NCBI GenBank assembly: GCA_023248495.1
Contig: JAHFEK010000013.1
Location: forward strand, 1-54,074
DNA from: Nitrospinales bacterium
Lineage (GTDB): Bacteria; Nitrospinota_A; UBA7883; JACRGQ01
DNA length: 54,074 nt
Direction of reading: 5' to 3'
Shown: piece after piece, positions 1 through 54,074 of the stretch
Position numbering within the stretch: the first letter of the stretch is position 1
Layout of the letters: the number at the start of each line of letters is the position of its first letter
The notes under the pieces: generated by a model
The model's database searches: none
The model's input: only the letters and a program-made list of their open reading frames with translations
What the model was told of the DNA's origin: nothing
Program-made: the position numbers and the translations under genes

Positions 1-1
1 G

Positions 2-100
2 GCCCTTATCGCCGTCATGCGGAAACTGCTGCACATCGCCTACGGCATTCTTAAGAACAAAACCGTCTTTAACCCGAAATTGCATATGAAAACGGCTTGA
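2..100 (+). pseudogene. C-terminal end of IS110-family transposase (cut by window start)
   Basis: Frame 2 reads ALIAVMRKLLHIAYGILKNKTVFNPKLHMKTA*, matching the conserved IS110/IS116/IS902 C-terminal 'MRKLL.IAYG.LKNKT.F.P' signature; may be intact upstream of the window. Confidence 0.75.
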
Positions 101-214
101 CGCGCAAGACCGTATCTACCGATTGCTACAAGTTTAAAAATTGTACCAGAAAAATAATATCAGCGGTGCAAATAATTTATCCCATACGGAAAAATAGAAA
201 CTACCCTAAAAGGG

Positions 215-357
215 TTAGTTCGCAGATGCCCGTTTTTTAGGCAGGGTTGGCCCCTTTGCCCCGGTAGCGGCGACAATCCTGTCGCCGTTTGGCGCAACGC
301 GCCAAGATGTGCCGGCCCACGGGCCGATGTATATGCTAAGAGCATGTACCCACCGGG
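215..357. repeat. Multi-hairpin intergenic element, copy 1
   Basis: Consecutive stem-loops CGGCGACA-ATCC-TGTCGCCG (268-287), TTGGCGC-AAC-GCGCCAA (289-305), CGGCCC-AC-GGGCCG (313-326), TATATGCT-AAG-AGCATGTA (330-348), then CCCACCGGG. Confidence 0.8.
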
Positions 358-368
358 AAAGAGAGACG

Positions 369-764
369 CTATTTTTTGATCGGGTGGCCGCAGGCGGCGC
401 AAAAGCGGTCGTCTGCATCGGCTTTCGCGCCGCAACTGGCGCAAAAGCGGGCTTTCTCCCCGGCCCGTTTGCGGGCGGGGGCGGCCTCTCCGGTAGTGGC
501 ATCAAGGCTCTTCATAACCCTCACCGCCTCCGCCTCATAGCGGTTCTTCAACGAGGCGTAGTCGGCTTCGTCAATTTTGCCGGTTTTGTAATCGAATTCG
601 AGGTCCTTCAGCGCCACAAACGCCGCCTCCTTGGCGGAGATGAGCCTGTGCCGTTCGTCCCCTTCATCCACTTCCCCTTCGGCAATCGACGGCCTAACAA
701 ATAACGGATACCCAATCGCGGCCATTACGGCCAATGCCAGCAATACTTCAATCGCAGTTATCAT
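369..764 (-). CDS. Membrane-anchored protein with C-terminal double zinc ribbon, next to ccmH (CcmI-like position)
   Basis: N-terminal TM; C-terminal CASCGAKADADDRFCAACG zinc ribbon; adjacent to and co-directional with CcmH. Confidence 0.6.
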   Translation of the reverse strand: MITAIEVLLALAVMAAIGYPLFVRPSIAEGEVDEGDERHRLISAKEAAFVALKDLEFDYKTGKIDEADYASLKNRYEAEAVRVMKSLDATTGEAAPARKRAGEKARFCASCGAKADADDRFCAACGHPIKK

Positions 765-1264
765 TCTTCGTATTTGTCCAATTCATCGCGCATTTTTTTC
801 AGATAGGGATCGCCTTCACCGCTCGCCGCCTCTTTTTTGGGGGCCGCGTTTGTGGAAACCGGAGCGCGGTTGCCGCTCCACCGTTTGAGGATCATCGCCA
901 CCAACGCGCCAACGGCGGCAATCGCCACGAACGGCATTACCCATGCCATCACGTTAAACCCCTTAAATGTGGGGGCCGCGAGAATCGCCTCACCATGCCC
1001 CTTCACCATTTGATTCATGATCTCCTGCCGGGGAGTGCCGCTGTCCACCATCTGGCGTATCTCTTTGCGCGCCGGAATGGCTTTGTCGCAGGCCTCATGC
1101 GGACAGGTCTTCAGCGTGGTGCCGCAACCGCACAGACAGGCCATGTTCGAAATGAGACTTTCGTACAATGCATCTTTGTCCGCCGTGCCTGCGGGGATCT
1201 GTTCCGCGGCACGCGCACTGGTGAAAATTACCAAGATCGAGAGGATCATCACAAGTTGCTTCAT
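761..1264 (-). CDS. ccmH: Cytochrome c-type biogenesis protein CcmH
   Basis: Signal peptide; CLCGCGTTLKTCPHEAC (LRCxxC-like) motif; IRQMVDSGTPRQEIMNQMV as in CcmH/NrfF. Confidence 0.8.
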   Translation of the reverse strand: MKQLVMILSILVIFTSARAAEQIPAGTADKDALYESLISNMACLCGCGTTLKTCPHEACDKAIPARKEIRQMVDSGTPRQEIMNQMVKGHGEAILAAPTFKGFNVMAWVMPFVAIAAVGALVAMILKRWSGNRAPVSTNAAPKKEAASGEGDPYLKKMRDELDKYEE

Positions 1265-1315
1265 TCGTTCATTTTACCATAATCACGGTGGCGTCCGCCT
1301 GGTCAAGACAACAGG

Positions 1316-3799
1316 TCAAGACAAAGTGGCGGGGACTTTTTGCGCGGATACCTTCATCACCGCGCCGTACTTCACCAGCTTGCGCCGCCCCGTTAGCCGG
1401 AATCCGGGAATCGCCGCGCGGAGTTTCCCCCAAAATCCCTCCAGCGTGCTTTCAAAGCGGAGCGCCGCCTTCCCCCCCTCCCGCTCGAAAGAAATGACGG
1501 TAAGCCCCTCAATGGCCTCTAACGCCGCCTTCACCACATCAATAGCCGGCTCTTCGGGGCCGTCATCCGTCAGCACCCATTGGGTTTTTTCGGTTGCGGA
1601 TTGTATGGAGCGGTATGGCGGCGTTCTTGATTCCGCCCCCTCGATGACAATCCCCCGCTCCAATTCGGCGTTGAGCCGCCGGACTATCGCGTCCGGTTCC
1701 ATTGGCTGGTCAAGATCGATATCAACCATCTCGCATAGCGAGACCGTGCCGACCGGAAGCGCGGTGCCGAAGGCCATCTTGATATGCGGGTGAAATCCCC
1801 CGCTGTGAACGACCGGCATGGCGGCGCGGCGGAGCGCGCGTGAAAATCCGTTAAGCATCTCCAAATGCGCCAAGTAGCGGGCCATCCCCTCTTTCCGGAA
1901 TGTGAGGCGGTATTTAAACGCCGGGGCATCCCCTTCGGCGGCCGGCGCGGGTGAAACAGGCGGAACGGCGGACGCCGGATGAATCACGTTATCGTTGGCC
2001 GGTAGGCCGCACCCCAAGCATCTGTCGAAACGGCAATCGGTGGTCACCACCTCCGCCATGGCGTCTTTCAACTCCCGTTTGAGGTATTTTTTCGAGATGC
2101 CGATATCGAGATGATCCCACGGCAGGGTTTCATCAATGCCGCGCCGCCGCAGGGCGTACTCGTCCGGGTCAACACCGCATTCGGCGAACGCCGCGCGCCA
2201 CGCGTCAAGCTTGAAGTATTCGCTCCAACCATCGAGGCGGCACCCTTTTTCATAGGCGCGCCGCACCACCGCCGCCAACCGCCGGTCGCCGCGTGAAAAC
2301 ACCCCTTCCATCCAGCTCATCTCCACCTCGTGCCCCTTAAGCTGCGCCCCCCGCATCTTGCGAAACGCGTCGGTAAGCATCATCTTTTTACGCATGTTCT
2401 CTTCCATCGAGTGCATCGGCTCCCACTGGAAAGGCGTGTGGGCTTTAGGGACGAATTGGCTCACTCCCACGTTGATGTTCTGGAATTTGTGGTTGCCCTC
2501 GCGCAGGCGGCTGATCTCCCACACCAGCCGGACAATCCCCTCCACGTCGTCATCGGTCTCGGTGGGAAGGCCGATCATGAAATAGAGTTTCAGCTGCCGC
2601 CAGCCGCCGGCCAACACCTTGCGGGCGGTTTCAACAATCTCTTCGTTGGTGATCTTTTTGTTGATGACGCGGCGCAGGCGTTCACTCCCCGACTCGGCGG
2701 TGATGGTGAAACCGGTTTTGCGCACGCGCGCGATCTGCCGTATAAGCGGCGCGGTGAGCGTACCCGACCGCAGCGATGGCAAAGAAATGGAGATGTTCTC
2801 CCGCGCGGTCTTGTCCATTAACATCGTCACCAACGGCTCGATGTTGCTGTAATCGCCGCTGGAGAGCGAGGCGAGCGACACGTCGTCGTAGCCCGTCCGC
2901 TTGAGCGCCGTGTCGATAATCGCCAGGACTTCATCCGGACGGCGCTCGCGCACCGGGCGGTAGGTCATCCCCGCCTGGCAATAGCGGCAGCCGCCGGTGC
3001 AGCCCCGGTCGATTTCCACCGTCAACCGGTCGAACACCGGCTGGCCGTAAGGAATCACCATATCCATCGGGAACGGACTGAGCGAAAGATCCTTGAGAAT
3101 CGCGCGGCGCGGCTCCGGCAACCCCTCGGCAACCGGGGTGATGGCGGCCACGCGGGGGCCGTCGTAGGTAACGTTGAACAACGACGGGACGTAGACCCCC
3201 TCGATATCGGCCAACGCGCGCAGAATGTTTTTCCGCCCGGTTTTTTGCGCTTTCAGTTCGGCGTAACGGTTCGCCAACAGCGGCAACGCCTCTTCGGCGT
3301 CCCCCATCAGGAAAAGGTCGAAAAAAGCCGCCACCGGTTCGGGGTTGAAAACCGACGCCCCGCCACCGATCACCAGCGGGTCGGATTCAGACCGCTCCGC
3401 CGACTCCAGCGGAACGCCGCCGAGTTCCAGCATCGCCAGTATCTCGGTGAAGCAAAGCTCGGTGGAAATGCTGAAGCCGGCGATATCGAACGCATTAAGC
3501 GGATCGTGCGATTCGAGGCTCCGCAGCGGCTGCCCCTCGCGCCGGAGCAGCGCTTCCATGTCCGGTTCCGGCGCGAAAAAACGCTCGGCCCAAAGGCCAT
3601 CGGTGTTATTTACGATGGAATAAAGAATCTTGAGGCCAAGATGCGACATGCCGATGCGGTACAACTCCGGAAAACAGAGCGCCACGCGGCAGCGGACGCT
3701 TCCCGGATCTTTCACCACCGCGCGCACCTCGTTCCCCACGTACTGCGATGGGTTATGCGCTTCGTCCAAAAACGGTTCGTACGGGTGGCGGCTAGTCAT
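1316..3799 (-). CDS. B12-binding-like radical SAM protein fused to DUF2344 (TIGR03960/TIGR03936-type)
   Basis: Radical SAM motif RGCTGGCRYCQAG; C-terminal RLTFRKEGMARYLAHLEMLNGFSRALRRA typical of DUF2344. Confidence 0.85.
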   Translation of the reverse strand: MTSRHPYEPFLDEAHNPSQYVGNEVRAVVKDPGSVRCRVALCFPELYRIGMSHLGLKILYSIVNNTDGLWAERFFAPEPDMEALLRREGQPLRSLESHDPLNAFDIAGFSISTELCFTEILAMLELGGVPLESAERSESDPLVIGGGASVFNPEPVAAFFDLFLMGDAEEALPLLANRYAELKAQKTGRKNILRALADIEGVYVPSLFNVTYDGPRVAAITPVAEGLPEPRRAILKDLSLSPFPMDMVIPYGQPVFDRLTVEIDRGCTGGCRYCQAGMTYRPVRERRPDEVLAIIDTALKRTGYDDVSLASLSSGDYSNIEPLVTMLMDKTARENISISLPSLRSGTLTAPLIRQIARVRKTGFTITAESGSERLRRVINKKITNEEIVETARKVLAGGWRQLKLYFMIGLPTETDDDVEGIVRLVWEISRLREGNHKFQNINVGVSQFVPKAHTPFQWEPMHSMEENMRKKMMLTDAFRKMRGAQLKGHEVEMSWMEGVFSRGDRRLAAVVRRAYEKGCRLDGWSEYFKLDAWRAAFAECGVDPDEYALRRRGIDETLPWDHLDIGISKKYLKRELKDAMAEVVTTDCRFDRCLGCGLPANDNVIHPASAVPPVSPAPAAEGDAPAFKYRLTFRKEGMARYLAHLEMLNGFSRALRRAAMPVVHSGGFHPHIKMAFGTALPVGTVSLCEMVDIDLDQPMEPDAIVRRLNAELERGIVIEGAESRTPPYRSIQSATEKTQWVLTDDGPEEPAIDVVKAALEAIEGLTVISFEREGGKAALRFESTLEGFWGKLRAAIPGFRLTGRRKLVKYGAVMKVSAQKVPATLS

Positions 3800-4913
3800 G
3801 GCGGAATCTCCTCATTCGTATGCTCATCAAGATGCCGATCGCCGCGTAGTTGGTGAGCAGGGCCGAGCCCCCGTAACTAAACAGCGGCAAGGGAATGCCG
3901 ACAATCGGGGTTATCCCGATGGTCATGCTGACATTATAAAGAAAGTGAAAGCCGATCATGCCGGTGATGCCGGCCGCCAGCAGGCTGCCGATACGGTCCT
4001 TCGAGTTGATGATGAGATCCATCATGCGAAGCACAAGGGAAACGAACAGGATAAGCAACAGGAAGACTCCCAGAAAACCGACCTCTTCGGCGTATACGGC
4101 GAAAATAAAATCGGTGTGTTTTTCAGGCAGGAAATTCAGCTTACTCTGCGTGCCGGCGAAAAACCCCTTGCCCAGAAAACCGCCGCTGCCGATGGCGATT
4201 TTGGACTGGATGGTGTGATAGCCGATGCCGAGGGGATCGGTGGACGGATCGATCATCGCCAGCACGCGGTTTTTCTGGTAATCCTTCAGGTTGAACCAGC
4301 CGACCGGCACAAGCACCATCATGCCGATGATAATGGCGATAAGCGCATTTTTCCTGATGCCATTGATGAACGCCATTACGAGAAAAATGACGAACAGCAC
4401 CCCCGCGGTGCCAAGATCCGGCTGTTTGGCAATGAGAAGGGCCGGGATGAGAGTGAGGATGGCTGGTACAAAGAGCTGCTTGAATCCCAGCTCTTCGGAA
4501 AGTTCCCGCGCGTAATTGAAATATTTTGTCAGGGCCATGATGAGAACCAGCTTCATCATCTCGGAGGGCTGCACGTTAAGGCTGCCGACGCCGAGCCACC
4601 GTTGTGAACCCGCAATAATCCGCCCCCCCGCCAACACGGCCACCAGCAAACCAACGGCGATGATATAAAAAAGATAGGCGGGGCGCTCCCATACCCGGTA
4701 GTCCATCATCGCCATGCCGGACATCAGGATGATCCCGTAGATGTTCCACTCAAGCTGCTTGAGGTAGAGGCCGCGAAAGGACGGCGAATCACTGGCGAAG
4801 TTCGCGCTATAAATCACAAATACGCCAAGCAGTGATATCGACAGCGCCAGAAGGAACAGCGGCCAGTCGAAAAGGCTGAACCACTTATTGCCAAGCGTGG
4901 AATTATCGTTCAT
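3792..4913 (-). CDS. rodA: Rod shape-determining protein RodA (SEDS)
   Basis: Polytopic; GSQRWLGVGSLNVQPSEMMKL and FSYGGSALLTNYAAIGILMSI SEDS motifs; adjacent to PBP2. Confidence 0.92.
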   Translation of the reverse strand: MNDNSTLGNKWFSLFDWPLFLLALSISLLGVFVIYSANFASDSPSFRGLYLKQLEWNIYGIILMSGMAMMDYRVWERPAYLFYIIAVGLLVAVLAGGRIIAGSQRWLGVGSLNVQPSEMMKLVLIMALTKYFNYARELSEELGFKQLFVPAILTLIPALLIAKQPDLGTAGVLFVIFLVMAFINGIRKNALIAIIIGMMVLVPVGWFNLKDYQKNRVLAMIDPSTDPLGIGYHTIQSKIAIGSGGFLGKGFFAGTQSKLNFLPEKHTDFIFAVYAEEVGFLGVFLLLILFVSLVLRMMDLIINSKDRIGSLLAAGITGMIGFHFLYNVSMTIGITPIVGIPLPLFSYGGSALLTNYAAIGILMSIRMRRFRHD

Positions 4914-4915
4914 GT

Positions 4916-6796
4916 TTACGAAACCGGCTTTCGCTGAACCCCGGCCTTCGGAACTTCCGCTTTTTGGGCTTCCGCCGCCTTTATCATCGCGTCAAGATGC
5001 GCAGCGATCATGGCCCGGGCCACCGGCGCGGCCGCGGTGCCGCCGTGACCGCCGTGTTCCACTATCACCGCCACGGCTATTTGCGGATCCTCCACCGGCG
5101 CGAAGGCCACAAACCACGCGTGGTCGCGGTATTTTTCGGGGAGCTTGCTTTGATCGATGTTTTGCTCCCCTTCCTTCATTTTCAACACCTGCGCGGTGCC
5201 GGTCTTCCCCGCCACGCGGATATGCGGAACGCGGCACGTCCAAAAGGCGGTTCCCCTTTCGGAGTTGACCACCATATCAAGCCCTTCTTTAATGAGGCTC
5301 GCATTTTTTTGCGAGAGGCCCAATTGCTGCCCGCCAAGCGCTTCGGGGGTGGCCGCTTCATGTTCTCCCAAACGGGTCAGCCGCAAGTTCGGCATCCAGC
5401 CGCCATTCGCCACTGCCGCGACCGCGCGGGCCATCTGTATCGGCGTTACCTGATCGTATCCCTGTCCAATCGCCACCGAAAGCGTTTCCCCCGCGATCCA
5501 TGCCTCTTTCCGGTATTTCTCTTTCCACGCGGAGCTAGGGATAAGGCCCGCCTTTTCATGATCGAGGCCGAGACCGGTGCGTTGGCTCAGCCCGAATTTC
5601 AACGCCATATCATAAATCTTGTCCACGCCTAAACGCAGCCCAACGTTGTAGAAATAAACATCGCAGCTTTGCTCCAGAGCGTGCGTCAAGGTCATGTTGC
5701 CGTGTCCCGACTTTTTCCAGCAGTGATACACGCGCCGCCCAAGCCGAAATGAGCCGTTGCAATGAAAAACCGTGTTTTCATCGATCACTCCCTCTTTCAG
5801 GCCCGCCGCGGCCATCACAAATTTAAAGGTGGAGCCGGGTGGATACACCCCCTGTATGGCGCGGTTATTCAGCGGAAAATAGGGATCGTTCAAAAGACTG
5901 CGCCAATACTCGGTTTCCACACCGCTGGCGAATTCGTTGGGGTTGAAGTCCGGATGGCTCACCATCGCGAGAATCTCGCCGGTTTTAGGGTTGATGGCCA
6001 CGGCGGCGCCGTTTTTCCCCTCCATCGCCTGCTCGGCGGCGAGCTGCGCTTTATAATCAATGGACAGATAAAGGTCGGTTCCCACACCGGGGGGAATGCG
6101 CTTGATCATCTTCAGTTCGCGGCCCGTGGCGTCCACCTCGATGATGTTAACCCCCTTTTGACCGCGCAACAGCGGCTCGAAGCTTCTTTCGATACCGTAC
6201 TTGCCGATAAAATCCCCTTTGCGGTAGTCCTTGTAAAAACCTTGGCCGATCTGATCCTTCGAAATCTCCCCCAGATAGCCCAGTAAATGCGAACTGAAAC
6301 GCTCATATTTGTAGCTGCGAACGGGCCTTACGTCAAGCGACACCCCCGGCAATTCGTAACGATGCTCCTCCAGCCGGGCAGCATCGTCACGGCTGATATC
6401 GTGGGCCAGCACATACGCCTGGAACGGCTGTTGCGCCTTGATTTTCCTCATCGCCTCCTCCTTGTCGAAGGAGATGAGCGTGGCGAGCTTACCCATGACC
6501 GCGGCGAAATCGGGCATATCTTCGCGTATTACCACGATGTTGAATGACGCGCGGCTGCTTACTAATTCCACCCCGGAGCGGTCATAGATCGTCCCACGGT
6601 AATCCGGCAGCGGAATCTGGCGTAACCGGTTGCTCTCCGCCAGTTCCTTTAAGTTATCTCCTTGAATAACCTGCAAATACCACAAGCGAATCAGCAGGAC
6701 AAGGAACACGGCGAGAACAAAGCCGGTGAATATAAAAAGCCGCGACCGAACCATCCGGAAATATTTTTCATCCGACCCATACGCGAAATCCATCAT
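4916..6796 (-). CDS. mrdA: Penicillin-binding protein 2 (MrdA)
   Basis: YPPGSTFKFVMAAAGL (SxxK), VAGKTGTAQV (KTG), N-terminal TM. Confidence 0.93.
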   Translation of the reverse strand: MMDFAYGSDEKYFRMVRSRLFIFTGFVLAVFLVLLIRLWYLQVIQGDNLKELAESNRLRQIPLPDYRGTIYDRSGVELVSSRASFNIVVIREDMPDFAAVMGKLATLISFDKEEAMRKIKAQQPFQAYVLAHDISRDDAARLEEHRYELPGVSLDVRPVRSYKYERFSSHLLGYLGEISKDQIGQGFYKDYRKGDFIGKYGIERSFEPLLRGQKGVNIIEVDATGRELKMIKRIPPGVGTDLYLSIDYKAQLAAEQAMEGKNGAAVAINPKTGEILAMVSHPDFNPNEFASGVETEYWRSLLNDPYFPLNNRAIQGVYPPGSTFKFVMAAAGLKEGVIDENTVFHCNGSFRLGRRVYHCWKKSGHGNMTLTHALEQSCDVYFYNVGLRLGVDKIYDMALKFGLSQRTGLGLDHEKAGLIPSSAWKEKYRKEAWIAGETLSVAIGQGYDQVTPIQMARAVAAVANGGWMPNLRLTRLGEHEAATPEALGGQQLGLSQKNASLIKEGLDMVVNSERGTAFWTCRVPHIRVAGKTGTAQVLKMKEGEQNIDQSKLPEKYRDHAWFVAFAPVEDPQIAVAVIVEHGGHGGTAAAPVARAMIAAHLDAMIKAAEAQKAEVPKAGVQRKPVS

Positions 6797-6827
6797 TGCG
6801 GCGCCGTTGTTCCTATTTCAGCCGTTG

Positions 6828-8195
6828 TCAGAACGGTTCGGTGTTCTTCAGCGGCCCGAAGGTGACGAGCTTTTCGTACACCTCGCGTTTGTAGCGTTCC
6901 AGCGCATCCTTCGTCTCCGCCTCGAAACGCATCACCAGCACCGGCTGCGTATTAGAGGCGCGGATAAGCCCCCACCCACGGTCGAAGTCAATCCTAACAC
7001 CATCAATATCAATAACTTTGTATTTTGCTCGGTAGTACTCCACCAGTTCCTTCACGATGCCAAATTTTTCATTATCGGGGCACTCCACGCGGATTTCGGG
7101 GGTGCTCTCCATGTGGGGCACATCTTTAAGAAAAGCGCTCACCGGTTCGCTTGCAACATCAATGATCTTCAGCATTCTGGCGGTGGCGAAAATGGCGTCG
7201 TCGTAACCGTAGTAGTCCTCGCCGAAAAAGATGTGGGCACTCATTTCGCCCGCCAATGGCGCGCCTTCGTCGGACATGCGCTGTTTGATGATGCTGTGGC
7301 CGGTAGCGCTCATAATCGGAATACCGCCATATTTTACAACCCATTCCGGAAGGTTGCGGCTGCACTTCACGTCAAAAATTACCTTCGCCCCTTTGCGGCG
7401 CGAAAGAAGATCGCGGGCAAAAATCATCAGCACCTGATCGCCGTATAACAGATTCCCTTTTTCATCCACAACGCCGATCCGGTCAGCGTCTCCGTCATAA
7501 CCGATGCCGAGCGCAGCACCATGCTTTACAACGGCTTCGCGCAGTTGGAGGGTGTTTTTCAAAACTGTGGGGTCGGGGTGATGATTCGGAAAGCGGCCAT
7601 CCGGCTCACTGAACAACTCAACAACCTCGCATCCCATCTCTTTGAAAAGACGGGGTGCCAATAGCCCGCCGCAACCATTTCCGCTATCGATTACCACTTT
7701 TATCTTTTTCTTGAGCTGTATCTTTTCCTTCACCATTTTGATGTATGGTTCGATCACGTCTGCTTTTTTTATCGTGCCTTTACCGGCAACGAACTTCCCT
7801 GCCTGCATCTCGCGTGCAAGCTCTTGTATTTGCTTGCCCCAAAACCCAACCGTGTTGATAATAAGCTTGAACCCATTGAATTCTGGTGGATTGTGGCTAC
7901 CGGTAATCATCACCGCGCCATCGGTCTTCAAGTGGTACTCCGCGAAGTAGAGAACTGGCGTAGGAACCCTTCCAATATCAACTACATCGCAGCCCGTTGC
8001 GATAAGCCCTTTTGATAACGCCGCGAAAAGTGAATCACCCGAAAGCCGCACGTCGCGCCCGACGACAACGGTCTTCCCCTTGGCCGCTATCACGCGCGAT
8101 CCAAAGGCACGGCCTAACTTTTCAACCACATCGGGGGTAAGGTCTTTTTCCACCACACCACGAATATCGTACTCACGGAAGATTTCCAGATTCAT
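6828..8195 (-). CDS. Phosphomannomutase/phosphoglucomutase
   Basis: MITGSHNPPEFNGFK active-site loop, GYDGDADRIGVVDE metal loop, GEMSAHIFF; start set at MNLEIFREYDIRG. Confidence 0.93.
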   Translation of the reverse strand: MNLEIFREYDIRGVVEKDLTPDVVEKLGRAFGSRVIAAKGKTVVVGRDVRLSGDSLFAALSKGLIATGCDVVDIGRVPTPVLYFAEYHLKTDGAVMITGSHNPPEFNGFKLIINTVGFWGKQIQELAREMQAGKFVAGKGTIKKADVIEPYIKMVKEKIQLKKKIKVVIDSGNGCGGLLAPRLFKEMGCEVVELFSEPDGRFPNHHPDPTVLKNTLQLREAVVKHGAALGIGYDGDADRIGVVDEKGNLLYGDQVLMIFARDLLSRRKGAKVIFDVKCSRNLPEWVVKYGGIPIMSATGHSIIKQRMSDEGAPLAGEMSAHIFFGEDYYGYDDAIFATARMLKIIDVASEPVSAFLKDVPHMESTPEIRVECPDNEKFGIVKELVEYYRAKYKVIDIDGVRIDFDRGWGLIRASNTQPVLVMRFEAETKDALERYKREVYEKLVTFGPLKNTEPF

Positions 8196-8211
8196 GCGTC
8201 CTCCCTTCGGT

Positions 8212-9249
8212 TTAAGCCGCGTATTGCGCCTCTTTATTTTGGTTAAAAAACCGTTCAACAAGTTCTTTCAATTTCTCCAAATCCTCCAAAACCGTCACCT
8301 CTTGCCGGAAACGCCGGGCATCCGCCAAGCCCTTGGAGTAGTACATCATGTGAGCGCGTAACGGTCCGATGCACCGCCGATCACCCAAAAATTCCCGCAT
8401 CCAGCCGACGTGTTGCAGGATGGTGTCGGAATCTTCAACGGCGGGGGCCGGCTCGCCCCGCTTGATGGCGGAGAAGATGGAGGGATGCCCCACCGCGCCG
8501 CGTCCGATCATCAAGCCGTCCACGCCGGTCCGCTCCAGCCATTTGCGCGCGTCATCAACGGAGTGGATATCGCCGTTGCCGATGAGTTCGATGTGCGGCA
8601 GGTCGGCGCGCAGCCGGGCGACCGCGTCGTAATCGATGGGGCCGCAGAATTTATCCGCCACGGTGCGGGCGTGGACGGTGATCCGCTTCGCCCCGGCATC
8701 GGCGGCAAGGCGGGCCACGTCGAGGCCGGTCTTGCTCTGATGATTTTTGCCGGTGCGTATCTTGATGCTGACGGGAACCTTCACCGCGTCCGACACCGCT
8801 TTCACGATGGCGGCGGCGCGTTGCGGATTTTCCAGCAACGCCGAACCGGCGCCGTTCCGCACGACTTTTTTCGCGGGGCACCCCATGTTGATGTCGATAA
8901 ACAAAGGCTGAAATTGCTCCACGCGGCGGGCGGCCTCCGCCATCACCGCCGGGTCGGAGCCGAATATCTGGATGGAGGCCGGGCGCTCGTCTTCGTGCAG
9001 GGCGGCCAAGTCGACGGTCTTCTTGTTTTCGCGCACGAAGGCGTTGGCGCTAATCAGCTCGGTCACCACCTCGTCGGCCCCGAAGAGGCGCGCCATGCGG
9101 CGAAACGGCTGATCGCTCAGCCCCGCCATGGGGGCGAGGATAAGCTTTACGTCTCCGCTACAGCGGATTTCCGCGCCGGATTGCATGCGGCTGGCTTCGC
9201 AGGCTTCGCCGCCGCTTTGCCGATTCCGGCGCTCCTGGGTATTTTGCAT
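8212..9249 (-). CDS. dusB: tRNA-dihydrouridine synthase DusB
   Basis: LAPMAGLSDQPFRRM, DINMGCPAKKVVRNGAGSALL, TVHARTV, IGNGDI motifs. Confidence 0.92.
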   Translation of the reverse strand: MQNTQERRNRQSGGEACEASRMQSGAEIRCSGDVKLILAPMAGLSDQPFRRMARLFGADEVVTELISANAFVRENKKTVDLAALHEDERPASIQIFGSDPAVMAEAARRVEQFQPLFIDINMGCPAKKVVRNGAGSALLENPQRAAAIVKAVSDAVKVPVSIKIRTGKNHQSKTGLDVARLAADAGAKRITVHARTVADKFCGPIDYDAVARLRADLPHIELIGNGDIHSVDDARKWLERTGVDGLMIGRGAVGHPSIFSAIKRGEPAPAVEDSDTILQHVGWMREFLGDRRCIGPLRAHMMYYSKGLADARRFRQEVTVLEDLEKLKELVERFFNQNKEAQYAA

Positions 9250-9306
9250 ATCTTTTTATTGTAGCGCAAAGCCGCGCCCGCCGCACGAATATCATAGGAA
9301 AAAGCT

Positions 9307-9355
9307 CTGGATCCCCGCTGGAGTTTACCCCGTACTTGATACGGGGCGAGGATGA
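9307..9355. repeat. Nested palindromic repeat (ATCCCCGC...ACCCCGTA-CTTGA-TACGGGG...GAT), copy A
   Basis: Near-identical to 53955-54004. Confidence 0.7.
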
Positions 9356-9466
9356 CAATCCGGTGTCATGCCGGACTTGACCCGGCACCCGGATATATTA
9401 TCAAAGCTTCCCAATCGGCCCACCGGGCCGAAATGCCACAAAGCAAAACCTGCCCAGAACCCCGCG

Positions 9467-10132
9467 CTACGCGTTCTTCCCTTCGAGGCGGTAAACTTTT
9501 TCGCGCATCGCGGAGAGGCCGCGCTTTTTGAACGGCTCCAGTTCCGCGCCGGTCATATCCACCTCGCATAGTTTATCGATATTGAAGTGGGGGGAATAGA
9601 GCCGGGTCACCTCGTCTTCGGCGACGGCAAAGGGGGGGCCGGTCATTTTGCTTTGATCGTATTCCACGGTCACCAGCGCCACCCGCGCGGCGGGAGGAAG
9701 TTTTTCCATGACGGCATCGGCATACCGTTGCCGCATGGATGGGGGGAGCGCGATGAGCGAGGCGCGGTCGTACATCGCCCCCGCCGCCGCGAGCCGCGCG
9801 GCGGTCAGCGCGAAGAAATCGCCGCAATAAATGGTGACGCCATCGGCGGTAAATTTTTTAAACGGCGGCTCGTGCGTCACCGTTGGAGGAAGCCGGTTCT
9901 CGCTGAAAAAATCGTTCGCCGCGATCTCGCTCAGTTCCACGCCGATGACCGGATGCCCTTGTGACCGGAGCCAAAGCATGTCGAGGCTTTTGCCGCAAAG
10001 CGGAACAAACACGGGCGCGCCGGGCGGCAGGCCGAGTCCGGGCCAGAACGTCCGCAAGTGCGCGTTGATGGTCTCCTGATGAAAACCGATCTGGTTCTCT
10101 TGCCACCGTTGATGCCAAAAATCCGGTTCCAT
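9467..10132 (-). CDS. tpm: Thiopurine S-methyltransferase
   Basis: MEPDFWHQRWQENQIGFHQ...NAHL and VFVPLCGKSLDMLWL typical of TPMT. Confidence 0.9.
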   Translation of the reverse strand: MEPDFWHQRWQENQIGFHQETINAHLRTFWPGLGLPPGAPVFVPLCGKSLDMLWLRSQGHPVIGVELSEIAANDFFSENRLPPTVTHEPPFKKFTADGVTIYCGDFFALTAARLAAAGAMYDRASLIALPPSMRQRYADAVMEKLPPAARVALVTVEYDQSKMTGPPFAVAEDEVTRLYSPHFNIDKLCEVDMTGAELEPFKKRGLSAMREKVYRLEGKNA

Positions 10133-10247
10133 AACGGCAATACTACGCGAGGCGGCGGAACATCTCAAGTTCTCCGCGCCCCTCTCTTCCAGTGGGGATA
10201 CCCGTCGGAAACACCACCGGGGAGAAGTTTACTTTCAGAATCAAAAA

Positions 10248-11384
10248 TCAATTCCCCGCGCCGGCCCCTGTGGACGCGGGGAGCAAAACGATGTAGAACG
10301 TGCTCCCCTTCCCCGCTTCCGATTCCACATGTAAACCGCCGCCGTGGGCCTTCATGATGTCGTGGGAAAGCGGCAAACCGAATCCGGTGCCGATTTCCCC
10401 GGCGGTTCCGGCGCGGTTGGTTTTTTCCTCATATTTAAAGATATTCGCCTGTAATGCCGGAGGGATGCCGATACCGGTATCGGCCACCGCGATGGTATCC
10501 CGCTTCCCTTCCGGCAGGTAGACATTGACGCTGTCCCCCTTGCGGCAAAACTTGACGGCATTGGAAATAACATTATGCAGCACCTCCCGCAACAGCATCG
10601 TATCAGCGTGCATAACGGTGTTTTCGGGAATGGCGGCTGAAAGTTCCACCCCTTTGGACAGGGCCATGGGGGCGAACGCCTCAATCTCTTCCCGCACCAT
10701 GGCGCCGACTTCAACGGGAACAATGCGCGGCATTATTTTGCCCGTTAAGAATCGCCCGGTATCGAGCAGATCGGAAATAAGCCCAAGCATCCTCTTAATG
10801 GAATCGAGGCCTATATCAATAAAATTTTCCAGATCAACGAGATGTATCGCGGAAATTTCTTTTCTGGTCATCTTAAGGATCAATTGCAGGCCGGTCAAAG
10901 GGCTTCTCAGGTCGTGCGAAACAAGGGAAACGAATTTATCCTTGAGACGCGTGGCTTCTTCAGCCTGCTCCTTGGCTTCCCGCAATTCCCCCAGCGTTTG
11001 AAAGTGCGAGATGGCGTACCGGACCGCCCGCTCCAAAACTATTGCGGAGATATCGGATTTCAATAGATAGTCGGCGGCGCCCAAGCGCATCGCCTCCATG
11101 TCGACCTCATGATCGCCTTGGCCGGTGAGGATAATGACCGGCTTGCGGCATCCCCGGCGGATAACGGCGCCCAAAAGTTCCAGCCCGGTTCTTTCGCCCA
11201 AGCGGTAGTCGATGAAATACACGTCATGGCGGTTTTCCATGATGAGCCGCTCCCCCTCTTCATAGGTGGCGGCCCACTCCACGCGGTGCGGCGGGCACGC
11301 TATATCTTCGAACGCCGCCCGCGCGAGGACGTAATCATCCTCGTCGTCATCGACAACAAGGACTTTGATTTCCATCGGGAGCAT
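10248..11384 (-). CDS. Response regulator receiver / sensor histidine kinase hybrid
   Basis: N-terminal REC; HisKA 'SLVSHDLRSPLTGL'; HATPase 'DTGIGIPPAL'. Confidence 0.9.
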   Translation of the reverse strand: MLPMEIKVLVVDDDEDDYVLARAAFEDIACPPHRVEWAATYEEGERLIMENRHDVYFIDYRLGERTGLELLGAVIRRGCRKPVIILTGQGDHEVDMEAMRLGAADYLLKSDISAIVLERAVRYAISHFQTLGELREAKEQAEEATRLKDKFVSLVSHDLRSPLTGLQLILKMTRKEISAIHLVDLENFIDIGLDSIKRMLGLISDLLDTGRFLTGKIMPRIVPVEVGAMVREEIEAFAPMALSKGVELSAAIPENTVMHADTMLLREVLHNVISNAVKFCRKGDSVNVYLPEGKRDTIAVADTGIGIPPALQANIFKYEEKTNRAGTAGEIGTGFGLPLSHDIMKAHGGGLHVESEAGKGSTFYIVLLPASTGAGAGN

Positions 11385-11385
11385 G

Positions 11386-11835
11386 TTACGGTTCCCGTGG
11401 CATTTCGACGATCTCGAGCCAATACCGTTGCAGGGAGCGGACTACTTCGATAAACCGTTCCACGTTGACCGGCTTGACGATAAAAGAGTTGGCGCCGATG
11501 TCGTAGGAACGGATGATATCCTCTTCCGCCTTCGAGGTGGTAAGCACCACCACCGGAATACGCCGCAGGTCGGGGTGGTTCTTGATCTCCTTGAGCGCCT
11601 CACGGCCATCCATGCGGGGCATATTAAGATCAAGCAGGATCAGCCCCGGCAACGATGGTTCGTTCTTGCCGGCGAATTTTCCCCGGCTGTGCAGATAGTC
11701 CAAAAGTTCTTCGCCATCCGCCACTTCAACTATCGGGTTGGTGAGGCGGAATTCCTTGAACGCCTCAATGATCAGCAGCCGGTCGTCTCCGTCATCGTCA
11801 GCGATAACGATGGTCACAGGTCTTTTTGGCGGCAT
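11386..11835 (-). CDS. Single-domain response regulator (Rcp1-like)
   Basis: REC domain: DDDGDDRLLIIEAF, LILLDLNMPRMDG, VVLTTSKAEEDI. Confidence 0.9.
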   Translation of the reverse strand: MPPKRPVTIVIADDDGDDRLLIIEAFKEFRLTNPIVEVADGEELLDYLHSRGKFAGKNEPSLPGLILLDLNMPRMDGREALKEIKNHPDLRRIPVVVLTTSKAEEDIIRSYDIGANSFIVKPVNVERFIEVVRSLQRYWLEIVEMPREP

Positions 11836-11836
11836 T

Positions 11837-13423
11837 TTATTTCCCCTCCTGCAATTTTTGGTATAAAGGCAAAATTACGGTAAACCGGCTTCCCTCGCCA
11901 AGCCGGCTTTTCACTTCAATGCTTCCGTTATGCCGGTCAACGATCTTCCTGCAAATGGCCAACCCCACGCCGGTTCCCTTATATACCCCCCTGCCGTGCA
12001 ATCTCTGGAAAACGCCGAAGATCCGGTCGACATATTTTTCGTCGAAGCCGATCCCGTTATCCTCCACCCTGACCAACACCAGCTCTCCCGGGGCATACTG
12101 TTTCCCGCCCACTTCCCGCGCCGCTTCATTGAATGCCGCCTGGACAGCGATGCGGCACGGCTCCGCCGGGCGGCGGTATTTGATGCTGTTGCCGATAAGG
12201 TTTTGGAATAGTTGCTGCATCTGCATACGGTCCGCGGCGATGACCGGCAATGAGCCCGCGGTGACGGCCGCTCCCGCCTCGCTGATGGACACTTCCAGGT
12301 CTTCAAGCACTTCTTTCAGCACCAAGCTCAAATCCACTGGTTCAAATGGCTTTGCCCGCGTGGTAACGCGCGAGAACGTCAAAAGATCTTCGATCAGAAG
12401 GCTCATCCGTTCAGAAGCCGAGATCATGCGGGCCAGGTAATCGGCCCCTTTTTCGTCCAGCGCGGAGCCGAGATGCATTTTCAGGCGGTCGCCGAAACCG
12501 GTGACCTTGCGCAACGGTTCCTGAAGATCGTGCGAGGCGATATAGACGAACTCCCGCAGTTCCTGGTTGGCATTCTCTATTTCACGCATCGCCTCGCGCA
12601 ACCTTTCCTCCGCGCGTTTCCGTTCGGTTACATCCTCATAGGCTCCCACCAATCCGATAACATTCCCATCGGGGTCTGATAGCGGCACCTTGCTTGTGGA
12701 GACATAACGGGTTTGACCATCCGGGCTTATATACGATTCCTCAAGAGCAATGATCGGGTCCCCGCTTATTAACACGCGGCGGTCATCCGCCCGGTATTTT
12801 TCCGCAAGCCCGGGTAAAAAAAACTCGCCATCCGTTTTGTCGATGACCTGCCCGGGGGATGCCAAGCCAAGGTTCATGGCGTGTCTGTGATTGCAGCCAA
12901 GATACCGCAGCTCGGTATTTTTCCAGAATACCGCGGCGGGAATGGCATCCAGCACATGATGCAGCAAACCGGCCAGCTCCCTTTGGCTTTTCTCGGCAAG
13001 TTTCCTGGCTGCGATTTCCTCCTGCAATGCGTTGTTCGCCTCCTCAAGCTGGCGCTTGCTTGGCATGGCAAGCAATTTGGGGATCAGCGGCCACATAATA
13101 ACGGCCGTGAAAACCGAAATGACCGCCGTGGCGGCCTTAACCGCCACATCAAGGTAATAGAACGGCTTCCATATGATTATCGCGCCCAGCAGATGGGTGG
13201 TTCCGCACAGCACGATGAACGCCGCAAACAGGGCGAGGATCCACCGGTGCTCGAAATCCGTCCGCTTCCTGACAAACCACATCAGGGCCAAGGGGATGGA
13301 AAAATAAGAAGCCGCTATTAGAATATCGGATACGACGCTCGACCAGAGCAGGCCCGGATCCCACAGGAGGCAAACGCCATGCGGCATGAATTCCCCGTGG
13401 GAAAAAACGCTCGCGACATCCAT
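11837..13423 (-). CDS. PAS histidine kinase with N-terminal ethylene-receptor-like (ETR1-type) transmembrane domain
   Basis: SDILIAASYFSIPLALMWFV and FIVLCGTTHLLG match ethylene-binding-domain helices; PAS, HisKA (ASHDLQEPLRKV), HATPase; start at ATG 13423 after GGAGG. Confidence 0.85.
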   Translation of the reverse strand: MDVASVFSHGEFMPHGVCLLWDPGLLWSSVVSDILIAASYFSIPLALMWFVRKRTDFEHRWILALFAAFIVLCGTTHLLGAIIIWKPFYYLDVAVKAATAVISVFTAVIMWPLIPKLLAMPSKRQLEEANNALQEEIAARKLAEKSQRELAGLLHHVLDAIPAAVFWKNTELRYLGCNHRHAMNLGLASPGQVIDKTDGEFFLPGLAEKYRADDRRVLISGDPIIALEESYISPDGQTRYVSTSKVPLSDPDGNVIGLVGAYEDVTERKRAEERLREAMREIENANQELREFVYIASHDLQEPLRKVTGFGDRLKMHLGSALDEKGADYLARMISASERMSLLIEDLLTFSRVTTRAKPFEPVDLSLVLKEVLEDLEVSISEAGAAVTAGSLPVIAADRMQMQQLFQNLIGNSIKYRRPAEPCRIAVQAAFNEAAREVGGKQYAPGELVLVRVEDNGIGFDEKYVDRIFGVFQRLHGRGVYKGTGVGLAICRKIVDRHNGSIEVKSRLGEGSRFTVILPLYQKLQEGK

Positions 13424-13544
13424 ACGGAAATTCCCTCCATTAGAGTCCGCCCGTATTTTAACGCAAAGCCGCCCCCGCCGCACGAACGATATGCGGCAAT
13501 CTCTTTCCGGCAAGGGATTCTTCGCCTGCGGCCCGAATGATTGT

Positions 13545-13660
13545 CCACCCCGCCAAATCCGGGCAGGCACGGCAATCCTGCCGTGCAACCGGCCCGGCGG
13601 GTCGAAATCTCTTGGCGCCAGCGCGCCAATGGGAGGCATGATTGCCTCCCCTGCCCGGGC
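13545..13660. repeat. Multi-hairpin intergenic element, copy 2
   Basis: GCACGGCA-ATCC-TGCCGTGC (13567-13586), CGGCCC-GGC-GGGTCG, TTGGCGC-CAGC-GCGCCAA (13612-13629), GGGAGGCA-TGAT-TGCCTCCC (13631-13650), enclosed by CCGGGCAGG/CCTGCCCGG. Confidence 0.8.
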
Positions 13661-13737
13661 GCGGATCGAAAAATGGTTTTCCGCGCCCCCCGAATTGTTT
13701 ATCTGCCGGCTTCAGGAATGAGTGCTCTGCCAGACAA

Positions 13738-16700
13738 CTACCCGATGAATCGTCTCACGCGCGGGAAGAAATCGGCTTTGTCGATCTTCTTGGTGACGAA
13801 ATCATCCCCGCCGAATCTGAAAATGGAATCCCGCATTTCCATGCCGAATTCTCCGCTCTGAACAATCACCGGTATATCCTTGGTTTCTGGCACGCCTTTG
13901 ATCCGTTTCAAAAGTTCAAGGCCATCCATAATCGGCATCTGAATGTCGGTGATAACCAAATCAGGCCGAACGCCCGCAATCTTATTGAGGGCATCCTGCC
14001 CGTTCTCCGCCTCAAGGATGTCGGCCTTCATCTCCCGCAGTTGCAGCGTTTGGAGAAGGCGCGCATGTTTGTCGTCATCCACAATAAGTATCTTGGGCCG
14101 GACGTACGGCAGCTTTAGGCTGAAGAGGCACCCTTTGCCGGGTATGCTCTCAACCGCCAACCCCCCTCCGTGCAGTTGCATGATCTCCTTAACCAGCGGC
14201 AAGCCAAACCCGGTGCCGGTTTCGCCGGCGGTTCCCGGCGTGGAGGTCTTTTTCTCAAATTTGAAAAGGTCGGCCAGCAGATCGGGCGGGATGCCCGGCC
14301 CGGTATCATGCACGCAGATAGTTGATGCGTCCTCTTTTCCGAGGGAGATGGTGATATGATCGCCGCTTTTGCAGAACTTTATGGCGTTGGTGACGAGATT
14401 CTGAACCGCCTCGGTAAGCAAGGTTTTATCGCCGTAAATGCGGCTGTTTACCGGTATCGTATTTTCAATCCCTATTCCCTTTTGCGCCGCGAGATGGGCA
14501 TAATTGCCGGCCATCATCACGCCCAAATAATCCGCATCGAAAAACTGCCGGTTCAGCTTCAACTGTCCGGTCTTGAACCTGCTTATCGTCAACAGATCCT
14601 CAATGAGGCGGACCATCGCCTGGCCCGATTCCACCGTCCTGTCCAGAATCAGCTTCACCCCCTCGTTCGCGGATTCGCCGTAATCATTGCGCACCAATTT
14701 CAGGAACCCGATCATCGACGACAACGGAGTTTTCAGGTCGTGCGATACCAACGACACGAACTTGTCCTTCAGATTGTTTGCCTCTTCGGCATCTTCCTTG
14801 GCCTTGCGCAGGCTGTCCTCCGCTTTTTTACGCGCGGTGATGTCCTCGGAAATTCCCAACAGGTACTCCGGCTCGCCTTGTTTGTCACGAAGCCCCAATT
14901 TTCTTGTATGAAGGATGCGTATTCCGGCCGGCGTCTGGATGGGTTCTTCCGGTATGTCGGTTATGCCTTCTTTTTTCAAAGTCTCGCGGTCTTTTTCCAC
15001 AAAGAAGTCCGCCTGCTCCTTCGGAAAAAAATCGTAATCGTTGCGGCCTATCAGCTCATCGCGGCCATGCCCCAGCAGCGCCTCGCCGGCGCGGTTGAAC
15101 AACTCGAAGCGCAGGTCGGACGCCCTTTTGAGGAAAATCATGTTAGGTATGTTTTCGACGATGGCGTCCAACAATTGGTTGTTCTTCCGCATCGCTTCCC
15201 CGGCCGCCTTTTGGGCGGTGACGTCGATGATGTGCAAAAACAGGTGTAACGGCTTGCCCTGCGCATCCTTGATGAGCGAGGCGACCACGGAACACCAAAT
15301 AATGTTGCCATCCTTGCGGATATACCGCTTTTCAACCTGCAATTTTTTCGCCTCGCCGCGCGCCACCATCTGCAGCCACTCCACCCCTATATTCAAGTCA
15401 TCAGGGTGCGTAATATCCTGAAAGGATTTCCCCAGCAAATCCTGATCCCCGTAACCGTACATCCGGCACAATGCGGCGTTCATCCGCACAAATTTTCCAT
15501 CCAGGGCCACAAAGGCCATGCCCGATGTGGCATTGTCGAAGGTCGCCCTCAACTGTTCTTCGGATTCCCGCACGGCCCGCTCCGCCTTCACGCGTTCGCT
15601 GATGTCCCGCATGGCGGTAATGCGGGCTTTCACGCCCTGGTACATGATGGAGCGGCCCCGCATTTCTATGGGAAACAGCGTGCCGTCTTTCTTGCGCCCC
15701 ATCACATCGTATACTTCCTCGCTGCCCCGTCTGATATGATCCATGATGATGGCGTGCGATTCCGGCGGGGAGAGGTCTACCGGAACTTTGCCGATGATGT
15801 CCTCCGGCTCGTACCCGAACATCCTGGCGAAGGCGCTGTTGCAATCGACCACCTTCCCGTCGATATTGATGACGATCCCTTCAAAACCCGCTTCTGAAAA
15901 CTGGCGGTAACGTTCCTCGCTTTCCCGCATGGCTTCTTCCGCAGCTTTACGTTCCGAAATGTCTTTGCCGACCCCGATGAAACCAAGCGGTTCGCCATCC
16001 GGATTTCTCCAAACCGCGCCGTTGCAAAGGTGCGGCACCAACGCGCCGTCATGCCGTATGAAACGAACCTCGATGGAGGCCGATCCTTTTTCGAACACCT
16101 CCCTGATGCCTTCAAATACGACCGGGCGATCCTCTTCGCAGACGAAATCGGCCGCCGGCCGCCCCATCATCCGCTCGTGCGTGAGGCCGCACATTTGCTG
16201 GAGGGCCGAGTTCCATTTAATAAGCTGGCCGTTGGGATTAATTACATAAAGGACATCCGGTTGCGCATCCATAATGGAGGCCAGCTCATTTCTAACTTTT
16301 TCCCGCTCAACGCTTTCCGCGCGCAGCAGATGGGCCGCGGATTCCGCCACGTCGCGCGCCTTGCCCATCTCCGCCGCCAACGCGGCATTTTCAAATGACA
16401 GCGTGATGGCGCTTCGCACGGTGCGGGCATTGTTCCTCGTGATAATAACCAGCATCAGGTAATAGATGACCAGCATGATGCCAACGGGAAAATGCGCCAC
16501 ACTTCCCATCGCGAGGTTTTTAACCGCGATGGGAAAAAGCGAGGCGGCCAAATACGCCTGCGCCGTGCGGGGCATCGCGGCATAGGCGAAGGTGCCCCCC
16601 GCCGCCATGCCGCCGATCATCAAGGCGATAAACATCTGTTCCGAAATCGAATCGGCAGGATATGCCACCAGCGGCGCCACGCCCCAGATCAATCCCGCGA

Positions 16701-17016
16701 TGACGGTGAGGAATGACTGCATCCGGCTCCAAAAAACCGGATCAAACGCCCCCTGCGCATGGCGGCGGAACGCAAGGTAATACCAAACGCGAATCCCCGT
16801 CCAGAGCAAAACCAGCACAAACCACTCAAGGACATAGGTAACGCCGATTTCATGGCTGAGAATATACAGAAGGAGCGAGGCGCCTATCGGCACCGTGAAA
16901 AAAACACCGAGCAGGTTTTGATGGGAATGGCGAAGGCACTCCCGGTCTATGGATAACTTATCTACCGGCGGCGCGGACAAAGTTCCGCCGCCACTGCCAT
17001 TCTCCCCGGCGGACAT
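13738..17016 (-). CDS. Multi-PAS hybrid histidine kinase with membrane N-terminus and C-terminal receiver
   Basis: N-terminal TM cluster, several PAS/PAC blocks, HisKA 'SLVSHDLKTPLSSM', HATPase, REC 'VITDIQMPIMDGLELL'. Confidence 0.9.
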   Translation of the reverse strand: MSAGENGSGGGTLSAPPVDKLSIDRECLRHSHQNLLGVFFTVPIGASLLLYILSHEIGVTYVLEWFVLVLLWTGIRVWYYLAFRRHAQGAFDPVFWSRMQSFLTVIAGLIWGVAPLVAYPADSISEQMFIALMIGGMAAGGTFAYAAMPRTAQAYLAASLFPIAVKNLAMGSVAHFPVGIMLVIYYLMLVIITRNNARTVRSAITLSFENAALAAEMGKARDVAESAAHLLRAESVEREKVRNELASIMDAQPDVLYVINPNGQLIKWNSALQQMCGLTHERMMGRPAADFVCEEDRPVVFEGIREVFEKGSASIEVRFIRHDGALVPHLCNGAVWRNPDGEPLGFIGVGKDISERKAAEEAMRESEERYRQFSEAGFEGIVINIDGKVVDCNSAFARMFGYEPEDIIGKVPVDLSPPESHAIIMDHIRRGSEEVYDVMGRKKDGTLFPIEMRGRSIMYQGVKARITAMRDISERVKAERAVRESEEQLRATFDNATSGMAFVALDGKFVRMNAALCRMYGYGDQDLLGKSFQDITHPDDLNIGVEWLQMVARGEAKKLQVEKRYIRKDGNIIWCSVVASLIKDAQGKPLHLFLHIIDVTAQKAAGEAMRKNNQLLDAIVENIPNMIFLKRASDLRFELFNRAGEALLGHGRDELIGRNDYDFFPKEQADFFVEKDRETLKKEGITDIPEEPIQTPAGIRILHTRKLGLRDKQGEPEYLLGISEDITARKKAEDSLRKAKEDAEEANNLKDKFVSLVSHDLKTPLSSMIGFLKLVRNDYGESANEGVKLILDRTVESGQAMVRLIEDLLTISRFKTGQLKLNRQFFDADYLGVMMAGNYAHLAAQKGIGIENTIPVNSRIYGDKTLLTEAVQNLVTNAIKFCKSGDHITISLGKEDASTICVHDTGPGIPPDLLADLFKFEKKTSTPGTAGETGTGFGLPLVKEIMQLHGGGLAVESIPGKGCLFSLKLPYVRPKILIVDDDKHARLLQTLQLREMKADILEAENGQDALNKIAGVRPDLVITDIQMPIMDGLELLKRIKGVPETKDIPVIVQSGEFGMEMRDSIFRFGGDDFVTKKIDKADFFPRVRRFIG

Positions 17017-17209
17017 TTTATGCTCTCCCTCTCCGATGCCAACGGATAGATTACCGCGCTTATTTTAGCCGTTTCCCCACTATCGGCATTTTACCACTTG
17101 CGGCCACTGAATATGAACATTTTGCTTTGTCCGGCGGGGAATTTCTTTAAATTCCCCTAGCCTCCCTCTCTGGCTGCCGGGGCAAGCCGGGGATAACAGG
17201 GAAAAATTA

Positions 17210-18229
17210 TTACAGGTCGGCGGGGGTGTTCAGGTTGATGAGGCGGAGCGGATCGTAGAGACGGGAATCGCCCTTGATGCCAAACTTATCAAGCAGGCGG
17301 GTTATCGACATCTCGCCGCCATGTTCGCGCGCGATGCGGGCCAGCAGTTGCGACGAATAGCAGGCGGCCAGCGGCTCCAGCCCCTTTTCCGATCGCGGCC
17401 CCATAAACCGAAACGCCGGTTCGCGCCGCCCAAAGCGGCTGACATAGCCATCGTCGATATTCGGCATATCCACCGCGAAGATGAGCCAATCTACATCGGG
17501 CGCGAAACGGTGCGCCGCCACGATGCCCGCCAGAGGCCCCTCGAAACCGGGGGCGTCGGCTATCCGCTCGGCCTCCACCAACGCGGGAGGGAGCGGGCCG
17601 GAACCAAGCAGATATATACGGTTGGCGTGATTCTTCACCACGCCGTACACATGCTCGGCCAGTGTGGCGTTCCCGGCGGGGAGCAACGCCTTGGGGCTGC
17701 CCATCCGGGTGCTCTTTCCGCCGACCAACACGCCGGCGTAGAGCGGCTTCAGCAGCAGCGCCCGCACCAGCCAGAAGCCGACCTGATCCGCGATTTGCCC
17801 GGTTTCGTTGTGCCGCAGCGATCCGTGGCCCCCGACCTCGTATATCACCTTGTCCGCCTCAACCGAATCCTCGCCACCGGCGTGGGGATGAACCCATATT
17901 TTTTCCCACGGGGCGTTTTTGTATCCTTCCACAATGATGATGTCGCATTCGGCGAACGACGGGGGACAGACGAATTCTTCGCCGCCGTGCGTTCTCAAAA
18001 AACCCTCATCGGGCGAACCGGCGGCAATCACCCGCGCGCCCGCCTTGAAAATGCGGTCGGTATCCTTCCCCTCGGTATCCACCTGGAGGCCGTGCGCATC
18101 GTGCTTCAGATAGGCGACCGACAGGCCGCGCCGCGCCAGCTTGGAGATGATCCGTTCGATGATGGTGGTTTTGCCGGAACCACTATAGCCGCAAAAGCCG
18201 ATGACCGGCACGCCGCTCAGAAATTCCAT
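17210..18229 (-). CDS. mobAB: MobB-MobA fusion (molybdopterin-guanine dinucleotide biosynthesis)
   Basis: GFCGYSGSGKTTIIERII P-loop (MobB) and AGVLVGGKSTRMGSPKALLP (MobA). Confidence 0.88.
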   Translation of the reverse strand: MEFLSGVPVIGFCGYSGSGKTTIIERIISKLARRGLSVAYLKHDAHGLQVDTEGKDTDRIFKAGARVIAAGSPDEGFLRTHGGEEFVCPPSFAECDIIIVEGYKNAPWEKIWVHPHAGGEDSVEADKVIYEVGGHGSLRHNETGQIADQVGFWLVRALLLKPLYAGVLVGGKSTRMGSPKALLPAGNATLAEHVYGVVKNHANRIYLLGSGPLPPALVEAERIADAPGFEGPLAGIVAAHRFAPDVDWLIFAVDMPNIDDGYVSRFGRREPAFRFMGPRSEKGLEPLAACYSSQLLARIAREHGGEMSITRLLDKFGIKGDSRLYDPLRLINLNTPADL

Positions 18230-19437
18230 GGATGAAACTCCACAACCGTTCCGGCGGGAAGTTCCCGCGCTTCTTCGGGAATGACGATCAGGCCGTCGCT
18301 GCGGGCGGCGGAAACAAAATCGCCCGACCCCTGATACCCCGGAACGGGAACGACCGACGCGCCGCCATCGACGTAACAGCCGACGCGAAACTCGCGCAGC
18401 GCGTGCTTCTTTCGCGCGGGAAACATCAGCGGCAAGCGGAGCGCGGGCGGAACCGCCACGCCGAATCCGGCCATCTTGCGCAGCGCGGGGAGGACGAACT
18501 CGCGGAACGTGGCGGCGACCGATACCGGATTGCCCGGCAAGCCGAAAACGGCGGTCTTTCCTTTGATGCCGAACCAGATCGGCTTGCCCGGCCTGATGGC
18601 CGACTTATAAAGGTGATTTTGCACGCCGCATTCCGTCAGCACGCCGGGGACGTGGTCGCGCTCCCCCATCGAAACGCCGCCGGTGACGATGAGCACGTCG
18701 TTTTTTTTCATCGCCGCCGCGAGCGCGCGGCGCAAAGCGCGTGGATCGTCTTGTATCACGCCGCAAAAGGTGGTGGCGGCCCACGGAATCTCCGCCAGCC
18801 GCGCCAGCAGGAACCGGCTGTTGGAATCGCGTATCTGGTACGGGGCCGGCTCTTGCGCGGTGTCCACCAACTCGTTGCCCGTCGCTATCACCGCCACGCG
18901 TATCGCGCGGGTGACGGTCACCGACGCCGCGCCGACCGATGCCGCCACCGCCACCCGGCCTGGAGTCAACGGATCGCCGGGCGCGATGAGGCGCGCGCCA
19001 TTTATGCAATCAGCCCCCATGCGGTGAATATGTTGCCACCGCTCCGGGGCTTCGGTGAACAACTCAACGTATTCGCCGCCGGTCTTGCTTTTTTCCACCT
19101 GCTCCACCGCGTCGAATCCCGCGGGAACCGGCGCGCCGGTCATGATCTTGAGGCACTCTCCGGGCCGCGCCTTGCCGCGCCACGCATTCCCGGCCTCCAG
19201 CGTGCCGGCCCGGCGGAAACGGCGCACCCCTTTGGCGAGGTCGGCATAGCGGACGGCGTAGCCATCCATCGCGGAACGGTTGAACGGAGGAAGCGGCCGG
19301 TCGGCCCGGATGGTTTCGCGCAGCACAAAGCCGAAGGCTTTTTCGAGCGGCAGGCGGACGGTGGGAAGCGGCGTCACCGCACGTAAAACGGCGGCCTGCG
19401 CCTTGGCGAACGGCGTGAGCGCCGCGTTTTTTTTCAT
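18217..19437 (-). CDS. moeA: Molybdopterin molybdenumtransferase MoeA
   Basis: RSAMDGYAVR, MTGAPVPAGFDAVEQVE, GGVSMGERDHVPGVL, VFGLPGNPVSV. Confidence 0.92.
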   Translation of the reverse strand: MKKNAALTPFAKAQAAVLRAVTPLPTVRLPLEKAFGFVLRETIRADRPLPPFNRSAMDGYAVRYADLAKGVRRFRRAGTLEAGNAWRGKARPGECLKIMTGAPVPAGFDAVEQVEKSKTGGEYVELFTEAPERWQHIHRMGADCINGARLIAPGDPLTPGRVAVAASVGAASVTVTRAIRVAVIATGNELVDTAQEPAPYQIRDSNSRFLLARLAEIPWAATTFCGVIQDDPRALRRALAAAMKKNDVLIVTGGVSMGERDHVPGVLTECGVQNHLYKSAIRPGKPIWFGIKGKTAVFGLPGNPVSVAATFREFVLPALRKMAGFGVAVPPALRLPLMFPARKKHALREFRVGCYVDGGASVVPVPGYQGSGDFVSAARSDGLIVIPEEARELPAGTVVEFHPWNF

Positions 19438-19500
19438 ACGGCGATTATAGATGATTATTGGGATTTATTAAGCAGGGAAGAAATAGGAGAAATTTAAGAA

Positions 19501-19529
19501 TACGGAAGCGTGTTTGCAACGCTCCCGTA
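19501..19529 (-). terminator. Stem-loop downstream of the small Lys-rich ORF
   Basis: 11-bp stem; the single irregular pair is G-U only in the minus-strand RNA. Confidence 0.55.
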
Positions 19530-19545
19530 TTGCCGATTGATGCGA

Positions 19546-19602
19546 TTACTTCTTGGGAGCTTTCGGTCTTTTTTTCTTGCCGTCCTTCACTACTTTTGCC
19601 AT
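19546..19602 (-). CDS. 18-aa Lys-rich micropeptide MAKVVKDGKKKRPKAPKK
   Basis: ATG with AGGAGGTGC ribosome-binding site upstream; own stop codon; stem-loop 16 nt after the stop. Confidence 0.55.
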   Translation of the reverse strand: MAKVVKDGKKKRPKAPKK

Positions 19603-19804
19603 GAACGCACCTCCTTTATTGTCGAATTGTACGGTTAACCATCATTGTTTAGCCCCACGCATGACTATATACCACCGCCGCCATACAAAAAAGCGGGGAA
19701 GATGAAAGGGAGACCCCGAGGCGATGAAAAAAGCGCACTCCAGGGAACGTTTGCGGATGGATGACATTCGCATTAACTCATCTCTCCCGTCCGGAGGTGA
19801 AAAA

Positions 19805-19880
19805 TGGTGCCCGGGGATGGAGTTGAACCAACGGCACGAGGATTTTCAGTCCTCTGCTCTACCACCTGAGCTACCCGGGC
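19805..19880 (-). tRNA. tRNA-Phe(GAA)
   Basis: GCCCGGGTAGCTCAGGTGG...GGACTGAAAATCC...GGTTCAACTCC...CCCGGGCACCA; full cloverleaf, encoded CCA. Confidence 0.97.
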
Positions 19881-19937
19881 ACTCGAAATGCGGCGATGCT
19901 TTGCAAGGTGCAGATATTAGCATCCCCGCCGGCGTTT

Positions 19938-22295
19938 TTACAAAACTATTTTTTCCACCCCATCATCCCCCGCCGCCGCGGAATCTTCGGCGGATTCCTC
20001 GGTGTCGCGCGGGGCGTTAAAGGGTTTGGTGTAATCGCATTCCTTGACGGGGCACTTGAGCGACTGCTCGCCCCCCTTCTTGCCGCCGAAGACGAGAAAG
20101 GCGCTGTGGCATTTGGGGCAGGGCTCCTTCACCGGTTTTTCCCAACTGACGTAATCGCAATCCGGATAGGCCGAGCAGCCATAGAAGAATCGGCGGGCCT
20201 TGCTGCGGCGCTCCACCAGTTCCCCCTTGCCGCACTTGGGGCACTTGATGCCCATCGTCACCGGCTTGGTGGTTTTGCAGGTGGGATAGTCCTCGCAAGC
20301 GATAAACTTGCCGAACCGCCCGGAGCGCAAGGTCATATCCTTGCCGCAGGCGGGGCATTTGTCGCCGGTCTTTTCTGGTTCGGCGACGGTGAGGCCGTCT
20401 TCCTTCAGCGGTTTGGCGTTGCGGCACGCGGGATAGGCGCTGCACGCCATGAACCGGCCAAAACGGCCGCTTTTTATCACCATCGGCGCGCCGCATTTTT
20501 CGCAAATAACATCGGTCGGCTCGGCCATAACGCGCTGGGGCAGCGCGGCGTCGGCCTTTTCCAGCGCGATGCTGAAGGGGCCGTAAAATTCGCGCAACAG
20601 CTCGATCCAGTCCTTGGTCCCCTCTTCCACCTTGTCGAGGCCGTCTTCCATTTGCGCGGTGAATTGCAGATCGAGGATGGTGGGGAAGTGCTCCAGCAAC
20701 AGCTCGGTTATCATCCGGCCCAGTTCGGTCGGCTTGAGGCGGCGCTCTTCCAGCACCGCGTAATCGCGGCCGCGGATGGTCTCCATGATGGCGGCGTACG
20801 TGCTGGGGCGGCCAATCCCTTTTTCCTCCAGTTCCTTGATGAGCGACGCCTCGGAATAGCGCGGCGGGGGCTGCGTGAAATGCTGGTTCGGGGCGATCTC
20901 GGCCAGTTTCACCGCCTGGCCCTCTTCCACGTGGGGAATTTTGTTCTCTTCTTCCTCGGCGCCCTTCTCCTCCTCGTCATCCTTATAGACCTTGAGGAAA
21001 CCGGCGAACTTGAGCTGCGAGCCGGTGGCGCGCAGGGTGTATCTGCCGGCGGCGGTATCCACCGTGAGGGTGGCGATGATGGCGGGGGTCATCTGGCTGG
21101 CGACAAAGCGTTTCCAGATGAGATCGTACAGACGGTATTCTTCCGAGGTCAGGATTTTTTTCAGCGATTCGGGCGTGCGCGCCACCGAAGTGGGGCGGAT
21201 GGCCTCGTGCGCTTCCTGCGCGGATTTGCGGCTGGCGTAGCTATTCGCCTTTTCGGGCAGATAATCGCCGCCGATCTGTTCTTTTATGTATTGCCGCGCT
21301 TCGGCGATGGCGTCGTCCGATATGCGGGTGGAATCGGTGCGCATATAGGTGATGAGACCGACCGTTTCGCCGTGGCCGACATCCATGCCTTCATACAGCT
21401 TCTGCGCGATGCGCATGGTGCGCCCGGCGTTGAAGCGGTGGCGCTGCGAGGCGGCCTGCTGCAGGGTGCTGGTGATGAACGGCGCGGCGGCGTTGCGGCG
21501 GCGGTCTTTCAGTTCGATGGATGCGATTGTCAGCGGCGCGCGCTTAATCCCATCCACCGCGGCGGCGGCATCCGCCCCGTTATTGATCTCGAATTTTTTG
21601 CCGTCAATCTGATACAGCTTCGCCTCGAAGGTCTCGCCCGCCGTGTTGCCCAACAGGGCCTTGATGGACCAGTATTCCTTCGGGATGAACGCTTCGATTT
21701 CCTTTTCGCGGTCCACGATGATACGCATCGCCACGCTCTGCACGCGCCCGGCGGAAAGGCCGCTGCGCACTTTGGCCCACAGCAGCGGGCTTAATTTATA
21801 GCCCACCAGCCGGTCGAGGGCGCGCCGGGCCTGCTGGGCGCGCACCAGCGATTCGTTTATCTTCAGCGGGTTCTCGATGGCGGCCGTAACCGCCTTCTTG
21901 GTGATTTCGTTGAACATCACGCGGTATATTTTTTCCGGCGCGTTCACCACGTCGAATATGTGCTGCGCGATGGCCTCCCCTTCGCGGTCGGGGTCGGGCG
22001 CCAGATAGATGGTGTCGGCATGTTTGGCGGACGCTTTTAATTCCTTGATGACGGCCGCTTTTCCCTTGATGGTGACGTATTGCAGGGCGAAGTTGTTGTC
22101 CACGTCTATGCCCAGCTTGCTGCGGGGAAGGTCGCGGATGTGGCCGATGCTCGCTTTTACCTCGAAGCCGGAGCCGAGATATTTGCGGATGGTGGAAGCC
22201 TTCGCGGGCGATTCCACGATGACGAGGCTATAGCCCTTCTTTTTCGCCGTCTTCTTCTTGGCGGCGCTTTTTTCCTTTTTCTCTTTTTCAGCCAT
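19938..22295 (-). CDS. topA: DNA topoisomerase I
   Basis: SLVIVESPAKASTIRKYL, TYMRTDSTRIS, C-terminal zinc ribbons; start set at MAEKEKKEKS. Confidence 0.95.
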   Translation of the reverse strand: MAEKEKKEKSAAKKKTAKKKGYSLVIVESPAKASTIRKYLGSGFEVKASIGHIRDLPRSKLGIDVDNNFALQYVTIKGKAAVIKELKASAKHADTIYLAPDPDREGEAIAQHIFDVVNAPEKIYRVMFNEITKKAVTAAIENPLKINESLVRAQQARRALDRLVGYKLSPLLWAKVRSGLSAGRVQSVAMRIIVDREKEIEAFIPKEYWSIKALLGNTAGETFEAKLYQIDGKKFEINNGADAAAAVDGIKRAPLTIASIELKDRRRNAAAPFITSTLQQAASQRHRFNAGRTMRIAQKLYEGMDVGHGETVGLITYMRTDSTRISDDAIAEARQYIKEQIGGDYLPEKANSYASRKSAQEAHEAIRPTSVARTPESLKKILTSEEYRLYDLIWKRFVASQMTPAIIATLTVDTAAGRYTLRATGSQLKFAGFLKVYKDDEEEKGAEEEENKIPHVEEGQAVKLAEIAPNQHFTQPPPRYSEASLIKELEEKGIGRPSTYAAIMETIRGRDYAVLEERRLKPTELGRMITELLLEHFPTILDLQFTAQMEDGLDKVEEGTKDWIELLREFYGPFSIALEKADAALPQRVMAEPTDVICEKCGAPMVIKSGRFGRFMACSAYPACRNAKPLKEDGLTVAEPEKTGDKCPACGKDMTLRSGRFGKFIACEDYPTCKTTKPVTMGIKCPKCGKGELVERRSKARRFFYGCSAYPDCDYVSWEKPVKEPCPKCHSAFLVFGGKKGGEQSLKCPVKECDYTKPFNAPRDTEESAEDSAAAGDDGVEKIVL

Positions 22296-22460
22296 ACCGG
22301 AACCTGTATAAGAAACTTCATTGCACATTGCAAGGTATATTTTCCCGCCTTTCCCGCGGGACGGAGGAATGTCCGCCCCGGAAATGAGGTAGTATTAAGC
22401 TGTTTGGCTCACTGTTTATGCATGTGAAACGCGAACAAGCCAGAGGGTTAAAAAAGGGTG

Positions 22461-24395
22461 ATGAAGCATCGAATTATTTTCGCGGCGCTGCTGGCGTTTA
22501 CCGCGTTCACCGCCCTCCCGCGCCCCGGCCGCGCCGAAAAAGAAACGCCCCCGCCGCTGTCCTTCGAACCGCTGCCGATGCCCGCCACCGACGCCGAAAA
22601 AAGCGCCATCCGCATCACGCCCAAGGCCGTCACATACTGCTGCGGCGGCAGGCGGGTGGAATACCCCTTGGAATACCGCGTGCTCCTGCGCAGCGGCATG
22701 GCGGATAATAACGGGCACATCGCCGGCCTCATCACCGGCGCGGACGGCACGCCGGTAAAACAGGCGGACGGATCCCCCCGGATCAGCAACAGCCCGGACG
22801 CCAACGGCCTGATTACGGCGGGCGGCAACTATTACCTGTTCACCCATTTCCAAAACGCGCCGGGAGCCGTCTACCTCGCCGCTTTGGACGCGGACAAAGG
22901 CGGGAACCTCGCCGTGAAAGAATTCGCGCCCCTCGATTTCGGCGGCGTGGGGGGAACGGGGGGAACCGGCCCCGGAAACAACACCCCATGGGGCAGTCAT
23001 CTGGCTTCGGAAGATAATTACTGGATGGACGCCTACTGGTTCACCCCCGGCGCCGCGCCATACAGCTTCCAGCATTTTGAACGCTGCGCCAAAACGGAAA
23101 CCGGCGCGTTGACCGGCGGCTTCAAGCGGGCGGCGGATGAAGCGGATTTTTCGTGGTGGTGCGCCGGCGTGGAATCGGTGCGCGGCGGCGGCCCGGACAA
23201 TCCGGCCGTATTCAGCCCGTACCGCTATGGCTTCAATATCGAGCTGGCGGTGGACCGCAACGGCGCTCCTTCCATTAAAGACGGCGTAAAACGTTTTGCG
23301 ATGGGGCGCTTGGCCCCTGGGGCGGCGCTGGCAATGCCGGACCGCCGCACCGTTTACCTCACCGGTGGCGGGGCCTATTCCGGCTTTTTCATGTTCATCG
23401 CCGACGACCGGAGCGACCTCTCATCCGGCACGCTTTACATCGCCAAGTGGCGGCAACAGGTGCATGGGGCCGACATCAAATGGGTGCCGCTGGGACACGG
23501 CGCCGACAAGGAAATCGGGGCGATACTCGATCTTCAGCCCGATTTTTCCGACATCTTCGACGTGGGCGATCCGCTGGTATGCCCAGCCGGTTACCGCATC
23601 ATCAAGGCGGGGCCGGGCGGGGTCAATTGCCTCCGGTTGCGCGATGGCAAAAACGGCGGCGCAATCTCCCCCAAATTCGGCACGCGGATAAATCCGCTCA
23701 CGGCGGCGGCGTTTCTGGAGCCGCTGCGGTATGGCGCTCTGTTGGGCGGCACCACCGAATGGAATAACGCCAAAGGGCTGGCCTACGCCGAAGATCACCG
23801 CGCGCTGTTCATGGCGGTGGGCAGCATCAACGCCTCGATGCTCAACAACCTCGATCCGGTCAATGACATCCGTATGCCGAAAAACATCTGCGGCGCGGTG
23901 CTGCGTTTCAATCTGGGAGAGGCGCATGATACGGTGGGAAACAAAATCAAAAGCCGGTTCGCCGCCACGTGGACGGGGCAGGAGGCGTCGGGCGTGCCGC
24001 TTTCACCCGGCCTGCCGTATGCCGATGAGAACGCCTGCCATCCCGATTTCATCGCCGGCCCGGCCAATGTGCGGTACATAGACCACAACATCCTGTTAAT
24101 AGGCGAGGATGGCGAATTGCATTTCAACAACTACGCATGGGCGTATGACGTGAAACGCAAAACGCTCACCCGCATCGCCAGCGCGCCGGCGGGGGCCGGT
24201 ATCGCCGGGGATTTCGCGCCGCTGGATTCGTTAGCCCGGTTGTACATCTTCATGAACGTGGCGCACCCCTTGAAGGGCGCGGCGCTGAACGCCGAGGGAA
24301 AACAGGTAAACGGCCCGCTGCTGAACAACGCCACCGATCAGCAGCGTAAAGGCTACGTCGGCTACCTCTCCGGCCTCCCCGGCCTGGGGCGGTAA
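22461..24395 (+). CDS. Secreted protein, PhoX/DUF839-like
   Basis: Signal peptide MKHRIIFAALLAFTAFTALPRPGRA; TVYLTGGGAYSGFFMFIADDRSDLSSGTLYIAKW resembles PhoX/DUF839. Confidence 0.55.
   Translation: MKHRIIFAALLAFTAFTALPRPGRAEKETPPPLSFEPLPMPATDAEKSAIRITPKAVTYCCGGRRVEYPLEYRVLLRSGMADNNGHIAGLITGADGTPVKQADGSPRISNSPDANGLITAGGNYYLFTHFQNAPGAVYLAALDADKGGNLAVKEFAPLDFGGVGGTGGTGPGNNTPWGSHLASEDNYWMDAYWFTPGAAPYSFQHFERCAKTETGALTGGFKRAADEADFSWWCAGVESVRGGGPDNPAVFSPYRYGFNIELAVDRNGAPSIKDGVKRFAMGRLAPGAALAMPDRRTVYLTGGGAYSGFFMFIADDRSDLSSGTLYIAKWRQQVHGADIKWVPLGHGADKEIGAILDLQPDFSDIFDVGDPLVCPAGYRIIKAGPGGVNCLRLRDGKNGGAISPKFGTRINPLTAAAFLEPLRYGALLGGTTEWNNAKGLAYAEDHRALFMAVGSINASMLNNLDPVNDIRMPKNICGAVLRFNLGEAHDTVGNKIKSRFAATWTGQEASGVPLSPGLPYADENACHPDFIAGPANVRYIDHNILLIGEDGELHFNNYAWAYDVKRKTLTRIASAPAGAGIAGDFAPLDSLARLYIFMNVAHPLKGAALNAEGKQVNGPLLNNATDQQRKGYVGYLSGLPGLGR
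24343..24393 (+). repeat. 51-bp direct repeat, copy 1 (3' end of the PhoX-like CDS)
   Basis: agcgtaaaggctacgtcggctacctctccggcctccccggcctggggcggt; 50/51 identical to 24863-24913. Confidence 0.97.
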
Positions 24396-24433
24396 AGGCG
24401 TGTTATCATTGTGAATACCAACAAGGAGGATTC

Positions 24434-24655
24434 ATGAAACGTCAGCTTACCGCGATCATCGAACGCGAAGGGAATGGGTATGTGGCTTTGTGCCCGGAGC
24501 TGGATATAGCCAGCCAAGGGGATTCCGTCGAGGGGGCCAAAGCCAACCTGCAGGAGGCTGTGGAGCTTTTCTTTGAGACCGCCAGTCCCACCGAGATAAA
24601 AGACCGGCTCCACGATGAAGTGTTCATAACCCGCCTTGAGGTATCTGTTGGATAA
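24434..24655 (+). CDS. hicB: HicB-like antitoxin
   Basis: MKRQLTAIIEREGNGYVALCPELDIASQGDSVEGAKANLQEAVELFFE; AGGAGG ribosome-binding site. Confidence 0.88.
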   Translation: MKRQLTAIIEREGNGYVALCPELDIASQGDSVEGAKANLQEAVELFFETASPTEIKDRLHDEVFITRLEVSVG

Positions 24656-24869
24656 ACCGCGCCGGTTTTCCGGACGTGAGCTGTGCGCCCTGCTAAAGAG
24701 CCATGGTTTTTTGGAGGTGCGTCAGCGCGGCAGTCATATCATCATGCAAAAACAGATGGGTGAATCAACCATCACCGTGCCGGTGCCCAACCACAAAGAA
24801 ATCCGTATCGGGACGCTGAAATCCATTATCCGTCAATCAAAAATCCCCCATGAGCATTTCGAAGCGTAA
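24636..24869 (+). CDS. hicA: HicA-like mRNA interferase toxin
   Basis: LLKSHGFLEVRQRGSHIIMQ (GSHxxxxx) and VPVPNHKEIRIGTLKSIIRQ dsRBD-like HicA fold. Confidence 0.88.
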   Translation: MRYLLDKPRRFSGRELCALLKSHGFLEVRQRGSHIIMQKQMGESTITVPVPNHKEIRIGTLKSIIRQSKIPHEHFEA

Positions 24870-24913
24870 AGGCTACGTCGGCTACCTCTCCGGCCTCCCC
24901 GGCCTAGGGCGGT
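24863..24913 (+). repeat. 51-bp direct repeat, copy 2 (contains the hicA stop)
   Basis: One mismatch to 24343-24393. Confidence 0.97.
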
Positions 24914-24925
24914 GAATGAATAATT

Positions 24926-25045
24926 TGTCATGCCCGCGAAGGCGGACATCCAGTCTTTTTCATGGTGGGTATACATTTTAATGTGTACGTTGGCGCGAAG
25001 CGCCAAGAAAGAGGGAGTCATTGCCTTCGGCATGATGTACCAAGA
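24926..25045. repeat. Multi-hairpin intergenic element, copy 3
   Basis: GTATACATT-TT-AATGTGTAC (24969-24988), TTGGCGC-GAA-GCGCCAA (24990-25006), TCATTGCC-TTC-GGCATGA (25018-25035); preceded by TGTCATGCCCGCGAAGGCGGACATCCAG. Confidence 0.75.
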
Positions 25046-25056
25046 AGATTTTGAAA

Positions 25057-25086
25057 ATTGGTGCGCCCGACTGGATTTGAACCAGT
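25057..25086. repeat. attL: duplicated 3' end of tRNA-Arg
   Basis: attggtgcgcccgactggatttgaaccagt, identical to 49563-49592. Confidence 0.95.
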
Positions 25087-25112
25087 CAAGCACACTTTAA
25101 ACGAATTATAAA

Positions 25113-26330
25113 TCAAATAGTTGCGTTGCGTTTTTTGCCTTTGGTAACGGTTTGGTAACGACGACCAAGAATGCCGGCGTATCGGCTGGCCGTTATTTGA
25201 GCATAATGCCGCTTCAAAATTTCGGGGGAGTTCCCCAACATGTCACTAATGATTTTGGTGTCGATGCCGTTATTGATAAGGCGCGTGGCGACGGTCTTCC
25301 GCATCCCCTCGGTGATGGAAACATACCGCACACCCGACTTCTTGATCCCTTGCTCCCATTGATAACGGAGTTCTTCTTCCGTGTAATAGTTTCCGGTGAC
25401 AGAGTTGGAAAAGACATACCCGGCGATCCTGTTCTTCGCGGCCGACACGATAATCGGCTCGATCTCGTCGTCAATGGGGAGTGGACGCCCACGCTTCGTC
25501 TTGGTGGTGGACAGTTCACCGGAGTTGTTGAACGCGCTCTGTATAAGAATGACCCCCGCTTTCAGGTCTACATCCTGCACCCTGAGAGCGCGGGCCTCGG
25601 ACGGTCTGCAACCGCACCACGCCATGAACTCAAATATGGGTGAATGAGCGGCTGGAATGGCGTCAATCACTTTCCGTTGCTCTTCATCCGTGTAGAACTT
25701 GATGTGCCCTTCCGGAATATGCGGAGCCAACGGCAGAGTCGGAACATGAGGAATGTACTCCAACCGATGCGCCCAACGCATGAACGCGCCGATGTTCGCC
25801 AAATGGTTCTTTACACTTTTGGGCTTCCACGATACGGCTATCCAGTCGCCGTTTTCATCCTTTATTCTCTTTTTCGGCAGTTTGTTAAAGTGCGCTTGCA
25901 GGTGGAAAGCGCGAATGTCCCGCACATCTTCAACGTGGCTTTCATCGAGATAGGCGGTGAAATAGCCGAGGTCTCGGCGTATATCCACAAGTTGCATTTT
26001 GCCAAGCCGCCCATGCTCAATATCTTTTATCCTGGATTCAATATAAGCCGCCGTTACATTCGGAATGGAAAAGCGGTTTTTATGGATTGGTTTGTATCTG
26101 GTGGGATCATGTTTATGCGCCTGGATTTCATTGTCGACAGCGACAAGGATCTTAACTGCGCGCTCATAGGCTTCGGTCTTGTTGCCGTAATCTGTGAATG
26201 ATTTGCCTGACAAATCCGAGCAGATGTAGTGACGAAGGCCGCCGAAGTCGTACCAGACGGTGAACTCGCGCTGGACAAAAGAGCCGTCAGCCGCCTTCTT
26301 GCACCTTTTTAAGCTAACGCCACCCCGCAT
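25113..26330 (-). CDS. int: Site-specific tyrosine integrase
   Basis: WCGCRPSEARALRVQDVDL (catalytic R), RKTVATRLINNGIDTKIISDMLGNSPEILKRHYAQI (Y nucleophile); next to attL; likely start at MRGGVSLKRCKK. Confidence 0.92.
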   Translation of the reverse strand: MRGGVSLKRCKKAADGSFVQREFTVWYDFGGLRHYICSDLSGKSFTDYGNKTEAYERAVKILVAVDNEIQAHKHDPTRYKPIHKNRFSIPNVTAAYIESRIKDIEHGRLGKMQLVDIRRDLGYFTAYLDESHVEDVRDIRAFHLQAHFNKLPKKRIKDENGDWIAVSWKPKSVKNHLANIGAFMRWAHRLEYIPHVPTLPLAPHIPEGHIKFYTDEEQRKVIDAIPAAHSPIFEFMAWCGCRPSEARALRVQDVDLKAGVILIQSAFNNSGELSTTKTKRGRPLPIDDEIEPIIVSAAKNRIAGYVFSNSVTGNYYTEEELRYQWEQGIKKSGVRYVSITEGMRKTVATRLINNGIDTKIISDMLGNSPEILKRHYAQITASRYAGILGRRYQTVTKGKKRNATI

Positions 26331-26384
26331 AATGGCCAAGTTTACCACCACGTTCCCAGGGGTGCAAGCGCGGGAGGTTCGCAT

Positions 26385-26855
26385 TTACCGCGCCTCTATC
26401 CCGAATAAAGGGACAATCAAGGTTCCGGCCAACGTGGTGCTTGGCATTGCGGTCAGTATCGGGAAAATGAATTCGGCGGTTCTCAAAAAGTTTGCCATCC
26501 CGCGTTTACCGACCATACCGGTTAAATATCGAAGGTAAGAGTTAAGGATGTCCCCTTCTCGCGGATATTGGACGGGCATTACCGGGACAAAATCCGTGCA
26601 AAAGGCGGCAACTGCATACGTAGGTTTAAGACAGTGCCACTTTCTGATATCGGCGCGACTACACCCCATTTCGGGTGCCACGGCGGAAAGGAGGTTTTCG
26701 CAAGTGAACCTTTGTTCCAGGAATTCGCGTATTCGTCTCTGCGCGAAGTCCCACCTCAAATCGGGCGGCTCTGTGCAGACTTGGCCAGCTTTCTTAGCGG
26801 CGTCTTGTAAAGCAGGGCGCTTTACGTTCAGGTTTCTGGTTTTTACTCCACTCAT
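26385..26855 (-). CDS. Hypothetical protein
   Basis: 156-aa ORF upstream of int; no recognised domain. Confidence 0.35.
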   Translation of the reverse strand: MSGVKTRNLNVKRPALQDAAKKAGQVCTEPPDLRWDFAQRRIREFLEQRFTCENLLSAVAPEMGCSRADIRKWHCLKPTYAVAAFCTDFVPVMPVQYPREGDILNSYLRYLTGMVGKRGMANFLRTAEFIFPILTAMPSTTLAGTLIVPLFGIEAR

Positions 26856-26991
26856 GGCCGCCCAATTCTCAAATTGGGAAATATTCTGGCCACGCTGAAA
26901 GGAAAAAGTACGACCGTAATTCCCACTTTGACACCCCGGTTAAATTGTTTAATAAAGTTGCGTGTTGTCAGGTTTTAGGTAAACTTTTTTC

Positions 26992-27189
26992 TCAATAAGT
27001 ACGCTTCTGGAATGGCTGCAAGCAATAATCGATCTCCTCCCTGTCAAAAAACAGGACGGTTTCGCCAACCTTGATTGATGGCATTGCTCTGTGGCCACCC
27101 CGTTCGTAAATCGTTTCAATAGGGACAGCCAGGTAGGAGCCAACTTCTTTTGTCTTCACGTTTGCTCTCTTTTCGGTCATTTCTTCCAT
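26992..27189 (-). CDS. Excisionase-like HTH (MerR/HTH_17) DNA-binding protein
   Basis: KEVGSYLAVPIETIYERGGHRAMPSIKVGETVLFFDREEIDYCL. Confidence 0.7.
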   Translation of the reverse strand: MEEMTEKRANVKTKEVGSYLAVPIETIYERGGHRAMPSIKVGETVLFFDREEIDYCLQPFQKRTY

Positions 27190-27857
27190 GCTTCAACCGC
27201 ATTTTTTGTTGTCAAAATCGTGTCAGGGGCATGAGGGCCGAAGCATGGAGGCTTCACGATCAACGGAGACCTCTTAAGCTGGTGCAGCTCAGCTATCACC
27301 TGATTGCCGGAAATGACTTTGTGTCGGAGAGTCGAATTTGGGCCTTCGTGTTCTAGCAACTCCCTTACGGTCGTAATACCAGCAGTTGCACAGACGCTAT
27401 GAACCGCAATTGAACGACGCAGGCAGTGAGGGTATCTTTTGCGTCGGTTGGTAAATTCCGCCTTGTCGTAGTATTTGCGGTAAAGGGCAAAGACCATGTT
27501 TCTGGATATCGGCTTGTGTTCTCCTGAGGGGAATAGGTAGATGGATATTTCTTTTCTTTGGCAGAGGTATATTTTCAGGATGTCTTTTATTTCAGCGGGA
27601 AGATCATAGACCTCGGATTGGGATTTTGTGACCCTTGTGATGCTGATGAGGTTGTTCGCAAGGTTGAGGTCATCAACGAGGAGGAGGCCAACTTCAGAAG
27701 CTCTTAACCCGTAGCGATAGATGAGATTGAACATGACGAAATCCTGATAATTGTCGACAGCCCCAAAGAACTTAATGAGCTCTTCCCGTAATAGGTGTTT
27801 GAGAGCAGGGCCTGAATGACGAGACAATTTCCTGTCCATTGTTTCCAAATCCTCCAT
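27177..27857 (-). CDS. Tyrosine recombinase paralog lacking the catalytic Tyr
   Basis: LRASEVGLL, HCLRRSIAVH, LLEHEGPNSTLRHKV (His in place of Tyr); homologous to 27958-28719. Confidence 0.8.
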   Translation of the reverse strand: MEDLETMDRKLSRHSGPALKHLLREELIKFFGAVDNYQDFVMFNLIYRYGLRASEVGLLLVDDLNLANNLISITRVTKSQSEVYDLPAEIKDILKIYLCQRKEISIYLFPSGEHKPISRNMVFALYRKYYDKAEFTNRRKRYPHCLRRSIAVHSVCATAGITTVRELLEHEGPNSTLRHKVISGNQVIAELHQLKRSPLIVKPPCFGPHAPDTILTTKNAVEAWKK

Positions 27858-27957
27858 AAAGCGATTAATGTTTTTGACCTGCGTACAATAGATGTTGCAA
27901 TTCTTGATCTCAGTTATTGTTTGGGGTTGCTCATTCTTTTTTTCCTCCGGTTAAAAA

Positions 27958-28719
27958 TTATTCAATTTCGTGCTTAAACTTGACTGGCGTGAAGCTGGGA
28001 ATCATCGGGAACGGCGCTGCTTCTTTTGCTTTTATTAACACTGGGCTCTTTCGCGTCTTTTTGCCCTTTTTTGCCGTTTTGAATCGGGGGTAAGTTTCTG
28101 GGGCTATGTTTACGATCATGCCGGATTGATTTATCTTTTCGAAGTCCTCCTTCCTTTTTCGCTCGGATACATTCACATACCATAAGGTTGAATTTATGCT
28201 TTTATGCCCGAGCATCCGCTTTACCGTCATGAGATTGACGTCCGCGTCGTTTAGGTGCACGGCTAGACTATGACGCAAACAGTGCGGGTGCCGCTTTGAA
28301 GGGTTTTTCAGGCCCGCCAAATCATAATACTTTCGATAAAGATGGAAAACATGTTGACGGCTTATCGGCCTTCTTCGTCTGGTGGAGAAAATGCATTCTG
28401 TTTGGTTCATTCTCGAGCTTAAGTATTTTATTAAGTACATTCTTGAATCAGGATACAAAACATAAACATGGGATGCTGACTTCTTGAGGCGGTGAATAAA
28501 GATTTGATTTGTCTCAAAGTCGATATCTTTCAGATTAAGAAGTCCAATCTCTGAAGCCCTAAGCCCAAACTTGTATGTCAAATCAAACATCGCCATATCC
28601 CTTGGGTCTTTTATGACCAAGAAAAATGCGATGAGTTCTTCTTGGGTAAGATATTTCGGTTCATTTTTCTGATATCCTAAAAATCGCGATTCATTCATTG
28701 TGCTGGCCCTTTCCTTCAA
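27958..28719 (-). CDS. Tyrosine recombinase (XerC/D-like)
   Basis: GLRASEIGLL, HCLRHSLAVH, MLGHKSINSTLWYVNV: catalytic R, HxxR, H and Y present. Confidence 0.88.
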   Translation of the reverse strand: MKERASTMNESRFLGYQKNEPKYLTQEELIAFFLVIKDPRDMAMFDLTYKFGLRASEIGLLNLKDIDFETNQIFIHRLKKSASHVYVLYPDSRMYLIKYLSSRMNQTECIFSTRRRRPISRQHVFHLYRKYYDLAGLKNPSKRHPHCLRHSLAVHLNDADVNLMTVKRMLGHKSINSTLWYVNVSERKRKEDFEKINQSGMIVNIAPETYPRFKTAKKGKKTRKSPVLIKAKEAAPFPMIPSFTPVKFKHEIE

Positions 28720-29195
28720 AAATGTTTTCGTTGTTGCCCATTTATAAAAGCAATGCCGGTGCCAAATTTATTGCGCGGTTAACGGTTTGAATAGTTAGAC
28801 CTTTGCCAGTTTTATTAAAAAGCAGAACATACAGTTTGGTGCGTTTTCCGTACTTTAAGTACGTTTTTCGCCCCTGCATCAATGAAAAATCCACATCAGC
28901 ATGACCGGATCGTTGGCTGTATTGATGCTCGGAGAACGATGATGGGTGAGATCGTCCATGCCCAGCAGGCTTAACTCAAAATACCCTATCCCGCCCAAGG
29001 GCGACTACAGGATATCCGGGGAGCGGCAATGACTCCGCAGTACGCAGAATCCCAAAAATGCAGTTTTTTCGGCCATGCGAACGGTTTTTGATAATGCTTC
29101 GAAGCGTTTATTAAGGAGGCGCGCTTCAACTGATGGAGGGAAGGTGGGCTGGAGTCGATGTGCTTGCCGCGCCAATTCGGCGCAGACCTTTTTAG

Positions 29196-30503
29196 CAGGC
29201 TGTTGAAAAACGTCCCTTCTGCGGCATTTTTCTTTTCCGTATGCTGATTTGCAGGGCTGTCCTTTGGTGGTGCGGCATCCATTGATTTCATTTCGCCCCC
29301 ACCGGAGTGAAGCTTTAAAGTTCCGTCTAACTTGAAGTAGCCGTCAGGCGGCGCGGGCAAGTAATCGCCCGATGCGGAGCAGGTTGTAGGCCGAGAGAAC
29401 CCATAGACATTGTTCCCGTACCCGCTCAAGTCCACGGAAGCGGGTCTTACGTAGATTGCCCACCGTTTTTATCCAGCCGAATATTTCTTCCACCAGTTTC
29501 CGTTTCCGCTGGCTCACCTGATATCCCTTGTGCTTGGCGGTGCGGCTATCCAGACCTTGCGTCTTGCGTCCCGCTATCATGGCAATGTGCGGTTTAACGC
29601 ACCGCGTGAGCAAACCGGTCACGAATTCCTGCGCATGATACCCTTTGTCGGCCCCCAGCGTCTTGGGTTCTATGTCCCTCTTTATCAGCCGATCCAGCAT
29701 GGCAAGTGCGGCATCACGCTCGGCGTTTCCGTCGGCCTTCAACAGCTCAACATCGACACACAACCCATGCCGGTTCTCCATAAGGGCGTTGCAGGAATAC
29801 GACAGCTTGGCCTCCTTGCCCTTCCCTTTGCGTATCAGCCGTGCGTCCGGGTCGGTCGTGCTGGCATGGGTGGCATTGTTCCGCTTCTCCCCGTGGAAGT
29901 CCACTGACGGGTTCGACGGGTCATCGTCATCGTTGTTGACCTGCTCTTTCCCCTTGGCTACGAAACTCTTCATTGAAGCGTACGCTTCGATCAACGTCCC
30001 ATCTACCGTGAAATGTTCGTCCGAAAGAAGATTCTCCGTCCGGGCATATGTCACCACCGTCGCGAAAAACTCCCGCGCCACCTCATGTTTTATCAGACGG
30101 TCGCGGTTCTTGCTGAATGTGCTGTGGTCGAACGACCGTTCCTCAAGGCTCATATCAAGAAACCACCGGAACAGGATGTTGTAGTCCAGGCTTTCGCAGA
30201 ACAGCCGGTCACTCCGCATGGAATACAATGCCATCAGAAGCATACTCTTGAGCAGCCGTTCCGGCGGTATTGATGGGCGGCCCGTCTGCGCGTACATCCC
30301 GTCAAACGTCCGATTAAGCCCCTTGAGGACAGCATCCGCCTGACATTTAACAATACGCAGAGGATGTTCTTGCGGCACCCGTTGTTCAGGAGAAAGATAA
30401 GTGAATATGAACCCTTGCTCTTCGTTCGCGCCACGCATTTCGCACCCCCTTTATGGTTTACGGAATTAGTAACACGATGAAATGGGGTTTTTCAACAACC
30501 TGT
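29196..30503 (-). mobile_element. Intact IS5-group insertion sequence, 1308 bp
   Basis: Terminal inverted repeats CAGGcTGTTGAAAAACg / cGTTTTTCAACAaCCTG; TTAG target duplication at 29192-29195 and 30504-30507. Confidence 0.9.
29344..30438 (-). CDS. IS5-family DDE transposase
   Basis: YAQTGRPSIPPERLLKSMLL, FDHSTFSKNRDRL, FTVDGTLIEAYAS, C-terminal REQCLWVLSAYNLLRIGRL. Confidence 0.92.
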   Translation of the reverse strand: MRGANEEQGFIFTYLSPEQRVPQEHPLRIVKCQADAVLKGLNRTFDGMYAQTGRPSIPPERLLKSMLLMALYSMRSDRLFCESLDYNILFRWFLDMSLEERSFDHSTFSKNRDRLIKHEVAREFFATVVTYARTENLLSDEHFTVDGTLIEAYASMKSFVAKGKEQVNNDDDDPSNPSVDFHGEKRNNATHASTTDPDARLIRKGKGKEAKLSYSCNALMENRHGLCVDVELLKADGNAERDAALAMLDRLIKRDIEPKTLGADKGYHAQEFVTGLLTRCVKPHIAMIAGRKTQGLDSRTAKHKGYQVSQRKRKLVEEIFGWIKTVGNLRKTRFRGLERVREQCLWVLSAYNLLRIGRLLARAA

Positions 30504-30600
30504 TAGGGTTGTTCAACGTTGAAGACGCCGGTGATCGTACTCAGTGGGGAAAAACCGTGAGACCCGAAATTTGCAGTTAAACGGGGCACAGCCACTTTCC

Positions 30601-30855
30601 CTAAGAAGATGCGGAAGTTGACCCCATTCCCTTTTCAACAGCGCGAATCATGTCCCATGATTTCACGTCCAAAGCTTTTGATAGCTTAAGGATGGTTTTT
30701 AGCGTGGGCTGGCGCAGCCCCCTTTCCAAAAGCGAAATATACGTCCTGTCCAGAGAGCACTCGTGGGCCAGCTCTTCCTGGGTCACCCCCTTTTTATTCC
30801 GTTTCTCTTTGAGCACCCTTCCAAAAACCTTCTCTGCCGTTATTTCTTTTCCCAT
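30601..30855 (-). CDS. XRE-family transcriptional regulator
   Basis: LKEKRNKKGVTQEELAHECSLDRTYISLLERGLRQPTLKTILKLSKALDV. Confidence 0.92.
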   Translation of the reverse strand: MGKEITAEKVFGRVLKEKRNKKGVTQEELAHECSLDRTYISLLERGLRQPTLKTILKLSKALDVKSWDMIRAVEKGMGSTSASS

Positions 30856-30883
30856 AACGGTGAAAATAGGCCGGATGCGGATA

Positions 30884-30904
30884 ATAGTCGACGGACTATA
30901 GTCC
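30884..30904. promoter_or_regulatory. Candidate operator for the XRE regulator
   Basis: ATAGTC-gacg-GACTATAGTCC: overlapping half-sites in the divergent intergenic region, including perfect palindrome GGACTATAGTCC (30893-30904). Confidence 0.45.
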
Positions 30905-30972
30905 TAGTATATGTTACAATGAGACGCAATGGCCTTCCAAAGAAGAATCCCCGTGTTGGGTGAACAGGGCGA

Positions 30973-31416
30973 ATGCGCAAGGCGATGAAAACAAGGGTTT
31001 GGAGCGACGTCATGGAGAGAAAAAGGAAACTATCGACCAGTGAGATGCTTGAATGCACGGAAAGCACTTTTTATTCCGTGCTTGAAAAGGTTAGACCGCT
31101 TAAGAAAAAAGAGGATATTGAGGAAGCCTTGCTCCTGATGGCATCCAAGGCAGAAATGGCGCCTCGTGAAATAACCCTTAAACGTGCCCAAAAAATCATT
31201 CAAATTGATTGCCCTGAAAGGCTAAAACCTCGGGCGCACCTGAGCGCCGTTCTTTTTTACGCTGCCGTCTCGTTGACCGTGCAGCAAAAAATGGATCTCT
31301 TGCCGGAAGAGGAATATCAACAGGAATTTAACTATGTCCTCAGCACACTTTCGGTTCTGATTGGGGCGGAGAGGGATAGCAATGAGGTGCTACGCGGAAT
31401 ACTTGGAATATTTTAG
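30973..31416 (+). CDS. Hypothetical protein, divergent from XRE regulator
   Basis: 147-aa ORF with coding-like composition; no recognised domain. Confidence 0.5.
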   Translation: MRKAMKTRVWSDVMERKRKLSTSEMLECTESTFYSVLEKVRPLKKKEDIEEALLLMASKAEMAPREITLKRAQKIIQIDCPERLKPRAHLSAVLFYAAVSLTVQQKMDLLPEEEYQQEFNYVLSTLSVLIGAERDSNEVLRGILGIF

Positions 31417-31615
31417 CAAGTCTAGCGAAAGGATGGCGAAAAAGATGGAATGTGAGGTGCCAAACGGTGAAATGCCGGATATTAAGAGCTACAACAACAT
31501 TATTGGCAAATAAATCATATGGTTGCAAGTACCCAATCAGAAATGTAATATTGCCATTTTAGTATCTGACAAATCACGAAATGTCGTGCGGTTTGAAATG
31601 TAAAGTCAGACTGCC

Positions 31616-31644
31616 TTGACAATAGTAATGCGAGTATATACAAT
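31616..31644 (+). promoter_or_regulatory. Near-consensus sigma70 promoter TTGACA-N17-TACAAT
   Basis: TTGACA 31616-31621, 17-nt spacer, TACAAT 31639-31644. Confidence 0.6.
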
Positions 31645-31650
31645 GGCGTA

Positions 31651-31866
31651 GGTCAGGATGGGCGGATATGACATAAGTACCATTTTGTCACATCTTTTTA
31701 TCAGTAATGTAACAACCCGGCTGGGCTATCCCGGACCGAGAGACGATCTTTTCTATACACGTATTTATGCGCGCATCCTTTTTTATACGCACATCCCGCA
31801 TAAATTATGCGTAAATACTCATAAATCCAAAACCGCCGCTACGCTTTTTCGTAGTAGGCGTTTTTT
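31651..31866 (+). ncRNA. Candidate orphan sRNA (about 215 nt)
   Basis: Consensus promoter followed by an intrinsic-terminator-like hairpin with no convincing ORF between; internal imperfect inverted repeat 31761-31818. Confidence 0.3.
31834..31866 (+). terminator. Rho-independent terminator, possibly bidirectional
   Basis: CGCCgCTACG-CTTTTT-CGTAGtaGGCG followed by TTTTTT. Confidence 0.65.
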
Positions 31867-33515
31867 CTGCTTCCATGCAGCTTCAATTTCCCGGCTTTGG
31901 TCATACGCCGGAGCAGGTTGCTGGCTTGGTCGCCTTTCAGGCTGCACAAATCCATCGCATCTCCGCGGGTGATGCGTCCATGAGCTTCAACATATTCCAG
32001 AATCATAGCCTCCTGCCGGATCGGGTCAATCCCATGCGCATGGACGTATCCCGCCGCCCCGCCAAATATCTTATAAAGCCGGGCGCTCAGGTGGTATACC
32101 CGGCCCCGTTTTTCACCCTTGGCTTCCACAAGACCCCGCTCAACAAGCCGCTCAACAATGGCCCTTGCATGAGATTCACCACGTTGTGTCAATATTTCGA
32201 GTGTTTGCATATCCGCTCGCCGCTCATGTTGCAGTTGATTGAGGATCAGCAAATCTTCCAGTCCAAGGGGTGTTCCAGCCTTATCCTGTTCATAAACAAA
32301 CGCGGAAAATTCAAGCGAAGCGTCCCCGCCGCGCAATAAAAGCCGGACAGTATCCTTATCGCTTTGCGAATAATCCGGGAGCGGGCGGCCATAGGCAAGC
32401 TGTCCGAAATAAATCTTGTCTATGCCCCGCCCCGTGGTTTCCACAAGGCCAATGCGCCGGAATGCTTCCGCCAAAATTGGATTGCGAGGCTTCGGCTCGT
32501 GCGTAAGCAGGTTGTTGAGGGTAATCCCTTCAAGAAAACCGCCGGGATTGGTGAATAAAAGATGATCGGCATGCAACTGGATGTGCGTCGCCCCCAGCCG
32601 CGCATAATCACGGTGGAGAACGGCGTTATTCACCGCCTCACGAAAAGCCACCGGGGCATAATCCGGGATTGGCAACCGCAACATCCCTATCACGGCTTCT
32701 TTCTCTCCATTTCGCGCCCTAAAACGCTCTTCAATTGCTTCAAGGGTTTTCAGCAATGGAGAATAAAACCAGTCGTTGACTACAACGTCACCTTTTATAT
32801 CCAGAACCTGGAAGGCCACCTGATGAGCGGGAACAGAGCGGCGCAATATTTCCTCTCTCCCCAAAATCAATAACCCGGCCACATTGGGCAACAGGTCGCC
32901 GCCCCTGCTTTCCACAAGCCGCAATGCTTGCGCCAATTGCCGGTCATCAAGGGATAGCAACACCTCATCGCCGCGCCGCCCTCGGATGGTCTGGCGTAAG
33001 CGCTCGATTTCCAACGGATCAATATCAGCCCACGAGACACCTTCTGGAATTTGCGCTGAGTAATCCACCAGACCCAGGTCGCTTTTTCTGCTTGTGTGCT
33101 CGTGCGGATAAAACGGCCTACATTCCGGGCCGCTGGTTGTCATTGCCCGGCGAAGGCATTTCCCTTCTTTCGTGGCGCAGATTTCCGGGTATGCGCCCAC
33201 CTCGATGGCGATAACGGCCTTTCCTTCCACCTCATGTGTGCTGACCCGCGCATTTATTGCCGGGGAGGTATTATTGAAAATCGCCGCTTGTAATTTAAAT
33301 GGGTCGGTACTTGAACCATGACGCGGCCTCGCCCCAGTAACGGTGCCGTCATTCTCAACGCCTATCAGCAAAACACCGCCGGAGGTGTTCGCCAAGCAAA
33401 CGATGTTTTCGTATATTTCCCGGTCGGAAAGCGGCTCCTTTGGCTCGCTTTTGAACTCAACGGATACACTTTCCCCAGCTTTCAGGATGTCCTTTAATCG
33501 GTTAATCGTTTCCAC
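31839..33515 (-). CDS. AlbA_2/Schlafen-AAA_4-like ATP-binding protein (COG2865-type, RecG-related)
   Basis: VSVEFKSEPKEPLSDREIYENIVCLANTSGGVLLIGVENDG; REAVNNAVLHRDY; C-terminal winged HTH; probable GTG start at 33515. Confidence 0.85.
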   Translation of the reverse strand: METINRLKDILKAGESVSVEFKSEPKEPLSDREIYENIVCLANTSGGVLLIGVENDGTVTGARPRHGSSTDPFKLQAAIFNNTSPAINARVSTHEVEGKAVIAIEVGAYPEICATKEGKCLRRAMTTSGPECRPFYPHEHTSRKSDLGLVDYSAQIPEGVSWADIDPLEIERLRQTIRGRRGDEVLLSLDDRQLAQALRLVESRGGDLLPNVAGLLILGREEILRRSVPAHQVAFQVLDIKGDVVVNDWFYSPLLKTLEAIEERFRARNGEKEAVIGMLRLPIPDYAPVAFREAVNNAVLHRDYARLGATHIQLHADHLLFTNPGGFLEGITLNNLLTHEPKPRNPILAEAFRRIGLVETTGRGIDKIYFGQLAYGRPLPDYSQSDKDTVRLLLRGGDASLEFSAFVYEQDKAGTPLGLEDLLILNQLQHERRADMQTLEILTQRGESHARAIVERLVERGLVEAKGEKRGRVYHLSARLYKIFGGAAGYVHAHGIDPIRQEAMILEYVEAHGRITRGDAMDLCSLKGDQASNLLRRMTKAGKLKLHGSRKNAYYEKA

Positions 33516-33525
33516 TTTTTTTATT

Positions 33526-33930
33526 TTACCCCGTTGTCTTGGAAGCATACCATTCGCGCTCTTCGACTCCTGGCAGCCGTGTTAACAACACAACAATATG
33601 AAACCACGGTAATTGGTCAGCGGCCTGCTGACCAAATGACCGTTCCGGGCATTCCTCAGCGAAACGCCTCATGTATTTAAGGTTGGTGGGTGAAAAACCT
33701 TTCATTTCGGGAAAAGCCGAACGCAGGTCCTTGGCTAAAGTTTCGATGACCTTGGCACCCCATCCGTGAACTTGCTGTTTTTTCAGAATACCGCGTCCGA
33801 TCTCCCAATAAAGCCGGACAAGTTCGCCATTGACGGCCAAGGTTGCCCTAAACTGGACTGTGGCAATGCGTGATTTGAGATCCGCCAGCCAAACTGAATA
33901 ATCGGGTGGCATTGGGCTAAGTTGCGTCAT
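33526..33930 (-). pseudogene. Truncated DUF1016 (YhcG/PDDEXK-associated) N-terminal domain
   Basis: FRATLAVNGELVRLYWEIGRGILKKQQVHGWGAKVIETLAKDLRSAFPEMKGFSPTNLKYMRRFAE; ends at EREWYASKTTG* before the nuclease domain. Confidence 0.8.
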
Positions 33931-34040
33931 GGTTGCCCTCCTTCTTCGCCAATCTCTTCAGGTTTAACGATGTTCCCCTTAAACTCTACCCACTCGGTTT
34001 CGTGCAGCAGAGCAAGCAGTTCCTTTAATCGGTTAATCAT
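33927..34040 (-). pseudogene. N-terminal fragment of a second AlbA_2-type gene (37 aa)
   Basis: MINRLKELLALLHETEWVEFKGNIVKPEEIGEEGGQP*; TGA overlaps the ATG of the DUF1016 ORF. Confidence 0.6.
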
Positions 34041-35498
34041 TTAAGCTTTTGAACCTGAGGGTTTATTTGTTGAAGAAGCATCTATGAGGATTATATCAAT
34101 GCAGTTCTGCAATTTGAGGTCTTTTATGATCCTTTGAACTTTTGACAACTCCTCTTTGGAAAAAAATAAAATGACCTTCAACGAACGCTCAGCATCGCTT
34201 GCCTTCTCATATATTTCAACCTGCTTTTCCATATTTCGCCGAAGGTGTGTATTCTTTGCCAATTTGAATTCAACGAGGGATTTATCGGAATTACCCCTAG
34301 ATATTTTGAAATCTACTGGCCCCCTCCCATCGTTTACTTCCCTGCTTACATCCGATGACGTGGCAAACCAAGTTAAACGAAATAGAATTTGCAAGTCGCT
34401 CTCTCGCCGGATCGGTTCACCGTTAGTATAAAATAATTTGTGTCCCCCCTTGTTTTCAATTACGTCCTTAAGAAATAGAACTCTTTGGAGTGCTTCTTCA
34501 TATGTACCGATCCCGATTGAATAAAATTTATGAGTATTTTCGAGGTCTTTGACGAACTCACGAAGTTGCTTTATAAATATATCTTCAATTTCCTTTACCC
34601 TTATCTCACTTACTGAGACCGCTTGCTCCCCATGCTTTTCTTTAAAACTTATGAAGTAGTCAACGAACTCTGGAAACTTTGTTATAACTTTACCTCTCGC
34701 CTCGCGGACATCCTTGTCCTTTGGCTTTTTAGGCAAAACGCTACGAAGATAGTTATTTAATTGTGCCCTGAGCTGAGCATTTGGAATAGCTTGGGCAACC
34801 TCGTCATAATTATTAAATAAGTCCGACCTGTTTATCCATGTGTCTTCTTTTGTCAAAATATCTTTGGGGGTCAGAATGACATAATCACCGTTATGGAATG
34901 GTAATTCAAACCGGCCACTTTCCCATGATTCCGTTTGGTAGTTGAAGCGCACCTTATTAAGTGCCACAATTTTCCTCTGGTCATCCTTTAAAAACCTCTT
35001 AGCGAACGCTTGTGTATAGTTAAGCAGAAATGCTTTGATAAGATTTGTCGTAAAATCACTTATCTTATCTTTACCAACTCCCGCTTTCACGAGGCAGAGC
35101 TTTTCAAGGTGGCTTCCCTTCGTAAGTGTTTCTCCGCCAAAATCCTTGAAGACCTCATGCAAATTATTAAAGAGCGCTGTTGCGAAGTCAGGGCCAAGAC
35201 CAGCTCCGCCATTACCAACGAGGCAGAACCCCAGCCAATTTTGCTTAATCTCTGGAAATTCATACCAATTCTGCAAAAGACCTTTATCTAGAATTCCGGG
35301 ATCAGCCTTATCTTTCAGGAATGTGATGTAGCGTATTATGTCAACATGGAGTTGTTTATATTCAGGCTTAATGCTATTGAAAAGCAAGAAAGGATCGATA
35401 AAAAGTGGAAGGTCATTGATTAGCGATATATTAAATGCCCCGTAATTCTCAACATCGTCAGGGTCTATCCCAAAAAAATCAGAAAAATGTATCTGCAT
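34041..35498 (-). CDS. Uncharacterised protein with C-terminal PD-(D/E)XK-like nuclease motif
   Basis: GRGPVDFKISRGNSDKSLVEFKLAKNTHLRRNMEKQVEIYEKA (D...ExK...Q). Confidence 0.65.
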   Translation of the reverse strand: MQIHFSDFFGIDPDDVENYGAFNISLINDLPLFIDPFLLFNSIKPEYKQLHVDIIRYITFLKDKADPGILDKGLLQNWYEFPEIKQNWLGFCLVGNGGAGLGPDFATALFNNLHEVFKDFGGETLTKGSHLEKLCLVKAGVGKDKISDFTTNLIKAFLLNYTQAFAKRFLKDDQRKIVALNKVRFNYQTESWESGRFELPFHNGDYVILTPKDILTKEDTWINRSDLFNNYDEVAQAIPNAQLRAQLNNYLRSVLPKKPKDKDVREARGKVITKFPEFVDYFISFKEKHGEQAVSVSEIRVKEIEDIFIKQLREFVKDLENTHKFYSIGIGTYEEALQRVLFLKDVIENKGGHKLFYTNGEPIRRESDLQILFRLTWFATSSDVSREVNDGRGPVDFKISRGNSDKSLVEFKLAKNTHLRRNMEKQVEIYEKASDAERSLKVILFFSKEELSKVQRIIKDLKLQNCIDIILIDASSTNKPSGSKA

Positions 35499-35524
35499 AA
35501 TATTTTTAAAATTCCTTAGTTCTT

Positions 35525-36262
35525 TTACAGCTTTGCGGTTGTTTCATTTTTAGCTGGAAATTCGACATGTATTGTTTTCCCTTCTGGAAAATGCGTTTTA
35601 AGACATTTACCAAGTCGTTCCGTATTTATTTTTAACCGGTCGATGGTTTCATCCACTACTTTTATCATCGTATCTGTCGCCAATTTTAACGTCTGATTTA
35701 AACGGTTCCCCAATAAATCCGCAGCTTGGTTCGCATTGTGTTGCCCCTGGATAAATCCAGCCTGTTCAAGTTTCGGCTGCACATCATCACGGTGGAGTCT
35801 TGAACGCTCATTTATTGAGCCAACTGCATTTCTATATGCTTCCTCAGAAAGCGCCAACTCCCCCAATAAGTTTGGTTCATCCGTCTCAAGCAAAAAAGAT
35901 AATGCCTCAACGTTTAATTTTATTTTTTCGAATGGAAGTGCAGGTAGAATCAAAAGGAAGGCATGGTCATTGGTACGCCACGGGTCTATAAATTGGAGCC
36001 TAAAAGAACCAAGAAGGTTAATCATATGCATTAAATTGAATAAAGCTATATTCCCATTGATCCTATTTTGATTTCTTATATTCTCGCGTTCTTTCTCGGC
36101 ATTTTTGTCAAAAGCGACCTTTGCCCCAAAATAAGCGGCTCCAACAGTTGCTATGCTAGTAACAACAACAGTAATTATAGCTTCCCAAAGCTTCTGGTAC
36201 GCAAGCCACCCAATACCTAAACATGAAATTACGCCTGCCATTAATGAAAATGGTTTCAACAT
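35525..36262 (-). CDS. Membrane protein (two N-terminal TMs, cytosolic helical domain)
   Basis: Hydrophobic segments at residues about 5-22 and 28-50, then charged helical region. Confidence 0.55.
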   Translation of the reverse strand: MLKPFSLMAGVISCLGIGWLAYQKLWEAIITVVVTSIATVGAAYFGAKVAFDKNAEKERENIRNQNRINGNIALFNLMHMINLLGSFRLQFIDPWRTNDHAFLLILPALPFEKIKLNVEALSFLLETDEPNLLGELALSEEAYRNAVGSINERSRLHRDDVQPKLEQAGFIQGQHNANQAADLLGNRLNQTLKLATDTMIKVVDETIDRLKINTERLGKCLKTHFPEGKTIHVEFPAKNETTAKL

Positions 36263-36376
36263 CCTTCATTCTCCTTATTCATAATCCGCAGAGCACCGAG
36301 GCGAGGGAGTTGATTTCGGATTCCCATTGGGGGCAGTTTTCGCTTTTGGCATCGATGCATTCTTGAACTTGCATTT

Positions 36377-37216
36377 TTATTTTCTCGCCATTGTTTCCGT
36401 GTGGGTGTCAAAAAGGAATGTTGCGAGGGTTGAGGCGGCTCCGACCGCTAGTTTCGCGTGTCGTGGATCCAACCTTTCAGCTTTGCCGTGTTTTCCATGT
36501 CCCGTGCCATAAAGGCCGCGAAGCTCCGCAAGGCCGTTGCCAATTGCGCCGAGATTTTGAAGTAACCGTTTTAACACATCACTTCCCCTCCCAGACTCAT
36601 GGATACCTTCCGGGACAAGCTCCAATTCTTTTAAGGCCTTTTTTGTCAGCTCCTGAATGTCCGGTGAACCGGACACGGGCTTTCCTCGTTCCGCAAGAAT
36701 CGTCTTGCAACAGGTTTCTATCAGCTCCTTTGCCGTGCCGATGGCAAGAGATGGATCGTTTTCAATGGATGCTTCCATGCGCCGAATCTGCTCGCCTAGA
36801 TGTTTTGCATCGAAAACAACGGCTGTATTTTTCAAATGATTCAGATTTACGTTGCCAGCAAGTAGTCGATTTGCAATGCTCCTGCATTGCCGTGCCAGTT
36901 CAATATTTTTTTCATCTTGCACAGAATCTGTGCGCCAGGAAGCAGATTTTGCCCGTGACGCAATTAATTCCGCACGTTCAATCATAGCGAGAAGAACCTT
37001 CCCGACTATGGCATTTTCGTCAAGCTTCCAGAATTCACGAAGTTTTTTGGCTTTGGAAGCGCCATTTGACCGATACCTTTCTGAGTGGATGTCTATATTG
37101 GCGGCATCCCCAAAGAAAACTCCGAACGTTCCGTCCGAAAAATCGAGCACATACCCGCCAGACATATTAAGTAATTTTTCTAATTGGGCTGTTTCTTGAG
37201 GATTAAGAGAGCTCAT
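36377..37216 (-). CDS. Abortive-infection-like protein with Abi_C (AbiJ-type) C-terminus
   Basis: DPSLAIGTAKELIETCCKTIL...LKRLLQNLGAIGNGLAELRGLYGTGHGKH...RHAKLAVGAASTLATFLFDTH. Confidence 0.8.
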   Translation of the reverse strand: MSSLNPQETAQLEKLLNMSGGYVLDFSDGTFGVFFGDAANIDIHSERYRSNGASKAKKLREFWKLDENAIVGKVLLAMIERAELIASRAKSASWRTDSVQDEKNIELARQCRSIANRLLAGNVNLNHLKNTAVVFDAKHLGEQIRRMEASIENDPSLAIGTAKELIETCCKTILAERGKPVSGSPDIQELTKKALKELELVPEGIHESGRGSDVLKRLLQNLGAIGNGLAELRGLYGTGHGKHGKAERLDPRHAKLAVGAASTLATFLFDTHTETMARK

Positions 37217-37274
37217 AACCCTCCCTCCGCCTGTTTTTCGATATACTTATACGTCTTCAACAGCCGTAAGCACC

Positions 37275-40200
37275 TCATGAATTTTTTCTCAATGGCGCGG
37301 ACTCCTCTACGAGGCGAATTTCCTCCAGCGTGAGACTGTAAAGTGCATAGACATGCTGGTCAATCTCGCGCTCCAGAGACGTTGTGTCTGTGGACGCGGA
37401 CGTCTGCTTCGCGACGAGGATTCGATCAACGAGCGTGATTAACCGGTCTGCGATACGCGAATTTGACCTAACCACGTTAATGGTCGGGATTGGCAAGCGC
37501 CCAAGCTGGTTGGTTCGAATCTTTGTAAAGGCACCTTCGGTGAGGCCGAATGCGATGAGCCGGACATACCATGTCGCGAAGGCAGAGTTAATTATCGCCA
37601 AAAGATATTTTAGCGGATAGCCCTGCTTGAGATCTTTTGGATAAACAGCGTAGAGAGAACTCAGAAAATAGCGATGATTCTCGTCGAGGGTAGCAATTAT
37701 ACGGGAACCCGTCTCGCGCACCGCGAGCTTGGGAGTTTCGTAAAATGTCTGATTCTGCCAGTTGCGGGCGAGCCAATCGCCATATTTGAGATACAGATCG
37801 TGTTCCCGAGTTTCGTAGCGCTCAATGGAGCGCCCACGAAGGCTGGGTCTCCACGGCAAGGAAAGTTTCTTGGCGGAAGTTGCTACGAACTGGTCGTCGT
37901 CGCCGGTCTTGATACATTGCCGGATGAAACAAAGATCAGCGAGAGGTCTGCTATAACTTTCGATACGCGCAAGCACTGCGCGAAGCGCAGGAGGAATGAA
38001 GATGTCGAAACTCTGAGTCGGACCCTGCGCAAGTTCAGATTGCGGAACCCTGTAATCAAAACCACGCGCCAGTTCGTCGATTGTCGCTACTTGCATGCGA
38101 ACACCAGTCTGATGATTAGCGGTCAGACCTTTTGCAAAACCAATGATACAGACGTGAACCGTGGGATCATGGAAAACACGCATTCCGAAATTCGTGATTT
38201 CATTGATATTGCCTTCATCAAGGAGAAAGCGGCGGAGGCGCTTGCTATACACGTTGGACAGGATCGGTGATGGAATAATCAGGATAACCCTGCCGGCATT
38301 TCGTCGCGCCAACCACACTGCTTGCTCCCAGAACATCTCGTAGATGTCGATACGTCCCTCACAGGTCATGTAGTGGGTCGAGAAATATTTCAGCAATTCC
38401 TCGTCTTGCACCATGCCATAAGGCGGATTTCCAATAACTACGTCAAAGCCTTCGGTGATGCCAAACATCCACTCAGAATCAAAGAAGCCAGCCGACATAT
38501 TTTGGTCATAAGGATCCCAACTGGCAAGCTTGCGTGCTGTACCGACGTCCCAGCCGTCGCTCTTTAGCAGCTCTGCGATTTCGGCACGAAGCTTAGCATC
38601 TTGCTCGCGGCATTTCCCTTTCTTCGCGGGCGTCTTGGCAAGGAAATGCTCTTCCCGCACCTTACGAAGCTGAGTCTCCTTGATGCCAATATCTGGATTG
38701 CGGAGTAGCTGCTGGCCGGGGCGTTTTATTCCGATGAGTGTGTTGGCGGCCACGAACTTGGTTTCGAGGTTGGGCAGCGGACGAATGCCAAGATTATCGG
38801 CCTGCGGGTTCATCTTCTGGTCAACGATCAGCGAAATAAAGAAGCGGAGCTTTGAGATCTGAACGGCGATGGGCTGGATGTCCACGCCGTAGATGCAGTT
38901 CTCGATGAGGTAGAGCTTGCGGCCATAGTCGAGTTCGTTTGCGCCAAAGGTTTGTTCAATATCGGCGAGCACTCGCTCACGTACTGATGAATCAGGAATC
39001 TCACCTGCCTTGGCGAGTTGTCTGGCTTTCCAGCGCTCATTACCGGGGTCGAGCTTGCTAAGAACGAACACGAGCTTATGCAAGACGCCCATGGGGAACG
39101 CGCCGGAGCCGCAAGCGGGGTCGAGAATTTTTAAGTGGTCAATGGCTTCGATAAGGGCGGCAACCTCGGCGGCACCGAAGAGGTGCGGCTGGTCGTTGTA
39201 GGCGAAAAGTTGGCGGAGGCGTTCTTCGGAATTTGAAGCTGTTGGAATTGCAGTTTCGAGCTTGGTTTTGAGGCTGGCGATGAGCGATTCGTCCACCATG
39301 TAATTGACAATTTCGCGCGGAGTATAAAACGAGCCGGTCTGCTTGCGGGCGGTGGCTCCGGTCTCTGGATTGTAGGCGGCAAGAAGATTCTCGAAGACCT
39401 TGCCGAGCAGTTCGGGATCGAGCGCGATTTCTTCCTCAATAGGGGTATTTTCAGCGACAGTAAACTTGTAGCGGGCAAAAATGTGGATAAGGCCAGCCAC
39501 TTGGGCTGATTTATACTTTTTGTCGCCGTAGGCCCCACTAAGATCAACAACGCGCTCATCACCGAAGAACAGGTCATTGGGTATCTTGAGCGGGTTGTCG
39601 TCACGGTCGGAAAAACCGTCAATCCGGATGTATTCCGGCTTTTCTTTAGTTCCAAGCGTTTTGTCGAGGCACTCAAAGAGACCGCCGTTCATAAACGGAA
39701 TCCCGGCGAAGAGCTTGAGAAGTTCGCCAGGGGTCTTCAGCAAACTCCGATAGCGGTAGAGATTGTGCGCCATGAAATGCTGACCGTCTTTGCGGAACTC
39801 GCGTTTATCCATATCCTGGTTGAGAGTGGCGAAGAAGAGGTTTTGCAGAATGGCCTTGTAATAGGTGCTCTCCTTTGGGCCGAAGTCGTTCAACAGCGCG
39901 GGAACCTTGCGCGGATCAAACAGTGCATCAGGCAATAGGCCCTTTTCCTTGAGAAACCAGCAAAAAGTAACGCGGGTGAGGAGGCGTATGAGGCTGAGCG
40001 AGTCGCGGCCATCGGCATCTTTGGGCGCGAGCTTGGGAAATTTGACCTGAGGCAGTGACCAGAAATACCAGTTGGCGAGTTCCTGAAAAAAACGCTTATT
40101 AAGCGCGGAGGTGTCGAGCGTCTTTTGCCAGGCGGCATGGAGTTCTACAAAGTTACTGAAGCGATGTTCTTCGTACAATGCGCCAAGTGAGAGGTCGTAA

Positions 40201-40775
40201 AGAATTTCAATGTGAGCACGATGAGTGTCGGCGCAACTAATGTCCTGGATGAGTGTGACTTTTTCCAGAACGTCCTTGCCCTCTTCGCGCTTGTGCAGAC
40301 GGCGATTGATGATGGAAAGAGTCAACGTCTCTCCATACCGGAAGAGAATAAGGGCAGGCATGTTGAAGAGTTTGTTTACCTCGCGGGTGATGCCCGCAAG
40401 GGCTGTGCGTGAGTAGTGGTTGCCCGTTAATTCGATAGCGAAGAAAAGATAGGATTCGATGATTGTGCCGTTGTAGGTGCCTTTGCTCTCGAAGTCGAAC
40501 TGCTGTTTACCGGCGGCGCGGATTTCATCGTCGGTAAGCTGGAAGAGGAAGTCGATGGTTTTCCATTCGCCCGGCAACGCATAGCGAGGATTCAGCTCGC
40601 GGCCTTGCGAAAAAGTGGACAGGAAAGTGGCGAGTGTGTTGGGCTTTAACGGAAGCCGCTTCTTGCTGGTATAGCCGAGTACTTCAAGCAAATGCGATGA
40701 TGCTTCAGCCAGTGGTTGACCGGGGAATTTGTTTAGCGCGGCCTCGATGGCCTTCCTGTGCTCCAAGGCGTTCAT
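37275..40775 (-). CDS. Eco57I-like N6-adenine DNA methyltransferase (restriction-modification-like)
   Basis: ILDPACGSGAFPMGVLHKL (motif I), YGVDIQPIAVQISKLRFFISL, VVIGNPPYGM (motif IV). Confidence 0.88.
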   Translation of the reverse strand: MNALEHRKAIEAALNKFPGQPLAEASSHLLEVLGYTSKKRLPLKPNTLATFLSTFSQGRELNPRYALPGEWKTIDFLFQLTDDEIRAAGKQQFDFESKGTYNGTIIESYLFFAIELTGNHYSRTALAGITREVNKLFNMPALILFRYGETLTLSIINRRLHKREEGKDVLEKVTLIQDISCADTHRAHIEILYDLSLGALYEEHRFSNFVELHAAWQKTLDTSALNKRFFQELANWYFWSLPQVKFPKLAPKDADGRDSLSLIRLLTRVTFCWFLKEKGLLPDALFDPRKVPALLNDFGPKESTYYKAILQNLFFATLNQDMDKREFRKDGQHFMAHNLYRYRSLLKTPGELLKLFAGIPFMNGGLFECLDKTLGTKEKPEYIRIDGFSDRDDNPLKIPNDLFFGDERVVDLSGAYGDKKYKSAQVAGLIHIFARYKFTVAENTPIEEEIALDPELLGKVFENLLAAYNPETGATARKQTGSFYTPREIVNYMVDESLIASLKTKLETAIPTASNSEERLRQLFAYNDQPHLFGAAEVAALIEAIDHLKILDPACGSGAFPMGVLHKLVFVLSKLDPGNERWKARQLAKAGEIPDSSVRERVLADIEQTFGANELDYGRKLYLIENCIYGVDIQPIAVQISKLRFFISLIVDQKMNPQADNLGIRPLPNLETKFVAANTLIGIKRPGQQLLRNPDIGIKETQLRKVREEHFLAKTPAKKGKCREQDAKLRAEIAELLKSDGWDVGTARKLASWDPYDQNMSAGFFDSEWMFGITEGFDVVIGNPPYGMVQDEELLKYFSTHYMTCEGRIDIYEMFWEQAVWLARRNAGRVILIIPSPILSNVYSKRLRRFLLDEGNINEITNFGMRVFHDPTVHVCIIGFAKGLTANHQTGVRMQVATIDELARGFDYRVPQSELAQGPTQSFDIFIPPALRAVLARIESYSRPLADLCFIRQCIKTGDDDQFVATSAKKLSLPWRPSLRGRSIERYETREHDLYLKYGDWLARNWQNQTFYETPKLAVRETGSRIIATLDENHRYFLSSLYAVYPKDLKQGYPLKYLLAIINSAFATWYVRLIAFGLTEGAFTKIRTNQLGRLPIPTINVVRSNSRIADRLITLVDRILVAKQTSASTDTTSLEREIDQHVYALYSLTLEEIRLVEESAPLRKNS

Positions 40776-43700
40776 TGCGGTTTAATTACCAGCCAAGTGA
40801 TAAGCTCTAAATCAGTTTTTTCATTTACTTGATCCTGTTCATCAGGAAGGATAAAACCGCGTCCGAATTGCAGGCCGGAAGCGGCACGTTTGCGGAAAGT
40901 AGTGGCTACAGAATCGACGGCCTTTTTCAAGAGTACATCGTATTCCTTCATGTCAGAGCCATGATTGGTCTGCTGGTCAAAAAGATTGCAGAGTTGGGTG
41001 TAAGGCTCGACCGCGCCGGAACAAAGAATGCGGTAGATTTCGAGAATCTGCTTAGGATGGGCAAAACCGAAGCGGACATTGCCATCATCGAGAACATAGA
41101 CCAGGAAATAGGGGTGGAGAGGATTGATTTCCTCGTTGGCATTACCCTTGCCAGCGCCGGGGATGCCCGCCTTTGTCTCTTGGCGGAAGCAAAAAATGAC
41201 CCCCGGCCCAATGATTTTGTGCTCTGCGCTGGACAGCACTACGGTGTAAAGACCGAAGGGGGCATCTTCGAGCGCGGTGCGGTTTGCCTCAATATATTTC
41301 AAAAGCTCCAAGCGGAAGTCGTCGAGGGTGAACTCGGTGAGGGATACGCTATCTCCCAGGTCTTCAAGATCGAGCACTTCATCTTTGAGCTTGAGCAACT
41401 GTTTATCGCGATAACGGAGGTCTTCGTGGATGAGTTCTTCTATCTCCGTATTTTGGAGAATGTTGTCCTCGAAGGTGGCGGCAATGTCCACAAGCGCCAT
41501 GCGTGATTCGACGCGGTTCTTAAGATTGATATATTTGTTGAGATCCTCGGTGGGCCAGAAATTGACGAGCTGGACGGTACGGCTGGCGCTTCCGATACGG
41601 TCAATACGTCCGAAGCGTTGGATGATACGGACTGGATTCCAGTGGATGTCGTAATTGACGAGGTAATCGCAGTCCTGCAGGTTCTGGCCTTCGGATATGC
41701 AGTCTGTGGCGATTATGAGGTCAATTTCCCCTTCTTGTGGCATAAACGGAATTTTGCCGCGATTCTTTGAGCGCGGAGAGAAATTAGTAAGTATCTGGTT
41801 GTAAGCAGTCCCCCCAAAGGTAGTGCGCGTGTTGCCGCTGCCGCAGACAAGGGCTATGTGGATACCCAAATCATCTTTTGCCCACTTTTCCAACGATTCG
41901 TAAAGGTAGGTCGCGGTATCGGCAAAGGCGGTGAAGACCAGAACTTTTTTGTTCGGCTGGCCGAGCTTGTTAATGGTGGGCTTGGCAACCTTGGCTTCAA
42001 TGAGCTTCTTCAGGTCTTTAAGTTTCGCGTCCGTCTCCGGGGTGACATTCTGTGCCGCGCTCAAAAGGGTAAATAGTTGGTCTTTGTCTTTCTTGAGGTC
42101 ATTGAGCCAGTTCTTCCCGTTATCCAACTCCAAGTGTTCAAGACGATATTTCAACTTGCCACCGACCTGCAGGGCATCTTCAAGCTCATCGTCTTCGCCG
42201 GAATCACGGAAATCCAGTTCATGCTCCTTTGAAGCGGCATTATTTGATGCTTTTAAAAAGTCGCCTATTTTTCCCTCAAGCGCCTCTATCTTGGCGATAG
42301 TTCGTTCCATGGTGATCTCAAAGGATTTCACGGAACTTTCGAGGCGCTTGAGAAAGTTCACCTTCATCATGCCGATCAGGAATTCTTCACGGTCAGCTTG
42401 GCTGAACGGGTCGTGCGCTGATTTTTGGTACTCCTGCTTGAACTCTTCCTTGACATACTTGGACGGGTTGAACAGCGATAACTTGTAGCCATCAATTTCG
42501 TCATTGATTTTGTCGTAGGAAAGGAATCGTCCGCGCGTGTCAATTTTTGAGTATATCGATAGCGGCTTTTCGCGCTTCGGGAACCCACCAAGCTGGACAA
42601 CGTTTTCTTTATAATATTTCTGGATGTGTTTGCGTGAACGGGCGATGGTTAGCTCGTCGAGCAGTTTATAGAAAGAAGCGTTTAGCTTTTCCAACAGGTC
42701 GGCGGTTTTTCGTTCCGAACCGTGTTTGCGCGCCCAATGCGAGAATACTTTTTGAGCTGAGGTTAGCGTTTCCTTAAGACTGTCAATGCCTAGCGATTCG
42801 GAAAAAGTATGATCGTTCCCCTCGGTGAGGAAATAAAGCTGGTTGCGCAGGTCTTTCAGGTCATTATTTACCGGCGTGGCCGAAAGGAGCAGCACTTTGG
42901 TGCGGACGCCAAACTTGATGATTTCGTCCATAAGCCTTTGATAGCGGCTTTTCCTTATAACCTCGCCCGCATCATCGCGCTTGCCTGGCGTGTTGTTGCG
43001 GAAATTGTGCGACTCGTCGATGACCACAAGGTCGTAGTTGCCCCAATTTAGCGTTTCAAGGTTTATGTCGCCTGTATGCCCACTGTCCCGGCTGAGGTCG
43101 GTGTGTGAAAGAACATCGTAACGGAAACGGTCTGAGAGAAAAGGATTGAGTTGATCGTTATTTGTGTAGACCGTCCAGTTATCCCGCAATTTCTTGGGGC
43201 AGAGGACAAGGACGCGCTCGTTCTTTAGTTCAAAATATTTGATAACAGCAAGAGCCTCGAAGGTTTTGCCCAGACCAACGCTATCGGCGATGATGCAGCC
43301 ATTGTGCCGGAGAATCTTGTTGATAGCGCCTTTGACGCCATCTTTCTGGAAATCGTAAAGCGCTTTCCACAACGCGGTATCAAAAAGGCTGGTTCGGCCA
43401 AGGTCAGCATCGGTCTTGCCAGTATCCTTCAGGAAATCCTCGAAGATGTGAAAGAGCGTCTTGTAGTAAATGAACTCCGCTGAATTGTTCTCATAAAGCT
43501 GCTTAAGGTATTGAAGAACCTCCTGTTTAACATCCTTGACCAGATCGTCATTACTCCAAAGCTCCTCAAACCATTGCTTGAGTTCCTGGCGGTCACGATT
43601 GCTATCGACAATCAGATTCAGCTCGATGTTGTTATTGCCGACGCCTAGGCCGAGGCCGCGCACCGTGAAATTGGAGCTACCTAGAATGGCATCTTCCACT

Positions 43701-44098
43701 CCTCGCGTCGCTATGTGATACATCTTGCCATGAAGCAGGTTGGATTGTTTGATGGTCTTAATATCAACCTTTTGCTCTATCCAGTCGGCGCATTCTTTGG
43801 CAACGCGCTTTTGCTGAAGTTTGTTGGTAAGCTCCAATCCATCGGCGTCAATGATGAAGGCTTTCTTTTCCGTCTTGTTTGGATCGAGACGGTTGATGAA
43901 GGATGGCTCGCCGAAAAGAAAATTCAGGTGCTCGATTTTATTCAGACTTTCCTTGAGTGCGTCGTAGGCATAGATAGTGAAGTAAGCGGAGACAATCGAG
44001 AGATGGGAACCACTCTGGATTTTTTCTTTTATGAAGTCCGCAACGGCACCCCGGGTGTGATTGTCGCGCAGTCCAGAATTGCTCGTAGTAATAGGCAT
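40772..44098 (-). CDS. PLD-domain SNF2-family helicase
   Basis: LLHGKMYHIATRGVEDAILGSSNFT (PLD HxK); IADSVGLGKTFEAL (Walker A); VIDESHNFRN; ISEGQNLQDCDYLVNYDIHWNPVRIIQRFGRIDRIGS. Confidence 0.9.
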   Translation of the reverse strand: MPITTSNSGLRDNHTRGAVADFIKEKIQSGSHLSIVSAYFTIYAYDALKESLNKIEHLNFLFGEPSFINRLDPNKTEKKAFIIDADGLELTNKLQQKRVAKECADWIEQKVDIKTIKQSNLLHGKMYHIATRGVEDAILGSSNFTVRGLGLGVGNNNIELNLIVDSNRDRQELKQWFEELWSNDDLVKDVKQEVLQYLKQLYENNSAEFIYYKTLFHIFEDFLKDTGKTDADLGRTSLFDTALWKALYDFQKDGVKGAINKILRHNGCIIADSVGLGKTFEALAVIKYFELKNERVLVLCPKKLRDNWTVYTNNDQLNPFLSDRFRYDVLSHTDLSRDSGHTGDINLETLNWGNYDLVVIDESHNFRNNTPGKRDDAGEVIRKSRYQRLMDEIIKFGVRTKVLLLSATPVNNDLKDLRNQLYFLTEGNDHTFSESLGIDSLKETLTSAQKVFSHWARKHGSERKTADLLEKLNASFYKLLDELTIARSRKHIQKYYKENVVQLGGFPKREKPLSIYSKIDTRGRFLSYDKINDEIDGYKLSLFNPSKYVKEEFKQEYQKSAHDPFSQADREEFLIGMMKVNFLKRLESSVKSFEITMERTIAKIEALEGKIGDFLKASNNAASKEHELDFRDSGEDDELEDALQVGGKLKYRLEHLELDNGKNWLNDLKKDKDQLFTLLSAAQNVTPETDAKLKDLKKLIEAKVAKPTINKLGQPNKKVLVFTAFADTATYLYESLEKWAKDDLGIHIALVCGSGNTRTTFGGTAYNQILTNFSPRSKNRGKIPFMPQEGEIDLIIATDCISEGQNLQDCDYLVNYDIHWNPVRIIQRFGRIDRIGSASRTVQLVNFWPTEDLNKYINLKNRVESRMALVDIAATFEDNILQNTEIEELIHEDLRYRDKQLLKLKDEVLDLEDLGDSVSLTEFTLDDFRLELLKYIEANRTALEDAPFGLYTVVLSSAEHKIIGPGVIFCFRQETKAGIPGAGKGNANEEINPLHPYFLVYVLDDGNVRFGFAHPKQILEIYRILCSGAVEPYTQLCNLFDQQTNHGSDMKEYDVLLKKAVDSVATTFRKRAASGLQFGRGFILPDEQDQVNEKTDLELITWLVIKPQ

Positions 44099-44357
44099 TT
44101 AGTTAAGTCCTTCTATCTCTTCTTTGCCCAGATGACACCATTATTTCCAACCTTTTATGGTATGGCAAACAATATATACCCTCCAACAAAAAACGGGTAA
44201 ACATAATCCCTTCGTATTTAGTTCATCATCACAAACGCTACCGGCCACGCGAAGACATCGCGTGTTTCTACAACAAAAGATGAGCAACGAAACAGGTCAG
44301 GTCAAGTTTGATGCTTGGGGTTATGCCGAGAAGTTTGCGGAAAAGTTATATAAGGTG

Positions 44358-45116
44358 CTAATTATGCCGGGTGTGCTTATCGATCTCTTCTAATGCGCCA
44401 AAGAAGCTTTCAGCATATCTATCCGCTTTATTCCTTACGTATTCAGGTAAAAGATAAAATGCCAGATAAAATGCGCCAATCAGAACGGCAGCTTCGATCA
44501 TGCTGAGCAACAAGATGTCTTTGGCTAAGTAGGATTTAATCCAGCTAGCCATGCACCCAATCAACGCAAAGGAAAACCACAAAAAACGAAGACCGGTAAA
44601 ATTTCTTGCAAATCCATAATCAATATTATGTGCATTCAATAGCCCTGATTTATCAAAGGAGCGCAGCTTTACCCGCATTGCGGTTATCGCATCGTTTATC
44701 AATGCTTCCAATTCCTGAATTTCTTGCGTTTTACTGTTTTTAATCTCTAGACCAGTAACTCTTTTAATTGCCGCATACCACAGCATTTTTTGTTGCATGG
44801 AACGCTGGGAATTGGTTGGAAACAACCATTGATTTGTTGGGGAGTCATAAGGCCAGCGTGGCCAAAGCAATATTTGGAGCCTATTGCCAGCAGCAGATGC
44901 CAAATGTGAAATGCCGATAGATAGGACAGCCCCGACACCTGTCCCTCCGAGCAGTATCAATATCCAGCCATCAATATTTTCATGGAATGCCGCCGCAGGC
45001 AAAGCAAGAAAGAAAAATGACAATAAGCCGGGCAGAAAACGAGCTCGCCGCTCATATTCATTGCTCAGATTAATGTAACTTAGCCAAGAGGCATTTTTAT
45101 TATCAGATTCACTCAT
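44358..45116 (-). CDS. Multi-TM membrane protein, third gene of the E2-E1-JAB operon
   Basis: Two N-terminal and two C-terminal hydrophobic segments; ATGA overlap with upstream gene. Confidence 0.75.
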   Translation of the reverse strand: MSESDNKNASWLSYINLSNEYERRARFLPGLLSFFFLALPAAAFHENIDGWILILLGGTGVGAVLSIGISHLASAAGNRLQILLWPRWPYDSPTNQWLFPTNSQRSMQQKMLWYAAIKRVTGLEIKNSKTQEIQELEALINDAITAMRVKLRSFDKSGLLNAHNIDYGFARNFTGLRFLWFSFALIGCMASWIKSYLAKDILLLSMIEAAVLIGAFYLAFYLLPEYVRNKADRYAESFFGALEEIDKHTRHN

Positions 45117-47458
45117 GCGATTCCATCCACCATATCCCCCGCAAGAACTATAGCGCATTTTCCATCTTCTCTCTTTTTCATCTTTCCGACATACGCCCCA
45201 AGTGAGTTCTGCCCACTATCAGGGTTAACAATAACCAATATTGTTTTATAGGTAGGCATTTTTGAATCGATAAGATATTTTGAGACGGTCGCCGCATCTT
45301 TTATGCTGGGAGAAGGTGTGCTACCGGGATGGGTATGCCAAAATCCGATAAAACGCATATTGCCAAGACTTTCCCCCTCTAAACGGCAGCTTTCCTCTTG
45401 CACACCGTCAATACCACTAATAAACTCGTTAGGGCGCTCTTCACTATCTGGTGGGGGCGGTGTCACCTTAGATACCCATACCACCCTTGCAGCTTCATCA
45501 ATCTGCCCATAAAGCACCCCGCCGGTTTCATACGATTGCCCTTTTCTTATCCTTACATCATTCCCCAGTCGAAGCATGAAGGCATATTCATTCTCATCAA
45601 TTCTTATTTCGTATGGGTCGCCAGCAGTGCGTATTACAATATCATTCTTAAACTCATATCTAATGGGATACCGTCCCTGCTTTTCTGAAAACATATGAGG
45701 TTGCACAAAAAAGGTCGCTGATGCTGCTGTGGCTCTTAATATTTCCCTTGCCATTACATTCGTCATTGCGGCGGCAAGTGAAGATACGTCAGCTCCTGAC
45801 CCTTGGAAAGTAGGTTCTGAACAACCCGGCTCTGGCTGAAACAGACTCTTTCCATAAGCGTCCGCATCAGGCCAAAACTGTCTTTTATAATAACGCCCCC
45901 GTTCATTTACGCTAAGGCTTAGCAATGCTTTTCTTGAAACGTCATATAGACCACCGGAATAATCATTCTTGCGATATAGAACCAGTGCTGATTGAGCATT
46001 TGAGCCAAAGGCAAGTGAAAAGGTGGATAGCTTGGGGAAAGAACCTCTTTGAATCAAATATTCTATATATAGAAGCACAGTCTTGGAGGCCGTAGCGTCT
46101 ATAATATAATCGATTTCTTTATCATTTCCCAAAGCAACAATTTTATCCTCTATATTTTTAAGATCATCGGTAAATATAGAGACATCAACTTTATGCGATA
46201 TTGCATCAAGCCTATTTGCTAAAGCCTCGCTTTTAAATTTCCCAATATCACCATACAAATAATTCTGACGCGACAGAAGCCCGGGAGTTACTTTCTTGTT
46301 ATCAACAAGAATCAGCTTCTTCACCCCCGCACGTGCAAAATGCTCCGCGACATAAGAACCAATGGCCCCACAGCCAATCAGCAGCACAGATTTATCTCGA
46401 AACGCCATCATTGGAGTTTCACCATCCCGCCTCATAACTACTTCTGGCCGATCTTCCATGACTTGACACCAGCTTATCTTGGCCTTTTCTTTGAGAGTAG
46501 TTGCCGCTTCACTAACAGTTGAGCCATAGTCTAAAAACGGTTTATTTTTTATCGTTTGAGCAAAAGTTTTTAGTTCCTTTACATCATCAGGGTTTATTAA
46601 CCACGCGGAAAGATGCTGAATGCGCTTGCCACCTGCCACGCCGCGCATAGGCGATCCAATAATTATTAAGCCTAAATTAGCTTCATTAATATTGGCCGCA
46701 TTAAGCATCGAGAGAAACAATTCGATCTTATTAACCCCGTTAGGTGATAGCTCCTCAATTAAAGTACCTATAGATCGCGGGTACTCATACGGCATAAACT
46801 TTTTAAATAAGAGCGCATAAGCATAAACAAACCCGGGATCAAGTTTCTGGTCTCTTGCAATCCATTCCACAATTTCAAGTTTTTTGGAAGCCGGATTCTG
46901 CTTGCTGGAAATAGGAGTCATTATGCATTTTGCATGACCAATCCAATCATCATTCTCGATATGTGGCGTATCAACTGTTGGTATAAGCAAAAAATCGTTA
47001 TTGGAAGTATAAACAGCTGGTGGATGTAGAGGTGCTCCTATTGGATCAAGGTTGTTCGCTGCAGCATCTTCAATCCATTTGAGTAAACGCGCAATGTACC
47101 CTCTAATCCCATTACTCGGCTCATACTGAGAATCAGGCGCCAAATAAAGGCATGGAAAGTACTTATACGAAACGTGCGAATGCCCGGCAAATCTTTCGTG
47201 CTTTATAAAACATATTGGAACATCGAAAGGAAACCCAGATTGCAATAAAAGAAAGACCTCTTCCGTATCATCAATGGTTGCACCGCCAGATCGCTTTTTA
47301 AATTTTTTACAGTCAACCAACAGGCCAATTTCAAGAAAGCCCGCAAATATCTTTGAAAGGCCAACCTCATTAATTATTATTCTTCCCGCGCAATCGGCCT
47401 CAATATTTCTTAAGTCTTCTATAGCCTGCCTTTGTCCAGTTGACCAGTTGTCACCCAT
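45113..47458 (-). CDS. E2-E1(ThiF)-JAB triple-fusion protein
   Basis: E2-like HVSYKYFPCLYLAPDSQYEPSNGIRGYIARLLKWIED; ThiF VLLIGCGAIGSYVAEHFARAGVKKLILVDNKKV; GCSEPTFQGS candidate E1 Cys; JAMM E...HTHPGSTPSPSIKD (HxHx7SxxD). Confidence 0.9.
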   Translation of the reverse strand: MGDNWSTGQRQAIEDLRNIEADCAGRIIINEVGLSKIFAGFLEIGLLVDCKKFKKRSGGATIDDTEEVFLLLQSGFPFDVPICFIKHERFAGHSHVSYKYFPCLYLAPDSQYEPSNGIRGYIARLLKWIEDAAANNLDPIGAPLHPPAVYTSNNDFLLIPTVDTPHIENDDWIGHAKCIMTPISSKQNPASKKLEIVEWIARDQKLDPGFVYAYALLFKKFMPYEYPRSIGTLIEELSPNGVNKIELFLSMLNAANINEANLGLIIIGSPMRGVAGGKRIQHLSAWLINPDDVKELKTFAQTIKNKPFLDYGSTVSEAATTLKEKAKISWCQVMEDRPEVVMRRDGETPMMAFRDKSVLLIGCGAIGSYVAEHFARAGVKKLILVDNKKVTPGLLSRQNYLYGDIGKFKSEALANRLDAISHKVDVSIFTDDLKNIEDKIVALGNDKEIDYIIDATASKTVLLYIEYLIQRGSFPKLSTFSLAFGSNAQSALVLYRKNDYSGGLYDVSRKALLSLSVNERGRYYKRQFWPDADAYGKSLFQPEPGCSEPTFQGSGADVSSLAAAMTNVMAREILRATAASATFFVQPHMFSEKQGRYPIRYEFKNDIVIRTAGDPYEIRIDENEYAFMLRLGNDVRIRKGQSYETGGVLYGQIDEAARVVWVSKVTPPPPDSEERPNEFISGIDGVQEESCRLEGESLGNMRFIGFWHTHPGSTPSPSIKDAATVSKYLIDSKMPTYKTILVIVNPDSGQNSLGAYVGKMKKREDGKCAIVLAGDMVDGIA

Positions 47459-48611
47459 ACCCACCCCTAGATTGCGGGGCTTTGCCGTCGCTTCGGCTGT
47501 TAAACACAACTGCGCTCAGTTTCTCGGCTTTGTCATCGGACGGGCCTTCATCAGATTTCTGTTTTTGATACGAAAGCCCTTTTTCTGTCATTCCAAAAAC
47601 CACGGGCACTGGGGCCTCTACAGGATGCTCCATCGTGCAAATAAAATCGGTAGGCGCAACATTTTCAATGTAGCGATTAAATGCTTTCGCATGCGGTGGA
47701 TTATCGCCTTCACTATTCCTTGCAGGAATTGGCCTGCTACTAGCGATAATATAATGATTAGTAGCAACTGCCGAGTCTCTTATGTCATCCAAAATGTCAT
47801 GCCGAGGGGTGTCTTCATTTACCTCGTCATCCTTATAGTACATGGCCGATTTTGAGCAGTGATGCGGTGCAAGAAAAACGTCCCACGCAACATCTTGTTC
47901 ATCGCTACGGTCATAGATTTTCCTAAGAATAGGATACGACAAATCTCCTAACAACATTATTTTCCCTTTTGATGGACCATTAATCAGAGTTATTTGCATA
48001 GCCAAACTCGTGTCGTTTCTGTCTCCATCAAGATCATCCTTAAATGGAGAGTGAAAGAATGCCTTAAAATGCGAGGAATAATCCGTGCCGTTAAGCATTG
48101 ATGTCGTTTTGCCGGGAACGGAAATATAAATATTCGGAAAGCCCCTATAGTCCTCTTTTAAATCCTCACTGTACCCAACAATCCTTATGCGATCTCCAGA
48201 AGCAACCTCACCTTTATTATCAATTACCTTTTTGATTCGCCTTTTGGTCTCTTCCTGGAAAGCCTTTGCGTCAGAACATAGGTCTTTCTTAAATTCATCA
48301 AAAACTCTTGGAGTAAACCAAATCTCGCCGATCTGGGCTTTTTTTAGAAGCTCCTCAAACCCCTTGCAATGATCTTCATCAGGATGTGTTAAGGCGAACA
48401 CGGCCAGATAAGGCTCCCCATCTTTCTTAGGCAGGAGTTTAAGTAGTTCATCCAAAACGGGGATTTCTGCCGATTCATCATTTTCAGCTTTTTCGTGATG
48501 GCATATATCCACTTGGAGAAATACATCCTCATTGACAATAACCGTGGTGCTATCACCATTTCCAACCGGCCAAAAAATAATCCCTCTCTCAATTTCTTCT
48601 AAATTTTTCAC
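47451..48611 (-). CDS. ComEC/Rec2-like metallo-beta-lactamase-fold protein
   Basis: FWPVGNGDSTTVIV, FALTHPDEDHCKGF, MLLGDLSYPIL, LAPHHCSKSAM. Confidence 0.88.
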   Translation of the reverse strand: MKNLEEIERGIIFWPVGNGDSTTVIVNEDVFLQVDICHHEKAENDESAEIPVLDELLKLLPKKDGEPYLAVFALTHPDEDHCKGFEELLKKAQIGEIWFTPRVFDEFKKDLCSDAKAFQEETKRRIKKVIDNKGEVASGDRIRIVGYSEDLKEDYRGFPNIYISVPGKTTSMLNGTDYSSHFKAFFHSPFKDDLDGDRNDTSLAMQITLINGPSKGKIMLLGDLSYPILRKIYDRSDEQDVAWDVFLAPHHCSKSAMYYKDDEVNEDTPRHDILDDIRDSAVATNHYIIASSRPIPARNSEGDNPPHAKAFNRYIENVAPTDFICTMEHPVEAPVPVVFGMTEKGLSYQKQKSDEGPSDDKAEKLSAVVFNSRSDGKAPQSRGGYG

Positions 48612-48823
48612 AGCACACCTCTAATTACTTGTTATTACGACCCTACATTGTTTTTATCCGCATTTGAACTTAATAAGACCGCAATATCGAAATAGCAAGC
48701 TGGTAAATCAAATAAAGTAACTAATATTGGAATATACCCATTTAGGGCTATTAATACCAAGAAATACCAATGGCTGGAAATGCCATGTATCGCATTGTAT
48801 TTATTGCACATTTTTTCATTCAT

Positions 48824-49266
48824 TCAACCTCTTAACCTCTCATCCGTTTTTCCATCCTTCTTCTGGCGACTGATATCGCGCTCCTGTTCCTTGCCAATCA
48901 CCGCGGCCCGCGCCAATTCCTTTTTGCTGGACATCTCGCGTCCCTCTTGTTTTTGCCGGTGATTTTGGTGATTCGCCCGCAGGCGTTCCTTCACCTTATT
49001 CTGGCACTTTTTCCGGTGGTCACAGGAATGCACCAGTTCGGGAAAACGCTCCTTGGTGAATTCTGTCATCCACCGCTTGAGGGCTTCAAACTCCTTACGG
49101 GTGATCCGCAGCTTGCGAAGAGCACAACGCAGAAAACCTGCTCATCATCCGGAATCCAAGCCTTGTCCCGCCGTACTTGACGAACTACCTTGAGCACCGG
49201 ACTCACAGCGTTTATGTAGGGCCGTGAGGACACCCAACCCCGTCGCTCGGCTGATTCCCCCAGCAT
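48824..49266 (-). pseudogene. Frameshifted small gene in the right arm of the island
   Basis: ORF 49066-49266 (…PDDEQVFCVV) continues in another frame as LRKLRITRKEFEALKRWMTEFTKERFPEL… (48824-49069). Confidence 0.45.
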
Positions 49267-49562
49267 AAACGCCTCGCCCTACCCGCCTCCGGCGGCGGCC
49301 TTGTGCCGGAGCCATTAAGCACCCACCGTGTTCGGCGCGATGGAGCGAAGCGGAGTCTAGGTACCGAACGCCGCGCAGGTTCCGCGCTGACGCCGTAGTA
49401 ACTGGTTTTGTGTTACCAGATAATCACGAGCTCGGTTCTTTGGACACCGATAATGCCTTGACGACACCGGTTTTGGAAATAAATCGGGTACGGCACGGTA
49501 ACGGTCTGGTAACGGTTTTTTGAGGCTTTTTTATGGATATATATTTGATTTATATATATTTT

Positions 49563-49592
49563 ATTGGTGCGCCCGACTGGATTTGAACCAGT
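49563..49592. repeat. attR within tRNA-Arg 3' end
   Basis: Identical to 25057-25086. Confidence 0.95.
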
Positions 49593-49642
49593 GGCCTTTC
49601 ACTTCGGAGGCGAACGCTCTATCCGGGCTGAGCTACGGGCGC
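49565..49642 (-). tRNA. tRNA-Arg(CCG)
   Basis: GCGCCCGTAGCTCAGCCCGGATAGAGC...GCCTCCGAAGT...GGTTCAAATCC...CGGGCGCACCA; anticodon loop CTCCGAA. Confidence 0.95.
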
Positions 49643-49704
49643 ACAACAAGGAAAGCATTATAGACGTTTGTGCGCCACCCGGTCGATAAAAATTATCACG
49701 CGGG

Positions 49705-49800
49705 GCACCACGGGATTCATCCTGTGGTTGTTTCCGCGGGAAACAAGAACTCTTGGCCCTGGCGGGCCAACAACAGGTTAAAACCTGTACCCGGGCGGGG
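49705..49800. repeat. Multi-hairpin intergenic element, copy 4
   Basis: CCACGGGAT-TC-ATCCTGTGG (49708-49727), TTGTTTCC-GCG-GGAAACAA (49728-49746), TTGGCCC-TGGC-GGGCCAA (49753-49770), ACAGGTT-AA-AACCTGT (49773-49788). Confidence 0.8.
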
Positions 49801-49821
49801 GTAAGAAAAAATTCCGCGCGT

Positions 49822-51138
49822 TTACCAGCGGGACGGGAAAATTATTGACACGCGCAAGCCGCCGAGCGGGGCGGCGGAGAACTCCATCCGGCCGTTGTAA
49901 CTTTCCACGATGTCGCGCGCGATGGCGAGTCCCAGCCCGTGCCCCGGCACCGATTCGTCCAGCCGCACGCCGCGCCCCGATATTTGCTCCATCATGCCGG
50001 GCGGGCAGCCGGGACCATCGTCCTCGATGGTTATGGCAAGCCCGTTATCCAATGACATCGTTAGCGATACGCGCCCCGCGGCCCACTTGAAGGCGTTATC
50101 CAAAAGCGTCCCAAGCAGCTCCATCATGTCGGCACAATCGAATCCGGCCAGATGCGCATCGGGATATTGCGCCTCCGCCCGCACCGCCTTGCCGCGATGC
50201 ATTAGCTCCAACGTTTTAAGCAGCGGCGGAATATCCCGCGCCGTATCGAATCCCTTGCCGGGAAGGTAGCCGCCGGCAAGGCGCGCCTTTCTGAGTTCCT
50301 TATCCATCAGCCGCGCCATTTTATCCGCCGATTGGTTGAGGAGGAGGCACAGCTCTTCGTCCCCTTTCACCTTCTCGTGTTCGGCGGCCTGCATGATGGC
50401 GGCCAACGGCGTTTTCAGCGCGTGCGCCAGATCGCCCAGCGCGTTGCGCGACCGGGCGAGCCGCTTGCGCGTGATATCGGCCAGCCGGTTGAGCTGTGTG
50501 ATGAACGGGGCCAACTCCGATGGCACATCGGTTTCCATCATTTCGGTTTCGCCCCGCTCTAGGCGGACGGCGTCCATCCGCGCCCTTTCCAGCGGCCTGA
50601 GCGCCACCCGGACGATGAGCAACTGCGCCCCCAGCAACAGCGCGAGCGCGGCCACCGCCACCGCCGCGTACCGGTTGCGGAATGCCGCAATCTCCGCATC
50701 TATGGCGGTGACATCTTCGGCGACGGTGATGGTCACCCGCTGCCCGGCCCTGTTGAACGACGCGGTTTTGGCCAGCAGTGTTTGCCCTTTTGGCCCAGCC
50801 ACTCGCCGGACGCCATCGGACAGCGCGGGAAAATCCTCATCCCACAGCGAACGGGAACGGATAACGCCGCCGCCGAGGTGAATGGCGAAGTAATGCCCCG
50901 AATACACGCGGCGGTATATGGGGGTTTCGGCATCCGGATTCAGCGCAAAGACGCCGTCCGGCTGGCGGACAAGCGCCGCGAGGAGATTCTCCGTTTCATG
51001 ATCGAGATTTTGCGCAATGCTGTTTTCCACCACGCGGCGGGCGCTCTGGCTGGCGGCCCACAACTGCGCCGCAAAGATGACCGCCAGGCTCACCGCCAGC
51101 CCGATGGTGATGCGGCGCTGGAGCGATAGACGCTTCAT
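49822..51138 (-). CDS. Sensor histidine kinase (QseC/PhoQ-like)
   Basis: LGDLAHALKTPLAAI H-box; IEDDGPGCPPGM, VPGHGLGLAIARDIVESYNG. Confidence 0.9.
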   Translation of the reverse strand: MKRLSLQRRITIGLAVSLAVIFAAQLWAASQSARRVVENSIAQNLDHETENLLAALVRQPDGVFALNPDAETPIYRRVYSGHYFAIHLGGGVIRSRSLWDEDFPALSDGVRRVAGPKGQTLLAKTASFNRAGQRVTITVAEDVTAIDAEIAAFRNRYAAVAVAALALLLGAQLLIVRVALRPLERARMDAVRLERGETEMMETDVPSELAPFITQLNRLADITRKRLARSRNALGDLAHALKTPLAAIMQAAEHEKVKGDEELCLLLNQSADKMARLMDKELRKARLAGGYLPGKGFDTARDIPPLLKTLELMHRGKAVRAEAQYPDAHLAGFDCADMMELLGTLLDNAFKWAAGRVSLTMSLDNGLAITIEDDGPGCPPGMMEQISGRGVRLDESVPGHGLGLAIARDIVESYNGRMEFSAAPLGGLRVSIIFPSRW

Positions 51139-51141
51139 CTT

Positions 51142-51804
51142 TTATTCACCGAAAACGTATCCTTGGCCGCGCCGGGTCTTGATTAAATCCTTGTCGCCAA
51201 GCTTTTCGCGCAGACGACGGACATAGACTTCTATCACGTTGCTTTCCTGCGAAGCCTCGTCATCGTAGATGCGCTCCTCCAGCGTCGCCTTGGAAAGAAC
51301 CGTTCCCTCGTTGAGCATGAAGTAACGGAGCAGCCGGAATTCGACCCCGGTGAGCGGCACGCTTGCGCCGCCCTCGAAGACTATCGACTGCCGCTCTTCA
51401 TCCAGCGTGAAGCCATGCCCTTGCAGTTGCGCGCCGCGTCCCTGTGCCGCGCGGCGGGTCACCGCGGTGATGCGCGCCAGCAGTTCCTCGGGGTGAAACG
51501 GTTTGCCCAGATAGTCGTCGGCGCCCGCCTTGAATCCCTCCACCTTCTCGTTCCACGCATCGCGCGCGGTGAGAATGAGCACGGGGACGCGGTTTTTATT
51601 CCGCCGCCAGTTAGCCAGCACCTGAAGGCCGGAACGGCGGGGAAGGCCGAGATCGAGAATCACCGCATCGTACTGGAGCGAATCCCCCATCGCTTCTCCT
51701 TCTTCGCCGTTACCGGCGTGGTCGACCACAAAACCGTTTTTAGATAAAAAGGCCTTGAGGCTTTGGGCGAGTTGAGGATCGTCTTCCACCAACAGGAGGC
51801 GCAC
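51142..51804 (-). CDS. OmpR/QseB-type response regulator
   Basis: MRLLLVEDDPQLAQSL; GADDYLGKPF; winged helix ESNVIEVYVRRLREKLG. Confidence 0.93.
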   Translation of the reverse strand: MRLLLVEDDPQLAQSLKAFLSKNGFVVDHAGNGEEGEAMGDSLQYDAVILDLGLPRRSGLQVLANWRRNKNRVPVLILTARDAWNEKVEGFKAGADDYLGKPFHPEELLARITAVTRRAAQGRGAQLQGHGFTLDEERQSIVFEGGASVPLTGVEFRLLRYFMLNEGTVLSKATLEERIYDDEASQESNVIEVYVRRLREKLGDKDLIKTRRGQGYVFGE

Positions 51805-51805
51805 G

Positions 51806-52126
51806 TCAGTCCTTCTCCACTTCTATTTCCAGCAGATCGCCGGTGGCCGCGTTGAACTTCAGTTCCCACACGACGCCCGCCGCGTCCAGTATCTCGACAT
51901 CATACACATACAGCCCCCGCTTCTTGCGCAGGCCCGCCTCTAGCAAACGGCCCGATTTGAGTTTCTCGGCCTTTTGCACCACGGTCTTCATTGGGATAAT
52001 GATCCCCTTTTCCACCAGCGCTTTTGCCTCGGCGGCGCCATACCCCTCCGTCGCGGCGGCGGGAAACGGGACAAGCATCAGCGCCAGCGCCGCGATCGTC
52101 CCGCACAACACCCCCCGCATGTTCAT
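51806..52126 (-). CDS. PepSY-domain periplasmic protein
   Basis: Signal peptide; LYVYDVEILDAAGVVWELKFNAATGDLLEIEVE. Confidence 0.85.
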   Translation of the reverse strand: MNMRGVLCGTIAALALMLVPFPAAATEGYGAAEAKALVEKGIIIPMKTVVQKAEKLKSGRLLEAGLRKKRGLYVYDVEILDAAGVVWELKFNAATGDLLEIEVEKD

Positions 52127-52138
52127 GAAGGTTTCCGC

Positions 52139-52708
52139 TCAGTCCTCGAATTTTCCGAATCCGGGAATGACGACGCCGAGCTCGTCATACGAGCCTTTAT
52201 CGGCGCCCGTGTGGCACTTGCCGCAGGCGGCAAAGCTTTTCACCTGGTCGTTGCCTTTCACCATCCGCTCCGGCACCTCATGGTGTTTTCGCACAAAGTA
52301 CGCGGTTTTGCTGATCGCCAGCGGAGCATCCCCATCCTTGATCGAGTTGAGTATCTTCGCCGATGCCTTGTAACCGGAGGTTTCGGCGCTATTCGCCACA
52401 AGGTAGGCGGTGAGCGCCTTTTGGGTTTCGGCGTCCAGCTCGGCGTTATCGCCAAAATGTTTATCGAGCGTTTCCATCATTTTTTTCCAGCTCCGTGCCG
52501 GCAAAAGGCCCGGCTGGTATGCAAAATGGCATGATCCGCACTCCTTTGCGTATAGCGCATCGTTCACCGGCGCCACATCAAGCCGCCGATTGAGCCGGCT
52601 GCCCTCCCTGTGCTCGCCCCGGTCATCGTCGCCGATGGCCGCCCCGGCGATGGCAAGGCTGCCGATAATCATTATAACCGTCATTAGTCCCGCTTTCCGT
52701 TCATTCAT
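52139..52708 (-). CDS. Di-haem cytochrome c (DHC-like)
   Basis: CGSCH and CGKCH; LYAKECGSCHFAYQPGLLPARSWKKMM. Confidence 0.88.
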   Translation of the reverse strand: MNERKAGLMTVIMIIGSLAIAGAAIGDDDRGEHREGSRLNRRLDVAPVNDALYAKECGSCHFAYQPGLLPARSWKKMMETLDKHFGDNAELDAETQKALTAYLVANSAETSGYKASAKILNSIKDGDAPLAISKTAYFVRKHHEVPERMVKGNDQVKSFAACGKCHTGADKGSYDELGVVIPGFGKFED

Positions 52709-52729
52709 GGTATTTCTCCTTTGTATCCG

Positions 52730-53131
52730 TTATTTGCCGCCGATGAACGCGAGAAAATCCCCTTTTTCCTGGGAGGTGCACTCGCGGTCAAGGGTTTCCT
52801 TGCAGTTGCGCTTGAACCACTTTTCAATAAACTTCACGTCGGTCAGCCGCTGCGGGTTCGCCGAGGGGGCCATCGGCTCTATCACCTTGCCGGTCACTGC
52901 ATGTTTGCCCTGATTTTTCAGGTTGGCGGTGTGGCAGGTGGAGCAGCTTATCGGCCCCTCTTTGCCGGTATGGACGGCGCTCCACATTGTTTCGCCCCGC
53001 GCCGCGCTGAACTCAGCCGCGCCCGCCGCCTGATACTCCTTCATCAAATCCTGGGCCGTCCCCGCCTGCGCCAGCGGCGCAAGAAAAAGGCTGAGCGCCA
53101 ACGTCATAACCATCGCCTCTGTTTTTTTCAT
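52730..53131 (-). CDS. DUF1924 haem c protein
   Basis: Signal peptide; CSTCHTANLKNQGKHAVTGKVIEPMAPSANPQRLTDVKFIEKWFKRNC. Confidence 0.88.
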   Translation of the reverse strand: MKKTEAMVMTLALSLFLAPLAQAGTAQDLMKEYQAAGAAEFSAARGETMWSAVHTGKEGPISCSTCHTANLKNQGKHAVTGKVIEPMAPSANPQRLTDVKFIEKWFKRNCKETLDRECTSQEKGDFLAFIGGK

Positions 53132-53738
53132 TGTTGTTGCTCCTTTCAGCAATCGTTTTCTTTTTGTACCCGGTAATCATGGCGAGCACCAGGTTCTCCT
53201 TAAAATGCAGGCTTTCAAAAATGGCGGCCGCCACATGCAAGCCGGCCAGCACAATTGCACCCGTTGCGAAAAACTCATGAACCTCTTTCAGCGCATCGGC
53301 GTATCGCCAGCCGTAGGGGGCCAACATCGCGGCCAGCGGCCCGGCATGTTCCCCCGCGCCGTAGACGATCACGCCGGTGAAGGCGGCCATCACGACAAAG
53401 AAAATGATCGCCAGGATCATCATCCCCGCCACCGGGTTGTGCCCCAGCGTGCGGCGGTGGCGAAACCGGAGTGCATCCTTCAGATAGTCCGCCGTGCGTC
53501 GAATGGGGTGCACAAAATCTGCGAACCGCGCGTGAGGGGTGCCGATGAAGCCCCATACCACCCGTCCGGCGACGAGAAAGAGGATAACGTAGCCCGCCGC
53601 CGCGTGGACGGGCAGGAAGTCCTCTTCCGTCAGGAAAACCACCGCCAAAAGTGCGGCAACCGCCCAGTGGAAAAACCGCACAAAGACATCCCATACCTTC
53701 ACGTTGCCATTCATATTTTCGCTCTCCTTGTTCTTCAT
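53013..53738 (-). CDS. Cytochrome b561 family protein
   Basis: VWDVFVRFFHWAVAALLAVVFLTEE, VWGFIGTPHARFADFV, HEFFATGAIVLAGLHVAAAIFESLHFKENLVLAMITGYKKK. Confidence 0.88.
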   Translation of the reverse strand: MKNKESENMNGNVKVWDVFVRFFHWAVAALLAVVFLTEEDFLPVHAAAGYVILFLVAGRVVWGFIGTPHARFADFVHPIRRTADYLKDALRFRHRRTLGHNPVAGMMILAIIFFVVMAAFTGVIVYGAGEHAGPLAAMLAPYGWRYADALKEVHEFFATGAIVLAGLHVAAAIFESLHFKENLVLAMITGYKKKTIAERSNNNEKNRGDGYDVGAQPFSCAAGAGGDGPGFDEGVSGGGRG

Positions 53739-53825
53739 GGTTACAAGGTAACGCGCGAACCTGAACCGAACCTGAATGGATTAGAAAATAATTTTGAGGG
53801 GTGGCAGGTGCCGCGGCTTATTCTT

Positions 53826-53922
53826 GGTGGGTACACACTCTCAGTGTGTACATCATGCCAAAGGCATGACCTTTCTGTTGCCGCTACGCGGCAATATACA
53901 TGCTGGAGAGCATGTACCCACC
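53826..53922. repeat. Multi-hairpin intergenic element, copy 5 (most complete)
   Basis: Outer GGTGGGTAC/GTACCCACC enclosing GTACACACT-CTC-AGTGTGTAC, TCATGCC-AAA-GGCATGA, TTGCCGC-TAC-GCGGCAA, TACATGCT-GGAG-AGCATGTA. Confidence 0.88.
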
Positions 53923-53954
53923 GGGGGGAGAAGAAAAGAGCTTTGAAAATATAT

Positions 53955-54004
53955 CTGGATCCCCGCCGGAGTTTACCCCGTGCCACGACACGGGGCGGGG
54001 ATGA
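53955..54004. repeat. Nested palindromic repeat, copy B
   Basis: ATCCCCGC...CCCCGTG-CCACGA-CACGGGG...GCGGGGAT; related to 9307-9355. Confidence 0.75.
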
Positions 54005-54074
54005 TTATATGAAAGCGCGCCCCCTTATAGTGGATTGTGTTAGCAATTCACTTAACCGAAAGAAGAAGGAGGCG

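Follow-up and report, generated by a model that had tools for sequence, protein, structure and literature searches.

What does a bacterial conjugation enzyme attach when its operon encodes neither a CD-NTase nor a free ubiquitin-like protein (Ubl)? The question is raised by three overlapping minus-strand genes on contig JAHFEK010000013.1 of a Nitrospinales bacterium, which was analysed over 54,074 nucleotides (the window). The gene products are a ComEC-like MBL hydrolase, an E2-E1-JAB fusion and a four-TM (4TM) protein.

The operon belongs to the 6A-MBL family

The MBL gene (47451..48611; GTG start, 386 aa) overlaps the E2-E1-JAB gene (45113..47458; 781 aa from ATG) by 8 bp (47451-47458), and the latter overlaps the third gene (44358..45116; 252 aa from ATG) by 4 bp (45113-45116), as originally predicted. 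A longer ORF of the fusion, started by TTG, extends to 47509. The proteins were compared with the NCBIfam models of the "anti-phage 6A-MBL system" (release of June 2026), which carry curated cut-offs. The MBL scored 285.7 bits against NF058524 (cut-off 220) with the model covered over its full length, and the fusion scored 331.7 bits against NF058523, the cap2_3 fusion (cut-off 320). These sequence matches place the operon in the known 6A-MBL anti-phage family (operon type 6a), with phage as its presumed trigger. Iyer et al. 2006 (PMC1779556, Table 1 row 6a) described the pairing of an MBL with an E2-E1-JAB fusion as operon type 6a, in line with the neighbourhood given in the original prediction. 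The first two genes are hence already catalogued and are not new. Their adjacency within one operon is repeated in relatives. A literature search for "6A-MBL" and related terms did not find the primary description behind the name.

The two-gene core of the 6A-MBL family, MBL enzyme and E2-E1-JAB fusion, is the core here, but the present operon adds a third gene whose 4TM product has no family model. The trio as a whole thus matches a characterised system in part: the core pair passes the 6A-MBL cut-offs, whereas the 4TM protein belongs to no named family. All three genes occur together in at least 14 loci.

The operon is located in a 24.5-kb tRNA-Arg defence island. An exact 30-bp direct repeat is found at the 3′ end of the tRNA-Arg gene (49565-49642), at 49563..49592, and again at 25057..25086, where it adjoins an integrase (25113-26384); this repeat is likely the attachment site bounding the island. 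PF18144 detected no CD-NTase among the three genes or in the rest of the genome (88% complete), and Prok_Ub (PF14454), the sole Ubl model used, likewise had no match in this genome. These results agree with the predicted lack of both.

Active sites of the fusion and of the MBL are conserved

In the fusion, Pfam domains were found in the order Prok-E2_A (2.4e-10), ThiF (9.6e-21) and Prok-JAB (3e-7). The catalytic positions, all on the minus strand, were examined in about 90 relatives, each position being counted in those with the region in their sequence. The E2 catalytic Cys103 (47150..47152) and His95 (47174-47176) are present in 88/88 homologues, and the E1 catalytic Cys546 of the GCSEPTF motif (45821..45823) in 87/87. 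The JAMM motif H708-x-H710-x7-S718-x2-D721 (45296..45337), together with Glu644 (45527-45529), is conserved in 84-86/84-86 homologues, with Glu at 86/86, each of the two His at 85/85, Ser at 85/85 and Asp at 84/84. Both GCSEPTFQGS, with Cys546, and the JAMM segment HTHPGSTPSPSIKD, with Glu644, were found in the fusion. The predicted E2-like Cys, ThiF/E1 and JAMM sites are therefore all intact and invariant among homologues. No close relative of the fusion was found on viral contigs.

The MBL carries the metal-binding motif H76-x-D78-x-D80-H81 (48369..48386, minus strand), with D223 and H250/H251 as further ligands. H76, D78, D80, H81, D223 and H250 are invariant in 98/98 homologues, and H251 is present in 97/98. 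The AlphaFold model of the protein has a mean pLDDT of 84 and a folded core of about residues 1-348. The best solved fold found with Foldseek was the ComEC MBL domain (9ic4, E 4.9e-11), in keeping with the ComEC-like assignment made at the outset, and RNase J and RNase Z were also among the matches. The PADLOC models of PDC-M48B matched the MBL partially (PDLC04673, residues 15-98, 35.9 bits). Relatives of the MBL were found on viral contigs at five loci.

The MBL tail ends in a conserved glycine

The flexible tail of the MBL ends in Gly-Gly-Tyr-Gly (residues 383-386; 47454..47465, minus strand), the predicted conjugation donor glycine. This tail is a low-confidence region of the AlphaFold model (pLDDT 51-59). 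We examined the C-termini of 95 MBLs that have an E2-E1-JAB neighbour and an intact 3′ end, among which there are 82 distinct tails. The motif [FYHA]G followed by 0-5 residues was found at the C-terminus of all 95, in 59/601 (10%) of the other, neighbouring genes, and in 0/8 related MBLs from other modules. The glycine codons of the motif are mixed (GGC 34, GGT 30, GGG 15, GGA 15) and the glycine lies at a variable distance of 0-5 residues from the end. With both codon choice and spacing variable, the constraint acts on the protein, and an origin of the motif as a ribosome-binding site was ruled out.

In type II CBASS, the C-terminal Gly of the cGAS enzyme forms a thioester with Cap2, and conservation of this C-terminal Gly/Ala is restricted to operons that have the full Cap2/Cap3 (PMC10097602). 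Because the tail glycine is present in every MBL beside an E2-E1-JAB gene, in a tenth of neighbouring genes and in none of the MBLs from other modules, the comparison suggests that the MBL itself is the conjugated "modifier", like the CD-NTase in type II CBASS. The missing free Ubl would then not be a gap. Instead, the E1 could load a separate ubiquitin-like protein encoded elsewhere, with the MBL tail glycine serving another role such as docking. A Ubl could have been missed in a genome that is 88% complete. However, besides the lack of a Prok_Ub match, the operons of about 100 relatives hold no conserved small gene, and the partition of the tail motif between MBLs with and without E2-E1-JAB argues against this explanation, which we consider very unlikely.

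The third slot holds an exchangeable candidate effector

The third protein, predicted to be a multi-TM protein, has four hydrophobic segments. It gave nothing above cut-off in Pfam or NCBIfam and no PADLOC match. A PDB sequence search with a profile of the family returned chance-like matches only, mostly to designed and helical proteins. The structure model is weak (pLDDT 65) with no significant fold match; a TolQ/MotA-like fold was considered but set aside, as its weak matches (best E 0.17) to a low-confidence model were not significant. A direct scan found no 4TM relatives on viral contigs.

At 13 other loci this slot is likewise occupied by homologues of the 4TM protein. Across 95 loci, slot 3 holds a patatin phospholipase in 72, as a separate gene in 43 and fused to E2-E1-JAB in 29, and a 4TM protein in 15; the remaining 8 are unassigned. 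These patatins match the PADLOC CBASS phospholipase-effector models weakly, and the TM protein of one relative matched a CBASS 2TM-effector model with E 0.001. The slot therefore appears to hold an exchangeable candidate effector, either a patatin phospholipase or a member of the 4TM family. Since the 4TM protein fills the slot of the usual patatin, it is by analogy a probable membrane effector. Killing through membrane damage by the 4TM protein is proposed purely by analogy, given its weak model and the lack of a significant fold match.

The distribution of 4TM on the MBL tree needs 3 changes, of which well-supported branches force only 1; because the tree has long branches, how often effectors were swapped is uncertain. 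Neither a patatin nor a 4TM gene could be recognised in some enterobacterial plasmid copies (L104) or in a Vibrio locus (L037), and the third gene may thus sometimes be dispensable or located elsewhere. Two loci (L007 and L113) have a divergent 4TM gene and a second MBL, while at another (L114) a divergent MBL-4TM pair adjoins the operon.

With the 4TM protein as query, 21 loci were found, and in 20 of them its gene adjoins that of an MBL. Eleven of the 21 have MBL and 4TM with no E2-E1-JAB, and all of these are on plasmids. Such plasmid-borne pairs are what would be expected if MBL and 4TM formed a toxin-antitoxin-like or immunity pair, one restraining the other, that was recruited beside conjugation genes. 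We find this improbable, since the 4TM slot in 6A operons is otherwise taken by a patatin, an unlikely antitoxin, and three MBL groups have the 4TM partner in common. It is also conceivable, though unlikely in our estimate, that the MBL is a candidate nuclease effector which the 4TM protein tethers to the membrane or supplies with substrate; in this case E2-E1-JAB, using the MBL or some other protein as the modifier, would only tune the nuclease, and the patatin of other loci would be an additional effector. The ComEC, RNase J and RNase Z folds, the invariant metal site and the linkage of 4TM to MBLs irrespective of conjugation genes are all consistent with this view. The exchange of patatin for 4TM, and the fusion of patatin to E2-E1-JAB, nevertheless fit an effector better than a tether.

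Discussion

We propose, and think it rather probable as a whole, that this 6A-MBL operon conjugates its MBL through the tail glycine and that MBL activity triggers a membrane-damaging effector. The E1 domain would adenylate the C-terminal glycine of the flexible tail, which would be handed via Cys546 of E1 to Cys103 of E2, and a covalent bond between the MBL and a target would follow. JAB may trim the precursors of relatives with 1-5 residues beyond the glycine, and may also remove conjugates. On sensed infection, conjugation would license or localise the MBL, and its activity would then trigger the effector, namely the 4TM protein in this operon and, in the majority of relatives, a patatin phospholipase. 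The original prediction stands as regards a defence island that combines a conjugation module with a ComEC-like MBL and a membrane protein, whereas the regulation of an "MBL nuclease" that it also envisaged is one we can only infer, as is the order of action outlined above.

The operon shares with type II CBASS (CD-NTase, Cap2, Cap3, effector) a layout of C-terminal-glycine enzyme, E1/E2 conjugation, JAB protease and exchangeable membrane-directed effector, and WYL-domain (CapW-like) genes lie upstream in some of its relatives as they do in CBASS. It differs in that an MBL hydrolase takes the place of the CD-NTase and bears the C-terminal Gly, and in that E2, E1 and JAB form one polypeptide, with catalytic residues present, rather than the two genes of Cap2/Cap3. 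In 6A-MBL relatives a further 1-5 residues often follow the glycine, and some have the effector and the conjugation enzyme in one fusion. Bil and Bub also employ bacterial E1/E2/JAB-type conjugation in anti-phage defence, to which the present operon is likened from its genes. Those systems use dedicated ubiquitin-like proteins, unlike this genome as judged by the single Ubl model at 88% completeness. The MBLs of the PADLOC candidate PDC-M48B and of the Avs1a/LmuA type have the same ComEC-like fold, and those of PDC-M48B pair on plasmids with the same 4TM family, but neither kind has the tail glycine, and conjugation genes are mostly absent from their loci.

Three points, drawn from comparison with about 100 relatives, appear to be new, as the literature searched was not found to describe them: the tail-glycine rule, the exchangeable third slot and the 4TM-MBL linkage. 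We see an even chance that they reflect a metallo-hydrolase without a ubiquitin fold that serves as a ubiquitin-like modifier, activated, trimmed, attached and removed by E2-E1-JAB, within a CBASS-parallel family that has simple (MBL and effector) and conjugating (MBL, E2-E1-JAB and effector) forms and in which 4TM is a new effector class. Type II CBASS set the precedent for ubiquitin-like conjugation of an enzyme that has no ubiquitin fold. If the MBL is conjugated too, a second, unrelated enzyme would follow the tail rule, pointing to a general principle whereby the signalling enzyme wired into an operon is primed by its conjugation enzymes. Gly386 of the MBL offers a concrete residue for mutation, and the 4TM proteins, a family of membrane proteins that is widespread, lacks a name and regularly partners an MBL, are candidate effectors.

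Operon architecture and relation to a catalogued system

Three genes lie on the minus strand in the 5' to 3' order MBL (48611-47451), E2-E1-JAB (47458-45113) and a gene for a membrane protein of 252 aa (45116-44358). The first two overlap by 8 bp and the last two by 4 bp, as the original prediction had described the trio. The central protein shows the Pfam domain order Prok-E2_A, ThiF and Prok-JAB. The AlphaFold model of the MBL has a confident core (mean pLDDT 84), and its tail, beginning near residue 349, is modelled with low confidence. Since the solved structure nearest to the MBL is 9ic4, the MBL domain of ComEC (E = 4.9e-11), the earlier description of this protein as 'ComEC-like' is correct.

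The first two genes are almost certainly members of a known family, 6A-MBL. The MBL scored 285.7 with the NCBIfam model 'anti-phage 6A-MBL system MBL-fold protein' (curated cut-off 220), and the E2-E1-JAB protein scored 331.7 with the 6A-MBL 'cap2_3 protein' model (curated cut-off 320), a narrow margin where most tested relatives of the same layout are far over the cut-off. The anti-phage label comes solely from the NCBIfam model name. In operon type 6a, E2, E1 and JAB form a single polypeptide that a metallo-beta-lactamase gene almost always adjoins (Iyer et al. 2006, PMC1779556). The operon had been put forward as novel; the observation was real, but the core pair is already catalogued and the operon is thus less novel than supposed. 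It is a member of a catalogued system with a variant in the effector slot.

Conservation, distribution and genomic setting

One scan of genome contigs yielded 80 loci spread over a wide range of phyla, among them Pseudomonadota, Actinomycetota, Bacteroidota, Acidobacteriota, Chloroflexota, Cyanobacteriota and Planctomycetota, and further relatives came from plasmid and viral records. The E2 His and Cys, the E1 Cys and every residue of the JAB metal motif (JAMM) are invariant among relatives wherever the sequence is present. In the MBL, D35, H76, D78, D80, H81, D223 and H250 are invariant (98/98) and H251 is found in 97 of 98. Judged by this conservation, the 6A-MBL proteins are kept by selection as a set of active enzymes. 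One plasmid version has close copies in 31 of 5,426 complete E. coli genomes. A WYL-domain regulator (CapW-like) lies upstream of 6A-MBL operons at L104:7091-8476, L105:4170-5804 and L110:1-1300; it is adjoined by a small nucleotidyltransferase-domain gene in L105 and L110 and by a small TM protein in L104, from E. coli.

A 24.5-kb integrated island (25057-49592) carries the operon as its outermost gene group. The island is bounded by an exact 30-bp direct repeat with one copy in tRNA-Arg (49563-49592) and the other at 25057-25086. Two integrases (25113-26384 and 27177-27857) lie near its left end, a transposase is at 29344-30438, and its G+C content is 47% compared with 58-59% outside. Next to the operon is a PLD/Snf2 helicase gene (PADLOC C3a139, HKD+Snf2; 40772-44098) with a 4-bp overlap with that of a type IIG restriction-methyltransferase (37275-40775). 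Defence-like genes follow, encoding Abi_C/AbiJ-like (36377-37216), PDC-M36A-like (34041-35498), DUF1016_N (33526-33930) and Schlafen AlbA_2 proteins, the last with a RecG-like domain (31839-33548). This setting, with a helicase, a restriction enzyme, and Abi_C and Schlafen-like proteins among the neighbours, supports a defence role for the operon by association.

The third slot and its linkage to MBLs

Profiles built from the loci were used to assign the third slot in 95 of them. A separate patatin gene was present in 43/95. In 29/95 the E2-E1-JAB protein itself ends in a fused patatin domain, and in 15/95 the slot holds the family of the window's third protein, with four hydrophobic segments (4TM). 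In the other 8/95 the contig ended, no third gene was found or the slot held a different protein. Patatins were recognised by Pfam PF01734, with values of 7e-19 and 3e-20 in two cases. The four-domain fusions, about 1125-1193 aa long (L019:3650-7159 and 28 other loci), join a candidate effector to the conjugation enzyme. MBL, E2-E1-JAB and 4TM genes run in the same direction in 14 loci: the window, L009, L015, L028, L043, L044, L102, L105, L106, L107, L110, L117, L119 and L120. The 4TM gene is divergent in L007 and L113, upstream in L112, and paired with another MBL beside the 6A operon in L114. On a Burkholderia glumae plasmid (L103:9429-11274), the gene after the 6A-MBL operon encodes a TM protein that is a weak match to a CBASS 2TM-effector model; this locus also has a second MBL, PDC-M48B. 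On a Rhodococcus plasmid (L004:4347-10785), a divergent pair of MBL2 and 4TM genes directly adjoins a 6A-MBL and patatin operon.

No named family in the Pfam, NCBIfam and PADLOC libraries searched covers the 4TM protein, and its weak structure model gave no significant match in a structure search. An alignment of 16 members shows a common Tyr-Gly-x-x-Arg-Asn-x-x-Gly stretch before the third hydrophobic segment, some positions of which are nearly but not fully invariant. Over all loci read, MBL and 4TM genes are adjacent in 32/33, a count that includes loci retrieved via the MBL. As a control for this bias, only the 21 loci that 4TM queries retrieved from plasmids were counted, and an MBL-fold gene lies alongside in 20. 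In nine of these the MBL is of the 6A type and E2-E1-JAB is present, and 11 have other MBLs alone (L008, L100, L101, L108, L109, L118, L121, L122, L123, L125 and L126). The sole exception, L124:4468-5052, is a truncated 4TM homologue among insertion sequences with no MBL. The 4TM family therefore tracks MBLs, not conjugation genes. The MBLs of these 11 two-gene modules, which lack conjugation genes, are PDC-M48B-like (PADLOC) or of a second type, and such modules are possibly a simple form of the system. Among 24 genomes searched in the window's phylum, its 4TM gene was found only in its own, which fits horizontal spread.

A conserved glycine at the MBL tail

All 95 MBLs with an E2-E1-JAB gene and an intact 3' end, representing 82 distinct tails, finish with [Phe/Tyr/His/Ala]-Gly plus 0-5 residues, as do 59/601 other genes of the same loci. 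The stricter Gly-[Phe/Tyr]-Gly ending is found in 74/95 MBLs versus 1/601 other genes. The tail glycine was absent from 8/8 related MBLs that belong to other modules, either stand-alone pairs or second MBLs beside a 6A operon. A DNA-level signal as the source of the motif was ruled out because codon choice is mixed. In type II CBASS, Cap2 becomes thioester-linked to the C-terminal Gly of cGAS, a position whose Gly/Ala is conserved only where the operon has a full Cap2/Cap3 (PMC10097602). The window MBL terminates on the glycine itself. Unlike the conjugated enzyme of type II CBASS, the MBLs of most relatives have residues past it, which the JAB domain could cut off. Tail conservation and this analogy suggest that the MBL is probably the conjugated protein.

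Proposed mechanism and implications

We propose that E2-E1 would attach the MBL through Gly386, that JAB would reverse or mature this attachment, and that MBL activity would trigger the third protein, which would then damage the membrane. We lean modestly toward this explanation as a whole, and it is somewhat likely that the 4TM protein is the effector. The operon gains interest from its tail rule and from the link between MBL and 4TM genes, both of which are open to direct test; either could already have been reported in the 6A-MBL source publication. The operon can be explained in more detail than before. With the balance about even, the MBL may be a ubiquitin-like modifier in a family that parallels CBASS and has simple and conjugating forms, with 4TM as a new effector class.
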